A stretch of DNA of 24,259 nt from a virus. The position numbers and the translations under genes were made by a program. The DNA lies in IMG/VR virus record IMGVR_UViG_3300047550_003830, positions 1-24,259 of that record; one strand, 5' to 3'. This document shows positions 1 through 24,259 of this stretch, piece after piece. The first letter of the stretch is position 1; the number at the start of each line of letters is the position of its first letter. The notes below the pieces were generated by a model. That model saw only the letters and a program-made list of their open reading frames with translations. It searched no databases and was not told the origin of the DNA.

Positions 1-8
1 AATAAGAT

Positions 9-89
9 ATGACTAAAGTTCTTAACACAGTAATGTTTATAGTTTGGGGAGTAATTTTTACTCTCTTTTTGTTTAAATTAATAAGTTAA
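9..89 (+). CDS. 26-residue single-helix membrane peptide
   Basis: This short open frame starts at an ATG preceded by a purine-rich stretch and ends with TAA, 12 bases before the next gene. It encodes 26 residues, most of them hydrophobic (Val, Met, Phe, Ile, Trp, Leu from about residue 8 to 24), with a Lys near each end, so it would form one transmembrane helix. The next gene also encodes a membrane protein, which favours a real gene over chance. Tiny membrane peptides of this kind in phages include holin-like, superinfection-exclusion and antiholin proteins, but nothing here picks one. The left edge of the window hides its upstream neighbour, so it could also be the tail of a longer frame. 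Confidence 0.4.
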   Translation: MTKVLNTVMFIVWGVIFTLFLFKLIS

Positions 90-101
90 AACGATGAAAA
101 A

Positions 102-296
102 ATGAGATGGTATTTTATTTCTATAGTAGCATTATGTATAATATCTGGAATATTACTGTATTATTATACAAATGCTAAAGGGTTGATTATTATTATATCA
201 ATAATCGGAGTATTAAATTTATTGGCTGCGTGTTTCTATAATATGATTGTAGAAATATATGATGAAGCAGATAAAATAGACCAATCAGAAAATTAA
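102..296 (+). CDS. Small two-helix membrane protein
   Basis: A 64-residue protein with two hydrophobic segments, about residues 4-22 and 28-50, separated by a short polar turn (Thr-Asn-Ala-Lys-Gly), followed by an acidic C-terminal tail rich in Asp, Glu and Asn. Such a hairpin would sit in the inner membrane. The start ATG follows an A-rich stretch (aaacgatgaaaaa) and the gene sits 12 bases after the membrane peptide at 9-89. Two-helix proteins of this size are typical of class II holins, but no endolysin gene is in the window, so lysis is only one possibility; membrane remodelling or exclusion would fit equally well. I do not recognise a specific family. Confidence 0.6.
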   Translation: MRWYFISIVALCIISGILLYYYTNAKGLIIIISIIGVLNLLAACFYNMIVEIYDEADKIDQSEN

Positions 297-301
297 AAAT
301 T

Positions 302-544
302 ATGAGTAGATATACTAAAGAATTAGAAGACGGTAGAAGTGTTGTTTATGGTTTTGACCATGCATTAGGTTATTTTATTGATGTTTTTGGAATTCCTGAC
401 GAAGATGGAGTAAGTGAAAGTTTAATTGAAGAGTCTAGTTTTTTAACTAGGATGTCTAATGGCAAAATGATTGAGTTAATGGATATGTTTGAACTTCCTG
501 AATCTCACATTGAGCAAGTGGCTATGGATTTACCAATTAGTTAA
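302..544 (+). CDS. Acidic hypothetical protein, 80 residues
   Basis: An acidic 80-residue soluble protein with no signal peptide or membrane segment. It starts five bases after the preceding stop and ends two bases before the radical SAM gene at 547, so the two are almost certainly cotranscribed. The second half is helix-like (Gly-Lys-Met-Ile-Glu-Leu-Met-Asp-Met-Phe). The position directly upstream of the photoproduct-lyase-like gene could mean a shared job, but the sequence shows nothing to define one. I do not recognise the family. Confidence 0.65.
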   Translation: MSRYTKELEDGRSVVYGFDHALGYFIDVFGIPDEDGVSESLIEESSFLTRMSNGKMIELMDMFELPESHIEQVAMDLPIS

Positions 545-546
545 TT

Positions 547-1425
547 ATGAGCAAACTTATAGAAACATTAACAAGAAAAAGTATGGAGATTAAGTTTAGC
601 GGTAGAAGTAGCGACTATATTACTCCATCGTTTGGTTTTGGCTGTGTTCTTGAGTGTGCTTATTGCTACATGAAAAGGCACAAGCCTAAAGGCTTAACAG
701 TTGCAGAGAATTACAATGATATTTTAACAGCTGTTAATAATCATGCTTATTTCTATGCAGATGTAGAGAAACCAAATCAAACTGATCCTGAGTTTATAAC
801 TTACGATCTAGCTTGTAATGAAGATTTCGTAGCACATGCTAAGTATCATCAATGGGAAAAAATATTTGCATTTTTCAGAGATCATCCTATTGCTAAAGCT
901 ACTTTGGCTACTAAGTATGTAAACAAAGAGCTATTAAAGTTTGATCCGCACGAAAAGGTTAGAATAAGATTTAGTCTAATGCCTGAAGAGTATAGACAAG
1001 TTTTAGAACCTAATACGAATACTATTTATGAAAGGTTAATAGCTGTAGAAAAATTTATAGACGCTGGTTATGAAGTTCATCTTAATTTTAGTCCTGTTAT
1101 TGTTCATGATAATTGGTTGGATAAGTATAAAGAATTATTTGAGGTTGTACAATACAATGCAAGAACTTATGCTTGGGATACAGATGCTGTAAAATCAGAA
1201 GTAATTTTTCTTACCCATAACTCTCAGAAACATGTATATAATTTAGAACATGAAATTCCTGGTGAAGATTTATTATGGCGACCTGACATTCAGGAACACA
1301 AAATATCTTCTTACGGAAGTATCAATCTAAGATATCGTCATGATTTAAAAGCTAACTTTATAGAGGAATTTAAAAGCTTACATGCAGAAATAATTCCTTG
1401 GAACACAATTAGGTATATTTTTTAA
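547..1425 (+). CDS. splB-like: Spore photoproduct lyase-like radical SAM enzyme
   Basis: A 292-residue radical SAM enzyme. The cluster-binding motif CX3CX2C is Cys33, Cys37, Cys40, and the residues between and after it (Tyr39, Tyr41) fall where the radical-relay tyrosines Tyr97 and Tyr99 of Bacillus subtilis SplB lie. Cys90, in the string TYDLAC, aligns with the hydrogen-donor Cys141 of SplB. The later blocks (LATKYV, then RIRFSLMP, then AGYEVHLNFSPVIVHDNW) also follow the SplB pattern. Spore photoproduct lyase reverses the thymine dimer formed by UV in spore DNA, using a 5'-deoxyadenosyl radical. It is somewhat shorter than SplB, missing part of the N-terminus. The alignment is from memory of the family. 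Repair of the dimer, or radical chemistry on another thymine-derived base, are both possible in a phage. Confidence 0.85.
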   Translation: MSKLIETLTRKSMEIKFSGRSSDYITPSFGFGCVLECAYCYMKRHKPKGLTVAENYNDILTAVNNHAYFYADVEKPNQTDPEFITYDLACNEDFVAHAKYHQWEKIFAFFRDHPIAKATLATKYVNKELLKFDPHEKVRIRFSLMPEEYRQVLEPNTNTIYERLIAVEKFIDAGYEVHLNFSPVIVHDNWLDKYKELFEVVQYNARTYAWDTDAVKSEVIFLTHNSQKHVYNLEHEIPGEDLLWRPDIQEHKISSYGSINLRYRHDLKANFIEEFKSLHAEIIPWNTIRYIF

Positions 1426-1441
1426 TTTAAAAACAAAAACA
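1426..1441 (+). promoter_or_regulatory. A-rich translation leader
   Basis: The bases tttaaaaacaaaaaca lie directly between the stop at 1425 and the ATG at 1442. Bacteroidota do not rely on Shine-Dalgarno pairing and favour unpaired A-rich leaders. A similar string precedes the genes at 8913 and 9485, so it is read as the initiation region. It supports the start chosen for the 59-residue gene. Confidence 0.5.
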
Positions 1442-1621
1442 ATGGCAAAGTATAAAATAGAAGAAGAAAAAGTATATGGTATGACTATAGGCTTTTATGT
1501 AAAAGTAAAAAGAAATTGGTGGTCTTTATGGAGATATCTTAGAGCTACTGACGGTACTATTACTAAGTATGAAACTAAAAAAGGAGCACAAGCCGCTATT
1601 AACTTAAGATCAATTAAATAA
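1442..1621 (+). CDS. Small basic hypothetical protein, 59 residues
   Basis: A 59-residue basic protein beginning Met-Ala-Lys-Tyr and ending Ser-Ile-Lys before TAA. The start has an ideal A-rich leader. The middle holds a Trp-Trp and a further Trp (NWWSLW) followed by a strand-turn-strand pattern and the helix KKGAQAAINL, so it is probably a compact alpha-beta domain. No signal peptide or membrane helix. The downstream ATG is only one base after its stop. I do not recognise a family. Confidence 0.65.
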   Translation: MAKYKIEEEKVYGMTIGFYVKVKRNWWSLWRYLRATDGTITKYETKKGAQAAINLRSIK

Positions 1622-1622
1622 C

Positions 1623-1754
1623 ATGAGTATTTTTAAAGCTGGAATATACGCACTTCTGCAAAAGAAAATGTATCGTAGAACTAAAAGATATATGCAATTT
1701 AAAGAATTGCAATATAAACATGTTTATAACTACGAAGACTCTGATGCAGAATAA
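1623..1754 (+). CDS. Very small basic protein, 43 residues
   Basis: A 43-residue open frame starting at ATG one base after the previous stop. It is strongly basic and aromatic in the first two thirds (Lys-Lys-Met-Tyr-Arg-Arg-Thr-Lys-Arg-Tyr) and ends acidic (Tyr-Glu-Asp-Ser-Asp-Ala-Glu). It overlaps the ATG of the lipoprotein gene at 1744 by 11 bases, typical of the tight packing here. The support is position and spacing only; it could be spurious. No function can be given. Confidence 0.45.
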   Translation: MSIFKAGIYALLQKKMYRRTKRYMQFKELQYKHVYNYEDSDAE

Positions 1755-1905
1755 AATTTTCATATTACTATTACTTTGTTCTTGTAGTTCTAAGATTAAT
1801 TATAGTGTTAAGATAAACACTGATACGTATAAATTACGTGAAAAAATAGTGCATAAACAGACTAAAAAAATGCAACGAAAGCTCAATCGAGCAAGGAGAG
1901 TTTAA
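1744..1905 (+). CDS. Small phage lipoprotein (possible o-spanin)
   Basis: A 53-residue protein starting at the ATG at 1744. It has a classic lipoprotein signal: Lys at position 4, a run of Ile/Phe/Leu, then the lipobox Leu11-Cys12-Ser13-Cys14, so signal peptidase II would leave a lipidated Cys14. The mature part is only about 40 residues and very basic at its end (Lys-Lys-Met-Gln-Arg-Lys-Leu-Asn-Arg-Ala-Arg-Arg). The open frame extends upstream to an ATG at 1720, but that adds eight polar residues before the signal and is less likely. Small lipoproteins in phages are often outer spanins for lysis; others block superinfection at the envelope. No inner spanin partner is seen next to it. It lies two bases before the polymerase gene. 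Confidence 0.6.
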   Translation: MQNKIFILLLLCSCSSKINYSVKINTDTYKLREKIVHKQTKKMQRKLNRARRV

Positions 1906-1907
1906 TT

Positions 1908-3917
1908 ATGATTTATTTAGTAACAGGTCAGCAGGAGATGTTTACTCCTGTTGGCTATTCTATGGCTACTGTAACTGAAGCTTTAGAATACTTGAACACT
2001 TTGGACATTATCGGCTATGACTCAGAAACTAGAGGATTTGATCCTTATACTTGTGAATTGTTGTCCATTCAGCTAGGCGATGGAAATAAGCAATTTGTAG
2101 TAGATACTAATACTATTAACATTAACCTGTTTAAACAGCTGTTAGAAACTAAGGAGCTTATTATGCACAATGCTAAGTTTGATCTTAGGTTTCTGTATCA
2201 TAAACAAATAGTGCCCAAAAAGATATTTGATAGTTTTCTTGTAGAAAGAATCCTCACAACTGGTATAGACACTGCTAGAAGATCTTTAGATGCTGTAGCT
2301 TACAAATATTGTAAAATAGAGCTTGATAAGTCTATACGCGGTAATATACATCGTGAGGGATTATCTGCAAGAGTAATCAAATATGCTGCTGATGATGTGA
2401 AATATCTTCATCAGATCAAGCGCAAACAAGAAGTGGCGTTGGCAGAAAAAAATCTTACTCGCACTGCTAGTCTTGACAATGAATTTGTGCTTGTACTCGC
2501 TTATATAGAATACTGCGGTATGTATCTAAATCCTGAAGAATGGCAAAAGAAATGCAATGATGATCTAAAAGATATGCAAGCTATTAAGGATAAATTAGAT
2601 CAGTTTATCTTAGATAACTCTGATAAATATCCTCAATTTGTAGATAATCAGCTGTCTTTGTTTGACGAAGGTATAACCTGTAGAATAAATTGGAATTCAG
2701 AAAAACAAGTAATACCATTGTTTAAGTCTTTAGGAATTGACACTCTAACTAAAGATAAAGAAACAGGTTTTATGAAAGATTCTATTGACAAAAAAGTTCT
2801 AGGCCCGCAAAAGAAAAAACATCCTTTGGTGGGAATATATTTAGAATACAAAGAGAATCAAAAAGAAGTTAGTACTTATGGTGAGAACTGGTTTGAGTAT
2901 ATCAACAAAGTAACTGGTAGAATCCATAGTAATTATACTCAGATCATGAATACTGGTCGTTTGTCTTCTGGTCAAAAGGGTAAACCAAAACAAGGCATAC
3001 CTCAACAGCCAAATATGCAGAATATTCCTTCTGACAATAGAACAAGATCTTGTTTCCAAGCCCAGCCAGGCAACTTACTAATTGTAAGTGACTATAGCGG
3101 TCAAGAGCAGATTGTTCTTGCTAACAAATCTATGGATAAAGATCTTTTAAATTTCTATGCTCAAGGTCTTGGAGATATGCATTCTTTTATCGCTTCAAAG
3201 ATTTTTCCTGAGTTATCAGGATTGTCTTTAGATGAAATTAAAGATCAGCATAAACAGAAAAGACAGATCGCTAAAGGTGCAGGTTTTGCAATTAATTATG
3301 GCGGCACTGGTATCACTATAGCACAAAATCTAAGTCTTTCTCTTGAAGAAGGCGAAGAAGTATACAAAGCTTATTTTAAAGCGTTTCCTGGGCTTGCTAA
3401 TTACTTTAAACAAGAAAAGCAAAGAGCGCTAAGTCTGGGTTATATTCAGTTCAATGATATCAGCAATAGAAAGTGCTTTATTCCATTCTTTGAAGAGTAT
3501 CAAAAATTACATAAAGAAATTTATGAAACTGAAGGATTTTGGGATAACTATAAGTTGGAAAAGTCACAAGATTCTACTATCTTTAAGAGTTATTTCAAGC
3601 CAAAAGTTAGAGAGTATTTTATGAAGAGAGGCGACATCGAAAGAATGTCGTTAAATTATCCTATTCAAGGTTCTTCTGCGGATATTACTAAACTTGCGGG
3701 TATTTATTTCTTTAGATATTTGTTGGAGAATAATCTAATGTTTAAAGTGCTTTTACCAAATGTAGTTCATGATGAATGGATTGTTGAGGCTCCCGAAGAA
3801 CTAGCGGAAGAGTTGGCAGATGTTCTTAAGGATTGCATGGAAAGAGCAGGTGATTTATTCTGTAAAGCGGTAAAGCTTAATGCAGATCCTTGTATAACTA
3901 AATTCTGGAAACACTGA
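1908..3917 (+). CDS. polA-like: Family A DNA polymerase with 3'-5' exonuclease
   Basis: The 669-residue phage replicase. The N-terminal proofreading domain has all three exonuclease motifs: Asp38-x-Glu40 (DSE), Asn88/Asp92 in HNAKFD, and Tyr159/Asp163 in YAADD. The polymerase domain has motif A DYSGQE (Asp395), motif B with Arg452, Lys456, Phe460 and Tyr464 (KRQIAKGAGFAINYG), and motif C His621-Asp622-Glu623. There is no 5' nuclease domain, as in T7 gp5. Phe460 at the O-helix position that governs dideoxynucleotide choice is as in E. coli Pol I, not the Tyr of T7. A segment of about 70 residues between motif B and the QGSSAD block is rich in charged and aromatic residues and longer than in Pol I. 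It acts with the DnaB-like helicase, primase and SSB encoded downstream. Its TGA overlaps the next ATG by one base. Confidence 0.95.
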   Translation: MIYLVTGQQEMFTPVGYSMATVTEALEYLNTLDIIGYDSETRGFDPYTCELLSIQLGDGNKQFVVDTNTININLFKQLLETKELIMHNAKFDLRFLYHKQIVPKKIFDSFLVERILTTGIDTARRSLDAVAYKYCKIELDKSIRGNIHREGLSARVIKYAADDVKYLHQIKRKQEVALAEKNLTRTASLDNEFVLVLAYIEYCGMYLNPEEWQKKCNDDLKDMQAIKDKLDQFILDNSDKYPQFVDNQLSLFDEGITCRINWNSEKQVIPLFKSLGIDTLTKDKETGFMKDSIDKKVLGPQKKKHPLVGIYLEYKENQKEVSTYGENWFEYINKVTGRIHSNYTQIMNTGRLSSGQKGKPKQGIPQQPNMQNIPSDNRTRSCFQAQPGNLLIVSDYSGQEQIVLANKSMDKDLLNFYAQGLGDMHSFIASKIFPELSGLSLDEIKDQHKQKRQIAKGAGFAINYGGTGITIAQNLSLSLEEGEEVYKAYFKAFPGLANYFKQEKQRALSLGYIQFNDISNRKCFIPFFEEYQKLHKEIYETEGFWDNYKLEKSQDSTIFKSYFKPKVREYFMKRGDIERMSLNYPIQGSSADITKLAGIYFFRYLLENNLMFKVLLPNVVHDEWIVEAPEELAEELADVLKDCMERAGDLFCKAVKLNADPCITKFWKH

Positions 3918-4381
3918 TGAAGTATGAAAATAACAGTTTTGAAGAGCATATAAACTCTTTAATAAATTCCGCTATGAGATTAAGTAGTTACTTACCTCTT
4001 AATAGATATTTTAGAGCTGTAGAAAATGTACAAAACAGTTACATGGTTGAGTTACGTAGAATCTATGCAGTAAAACTTTTAAAAGAAGGATTATCTAATT
4101 CTGATATAGCAAGATTACTTTGTAAAGATCATGCTACTATTAGCTATCTAGTAAAAACTACTAATGAAGACGACCCTATAAGAAAAGAAATTATAGACAA
4201 ATGCGTAGACTGGATTTCTCAAGGATTGTATCCTGTAACTTATACAGAAATAGTAGTGTCTTCTGAGCATAAAACAGGCTTTAAAAGTATAGTTAATTAC
4301 GAATTAAAATCAATTGAAAATGGGGGAAATAATATTAGACAGGACGGCTCGGCAGATCCAAGGATTGAGGCGGTGGCGTGA
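3917..4381 (+). CDS. DnaA domain IV-like DNA-binding protein
   Basis: A 154-residue protein whose residues 47-80 resemble the DNA-binding domain IV of DnaA: a helix (RRIYAVKLL), the turn KEGLSNSDIARLL, and then CKDHATISYLVK, which echoes the DnaA signature GRDHTTV. No ATPase domain is present, so this is a stand-alone binding module, not an initiator in full. It starts in an ATGA overlap with the polymerase stop. The setting between polymerase and helicase suggests a role at the phage origin or in recruiting the helicase; that is inference. Its last 62 bases are also read in another frame as the start of the helicase gene. It could instead be a transcription regulator, since the same fold occurs in those. 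Confidence 0.65.
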   Translation: MKYENNSFEEHINSLINSAMRLSSYLPLNRYFRAVENVQNSYMVELRRIYAVKLLKEGLSNSDIARLLCKDHATISYLVKTTNEDDPIRKEIIDKCVDWISQGLYPVTYTEIVVSSEHKTGFKSIVNYELKSIENGGNNIRQDGSADPRIEAVA

Positions 4382-5555
4382 GGCTAATTTTTGTGGTATT
4401 GCTGAATATCCAACAGGTTTTGGCAAGACGTATACTGCAATTATGGCTATTAAAGGTATGATACCTAAGAAGAATATTACTTCTTGTCTTGTGGTAGTGC
4501 CTACGTTAGAACTTAAATCTCAATGGGAAACTGAGCTAAAGAAAAACAAAGTTACCATAGCGAAAGTAATGGTAATAAACTCTGCTATTAAACATCTGCA
4601 TAAAGTAGATATGTTAGTGCTTGATGAGGTTCATAGATATGCAGCTGAAAGTTTTAGAAATATATTCAACACAGTAAGCTGTGATTATATTTTAGGCCTA
4701 ACTGCAACTCTTGAACGTGAGGATGGCTTTCATGAAGTTATTCTAGAGTATCTAACTGTGTTTGATCAGATTTCTGTAGATGAGGCTTTAGATAACTGCT
4801 GGATAGCGCCGTATAAAGTTTACAATATTCCAATAGAGTTATCAAATGACGATCAAATAGAGTATAACAAAGCCAATAATGCATTTAAGCATTTTGCAGC
4901 TAAACTTGGCCACGGCGCCAATGCTTTTAAGAACGCTACTAGTTATTTGAAATCATCTGATAAAGCTTTACAAGGACAAGCAGGTGCTTATTATAATTCT
5001 CTGCGTAAGCGCAAAAGTATTTGCCAGAATAACTCTAATAAGATCTTAGCTACTAAAGCTATTATAGATGTAATGGGAGGTAGAAATGGTTTGATATTTA
5101 GCGCGACTACTGAGTTTGCTGAGAATCTACAAGATTGTCTAGGCGATATTTGTATGACTTTTCATAGTAAAATCAAACGCAAAGAACAAGAGCTGATAGT
5201 CAAAAGATTTAAAGACAAACGAACTAAGGTTAGATTTTTAAGTTCTGTACAAGCTCTTAATGAGGGTTTTAATGTGCCTGATTGTTCTCTTGCTATTATT
5301 GCTGGATCTACAAGCACTAAGCGTACTTTCATACAGCAATTAGGTCGTGTAGTCAGGAAAACTCCTGATAAAGAAGCTGTAATTGTTAATCTCTATACTC
5401 CTGGCACACAAGAAGAAGTGTGGATGAAAAAGAGATTAGAAGGAATTAATAAAGACAGGATTGCAATATGCACACTAGACGAATTTCTAAAACTGTACGA
5501 AAATGGAATTAACACTGAGTACCTCGAAACTGAAGAGCTCCCAGCTGACGCCTGA
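4320..5555 (+). CDS. Superfamily 2 DNA helicase (XPB/UvsW-like)
   Basis: A 411-residue SF2 helicase. From the start at 4320: a Q-tip region (RTARQIQGL) at 8-16, Walker A PTGFGKT at 31-37, VVVPTLEL (motif Ia) near 58-65, the DEVH box at 102-105, GLTATLER (motif III) near 126-133, then the second RecA fold with LIFSAT, and motif VI QQLGRVVRK near residue 340. GLTATLEREDG is typical of the XPB/UvsW branch, which remodels branched DNA, unwinds R-loops and stimulates recombination-dependent replication. The frame stays open to a TTG at 4314, but the ATG at 4320 with the A-rich leader (caattgaaa) is preferred. It overlaps the preceding gene by 62 bases and the next by 53. Confidence 0.92.
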   Translation: MGEIILDRTARQIQGLRRWREANFCGIAEYPTGFGKTYTAIMAIKGMIPKKNITSCLVVVPTLELKSQWETELKKNKVTIAKVMVINSAIKHLHKVDMLVLDEVHRYAAESFRNIFNTVSCDYILGLTATLEREDGFHEVILEYLTVFDQISVDEALDNCWIAPYKVYNIPIELSNDDQIEYNKANNAFKHFAAKLGHGANAFKNATSYLKSSDKALQGQAGAYYNSLRKRKSICQNNSNKILATKAIIDVMGGRNGLIFSATTEFAENLQDCLGDICMTFHSKIKRKEQELIVKRFKDKRTKVRFLSSVQALNEGFNVPDCSLAIIAGSTSTKRTFIQQLGRVVRKTPDKEAVIVNLYTPGTQEEVWMKKRLEGINKDRIAICTLDEFLKLYENGINTEYLETEELPADA

Positions 5556-6063
5556 TCAAATTTATATGTTGTTCTTGCTGTATTATCAAAAGTTTGATGA
5601 TATAGCAGAAATATATGGAAAAGATAAAGCAAAAGTTATTAGGGAATCTTTAGAGACTACAAATTATTTGCTAAGTCAAGGCGGTAAATTTACCGAAACT
5701 ATTATAAGCAAGAAACATGTAGAAAAATTACTTGGTATTAGAGCGGATCAGATTAATTTCTGGGAATTTTATAATTGTTATCCTGTAAAAGTTGGAGCTC
5801 GTGTTCTTAGAGCAGCGGGCCCCAACTCACAGGTAGCATTAAAACATGAAAAGAAATATCTGGCAAGAGTTAGAACTATTGCTCAACATCAGTTAGCTAT
5901 ACAAGCTATTTCTGCATTTGTCGCTAAGAAAAAGCTCGTCAATGAGCTACAATATTTGCCAAATATGGAAACAGTAATGAATAACTCGCAATGGGAGCAA
6001 TGGGAAGTATTTATTCAAGAAACAGGAAAGGAGGAACAAGAATGGAACACGGAATCAATTTAG
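5503..6063 (+). CDS. Hypothetical replication-operon protein
   Basis: A 186-residue, mainly helical protein between the SF2 and DnaB-like helicases. The start at 5503 lies 53 bases inside the helicase gene. The next in-frame Met, at 5566, would cut off the block SSQLTPDQIYM, so the upstream start is kept. A central alanine/basic segment (KVGARVLRAAG) is followed by a long helical stretch rich in Lys, Arg and Gln with no membrane segment. No catalytic motif is visible. The place in the operon fits a helicase loader or DNA-binding accessory, but this is inference from neighbours only; I do not recognise the family. Confidence 0.75.
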   Translation: MELTLSTSKLKSSQLTPDQIYMLFLLYYQKFDDIAEIYGKDKAKVIRESLETTNYLLSQGGKFTETIISKKHVEKLLGIRADQINFWEFYNCYPVKVGARVLRAAGPNSQVALKHEKKYLARVRTIAQHQLAIQAISAFVAKKKLVNELQYLPNMETVMNNSQWEQWEVFIQETGKEEQEWNTESI

Positions 6064-6359
6064 ATTATAGTAAACAAAATTTTGAAAGAGAGATTAGGTA
6101 CATTAACGAACTATTGCGCCACATGAAATTAGAGCATAAAGTAGCTAGAAAACTAGTAGCTAAAAGAACTAATTATGAAAAATGCCTTAGTATTTTAAAT
6201 GGTAGCAAAGAAACTGATTATGATCCAGAAATACCTTTAATAAATTTAAGATCGGATTTGTATTATCTAAATAAACAAGTTGAAGTAGTTCCAAATAGTC
6301 AAAAAATTATTGATCAAATAGAATATGTTACTAAACTTTTAAACGATGGCAAAAGTTAA
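6042..6359 (+). CDS. Small helical hypothetical protein
   Basis: A 105-residue protein beginning Met-Glu-His-Gly at 6042. The open frame reaches up to 5991, but those 17 residues are encoded inside the preceding gene and look like random sequence (SIYSRNRKGG), so the later ATG is preferred. The string aaaggagg seven bases upstream would be a perfect Shine-Dalgarno in other bacteria. The protein is mainly charged helices with coiled-coil character (residues about 8-45 and 70-100). It overlaps its upstream neighbour by 22 bases and the DnaB-like gene by 14. No function is assigned; its position suggests a partner of the helicase. Confidence 0.7.
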   Translation: MEHGINLDYSKQNFEREIRYINELLRHMKLEHKVARKLVAKRTNYEKCLSILNGSKETDYDPEIPLINLRSDLYYLNKQVEVVPNSQKIIDQIEYVTKLLNDGKS

Positions 6360-7425
6360 ATATTGGGATAGGCTAAAACAAGAGATTGAACGAGGCGAGA
6401 AAGGTTTAAATACGGGTATACCATTTGAAGGTTTTACTACTTTAAGTAATCATATTCAGAATATTCAGCAAAGAAGGTATGATCTAATATTTGCACCGAC
6501 CTCAATAGGTAAATCTGCTTTTTTAGATTCTACTTATGTTTACGGTGCTATTAGTTTTTTGCAGAAAAATCCTGGGTATATTCACGATCTTGAGATTATT
6601 TATTATTCTCTAGAAATTCCTCCTGAAGATCAAATAGCAAAGCATATTGTAAGTTTGATCTGGAAAGAACATGGAATACTTTGTGACACTAATGAAATTA
6701 AATCTAAGGGTAATCTAACAATACGGCCAGAAGTCAAAAAGTTATTGCTAACCTATGAAGAACGTATGAATGAGATTCAAGAGAAGTATATTTATTTTAA
6801 AACAGCTCTTAGTCCAAAGTCTTTGTTTAGGGATTTAGTAAGCTATGCTGAACGACGAGGCGTGTTTCAACGTGATGATGAGGGAAATATTTTGAGTTAT
6901 ACTCCTAATAATCCTGGATTAATCACGCTGATTATCATAGATCATATCGGACATATTAATTACAAAGACTTTAATAGCAAAAAAGAAGCTATAGATATGG
7001 CATCTAAGCATCTTGTGTTTTTCAGAAACATGTGCAATTTTAGTCCTGTTGTTGTATCGCAGATTAACCGTGATAAGAATCAAAAACATCGTCAAGCTGA
7101 AGAAGGTTGGATGCCTGAACTTCAAGATATCAAAGACACTGGTAATCTTGCAGAAGATGCTAATACTGTAATGGGTATAGAAAGTCCATTTTATGTAGGT
7201 GTTGATAACTGTTTAGGCTATGATATCACAAAGTTTAAAGATCGTTACCGACTGCTTAAAATCTTAAAAAATCGTGACGGCAAAAGAAATTTGCTTGTCA
7301 GTTTTTTGTTTATTGGCGAATATGGGGGTTACTATCAATTACCTCCAATAGAAAAGTTAACAGGCAAGCCTGAAGAGCTTAGAAAAATTGATGAATATTA
7401 TCGTAACCAAATAAATAAACAATAA
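6346..7425 (+). CDS. dnaB-like: DnaB-like replicative helicase (RecA-fold core)
   Basis: A 359-residue protein with the C-terminal ATPase fold of DnaB. Walker A is APTSIGKS (residues 50-57), the catalytic glutamate is in YYSLE (Glu90, equivalent to the FSLE block of DnaB), Walker B is LIIIDH with Asp199, VVVSQINRD (about 235-243) is the H3 motif, followed by DIKDTGNLAEDANTVM and a basic arginine-finger region KILKNRDGK (about 305-313). The protein lacks the N-terminal primase-interaction domain of bacterial DnaB, so it is shorter than the usual 450 residues. It would encircle the lagging strand at the phage fork with the primase at 10133. An insertion of about 60 residues between Glu90 and Walker B is longer than usual. 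Confidence 0.88.
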   Translation: MAKVKYWDRLKQEIERGEKGLNTGIPFEGFTTLSNHIQNIQQRRYDLIFAPTSIGKSAFLDSTYVYGAISFLQKNPGYIHDLEIIYYSLEIPPEDQIAKHIVSLIWKEHGILCDTNEIKSKGNLTIRPEVKKLLLTYEERMNEIQEKYIYFKTALSPKSLFRDLVSYAERRGVFQRDDEGNILSYTPNNPGLITLIIIDHIGHINYKDFNSKKEAIDMASKHLVFFRNMCNFSPVVVSQINRDKNQKHRQAEEGWMPELQDIKDTGNLAEDANTVMGIESPFYVGVDNCLGYDITKFKDRYRLLKILKNRDGKRNLLVSFLFIGEYGGYYQLPPIEKLTGKPEELRKIDEYYRNQINKQ

Positions 7426-7922
7426 TGCCAATTGTAAAAACAATCGTAGGAAATATTCCTGAATTATTTAAAGAAGGCAAAGTGCCTAATTTATTAGCAA
7501 ATCCCACTAATTGTCAAAAAGTGATGATAGGATTAGGGGCAGAGCTTGCTGAAGAATTTCATATTATTAATGATGTAGATCATGGTTTTCCTTTACCTGC
7601 TGAATATAGAATAGGCGACTATTCTGCAGTAAGATTAGGAGAGCAAGCTACTATCCTTAATTTCTATGTAATCATGGAACCAAATGGTCATTTTGAATAC
7701 AGCGCATTAAAAAACTGTCTTAAAAAATTATCTAACGAAGCCCAAGCAGCAGGTACTTATATTCAGCTTACTTTTCCTTTAATTACTCCTTCTGAATATG
7801 GAGCTAAATGGGAAATAGTAAAGAGAATCCTTGATACTCAAGAAAACTTACTAATAACTGTAGTTCAACATGATCAAAGAGAAGTACGAGTGGGTGAAGG
7901 AGAAGCTGACTCAGCATCCTGA
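7425..7922 (+). CDS. Macro-domain protein (ADP-ribose binding fold)
   Basis: A 165-residue protein with the layout of a macro domain: the hydrophobic strand and loop NLLANPTNCQ (21-31) where canonical enzymes have AHGCNC, the glycine-containing loop VMIGLGAELAEEF (33-45), the strand TILNFYV (76-82), FEYSALKNCLKKL (90-102), and a final strand ending in ITPSEYGAKWEIV (120-132), where canonical members have GxGLAGGDW. Macro domains bind or hydrolyse ADP-ribose derivatives. The second phosphate-binding loop is degenerate, so hydrolase activity is uncertain. Its ATG overlaps the helicase stop by one base. Phage macro proteins have been proposed to undo host ADP-ribosylation; that role here is inference. 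Another ligand with a diphosphate is possible. Confidence 0.65.
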   Translation: MPIVKTIVGNIPELFKEGKVPNLLANPTNCQKVMIGLGAELAEEFHIINDVDHGFPLPAEYRIGDYSAVRLGEQATILNFYVIMEPNGHFEYSALKNCLKKLSNEAQAAGTYIQLTFPLITPSEYGAKWEIVKRILDTQENLLITVVQHDQREVRVGEGEADSAS

Positions 7923-8166
7923 ATTAAGAGATTCTAATGAAAGATTGTATTATCACTATCTTAAAGAGATAGGTTATGATATGAACAAATCTTTCAAAGA
8001 TGCTCTAAAAGACATGGAAAAAAGAATTATTCCTTATCTAGATAGTTTTGGTCGTGCGTCTCGCAAAGTTCAAGAAGAACATCCGCATTTAAGAGGTAAA
8101 TCTTATGGTAAAAGAAAGGGCGAAAAGCAAGATAAAATACGTCAAGAAATTAGGGATTTGACTTAA
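7870..8166 (+). CDS. Small basic hypothetical protein, 98 residues
   Basis: A 98-residue highly charged protein that starts 53 bases inside the macro-domain gene. The N-terminal half is helical (EKYEWVKEKLTQHPELRDSN); the C-terminal half has the pattern SFGRASRKVQEEHPHLRG followed by KSYGKRKGEKQDKIR, which I associate with short conserved proteins in phages of low-GC hosts, often of unknown function. The positively charged end suggests nucleic-acid binding. No enzyme motif is present. It is the last gene of this tightly overlapping string; a 48-base gap follows. Confidence 0.7.
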   Translation: MIKEKYEWVKEKLTQHPELRDSNERLYYHYLKEIGYDMNKSFKDALKDMEKRIIPYLDSFGRASRKVQEEHPHLRGKSYGKRKGEKQDKIRQEIRDLT

Positions 8167-8214
8167 AATTCAGTATTTTTATTAAGTAGTAAATTAATCT
8201 AAAATCAAACATTT
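8167..8214 (+). promoter_or_regulatory. Leader/possible promoter region of the SSB cassette
   Basis: This 48-base gap, one of the longer ones in the window, ends in an A-rich leader (taaaatcaaacattt) just before the ATG at 8215. It is the natural place for a promoter for the Sak4-SSB genes, but I do not find the Bacteroidota TAnnTTTG box in it, so promoter function is unproven. Confidence 0.35.
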
Positions 8215-8889
8215 ATGGGGCAATTAGTGTTCCTGGTTGGAAAATCAGGTATGGGGAAATCTACCTCACTAAGAAATCTAAATCCAGATGAAACTGTGAT
8301 CATAAACACAGACCAAAAGGCTCTGCCGTTTAAGCAGTTTAATCTAAAGTACAACGAAGAAAAGCGTAATTATCGCAAGACTTCTGATGTTAGTGTAGTT
8401 ATAGCTACATTGAAAAAAGTCAATGATCTTCCTCATGTAAAGACTATTATTATTGATACATGGTCAAGAATTATGACTGATGCTATTATGAATCCCGCAT
8501 TTAGAGCTGAAAAAGGCTTTGACAAATGGACTAAGATGGCAGCTGCCCAGTATGATCTGATAAACTTTATCAATGACTCTATGAGAGAAGATATAATAGT
8601 TTATCTGTTTGCTCATCCTGAAACGCATTTTGATGAAGCAGGTTTTGCTTCTGAGCGTATCGGTGTACAAGGCAAAATGCTAGAGAGATTTGTGCCTGAG
8701 TCATTCAGCACAATTGTTCTTTATGCTGAGATAATCAAAACACCTGGGCAACCTAACAAACATGTATTTAGAACTGTTTCATCAGGCTCTGATACTTGTA
8801 AAACTCCTCTAGATATGTTTGAGGAGACAGCAATAGACAATGACTTGGCTATTGTTAATAATGCAATTCGTGAATATTATTCAATTTAA
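8215..8889 (+). CDS. Sak4-like RecA-fold ATPase (recombination)
   Basis: A 224-residue single-domain ATPase of the AAA_24/Sak4 type. Walker A is GKSGMGKS (residues 9-16), followed by ETVIINTDQKALPF, where related proteins have a similar Asp-Lys/Pro block. Walker B is TIIIDTWS (about 79-86). The strand VYLFAHPETH near residue 125 carries the sensor-like polar residues. Sak4 proteins are phage single-strand annealing or Rad51-like recombinases usually encoded beside an SSB, and here an SSB-type gene lies two genes downstream, which strengthens the call. It begins the 8215-10081 cassette after a 48-base gap. It would act with SSB in recombination-dependent replication and repair. Confidence 0.82.
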   Translation: MGQLVFLVGKSGMGKSTSLRNLNPDETVIINTDQKALPFKQFNLKYNEEKRNYRKTSDVSVVIATLKKVNDLPHVKTIIIDTWSRIMTDAIMNPAFRAEKGFDKWTKMAAAQYDLINFINDSMREDIIVYLFAHPETHFDEAGFASERIGVQGKMLERFVPESFSTIVLYAEIIKTPGQPNKHVFRTVSSGSDTCKTPLDMFEETAIDNDLAIVNNAIREYYSI

Positions 8890-8912
8890 TTTTAAATCAA
8901 AAACAAAACAAC
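8890..8912 (+). promoter_or_regulatory. A-rich translation leader
   Basis: A 23-base gap consisting almost only of A and C with a T-rich head (ttttaaatc, then aaaacaaaacaac), reaching to the ATG at 8913. It matches the leader at 1426-1441 in composition and order and has no Shine-Dalgarno. A strong, unstructured leader fits an abundantly made protein. Confidence 0.5.
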
Positions 8913-9455
8913 ATGGAGAATGTAGTTTGGGGCGAAGTACCCGCACAAAGAACAAGAAAACAGGAGCAATTTTCTCATCCTGTAGTAACAATGTCAGCAA
9001 TTGATAAACCAGGTGCTGGCCGTAAATTTAGTTTTAACAAGGCAGCTCAAGAAGCTCTTGGAATCAAAGGCGAAGACAGAGTTAGCTTTGGTTTTGAAAC
9101 AAACGGTAAAAGAATCTTTATCCGTAAAGCAGAAGGTGATGCTGGTTTTCAGCTAACTAAAACTTGTACTCTTAGTGATAAGAGAACATATGAGTTTATT
9201 GCAAAGCGTTGGGATCTAAACTCAGAAGTAGAGAATCATTTAGCAATTGCTATGGGAGATTCTTATGGTGAGTTTCAATTGATGACCTCTACTGAGCCTA
9301 CAGTTATTAATACTGTAGAAGAAGTAGTTGAAGAAACTGTAATTGAAGAGGAAGTACTTCCAGAGCCTGCAGTAGAAGAAGAAGTAGAATATCATTTAGA
9401 TGCCAAAGTAGATACTGATTCTACTGCAACTGATATTGATGAAGACGTTTGGTAA
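8913..9455 (+). CDS. Acidic-tailed protein beside SSB
   Basis: A 180-residue protein in two parts. Residues about 20-110 form a compact domain (VVTMSAIDKPGAGRKFSF, then an Asp/Arg-rich strand set); residues about 128-180 are a low-complexity acidic tail packed with Glu and Val, ending Asp-Ile-Asp-Glu-Asp-Val-Trp. The final acidic residues with an aromatic end are the hallmark of SSB-type tails that dock partner proteins and keep the protein off single-stranded DNA. The next gene product ends in the same way. The N-terminal domain is not one I can name: the GxGRKFSFNKAAQEALGI string is reminiscent of swapped-hairpin AbrB DNA-binding folds, but that is weak. It sits between Sak4-like ATPase and SSB with a strong A-rich leader. 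Confidence 0.7.
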   Translation: MENVVWGEVPAQRTRKQEQFSHPVVTMSAIDKPGAGRKFSFNKAAQEALGIKGEDRVSFGFETNGKRIFIRKAEGDAGFQLTKTCTLSDKRTYEFIAKRWDLNSEVENHLAIAMGDSYGEFQLMTSTEPTVINTVEEVVEETVIEEEVLPEPAVEEEVEYHLDAKVDTDSTATDIDEDVW

Positions 9456-9484
9456 TTTTTTTAACTTTTTAAACACACAAAACA
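9456..9484 (+). promoter_or_regulatory. A-rich translation leader
   Basis: A 29-base gap with a T-rich part (ttttttaacttttt) and then aaacacacaaaaca directly before the ATG at 9485. It resembles the leaders at 1426 and 8890 and sets the start of the SSB gene. Confidence 0.5.
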
Positions 9485-10081
9485 ATGATTAATTTGAATG
9501 ACGCGTCTTTTGACGCAAAAGAAGGAGCAGCAATTTTTAATGACGGTAAAGCTGGTATTGCTGAAAATGTAACTTTGTCTATTAGCAAAAAGAAACCTGA
9601 AGATAAAGAAGGTTCGCCTGATTACAAGCTTAGTTTTACTGATGCAGCGGGTGGATCTTGCAACAGTTCTTTCTGGTATGTAGAAAAAGCTACTGAGTAT
9701 TCTACTATCGATGAGCAAGTAGCTAAGCAAGGTAAAGTAATGAAGCATGTGATTCATGCTATCTATGGAAACACTTATCAGTTTCCTAGCTTTAACTCTG
9801 CTCGTGAGATGCTAGATGGCTGTATGAAAATCATCCGTGATGGTTTGGCTCAAGGACCTAAATTCCGTGTGTTTGCTAACTATGGTACTACTAGTTCTGT
9901 AAAGAATTATATTCAGCCTCGCAGCTGGGTGCCATTTATGGAGCCAATGAGTGTTGCTCTTGCAGACACAAGATTGAAACCAGGAAATCTTGACGCTATG
10001 GCTAAGCTTCAAGCAGATAACGTTGCTGCACCTGCAGCTTCTTCTGCGGCAGCTGCTACAGTAGATGGAGATGATTGGTAA
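9485..10081 (+). CDS. ssb-like: Single-stranded DNA-binding protein, phage type
   Basis: A 198-residue protein that starts Met-Ile-Asn-Leu-Asn-Asp-Ala-Ser-Phe-Asp-Ala-Lys. The core (about 9-165) contains the block GIAENVTLSISKKKPEDKEG and aromatic strands (SSFWYVEKATEY; NTYQFPSFNSAREML); this resembles the SSB family found in crAss-like phages as I remember it. The end is an Ala-rich linker (AAPAASSAAAATV) and the acidic tip Asp-Gly-Asp-Asp-Trp, a clear SSB-type docking tail. It would coat single-stranded DNA at the fork and recruit primase, Sak4-like ATPase or nuclease. The gene has a strong A-rich leader, comparatively GC-richer codons than its neighbours, and a strong terminator right after it, all consistent with high expression. 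Confidence 0.75.
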   Translation: MINLNDASFDAKEGAAIFNDGKAGIAENVTLSISKKKPEDKEGSPDYKLSFTDAAGGSCNSSFWYVEKATEYSTIDEQVAKQGKVMKHVIHAIYGNTYQFPSFNSAREMLDGCMKIIRDGLAQGPKFRVFANYGTTSSVKNYIQPRSWVPFMEPMSVALADTRLKPGNLDAMAKLQADNVAAPAASSAAAATVDGDDW

Positions 10082-10098
10082 TAATCTTTAACTTTACA

Positions 10099-10127
10099 GG
10101 AGGGAGTTCTAACAGCTCCCTCCTTTT
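10099..10127 (+). terminator. Intrinsic terminator after the SSB gene
   Basis: GGAGGGAG at 10099-10106 pairs with CTCCCTCC at 10116-10123, with two more weak pairs inward, and the stem is followed by TTTTATTTT. It sits 17 bases after the SSB stop and only 5 bases before the primase ATG at 10133, so the primase cannot have its own promoter after it. Readthrough, antitermination, or a promoter within 10082-10098 is required. Confidence 0.85.
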
Positions 10128-10132
10128 ATTTT

Positions 10133-11143
10133 ATGGAAGAAATAAATCTTAATTCTATTACGTTTAACAGCTTAATTACTAGAGAAGATATATTAAAGCA
10201 TGTTACCCAAGAAGAAATTTATAGTTTTTATTTAGGAGAAGACGTAAGCAAACTAGGTGTTTTTCATAGTCCTCTTCGTGAGGATAATATTCCATCATTT
10301 GCACTTTATTTTCATAAAGTTAATCGTAACATATTAATGTTTAAAGATTTTGCTACAGGAGACTGTGGCGACTTTGTGATATTAGTACTTAAAATGTTTA
10401 ATCTCTCTTATTCAGAGGCATTAAAGAAAGTTGCATTTGATATGAAACTGGCTGAGTTTAATATTAACGTGTCCCAAACTCCTGTTCAATATACTAAAAT
10501 TATGCAGAAAGATTCTGTAGAACTAGGTATTAAGATTAGACCTTGGCAGGTACGTGATAAGATTTATTGGTCAGCATTTGGAATTAGAAAAAAAACTTTA
10601 GAAAAGTTTAATGTTTATCCAATTGATTATGTGTTTTATAATACTACTGCTGTAAAAACAAGTGACTATGCTTATGCATATGTAGAAATTAAAGACGGCA
10701 AAGTAAGTTATAAAATCTATCAGCCATTAGAAACTAAAATTAAAAAATGGATTAACAATGCAAATTATACTGTTCATCAAGGCTATACTCAGTTACCTTC
10801 TGTTGGAGATTTATTAATTATAACAAAATCTTTAAAAGATGTAATGAGTCTTCATGATTGTATGGGAGTAAGTGCAATAGGCTTACAATCAGAATCAGTT
10901 ATGATGAAAGAATCTGTTATGGACGAGTATAAATCTAGATTTAAAAAAGTAATATGTCTGTTTGACAATGATGATGCAGGTAAGAAATTATCTGAAAGTT
11001 TTACTGCTAAATACAATGTCCCGCACTTCTTTGTGCCTGAATTACCTAAAGTAACAGACTTTAGTGACTTAGTAAAAGCAGTAGGTGTAGAAGAAGCGGT
11101 TAAGATTATTAATACTAAAATTGAAGACATATGGAATTTGTAG
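10133..11143 (+). CDS. dnaG-like: DnaG-like primase with altered active site
   Basis: A 336-residue protein with the layout of DnaG primase. Residues 40-100 follow the zinc-binding domain (VFHSPLREDNIPSFALYF, then GDFVILVLKMFNLSYSEAL) but lack the Cys/His ligands. The TOPRIM domain follows: ITKSLKD at 230-236, CMGVSAIGLQSES, and VICLFDNDDAGK at 273-284 with the metal-binding Asp set. In TOPRIM enzymes the first motif ends in a conserved Glu (EGYMD in DnaG); here the position is Lys232, with Asp236 kept. The primase should synthesise the RNA primers for lagging-strand replication with the DnaB-like helicase at 6346. The loss of Glu suggests either a known phage variant that uses other acidic residues or an inactive, structural TOPRIM. 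It ends 13 bases inside the next gene. Confidence 0.78.
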   Translation: MEEINLNSITFNSLITREDILKHVTQEEIYSFYLGEDVSKLGVFHSPLREDNIPSFALYFHKVNRNILMFKDFATGDCGDFVILVLKMFNLSYSEALKKVAFDMKLAEFNINVSQTPVQYTKIMQKDSVELGIKIRPWQVRDKIYWSAFGIRKKTLEKFNVYPIDYVFYNTTAVKTSDYAYAYVEIKDGKVSYKIYQPLETKIKKWINNANYTVHQGYTQLPSVGDLLIITKSLKDVMSLHDCMGVSAIGLQSESVMMKESVMDEYKSRFKKVICLFDNDDAGKKLSESFTAKYNVPHFFVPELPKVTDFSDLVKAVGVEEAVKIINTKIEDIWNL

Positions 11144-11328
11144 ATTTTGTAGAATGGTTAGAAAATTTGCCTACTCAAACATTAACAGATGAGTTAAAAG
11201 AGAGTATTATTACTGAAGTAGACAGTTTAATTTTTGATATAAAAGAAACAGTGTTTGCAGAAGGTATTACAGAAGGCAAAGAAAAAACTGTAGAAATTAT
11301 TAAAGATTTTTTAGATGATAATTTATGA
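11131..11328 (+). CDS. Small acidic hypothetical protein, 65 residues
   Basis: A 65-residue acidic protein, rich in Glu, Asp, Leu and Ile, mainly helical, starting Met-Glu-Phe-Val-Asp-Phe. It overlaps the primase end by 13 bases and the VWA gene start by 4, so it is an integral part of the operon. No membrane segment, signal or motif is present. An acidic partner or inhibitor of a neighbouring DNA-binding protein, such as the primase, is conceivable but not shown. Confidence 0.65.
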   Translation: MEFVDFVEWLENLPTQTLTDELKESIITEVDSLIFDIKETVFAEGITEGKEKTVEIIKDFLDDNL

Positions 11329-12500
11329 ATAAACAAGAATCTCTTAGTAAAATTAGTAAAGATCTAATGCTAAAAGAGCCTTATTATGGGTTTTTCTTAA
11401 TGGCACTAAATAGAATCTGGACTAATAAAGTTCCTACTGCTGGTGTCAGCAAAGATGGGATTAATTATAGGTTATATATAGGTGAAGATTTTTGGACTAG
11501 TTTATCAGATAGTCATCGTAAAGGTTTGCTTAAACATGAGTTACTTCATATTGCTTTTGGACATCTAACAATGTATTTTAAATTCTCCAATAAGCGCCGC
11601 GCTAATGTTGCGATGGACATGGAAATAAATCAATACATTGATGAAGAAAATCTGCCTGAAGGAGGAATTAAGCTCAGCGATTATGAAGATTTAAATTTGG
11701 ATCCTAAAGCTGGTTGTAGATATTACTATGATAAGCTTAAAGAACTAGAAGATCAAAAAGAAAAAAACGGATCTTGTGGTAATAGCAACATGGATAATCT
11801 TCTTGATGGCATAAAAAACGGAAACATTCCTGATCATAGTACTTGGGAAGAATTTGAAGGTTTAACAGAAGCTGAAGAGAAATTATTAGATAAGCAGATT
11901 CAAAGGATACTTAACGATGCCGAACAAAAAACTAAATCTCGTGGAGGACATGTGCCTGATGAGATAGCGGACAAAATTATTCTCGAAGAAATTCTTCCGC
12001 CAAAGTTTAACTGGAAGAATTACATCCGAAGATTTACTGGAGTAAGTACAAAGATCTATACGAGAAAGACTCGTCGCAAGGAGAATCTTAAGTTTCCTGA
12101 TAATCCTGCTTTAAAAATTAAAATGCGCCAAAAGATGCTGGTTGCTATCGATACTTCTGGATCTGTAAATAACGAAGAACTCAAAGAATTTATGAATGAG
12201 ATTCATCATTTACATAAAGCAGGAGTTGACATCAGAATCATTCAGTGTGATACGGTAATAAGATCTTCTAAAGATTATGACGGCAAATTTGAGCTAGACA
12301 TAGTAGGTCGTGGGGGAACTAGCTTTGATCCTGTATTAGAGTTTTATGGGGCACACAAAGAATACACTAGTTTGATTTATTTTACTGACGGAGAATGTTC
12401 TACAAGCATGAAACCGTCAAAGCCTGTGTTGTGGGTTATATCTGGGCAATCTCATATGCCAGAAAACCTTCCAGGAAAAGTTATAAAATTAGAATTATAA
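11325..12500 (+). CDS. VWA-like metallopeptidase (DUF2201 type)
   Basis: A 391-residue protein with two domains. The N-terminal part has the zinc-protease motif HELLH (His71-Glu72-Leu-Leu-His75) in KHELLHIAFGHL, and a following MDMEINQYID block (97-106). The C-terminal part is a von Willebrand factor A domain with a MIDAS set: Asp276-Thr-Ser-Gly-Ser280, Thr332 in GRGGTSFDP and Asp355 in YFTDGE. This is the architecture of DUF2201 VWA-like predicted peptidases. These proteins commonly pair with a MoxR-type AAA ATPase, and one is encoded 12 bases downstream. In bacteria MoxR-VWA pairs act in metal insertion or protein assembly. Why a phage has one in its replication block is unknown. Confidence 0.85.
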   Translation: MNKQESLSKISKDLMLKEPYYGFFLMALNRIWTNKVPTAGVSKDGINYRLYIGEDFWTSLSDSHRKGLLKHELLHIAFGHLTMYFKFSNKRRANVAMDMEINQYIDEENLPEGGIKLSDYEDLNLDPKAGCRYYYDKLKELEDQKEKNGSCGNSNMDNLLDGIKNGNIPDHSTWEEFEGLTEAEEKLLDKQIQRILNDAEQKTKSRGGHVPDEIADKIILEEILPPKFNWKNYIRRFTGVSTKIYTRKTRRKENLKFPDNPALKIKMRQKMLVAIDTSGSVNNEELKEFMNEIHHLHKAGVDIRIIQCDTVIRSSKDYDGKFELDIVGRGGTSFDPVLEFYGAHKEYTSLIYFTDGECSTSMKPSKPVLWVISGQSHMPENLPGKVIKLEL

Positions 12501-12512
12501 AAGAAAAACATT

Positions 12513-13682
12513 ATGAGTCAAGTACAATTAAACATTGATGAATTAAAGGGATTTTTATCTCACATGGTTAAGAATAACCAACACATTCAGTCAGAAGGTA
12601 AAGTGCCTGTGACTATTAATATCATGGGCGATGCGGGCCTCGGTAAGACTTCAGCTATTTTGCAGGTTGCAAAAGAAACTAACATGGACATGGTTAAGCT
12701 AAATTTGGCTCAGTTTGAAGAACTTGGTGATTTGATCGGCTTTCCTGTTAAAGAATATCAAGTAAAAAATTCTGAGGGTAAAACTTTATGGATTACTGAA
12801 CAAGAAATTGAAACAGCTAGCTCTAAAGGATACAGAGTTGTAGGCAAGCGTATGGCGCATGCTGCTCCTGAATGGATCCAAGGTAAAGGCGAAGGTGGTT
12901 TCTTAATTCTTGATGACTTTACTCGCGCTGACCATAGATTTATGCAGGCAGTTATGGAGATTTGTGATCGTCAAGAATATGCTTCTTGGAAATTACCTAA
13001 AAATTGGCATGTTATCCTTACTACTAATCCTGACAATGGTGATTATAATGTTACTAGTCTTGACGTAGCTCAGCAAACCAGATTTATTTCTGTAGAGCTG
13101 AAATATGACGCTAATGTTTGGGCTCGTTGGGCAGAAGAAGTAGGCATTGATGGCCGTTGTATAAACTTCATGTTGATGAATCCAGAGCTAGTAAGCCAGA
13201 GAGTGAATCCAAGAAGTATTACTACGTTCTTTAATGCTATTAGTTCTATTCAAAATTTCTATGATGAACTACCGTTGATTCAAATGATCGGCGAGGGTTC
13301 TGTAGGATCTGATTTCAGTTCTATGTTTGTAATGTTTATTAATAACAAACTTGACACGCTGATCTCTCCTGAAGAAATTATGACCAAAGATGAGAAAGCA
13401 GTATTTGAGATTCTTGAAAGTATCGTAGGAAAAGATGATGAGTTTAGAGCAGATTTATCTAGCGTAATGGCAACCAGAGTTGTAAACTATTGCTTGACTA
13501 AAGCAAAAACACAACATGTACCTGACAGTATGATAAATCGTCTTGCTAAAATCACTACTACTTGTACTGCTTTTACGGATGATCTTAAGTATTACATTTC
13601 AAAAGAATTATTGGGCGGGAACAAAACTAAGTTTGCTAAGCTTATGTTGGATCCCAAAGTTGCTAACATGGTAATTAAATAG
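12513..13682 (+). CDS. moxR-like: MoxR-like AAA ATPase
   Basis: A 389-residue AAA+ ATPase. Walker A is GDAGLGKT (39-46). Walker B is GGFLILDDFTRAD (128-140), with the acidic pair Asp134-Asp135. Sensor-1 is likely in HVILTTNPDN near residue 170, and QQTRFISVEL (about 190) follows as the region near the arginine finger. The remainder (about 220-389) is the lid and a helical extension. MoxR ATPases act as chaperones with VWA-domain proteins, and the VWA-like peptidase gene lies directly upstream, in the same operon. The start ATG has an A-rich leader (aaaagaaaaacatt). It could alternatively be an RNA or DNA helicase-type AAA protein, but no such extra motif is seen. Confidence 0.85.
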   Translation: MSQVQLNIDELKGFLSHMVKNNQHIQSEGKVPVTINIMGDAGLGKTSAILQVAKETNMDMVKLNLAQFEELGDLIGFPVKEYQVKNSEGKTLWITEQEIETASSKGYRVVGKRMAHAAPEWIQGKGEGGFLILDDFTRADHRFMQAVMEICDRQEYASWKLPKNWHVILTTNPDNGDYNVTSLDVAQQTRFISVELKYDANVWARWAEEVGIDGRCINFMLMNPELVSQRVNPRSITTFFNAISSIQNFYDELPLIQMIGEGSVGSDFSSMFVMFINNKLDTLISPEEIMTKDEKAVFEILESIVGKDDEFRADLSSVMATRVVNYCLTKAKTQHVPDSMINRLAKITTTCTAFTDDLKYYISKELLGGNKTKFAKLMLDPKVANMVIK

Positions 13683-13684
13683 TC

Positions 13685-14824
13685 ATGAAAACATTATTAA
13701 AATTTGTTGGAGAAGTAGATGTTAATGGAAATTTATGTGACATTCATTTACACCAAGTGCAAACTTTGGATCATAAGAAGCCTTTTAATATCATCAAGAA
13801 AAAAGATTATACTCCTAGTTTAGGAGATAAGTTTTATTTCTTGCCTGGCGTTAATATTCCTAGAGTAAAAATGAAAGATTTTACTGTAGAGTATAATGTA
13901 AAAGTTGTCAGAGATATTAAAGATGCTACTGTTGTGTTTGGCAGTAATCTTAGTAATAAAAAAGTTCTAACAACTAACTGGCTTTATACTGTGGGTACTA
14001 TTCAATTTACTAATTGTTTTAATGCATTGGTCGAGCTAGGTAGATTAGATCAACAAACTATAGAGCGTGTGAAAACAGCTTTAGAGTTTTATACAGAAGC
14101 TAAGATTATTTCTGACTATAGATCTATTGCTATGATGGGCGATGATAGTTTGTATAAAAACTTAATTGTTAATCCTGCTTATGAGTTTACTCGATCTAAA
14201 GAGAGTGAATATGTAAACGAAGTTGAGGAAGATTATCTCGACATAGTAAACTATCTAGATGGTAAAGAAGTTCTTGATGAAAGTTGCATATTAGATCTTT
14301 TAAATGGCGAAGATGCTGTGTTGATTAATAAAGAAGTATATGGTCAGCTAGCAGTAATGCTCCAAAGTTCAGATCAAGACAATCATGTTGTTGCTATGGA
14401 AATCTTGGCTAACTGTAAGTACAAAGAAAGCCTGTATTATATTTTAAAGCTAATGAGTCTGTATTCTTCGCAAATGATAAACTGCAGAAGCGTAGGGCAT
14501 GTTAACTTTAAGAGTTTGCTGAGCTATCTAGGCATAGACAAATACGGTATGAAGTTTACAACAGACGGGCGTATTGCTAAGCTTATGGAAAAAGGAGTAT
14601 TAACACCTGGAATGATTACTAGTATTATTAAAGATGATCTTTGTAATCCTGAAAGTTTTTACTCTAGTATGGTGCAGATTAAAACTCTTACTGTAAATGA
14701 CGAGATTCATAAGTATTTCAATAAAAACTATACTTTTGATTTATTGCCAGACTTTGAGCCAGTGCCTGAAGACAAAGCAGAACCAGTAAAACAGCCGACT
14801 CAAGAACAAACAACCTGGCTATAA
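13685..14824 (+). CDS. Conserved-looking unknown, 379 residues
   Basis: A 379-residue soluble protein that starts two bases after the AAA ATPase. The first 100 residues contain beta-rich blocks (LLKFVGEVDVNG; NWLYTVGTIQF); the middle is acidic and helical (VNEVEEDYLDIVNYLDG). Residues about 230-270 (AVMLQSSDQDNHVVAMEILANC) resemble a HEAT-like helical pair. The end (about 355-379) is a Pro/Glu/Gln-rich tail finishing Thr-Thr-Trp-Leu. No catalytic motif is visible. The order VWA peptidase, MoxR ATPase, this gene suggests a third component or substrate of that pair, which is inference. I do not recognise a family. Confidence 0.75.
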   Translation: MKTLLKFVGEVDVNGNLCDIHLHQVQTLDHKKPFNIIKKKDYTPSLGDKFYFLPGVNIPRVKMKDFTVEYNVKVVRDIKDATVVFGSNLSNKKVLTTNWLYTVGTIQFTNCFNALVELGRLDQQTIERVKTALEFYTEAKIISDYRSIAMMGDDSLYKNLIVNPAYEFTRSKESEYVNEVEEDYLDIVNYLDGKEVLDESCILDLLNGEDAVLINKEVYGQLAVMLQSSDQDNHVVAMEILANCKYKESLYYILKLMSLYSSQMINCRSVGHVNFKSLLSYLGIDKYGMKFTTDGRIAKLMEKGVLTPGMITSIIKDDLCNPESFYSSMVQIKTLTVNDEIHKYFNKNYTFDLLPDFEPVPEDKAEPVKQPTQEQTTWL

Positions 14825-14840
14825 ACAAACATGCGTAATT

Positions 14841-15335
14841 ATGGTAAGTGAATTAAAATTAGAGTTTCCAGAGTTTATTACGCATATACCTCAAAGTAAA
14901 AAGGTATGGGTCAAAATTGGTTACAATAAGATCCATGCCTCTGTACATTATACCACGCGGGCAGCTTTAGTGGCTGCCATGCATGGGTATATTGAAAAGC
15001 ATATTCCTGAGAATCTTACAATCCAGGGACCTGTAGAAACTAGATTAACGGTATATGCTCCGATAAATTTCGGCAACATGAAAATGGTTATGGACAAGGA
15101 AACAAACAAACGTAAGGTGCAATGGAAACCTGCTCCTACTGGCTATAAGCCTAATTGGGATATAGGTAATCTAGCGTTGATATGGCTTAAGTGTTTAGAC
15201 GATGTATTAATCAAAAAAGGTATCCTTCCTGATGACACTGTCGAGCATCTTCGCCGTACTACTTATGAGTTTATTCCTGTAGCTAACTTAAAAGACAGAA
15301 AACTTGTGTACAAACTTAAAACCATAAAAAGATAA
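14841..15335 (+). CDS. rusA-like: RusA-like Holliday junction resolvase
   Basis: A 164-residue protein with the RusA layout. The C-terminal half has PNWDIGNLALIWLKCLDD (Asp107, Asp120/121) and GILPDDTVEH with Asp131/Asp132, matching the acidic catalytic pattern of RusA (KPDxDN...D..DD). The N-terminal half has the beta strand LTVYAPINFGNMK (69-81) and a basic patch (KETNKRKVQWKPAP). RusA is a homodimeric nuclease that cuts Holliday junctions and branched replication intermediates; in a phage it would clear branches before packaging. It is longer than E. coli RusA (about 120 residues) by an N-terminal extension. A competing ATG at 14831 belongs to a 6-codon frame that ends inside this gene. 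It overlaps the nuclease gene by one base. Confidence 0.72.
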   Translation: MVSELKLEFPEFITHIPQSKKVWVKIGYNKIHASVHYTTRAALVAAMHGYIEKHIPENLTIQGPVETRLTVYAPINFGNMKMVMDKETNKRKVQWKPAPTGYKPNWDIGNLALIWLKCLDDVLIKKGILPDDTVEHLRRTTYEFIPVANLKDRKLVYKLKTIKR

Positions 15336-16360
15336 TGGGGGAATATAAAGAAATCAGTAAATTAAATCAAAGCCTTCTTAAGAAGATTTTGGTTAGTCCT
15401 AAGAGTTTCTTAGATGCACAGCGTAAGTATCAAGAAAATGATGATAGTACTGAAGATCATTTTGTTTTTGGTACCATGGTAGATATAATGCTAACTGGCA
15501 CCAAAGAAGAATTTGAGAAGAAGTTCTATCGCATTCCTGATAATATTAAATGTTCTGATGGTGTTAAAGCTATCGTAACAGGTGTCTATGAAGAAATTAA
15601 AGAGGATATCGCTCCTATAACAGGAATTAGCAACTACAAAGATATTATTCTAAAACACTGCAAGTATCAAGACTATCAACCTAAATGGAAAGATGATACC
15701 AGGGTAGACAAGATAATAGAACAAGGTGCGCAATATTTTGCTATTCTAGCTGATTCAGCAGGAAAAACTACTGTTACAGAAAGTGAATATTCTAATGCTG
15801 TATCTTGCATAATGGCTCTGAAATCAGATAAATTTATCAGACCGTTTGTAGATAAAAAGTATGATCAAGAAGTAGAATTTTTAGATAAGTTTATTGTAGA
15901 GTTTAACATAGACGGTATTGATATTAAAGGCGAGTTAGATCGTGTGGTACTAAATCATAGTACTAAAATTATTACTCCAATTGATTTTAAAACTACAGGA
16001 AAGAGTATTAATAGCTTTCAATCAGACTTTTGGTATTATCGTTATGATTTTCAAGCAGCTACTTATCGAGTAGGTCTAGCTCAGCATCCTAGAATTCAAG
16101 AACTCCTTATGAAGGGCTATCAGCTAAATCTTTTTCACTATATTGTAGTAGAAAAGAATCTTCAAAATCTTCCTATGATTTTTATAGTAGGAACAGAAGT
16201 AGATAAAATAGGCTATAGTGGGGGGGAATTGTCTAATGGAAAAGTTTTAGAAGGTCTTACTCAAGCAATTGCTAGATATAAATATGCTGAAGAAAACGAT
16301 GCTTGGGATTACCCTATGGAATATTATTTAACAGGAGGCTTTATAATGATAGAAACATGA
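15335..16360 (+). CDS. PD-(D/E)XK nuclease (RecE-like)
   Basis: A 341-residue nuclease. The catalytic core is KGELDRVVLN (Glu200, Asp202) followed by ITPIDFKTTG with Asp217 and Lys219, giving the D...DxK pattern. The downstream QAATY (Gln240, Tyr244) is the QxxxY motif of RecB-, Cas4- and RecE-type nucleases. The N-terminal part (SKLNQSLLKKILVSPKSFL, then VFGTMVDIML) also matches the start of exodeoxyribonuclease VIII-like proteins. A 5'-3' exonuclease that resects double-strand breaks for the Sak4-like recombinase is the natural role; a Cas4-like activity cannot be excluded. It starts in the overlap with the RusA-like gene and ends in an ATGA overlap with the next gene. Confidence 0.82.
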   Translation: MGEYKEISKLNQSLLKKILVSPKSFLDAQRKYQENDDSTEDHFVFGTMVDIMLTGTKEEFEKKFYRIPDNIKCSDGVKAIVTGVYEEIKEDIAPITGISNYKDIILKHCKYQDYQPKWKDDTRVDKIIEQGAQYFAILADSAGKTTVTESEYSNAVSCIMALKSDKFIRPFVDKKYDQEVEFLDKFIVEFNIDGIDIKGELDRVVLNHSTKIITPIDFKTTGKSINSFQSDFWYYRYDFQAATYRVGLAQHPRIQELLMKGYQLNLFHYIVVEKNLQNLPMIFIVGTEVDKIGYSGGELSNGKVLEGLTQAIARYKYAEENDAWDYPMEYYLTGGFIMIET

Positions 16361-16992
16361 AAGAGATAAAATTCACAAAAACTGCTACTTTCTTATTTCC
16401 ATTACTTCAAATACCTAAAAGTTTATTTGATTGCGATCTTAAAGATAGATTTGGCAGACTAAAATTTAATAATAGATTTATTAATGCTTATTTAGCTGAC
16501 AACTATATAAATAAATATCAAAGCAATGATGACATAGACTATGTATTTGTTGTAATAAGAAATTATCAAGATGTGGATTTTAGTACTTTCTATTCAACAA
16601 TTCAAGCTCTTCCTAATTATGTAGACGATTATGATCATAAAGAATGTTGCGTAGTAGTATTTTCAGTTCCTAATGAGAGAAGAAAAGATTTTAACCTAGT
16701 AAAAAATGGTTTATATTCTCAAGTTAGTACTGATGGCAAAAGACTCATTTTAGCTAATAATTTTTTCAGCGGTAAAGTATTTACCTTGCCTTTGATTTTA
16801 AATAAGGCAGAAGTTTTGAAAAACAGCTGGGAAGATAGGTTAACTTTTATAGGCAAAGATATTTATTCTCCTGCAGATTTAGGAGAGCAAGAAGTTTGGC
16901 CTATACTAGATTATGATAAAGAAATATTAACTAGTGAGATTATAAAAGCAATCCATATTCAAAAAGATTTATTACCATCGGAGGAGTTTTAG
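16357..16992 (+). CDS. Hypothetical protein, 211 residues
   Basis: A 211-residue protein starting Met-Lys-Glu-Ile-Lys at 16357, in ATGA overlap with the nuclease stop. The open frame goes up to 16303, but those residues overlap the nuclease reading frame and are discarded. The protein has mixed strand and helix character: YVFVVIRNY, then ECCVVVFSVPNE, then KRLILANNFFSGK, and an acidic C-terminus. No membrane segment or catalytic motif is visible. It is the last gene before a terminator that includes its stop codon. It has a typical phage-operon position but no recognisable family. Confidence 0.75.
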   Translation: MKEIKFTKTATFLFPLLQIPKSLFDCDLKDRFGRLKFNNRFINAYLADNYINKYQSNDDIDYVFVVIRNYQDVDFSTFYSTIQALPNYVDDYDHKECCVVVFSVPNERRKDFNLVKNGLYSQVSTDGKRLILANNFFSGKVFTLPLILNKAEVLKNSWEDRLTFIGKDIYSPADLGEQEVWPILDYDKEILTSEIIKAIHIQKDLLPSEEF

Positions 16993-17006
16993 CTCCTCCG
17001 ATTTTT
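16977..17006 (+). terminator. Intrinsic terminator, first of a tandem pair
   Basis: A ten-pair stem, ATCGGAGGAG at 16977-16986 with CTCCTCCGAT at 16993-17002, with a loop of TTTTAG that contains the stop codon (16990-16992), then five Ts (17002-17006). It closes the 10133-16992 gene string. Confidence 0.88.
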
Positions 17007-17036
17007 ATCTACATAATAATTAGATTTTCTAATGAC

Positions 17037-17061
17037 AGGGAGGATTTATTCCTCCCTTTTT
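17037..17061 (+). terminator. Second terminator-like hairpin in the same gap
   Basis: AGGGAGGA at 17037-17044 pairs with TCCTCCCT at 17050-17057 around a TTTAT loop, followed by a T run to 17061. It lies 35 bases after the first terminator and 12 bases before the ATG at 17074. No gene of note lies between the two. It could be a backup terminator or a 5'-UTR hairpin for the next transcript. Confidence 0.75.
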
Positions 17062-17073
17062 AAACCTTAACAT

Positions 17074-17292
17074 ATGGCAAAGACAGACAAAGAAAAGATC
17101 AAGGATCTTAAGGAAAAACTAAAAGCAGAAAAAGCTGAAAATAAGTTTTTAATAGCTGCTTTTAAAAGAGTCGAACAAGAAAAGTATTATTATAAGCAAA
17201 GGTCTGAAACGCTTAGAAAAGAATTAATCAAATGCAACGAGGAAAAGAATTCTGGGTTAATCAACTCGGAGAATCCTGGGCTACTGTTTTAA
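17074..17292 (+). CDS. Short coiled-coil protein
   Basis: A 72-residue, strongly charged protein. Residues about 4-58 are a continuous helix rich in Lys and Glu with hydrophobic positions spaced as in a coiled coil (KEKIKDLKEKLKAEKAENKF). The last 15 residues are polar and loop-like and are encoded in a 61-base overlap with the uracil-DNA glycosylase gene. It is the first gene after the tandem terminators. A dimerisation or adaptor role, perhaps for the glycosylase, is possible, but nothing in the sequence fixes it. Confidence 0.7.
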   Translation: MAKTDKEKIKDLKEKLKAEKAENKFLIAAFKRVEQEKYYYKQRSETLRKELIKCNEEKNSGLINSENPGLLF

Positions 17293-17912
17293 AGCCTGTA
17301 CTAAAAACCGAAGAAATGGACAAGATTATAAATGGTCTCGTATTTGACTATGCTTTTGTCCATATGTATCCTAAAGAAAAAAAGGATATATTTAGAGCAT
17401 TCAGGCTTTGCCCGTTTGATAATCTTCGAGCAGTAGTAATAGGTACAGAACCTGGGCCGTTTACAGGTACAGGGCCGTTGGCATTCGCTGATACATCTTC
17501 TATACATACTAATGCTTCAGCTAGTAAAATTCGTGAGTGCGTGGCTAATCATAAAAAAGAGTTGTATCTAGATTTTGACACAACTTTTGAACATTGGGCC
17601 AGTCAAGGCATTTTAATGCTAAATCGCAGTTTAACTTGTCGTAATGGAGAATCTAGAACACATAGAGAAGACTGGAAAAAATTCTTTGGCATGGTGCTGT
17701 ATAGTATTACTCTTTATAAACAAGGCACTATATTTTTGCTTTGGGGTAAAGAAGCTCAAAAATACTGTGATTTATTATCAAATGATCACCATGTATTTAC
17801 TTGGGAACATCCTATGGTAGCTGATAAACAGTTTAGAAAATGGGAATGTCCAAATTTTGAACAAGTAGACTTATTATTAAAAACTCATGGAAGAGAGCCT
17901 TTTATTTGGTGA
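17232..17912 (+). CDS. ung-like: Divergent uracil-DNA glycosylase-like protein
   Basis: A 226-residue protein with family 1 UDG architecture. Recognisable blocks: RAVVIGTEPGPFTGTGPLAF (67-85, the water-activating motif), GILMLNRSLTCRNG (126-139, with the uracil-binding Asn131, cf. Asn204 of human UNG), IFLLWGKEAQK (167-177) and WEHPMV (191-196, with the His193 that matches His268). The key motif is changed: GQDPYH has become GTEPGPF, so the general-base Asp is Glu73, the Tyr that blocks thymine (Tyr147 of UNG) is Gly75, and the following His is Pro76. The HPSPLS loop, including the Leu that enters the helix, has become HPMVAD. Usual UDGs remove uracil from DNA; with these changes it may act on a bulkier base, act weakly, or serve as a non-catalytic DNA-binding subunit. 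It overlaps the upstream gene by 61 bases and the downstream one by 26. Confidence 0.82.
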   Translation: MQRGKEFWVNQLGESWATVLKPVLKTEEMDKIINGLVFDYAFVHMYPKEKKDIFRAFRLCPFDNLRAVVIGTEPGPFTGTGPLAFADTSSIHTNASASKIRECVANHKKELYLDFDTTFEHWASQGILMLNRSLTCRNGESRTHREDWKKFFGMVLYSITLYKQGTIFLLWGKEAQKYCDLLSNDHHVFTWEHPMVADKQFRKWECPNFEQVDLLLKTHGREPFIW

Positions 17913-18252
17913 GTATTCTAAACATACTAGTAAGATATTTACAGAAAAAGATATTTTAGATATAAAAAATAGCTTACTTGCAGGAGTGCAAGTTAAAAAA
18001 ATTGCTAAAAAATATTCTGTATGTTCTAGAGTAATAGATACTATTTTTAAAGAGTTTTTGTTGGATAAAAAAAATTTTTATCCTAGCACTCAATTAGGAT
18101 CTAAAGATGAAGAATACTACACAGAAGAAGAGATGTTATCAGGTATAGATTATAGCTCTTATACTTGGGATAATTTAACAGAAGAAGAAAAACAATTTTA
18201 TTTAAATTATGGTAAACAAAACAATAACAGAGATGATAGCTCACTGGAGTGA
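17887..18252 (+). CDS. Putative helix-turn-helix protein
   Basis: A 121-residue acidic protein. Residues about 21-58 (KDILDIKNSLLAGVQVKKIA, then KKYSVCSRVIDTIFKEF) look like a helix-turn-helix of the type found in phage regulators and RNA polymerase sigma-like modules: a first helix, a turn at Gly-Val-Gln, and a recognition helix starting at Ser-Val-Cys-Ser. The C-terminal half is acidic and Tyr-rich (DEEYYTEEEM; TEEEKQFYLNY). It starts 26 bases inside the glycosylase gene. It may be a transcription regulator, but target sites are not visible. Confidence 0.55.
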   Translation: MEESLLFGEYSKHTSKIFTEKDILDIKNSLLAGVQVKKIAKKYSVCSRVIDTIFKEFLLDKKNFYPSTQLGSKDEEYYTEEEMLSGIDYSSYTWDNLTEEEKQFYLNYGKQNNNRDDSSLE

Positions 18253-18652
18253 GGTATTTGGATTGCCGATTAAATCTGAATTAGCATTTCCTGATAGTAA
18301 ACGCGTAGATTTAGCTTTAAAACTTATTAGAGAAGAATTAAAAGAGACAGAAGAAGCTATTGCATTTAAAGATCTTAAGTCTACTCAGGATGGTTTAGGT
18401 GATTTATTGTGGGTAACCATCAGAGCTATGATGGAATTTGGAATAGATCCACAAGAAACAATTGAAAAAATCTATGAATCTAATATGTCTAAAGCAGATG
18501 TAAGTGAAGAAGATGCTATTATAACTTATAAAAAGTATATGGAGCAAGGTATACAGACATATTCCAAAGAAAGCAATGGTCTATTTATAACTTACCGCTT
18601 TGGGGATAATAAAGTATTAAAGAGCCACAAATTTAAAGAACCAGAGTTATGA
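18209..18652 (+). CDS. MazG-like nucleotide pyrophosphohydrolase
   Basis: A 147-residue protein of the all-alpha NTP pyrophosphohydrolase fold (MazG/HisE group). The metal-binding pattern is visible: Glu42-Glu43-x-x-Glu46 in LIREELKETEE, followed by DGLGDLLW (61-68) with Asp61 and Asp65, and the later SNMSKAD block (91-97), which is typical of phage members. Such enzymes hydrolyse nucleotides such as dUTP, damaged dNTPs or (p)ppGpp, cleaning the pool during phage replication. It overlaps the HTH gene by 44 bases. A start at Met9 (18233) is possible. Its substrate cannot be told from the sequence; near a UDG-like gene, dUTP or a modified dNTP is an attractive guess. Confidence 0.82.
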   Translation: MVNKTITEMIAHWSEVFGLPIKSELAFPDSKRVDLALKLIREELKETEEAIAFKDLKSTQDGLGDLLWVTIRAMMEFGIDPQETIEKIYESNMSKADVSEEDAIITYKKYMEQGIQTYSKESNGLFITYRFGDNKVLKSHKFKEPEL

Positions 18653-18963
18653 CAGTAGGTAAAAAAGTAGTTTGTATTGACGATAGTATTAAACCAGGTA
18701 AAGAAGAGTTTGTAAAATATGCTTTTCCAGCGTGGATTAGAAAAGATCAAATCTATACAATAAGAGCTATAGTAGAGAATCAAGGTATAGTACCAGGAAT
18801 GCTTTTAAAAGAAGTAGTGAATCCTAGTATATATATTCATTTAGTAAAAGCTTATCAAGAACCTGCATTTAGATTAGATAGATTTAGAGAATTGGAAGAT
18901 TCTGAACTAGAAGAAGATCTAGTAGAAGAATTAAGTTTAGAACTTGAAGATTACGTGTACTAA
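18649..18963 (+). CDS. Phage hypothetical protein, 104 residues
   Basis: A 104-residue protein starting Met-Thr-Val-Gly-Lys-Lys-Val-Val-Cys-Ile-Asp-Asp. A beta-rich N-terminal half (GKKVVCIDD, then IYTIRAIVEN) is followed by a Pro- and Asp-rich stretch with EPAFRLDRFRELE, and an acidic C-terminal tail (Glu, Asp, Leu) that ends Asp-Tyr-Val-Tyr. The layout VVCIDD, YTIR, EPAF, RFREL is one I associate with small conserved proteins in Bacteroidota phages, but no function is known to me. It overlaps the MazG-like gene by 4 bases and the following gene by one. Confidence 0.7.
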   Translation: MTVGKKVVCIDDSIKPGKEEFVKYAFPAWIRKDQIYTIRAIVENQGIVPGMLLKEVVNPSIYIHLVKAYQEPAFRLDRFRELEDSELEEDLVEELSLELEDYVY

Positions 18964-19223
18964 TGAAACAGAGAGAATTTTTAATTGAAGCCGCAGGATT
19001 TTTTTTGTGTCTTGAAAATGGAGGATTGTCTATAGGAGATCAGTTAGATCTTTTAGAAGAAATATGTAAAACAGGTAAACAAATACATCCGCCTGATGAA
19101 GTAATAGTGTGGGAACCTTTTGAATATTGGATGGCAGATAGAATTTTAGAAGAAATTTATAATTTATCAGGTTTATTAGAAGCTATATATGAACGAGGAA
19201 AACAAGCAAGAGTTACTTCCTGA
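18963..19223 (+). CDS. Hypothetical protein, 86 residues
   Basis: An 86-residue acidic protein, starting Met-Lys-Gln-Arg-Glu-Phe in an ATG that overlaps the preceding TAA. It is helical (LIEAAGFFLCLENGG; QLDLLEEICKTG) with a Pro-rich turn (HPPDEVIVWEPFEYW) in the middle. No membrane segment, metal site or other motif is seen. It overlaps the next gene by 35 bases. I do not recognise a family. Confidence 0.65.
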   Translation: MKQREFLIEAAGFFLCLENGGLSIGDQLDLLEEICKTGKQIHPPDEVIVWEPFEYWMADRILEEIYNLSGLLEAIYERGKQARVTS

Positions 19224-19575
19224 AACAGTGACTTATATAATATTACTTTCAGCTATGCAAGTAGTATTAAATTGTGCTTTAGAGCTACAAGGAACTATTT
19301 ATGATCAAGGAAAAGTAAAACAAAAGATTAGAGAAGCTATTAACCAAATGGTTAATCAAAATAGTAAAAACAGAGATAGAATCTGGGTAGCAGATGAAAA
19401 AAAAGCTGCTGATCTTATGTATGCTATTCAAAAAATAGGCGAACAAGTAGCTAAAGGTGATGGCCTTGCACTTATGCTTATTACAAAATTATCAAGAGAA
19501 GGTTTTGATCTCGCTAAATGTGTCATAACAGAGTTATCTGATGAAGAACTAGAAAAAAGAAGGGCGGAATTATAA
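19189..19575 (+). CDS. Helical hypothetical protein, 128 residues
   Basis: A 128-residue mainly helical protein that is the last plus-strand gene. Its ATG lies 35 bases inside the previous gene, after an A-rich stretch. Residues about 12-35 (TVTYIILLSAMQVVLNCALE) are hydrophobic but broken by polar residues, so an amphipathic helix is more likely than a membrane span. The rest is charged helices, ending Glu-Leu-Glu-Lys-Arg-Arg-Ala-Glu-Leu. Its stop TAA lies in the loop of the convergent terminator. No family is recognised. Confidence 0.65.
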   Translation: MNEENKQELLPETVTYIILLSAMQVVLNCALELQGTIYDQGKVKQKIREAINQMVNQNSKNRDRIWVADEKKAADLMYAIQKIGEQVAKGDGLALMLITKLSREGFDLAKCVITELSDEELEKRRAEL

Positions 19576-19588
19576 CCGCCCTTTTTTT
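19560..19588. terminator. Bidirectional terminator at the convergent junction
   Basis: AAGGGCGG (19560-19567) and CCGCCCTT (19576-19583) form an eight-pair stem around AATTATAA. On the plus strand it is followed by Ts to 19588; on the minus strand the complementary A-rich bases (19552-19559 region) give a U-rich tail (ttcttttttc). It lies between the plus-strand stop (19573-19575, in the loop) and the minus-strand stop (19587-19589), so it serves both transcripts, which end within 12 bases of each other. Confidence 0.9.
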
Positions 19589-22500
19589 AATCCATTACTT
19601 TATCTCCTGTTCTGTATAATCTAATTCCTTGTGCAGATCCTGGTAATAATTGCCCTGCATGTATTAACCATTTAGGCTGATCTTTAAAAGTACCTGATTC
19701 AAACACATCATCCTCAATATTATCATTAAACAATGCCCCTATATCACCTACTACACGATGTACATCTTGAACTACTTGTGCCATAGGCACGGCAGTTTTT
19801 GTAAGTTTTTCAAACTCTAAAGGATTAGTATAGAAGCCGATATCTGTACGAAGTCTAATAGTTTGATTCAGCAAAAAGTTAGTTACCATTTGTTCTTCAT
19901 CATCGTCATCTCCTGCAAGAGCTTTTAAGAAAAGAGCCATTCCCATAAGTCCCAACATTAAATACAGCTCAGTCATGTTCTTGCGCATATTAGCTGCATC
20001 AACTGCTGAGAATTTTTTTTCAAATTCAGTATTCTGGAACATTAGTTTTCTTGCAAGTTGTTTAAGAGTAAATAGAGTATCTGAAATTACATTTTCAGAA
20101 GTTTGCATACCAGTAAGTCCTCCTGCTATATATCCTATTCCTGCTCCTAATGCAGTGCCTACTCCTGGTAAAAACATTGTTCCCACTGCAGCACCAGTAG
20201 TTAATAACTGGCCTTTAGTGTAACTTCTGTAGCGACCTTTGCGTATATAAGGCTCATCTAGCCCATAGGATAAAGCGTAATCAGGACTATCCCCTGGTTT
20301 TTCAAATCTATTTGCAAATCCTTCAAACATCCAAGTTCTAAACTGACTTAAAAGTCTACCTGAAATAGTTTGTTTAACTTGTAAAGCATTATTATAATCA
20401 CCATGGTTCATTTCGATTATTCGTTTAATCTTTTGAATCATACGAATTTCATCTACTTCAGTGGTAAATCCTTCTTTTAGTTTTCCTGTATTAATATCAT
20501 ATGCGTCCCAAATAGTAACTGTTTTGCCTTCAGGATCTGTAGCTTTAAATCTTGGGTTTCCGTCTTTATCTTTATCCATCATTACGGCTACCATTATTGG
20601 AGCGTAGTTTAAGTATTCAGAACGTTCTTGTAAACTAAACGGTCCAAATCTTTTAAGCTTAGACATAGAAGATTTTTGAGACATGTCAAACATTTCTTTA
20701 TTAGAAGTTTGTAACAAATCCCATTTATCCATTAATGTTCTAATTTTAACAGCATTACTGTTAACTCCTTCCCAAGTATTAAAACTTAAATTTCTACCAA
20801 TAGAATTAGTGACTAGCATATAAGCTTTTCGCAAACTTTCCATACTATAGTCTCTACCATCAGATGCTTGAATAAGATTAGAAATAACTCCAAAACCAAT
20901 GTTAGAAAAAGCTGAAAAGAAGTTCCATCCTAGACCTTTAAGGGTCATATATTTTAGAGCAGTATCTCCGACACCAGACATTGTTCGGAAACCTCCTAAA
21001 GAATCTATCTGTGCTTGGATAAATTCTTTTGTTGCAGGATCTTCTTCGTTTTTAAGCAACTCTTCAAGTTCTTTCTTACGTGTCTCTTCGGCTTTAGTAT
21101 AAAGCTTAGTTTTAGTAACCCCTTCTACTTTTCTTCCACCTACTCCATAAAAAGTAGAGTCCATGAAGAAATCAAATGTAGATTTTAGATTTGCTAGTCC
21201 TTCTTGCGTTACTAATTCGCCATCTTGAAACTGCGGCTGCCCTTGTTTATTTGTTACTATTTCTTTACGAGCTTTAAGTTCTTGTTCTGCTAGTTTAATC
21301 TGCGGCTCTATAAAAGATTTATGTTTGTATGCTAAAACATTTAAAGAATAGGCTTTAAGAATTTTAGTAACATCCCAAGATTTTTGTTTTGACAAAGTAT
21401 CTCTGGCTTGTTTTTTGAATTCACGTCGTTCTAATTCAGTAGCTGGTTTACCTGTACGTTGTTGATGCTCTATGCTCATTACTTTGACCATATCGCGAAC
21501 TTTGTTTTCAGTATCTTCAATGTACTGGATCTGAATATTTTTCTCAATGTTTTTAGTATAAGGATCAATATCAGAGTAAACAGTAGTAGCAGAGTCTGTG
21601 GTAGTTTGAAGTTGCTTCATTTTATCCCAAAAAGGAATTACTCCCATCATTAAACCTTTCTCTTGGAAAATATCCATTAAGTTTTTTTCAATAGTAGGAA
21701 GTACTCCTACTCCGAGTAGTTCTTGTTTATGGGTAGGCAGCATATAACGGAGAGAGTTAAGGGTCTCCATCATAAAGCTGTGGTAGTTTAACAAATCTTC
21801 GTCAGCCTCTATTTTGGCAAAGTTTTTATCATACCATTTTGTAGGTTTACCGTCAATTTCTTTTCTTGGTACTTGCTCTACATACTCTCTAATTCCTCTT
21901 GGAGAATAGAAAATATCTTTACCATTTACTCTTTCTTTAACGCGAGAAGCTGGATTTTCTGCCATATCCATTCCCCAATAAGGAGAATGTTCTTTTAACC
22001 AAATTTCAAATAAAGCATCTTTTTCGGTTTGTGATAGAGGCTGCAATTGCATACTGTCATAAATAGCTTCTCTTCTAATTTTAAAATCTTCAAGTTTCTT
22101 TTCTACACGTTTAATAAAATACTCATATCCTTTTTCTCCAAGATGATACTTAAGATCTGAGATATGTTTTGCTTTAGAGTTTTCGTCAAACTTAACTCTA
22201 GAATATAAAAACTTGTCAGGCATAGTGCCTCCTTCAAGAGCACTGTCTGCGAATAAAATCCGTGGATCAAAGGAAATAGTATTATTATTGACCCAATCAA
22301 AAAAGGCACTTACTTTGGTTTTATCTTTTTTTAGATCTCCTTTATTATCACGTTGTTTAAAAGCTTCGTATAATAATCTGTTACGAACTTCAAAAAATTC
22401 TGAGGAAAATCTATGCACAGCTCGACCTGTTTCCCGACCGTCTTCAGTAAGTTGCTTAAGAATGTCAAAGTTACCGCCTGCTTTTTTTAAAAATTTTTTA

Positions 22501-24259
22501 CTCAGGTCATCTAATTTATTCCAGACTTCTTGTGCTTCTTGTTGAGCTTGAATATTTGCTCTTTCTACTGCAGCAAAAATTGCTTTAAGCATTGCATCAT
22601 CATGACGAGATAGATTTAAAGTAAGTGCGCCGACTTTATTAATGTCTGCAAGAGCTTTAAAAATTTCTTCTTGAGTAAGCTTACCGTCTGTGTATTGTCT
22701 AACAAAATTGCTTACATAATCTTTACGAAGTTTACTAATTCTACCTTGTAAATCTTCAGCATCAGCTTTTAAAGCTCTAAATACTGATCTAATACTTTCT
22801 GTATTAAACTCATCTTCATCTAGAAATATATGCTCATTGGCTTCAGTAGAAAAATCTCCAGCTTTAATCCAAAGATTTATAATTCTTTGTGCATAGTAGA
22901 TATCATCATAGCTTACAGCAGCATTTGTTAGTAAAGCTTTTACTTCTTTTAATTGAGTTTTAGCAAAATCCGTAACATCTTCAAAAGCTTCTACATTTTG
23001 AGATCTAATTACTCGACCTTCTGCTTCATCAACTAAACGTTGTAAACTTTCTAAACGAGTTATGATTTTTCTATATTCAGTAGGATCTTCAGTAGATCGT
23101 AGAGCTTGACGTTGTTTAATAATTTCAGTATTGATTTTATCTAAACGCTTACGCTCTGCTCTTGCAAGTTTATCTGGAGCAGTGTCTATTAGATCATCTG
23201 TTTCAAAAGTATTTATTTTTGTTGCAGGATTAATTACTGTTGCTTGCGTATCTTGGACTATTGGATTAGTAGATACAAACTTTCTAAACCCTTCTATATC
23301 TTGTTTAGAACCTAAAAATAAATCAGAAAGATACTTATCAGTGTTTATTACTTTATTTGTAGGTAATTTAGATATAGCCTCATTAATCTGAGATTTCCAT
23401 TCTTTAGTATCATATTTAGCACCTCTTTCTTGTATTCTTTTTTCAAATTCTTTATCTGTAAGATTTATAACTTTATCAAAAGATTCAGCATTATTTCTTA
23501 ATAAATTAGTATTAGAAGTAAATAATGTTTTGTTTTCAGAAATAGCTCTTTGTTTTGCAACATCAAACATTTCTTGCATCATTTGATTATACTCATTATT
23601 CCAATTTTGAGTACCTCCATCTTTAACTTGATAAGTTGTTACATTATATTTATCAGCTATCTCTCTTACTTTATTATTTATTTCTGCAGCATAATCATCA
23701 TCTAAAGAAATAAATTTATTTTCTCCTTGATTTTTTAAAAAGCTTTTACCTATAGTAGGATGCCCAAATACAATTCTATCTGTTGGTAATATTACATTTG
23801 ACTTTATAGTATCAAGATATTGAGAGTATAGCCGTTGAGCTTGTTGTTTTTGTTCTGGAGTTATATCGTCATCATATAACTTTTCATTAAAGAATCTAGT
23901 AGCTAAATTTAATAAATTGCTTATAGGTGAATCTTCTGATAAATCTACTTGTTTATCTTTTGTTCTATCAAATAAATCAGTAATTAAAGTAGCTTTAGTG
24001 GGAGCTTTACTTGTTTTTTCACCTTTTAATGATAAAAGTTTTTTAAACAAAGCATTAGCAGCATTATTTAAATCATTTAATTCTTCCCCAGATGGTTTCT
24101 GACCTCTTAGATTTACAGCACTTGACTTCCATTTATTTACAATAGTTTTAGCCTCATCTTCTGTAAACTCCGTTTTTTTAGGTGTAATAAATCCAGCAGC
24201 TTCATATACAGCATTAGCTAATTCAGGATTAGAATCAAATAGTTCTGTTACACCTTCTG
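19587..24259 (-). CDS. Giant virion-type multidomain protein, partial
   Basis: At least 1556 codons, open past the right edge, so the N-terminus is missing. A TTG at 24050 is not its start: the frame continues in coding style up to 24259 (blocks NPELANAVYEAAGF and EFTEDEAKTIVNKW). In order: a helical region with ITPEQKQQAQRLYSQYLDT (about 23805-23865), a P-loop nucleotide-kinase-like module (about 23330-23780, Walker A GHPTIGKS), long charged coiled-coil regions, a conserved-looking block (LKGLGWNFFSAFSNIGFGVI, near 20900), and near the C-terminus a glycine-zipper hydrophobic segment (about 20107-20211) and a second hydrophobic helix (19914-19967). Glycine zippers and this size are typical of internal virion proteins ejected into the host. 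The NPELANAVYEA and TPEQKQQAQ blocks recur in large polyvalent proteins of Bacteroidota phages, as I recall. The packaging role is inference. Confidence 0.85.
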   Translation of the reverse strand, partial: EGVTELFDSNPELANAVYEAAGFITPKKTEFTEDEAKTIVNKWKSSAVNLRGQKPSGEELNDLNNAANALFKKLLSLKGEKTSKAPTKATLITDLFDRTKDKQVDLSEDSPISNLLNLATRFFNEKLYDDDITPEQKQQAQRLYSQYLDTIKSNVILPTDRIVFGHPTIGKSFLKNQGENKFISLDDDYAAEINNKVREIADKYNVTTYQVKDGGTQNWNNEYNQMMQEMFDVAKQRAISENKTLFTSNTNLLRNNAESFDKVINLTDKEFEKRIQERGAKYDTKEWKSQINEAISKLPTNKVINTDKYLSDLFLGSKQDIEGFRKFVSTNPIVQDTQATVINPATKINTFETDDLIDTAPDKLARAERKRLDKINTEIIKQRQALRSTEDPTEYRKIITRLESLQRLVDEAEGRVIRSQNVEAFEDVTDFAKTQLKEVKALLTNAAVSYDDIYYAQRIINLWIKAGDFSTEANEHIFLDEDEFNTESIRSVFRALKADAEDLQGRISKLRKDYVSNFVRQYTDGKLTQEEIFKALADINKVGALTLNLSRHDDAMLKAIFAAVERANIQAQQEAQEVWNKLDDLSKKFLKKAGGNFDILKQLTEDGRETGRAVHRFSSEFFEVRNRLLYEAFKQRDNKGDLKKDKTKVSAFFDWVNNNTISFDPRILFADSALEGGTMPDKFLYSRVKFDENSKAKHISDLKYHLGEKGYEYFIKRVEKKLEDFKIRREAIYDSMQLQPLSQTEKDALFEIWLKEHSPYWGMDMAENPASRVKERVNGKDIFYSPRGIREYVEQVPRKEIDGKPTKWYDKNFAKIEADEDLLNYHSFMMETLNSLRYMLPTHKQELLGVGVLPTIEKNLMDIFQEKGLMMGVIPFWDKMKQLQTTTDSATTVYSDIDPYTKNIEKNIQIQYIEDTENKVRDMVKVMSIEHQQRTGKPATELERREFKKQARDTLSKQKSWDVTKILKAYSLNVLAYKHKSFIEPQIKLAEQELKARKEIVTNKQGQPQFQDGELVTQEGLANLKSTFDFFMDSTFYGVGGRKVEGVTKTKLYTKAEETRKKELEELLKNEEDPATKEFIQAQIDSLGGFRTMSGVGDTALKYMTLKGLGWNFFSAFSNIGFGVISNLIQASDGRDYSMESLRKAYMLVTNSIGRNLSFNTWEGVNSNAVKIRTLMDKWDLLQTSNKEMFDMSQKSSMSKLKRFGPFSLQERSEYLNYAPIMVAVMMDKDKDGNPRFKATDPEGKTVTIWDAYDINTGKLKEGFTTEVDEIRMIQKIKRIIEMNHGDYNNALQVKQTISGRLLSQFRTWMFEGFANRFEKPGDSPDYALSYGLDEPYIRKGRYRSYTKGQLLTTGAAVGTMFLPGVGTALGAGIGYIAGGLTGMQTSENVISDTLFTLKQLARKLMFQNTEFEKKFSAVDAANMRKNMTELYLMLGLMGMALFLKALAGDDDDEEQMVTNFLLNQTIRLRTDIGFYTNPLEFEKLTKTAVPMAQVVQDVHRVVGDIGALFNDNIEDDVFESGTFKDQPKWLIHAGQLLPGSAQGIRLYRTGDKVMD
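23742..23765 (-). other. Walker A motif of a P-loop kinase-like module in the giant protein
   Basis: The eight codons read Gly-His-Pro-Thr-Ile-Gly-Lys-Ser on the minus strand, a GxxxxGK(S/T) loop, preceded by the strand DRIVF. Ten residues on comes FISLDDDY, like the acidic strand end of small kinases, then KTLFTSN (a second strand), and KVINLTDKEFEKRIQERG, a lid-like helix ending in Arg. This order resembles the gluconate/adenylate/deoxynucleotide kinase fold. The substrate is unknown. Confidence 0.6.

What the first reader, a model, noticed from the sequence alone, without database searches (positions are those of the whole stretch)
547..1425. Spore photoproduct lyase homologue with full catalytic set in a phage
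The CX3CX2C cluster ligands, the two tyrosines around the last cysteine (Y39, Y41) and the hydrogen-donor cysteine (C90 in TYDLAC) all fall where those of B. subtilis SplB do, and the distal blocks follow the same order. The host is probably a non-sporulating Bacteroidota member, so there is no obvious spore DNA to repair. It may reverse the dimer in UV-damaged phage DNA, or act on another thymine derivative, perhaps with the unusual UDG.
Basis: partly seen in the sequence, partly recalled or inferred. Interest (0 to 1): 0.65.

Follow-up and report, generated by a model that had tools for sequence, protein, structure and literature searches.

The report
Phage-borne spore photoproduct lyase-like enzyme
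Environmental relatives of crAssphage (viruses of Bacteroidota) widely carry a shortened, apparently fully equipped version of an enzyme that bacterial spores use to undo UV damage in DNA, which suggests that these viruses repair damaged thymines in their own DNA in the dark.

Summary
Confirmed: window 547-1425 encodes a 292-aa radical-SAM protein of the spore photoproduct lyase (SPL) fold. Sequence (PF20903 E 2e-24; TIGR03886 E 9e-95) and a confident model (pLDDT 90; Z 29 to G. thermodenitrificans SPL, next fold Z 14) agree. Cluster cysteines C33/C37/C40, relay tyrosines Y39/Y41 and donor C90 align with SplB C91/C95/C98, Y97/Y99 and C141.

It is not a SplB orthologue. It belongs to the poorly characterised "SPL family protein" branch of non-spore-formers, as a distinct clade (100/100 support) lacking the N-terminal ~60 residues. 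At least 574 IMG/VR stretches encode relatives; all 106 phage copies checked keep the donor Cys, while 27 of 80 sampled bacterial relatives have Glu or Thr there.

The phage is crAss-like: 95% identical over 16.5 kb to a contig with crAss capsid, terminase and portal, which supports a Bacteroidota host. A link with the UDG is not supported: UDG is a standard crAss gene, found without SPL.

Most likely it reverses a UV-made thymine dimer, plausibly spore photoproduct, in phage DNA; the substrate is untested. I found no published phage SPL. Some relatives carry a split intein inside the iron-sulphur motif.

The parts
547..1425 (+). SPL-like radical SAM gene, 292 aa, phage-type (no N-terminal extension)
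643..669 (+). C33-x3-C37-x-Y39-C40-Y41: [4Fe-4S] ligands and relay tyrosines
   Evidence: aligned to SplB C91/C95/Y97/C98/Y99; present in 103 of 103 testable phage copies
748..780 (+). residues 68-78, insertion relative to SplB ending in KPNQ, typical of the TIGR03886/phage branch
   Evidence: alignments
814..816 (+). codon of C90, aligned with H-donor C141 of SplB (C140 of Gt SPL)
   Evidence: Cys in 106 of 106 phage copies
1291..1335 (+). C-terminal beta-hairpin (residues 249-263); SplB R305-Y306 correspond to S255-Y256
   Evidence: DSSP of the model, alignment
302..544 (+). 80-aa ORF directly upstream, no family match; not the missing SPL N-terminus
1908..3917 (+). family A DNA polymerase, crAss type; next large gene downstream
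6346..7425 (+). DnaB-like helicase (phage replication module)
17232..17912 (+). family-1-like UDG with altered motif I (GTEPGP); ordinary crAss module gene, not a shown partner

Best explanation
A crAss-like phage gene for a light-independent, direct-reversal DNA repair enzyme that works like spore photoproduct lyase. A [4Fe-4S] cluster on C33/C37/C40 would cleave SAM to a 5'-deoxyadenosyl radical, which takes H from C6 of a thymine dimer; the linkage breaks, C90 returns an H atom, and Y41 (helped by Y39) relays the radical back so that SAM is regenerated. The likeliest substrate is 5-thyminyl-5,6-dihydrothymine (spore photoproduct), or a close thymine photoproduct, formed in phage DNA by sunlight, perhaps favoured by the dense, water-poor packing in the virion, and repaired early in infection. 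Shown here: fold, collinear catalytic residues, their invariance across phage copies, purifying selection, crAss-like genome. Inferred: activity, substrate, timing and the packing argument.
For: Model pLDDT 90, VIA Z 29 over 278 residues to SPL against 13.9 for the next fold; Foldseek E 4e-18 against 7e-5. All experimentally important catalytic positions listed in PMC3742179 are present and invariant: CX3CXYCY in 103/103 and donor Cys in 106/106 phage copies, although the donor is lost in 27 of 80 sampled cellular relatives, so its retention is informative. dN/dS 0.08-0.17. Gene sits next to the DNA polymerase in the replication module. No photolyase, PF03013 glycosylase or ThyA in 25 SPL-bearing viral records, so SPL is the only direct-reversal UV enzyme I found in them. 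Cellular relatives: UVC-induced in Curtobacterium (PMC12029717); LexA-linked SPL homologues (PMC3323433). No such SPL in INPHARED crAss records, where 114 records match the G009 capsid.
Against: SP is a minor product in ordinary hydrated DNA, and its formation in these virions is unknown. The phage branch shares many invariant residues with TIGR03886 that differ from SplB (R20, R44, H66, N77-Q78, H178, N180, H224-N225, H229, N232, W244, Q249, R262, K268, R289), and the hairpin Arg of SplB (Bv R305) is Ser/Gln/Asn, which hints at another substrate. No TIGR03886 member with proven SP lyase activity was found in the library. The N-terminal region is missing. Several of the 25 records are fragments, so absences are weak.
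Confidence: 0.5

Rival explanations
1. Same radical chemistry, different nucleic-acid substrate: the enzyme reverses or modifies another thymine lesion or a modified thymine, in phage or host DNA.
For: TIGR03886/phage-specific invariant residues and a KPNQ insertion just before the strand that leads to C90, both absent from SplB; hairpin Arg not kept. A large part of the same family has Glu instead of the donor Cys and no obvious replacement Cys, so the branch as a whole may not do standard SP lysis.
Against: The phage clade itself keeps every known SPL catalytic residue. No ThyA in 25 SPL-bearing viral records and ThyX above cut-off in only one, so no sign of a thymine-modification pathway, though several records are fragments.
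Confidence: 0.28
2. A host-directed repair gene: the phage makes it to keep the UV-stressed host productive rather than to mend incoming phage DNA.
For: Relatives occur in UV- and desiccation-exposed bacteria (Deinococcus, Pontibacter, Rufibacter, Spirosoma, Arthrobacter).
Against: The gene is rare in Bacteroidota: only the seed genome passed the TIGR03886 cut-off among 148 searched. It lies beside the phage polymerase. The phage clade is separate from host copies.
Confidence: 0.12
3. Not DNA repair: a radical SAM enzyme recruited to RNA, nucleotide or peptide chemistry.
For: Other radical SAM enzymes share the barrel (Z up to 13.9).
Against: The Z gap of 15 to SPL, conserved C90 and the SPL-type C-terminal hairpin.
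Confidence: 0.08

Closest known systems
SplB, spore photoproduct lyase of Bacillus/Geobacillus (TIGR04070; PDB 4fhc-4fhg, 4k9r, 4rh0)
   Same: Fold (Z 29), CX3CX2C, Y97/Y99, donor C141, K175, R192/R194, S196 positions, C-terminal hairpin with Tyr
   Different: About 21% identity; no N-terminal ~60 aa; S143 is Glu; hairpin Arg is Ser; KPNQ insertion; phage replication module instead of a splA-splB locus
TIGR03886 'spore photoproduct lyase family protein' of non-spore-formers
   Same: 41-49% identity over the shared region, same branch-specific invariants; Bacteroidota members share the donor Cys
   Different: Phage clade lacks the N-terminal extension; many cellular members (Actinomycetota, Cyanobacteria, Deinococcus, some Pseudomonadota) have Glu or Thr at the donor position
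Clostridium acetobutylicum SPL (PMC5368176)
   Same: SPL family
   Different: Its donor Cys (C74) lies on the other side of the pocket; the phage protein has the Bacillus-type position
crAss-like phages (Crassvirales) of gut and culture
   Same: Replication module, capsid, portal, terminase; UDG
   Different: None of the INPHARED records has this SPL

Membership tests
SPL superfamily (Pfam PF20903) | Profile score over the curated cut-off | tested here: met
   86.3 bits against 27
SPL superfamily | SPL fold, clearly above other radical SAM proteins | tested here: met
   Z 29 against 13.9; Foldseek E 4e-18 against 7e-5
SPL superfamily | CX3CX2C cluster ligands | tested here: met
   C33, C37, C40; 103 of 103 phage copies
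SPL superfamily | H-donor Cys at SplB position 141 | tested here: met
   C90; 106 of 106 phage copies
SPL superfamily | Relay tyrosines 97 and 99 | tested here: met
   Y39, Y41
SplB equivalog (TIGR04070) | Score over the equivalog cut-off of 400 bits | tested here: not met
   84 bits; phage clade is far from B. velezensis SplB in the tree
SplB equivalog (TIGR04070) | Hairpin Arg-Tyr (B. velezensis R305-Y306; DNA-contact role recalled from the Gt structure, not tested) | tested here: not met
   S255-Y256: Tyr kept, Arg not
SplB equivalog (TIGR04070) | Sporulation context (splA, spore-former) | tested here: not met
   crAss-like phage replication module
TIGR03886 SPL family protein | Score over the cut-off of 437.55 bits | tested here: not met
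   317.7 bits; profile positions 62-346 matched, the first 61 absent
TIGR03886 SPL family protein | Branch-specific invariant residues | tested here: met
   R20, R44, N180, H224-N225, H229, N232, Q249, R262, K268, R289
SPL superfamily | SAM-dependent cleavage of spore photoproduct | not testable with these tools
   needs the reconstituted enzyme
SPL superfamily | C90 within reach of the 5'-dA/substrate site | tested here: inconclusive
   Alignment and fold superposition place it at C140/C141; model coordinates could not be measured
Crassvirales (phage) | crAss capsid, portal, terminase | tested here: met
   On G009, 95.4% identical to the window over 16.5 kb; the window fragment itself does not reach the capsid gene

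The most novel reading that the evidence does not exclude
crAss-like phages carry a compact SPL-type enzyme that directly reverses a thymine lesion other than classical spore photoproduct, a light-independent direct-reversal repair route adapted to packaged viral DNA; its cellular relatives with Glu in place of the donor Cys run a further variant of the chemistry.
Probability: 0.2. Interest if true: 0.8.

Novelty: new variant of a known kind. Interest (0 to 1): 0.6.

Why it matters
SPL is the textbook spore-only, light-independent UV repair enzyme. Finding a fully equipped, shortened version under purifying selection in hundreds of viral contigs, many of them crAss-like, and in no annotated phage found here, gives a tractable system for an open question: what SPL relatives do where there are no spores. 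The Cys/Glu split at the donor position turns the loose annotation "SPL family protein" into two testable groups. The split intein at the third cluster cysteine in some relatives is a natural experiment on the same active site.

Tried and rejected
UDG partnership: UDG lies downstream of SPL in 38 of 54 eligible viral loci, most within 3.3 kb, but UDG is equally standard in crAss phages without SPL, so the linkage reflects the replication module. Missing N-terminus supplied by ORF 302-544: no similarity. Earlier description of phage SPL: none found in INPHARED (weak, different SPL-like hits only), in BFVD (best TM 0.60, not SPL) or in the literature searches; PHROG 13321 (unknown function) is a weak relative. 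Thymine-modification pathway: no ThyA, ThyX over cut-off in one of 25. Other UV repair: no photolyase, no PF03013. Direct measurement of the C90 distance in the model: coordinates not available. Ecosystem of the IMG/VR samples: no metadata at hand, so the light-exposed-water idea is untested. Literature on a MoaA intein at the same radical SAM site: recalled, not found in the library. The position of the phage clade relative to Bacteroidota and Glu-type branches is weakly supported (84/50).

Full report
What is there. The ORF at 547-1425 encodes 292 aa and begins just after the preceding stop. It matches Pfam SPL (PF20903) at 86 bits against a cut-off of 27, TIGR03886 "spore photoproduct lyase family protein" at E 9e-95 over profile positions 62-346, and the true SplB model TIGR04070 at only 84 bits against a cut-off of 400. 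In the PDB it finds only SPL by sequence. An AlphaFold2 model from 20 phage homologues (pLDDT 90) superposes on G. thermodenitrificans SPL with Z 29 over 278 residues; the next radical SAM protein scores 13.9.

Active site. In an alignment with B. velezensis SplB, C33, C37, C40, Y39, Y41 and C90 fall on C91, C95, C98, Y97, Y99 and C141; an independent profile alignment puts C90 on C140 of the Geobacillus enzyme. These are the cluster ligands, radical-relay tyrosines and H donor established for SPL (PMC3742179).

Family. Of the copies fetched, 103 of 103 testable have CX3CXYCY and 106 of 106 the donor Cys. A bacterial scan found 338 loci, of which the best 80 were read. Bacteroidota members have the donor Cys; members from Actinomycetota, Cyanobacteria, Rubrobacter and Caldimonas have Glu or Thr (27 of 80), as do Deinococcus, Methylobacterium, Aureimonas and Nonomuraea plasmid-collection copies. 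So the Deinococcus gobiensis/deserti "splB" (PMC3314630) lacks the donor Cys, and so do the Curtobacterium sequences sampled here, the genus whose SPL family gene is UVC-induced in PMC12029717.

Tree. Phage copies, two MAG contigs with phage-like neighbours, one short MAG contig and one chromosomal copy in Alkanindiges illinoisensis form one clade with 100/100 support; all lack the N-terminal extension, except that L037 is masked there and cannot be judged. SplB is distant. The exact sister of the phage clade is uncertain (84/50), and some long branches meet.

Differences from SplB. The phage/TIGR03886 branch has its own set of invariant residues, an insertion ending in KPNQ before the donor strand, and lacks the hairpin Arg. 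That is why I commit to "works like an SPL" at 0.5 for SP or a close photoproduct in phage DNA, and leave 0.28 for another thymine substrate.

Phage and host. Window bases 15-16487 are 95.4% identical to G009, which carries crAss capsid (PF23898, E 1e-82), terminase and portal. The crAss capsid is found in 11 of 25 SPL-bearing viral records, several of the others being short fragments. Known crAss hosts are Bacteroidota (established knowledge; the hosts written in INPHARED records, agree). No INPHARED record has this SPL, although 114 match the G009 capsid.

Selection and exchange. Pairwise dN/dS is 0.08-0.17. The gene is a mosaic: about 967-1200 is 93-98% identical to L005 but ~70% to L030, while the flanks are ~90% to L030 and 62-83% to L005.

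Context. In most relatives SPL lies in a small-gene region with UDG 1-3 kb downstream (38 of 54); in the window it is next to the DNA polymerase. UDG is common in crAss phages without SPL. The window UDG has GTEPGP instead of GQDPYP; its activity is open. No photolyase, PF03013 glycosylase or ThyA was found in 25 SPL-bearing viral records.

Limits. No activity data; no ecosystem metadata; several viral records are fragments; the bacterial sample is the best-matching 80 of 338. Statements on hydrated DNA, virion packing and the role of the hairpin Arg rest on general knowledge.

Noticed in passing
L020:7009-8849, L031:500-2361, L032:1954-3785: SPL is broken by a split intein exactly before the third cluster cysteine (N half ...GCxxxCxY|CVT..., C half ...LTHN|CYMKR; Pfam Intein_splicing halves 12-92 and 111-155). 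In L020 and L031 the halves are separate ORFs. A 302-aa ORF with an HNH-like motif runs antisense through the insert, 75.5% identical between L020 and L031, with mismatches concentrated in its third codon positions.
   Followed up: partly
window 967-1200: Intragenic recombination: this part of SPL is nearly identical to distant phages L005/L006 while the rest matches L030/L002.
   Followed up: partly
window 17442-17459: UDG motif I is GTEPGP (close relative L202 is the same) instead of GQDPYP; catalytic Asp is Glu and the Tyr that excludes thymine is Gly, so specificity may be changed or lost.
   Followed up: no
L088-L115, L212, L218 and others: Cellular proteins annotated as SPL family protein have Glu or Thr where SPL has its H-donor Cys; Corallococcus L093 in the same clade has Cys.
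   Followed up: partly
L039:5001-5864: Phage-type SPL without N-terminal extension in the Alkanindiges illinoisensis chromosome among ordinary genes, a likely phage-chromosome transfer.
   Followed up: partly
L216:3001-3474 (MT835514): A fecal phage scaffold encodes a different SPL-like protein (about 335 aa) without Cys at the Bacillus donor position as judged by eye.
   Followed up: no
window 19587-24257: Very long minus-strand ORF (at least 1,556 aa, runs off the end) after the replication module, with no clear family match; like the giant ORFs of relative G012.
   Followed up: no
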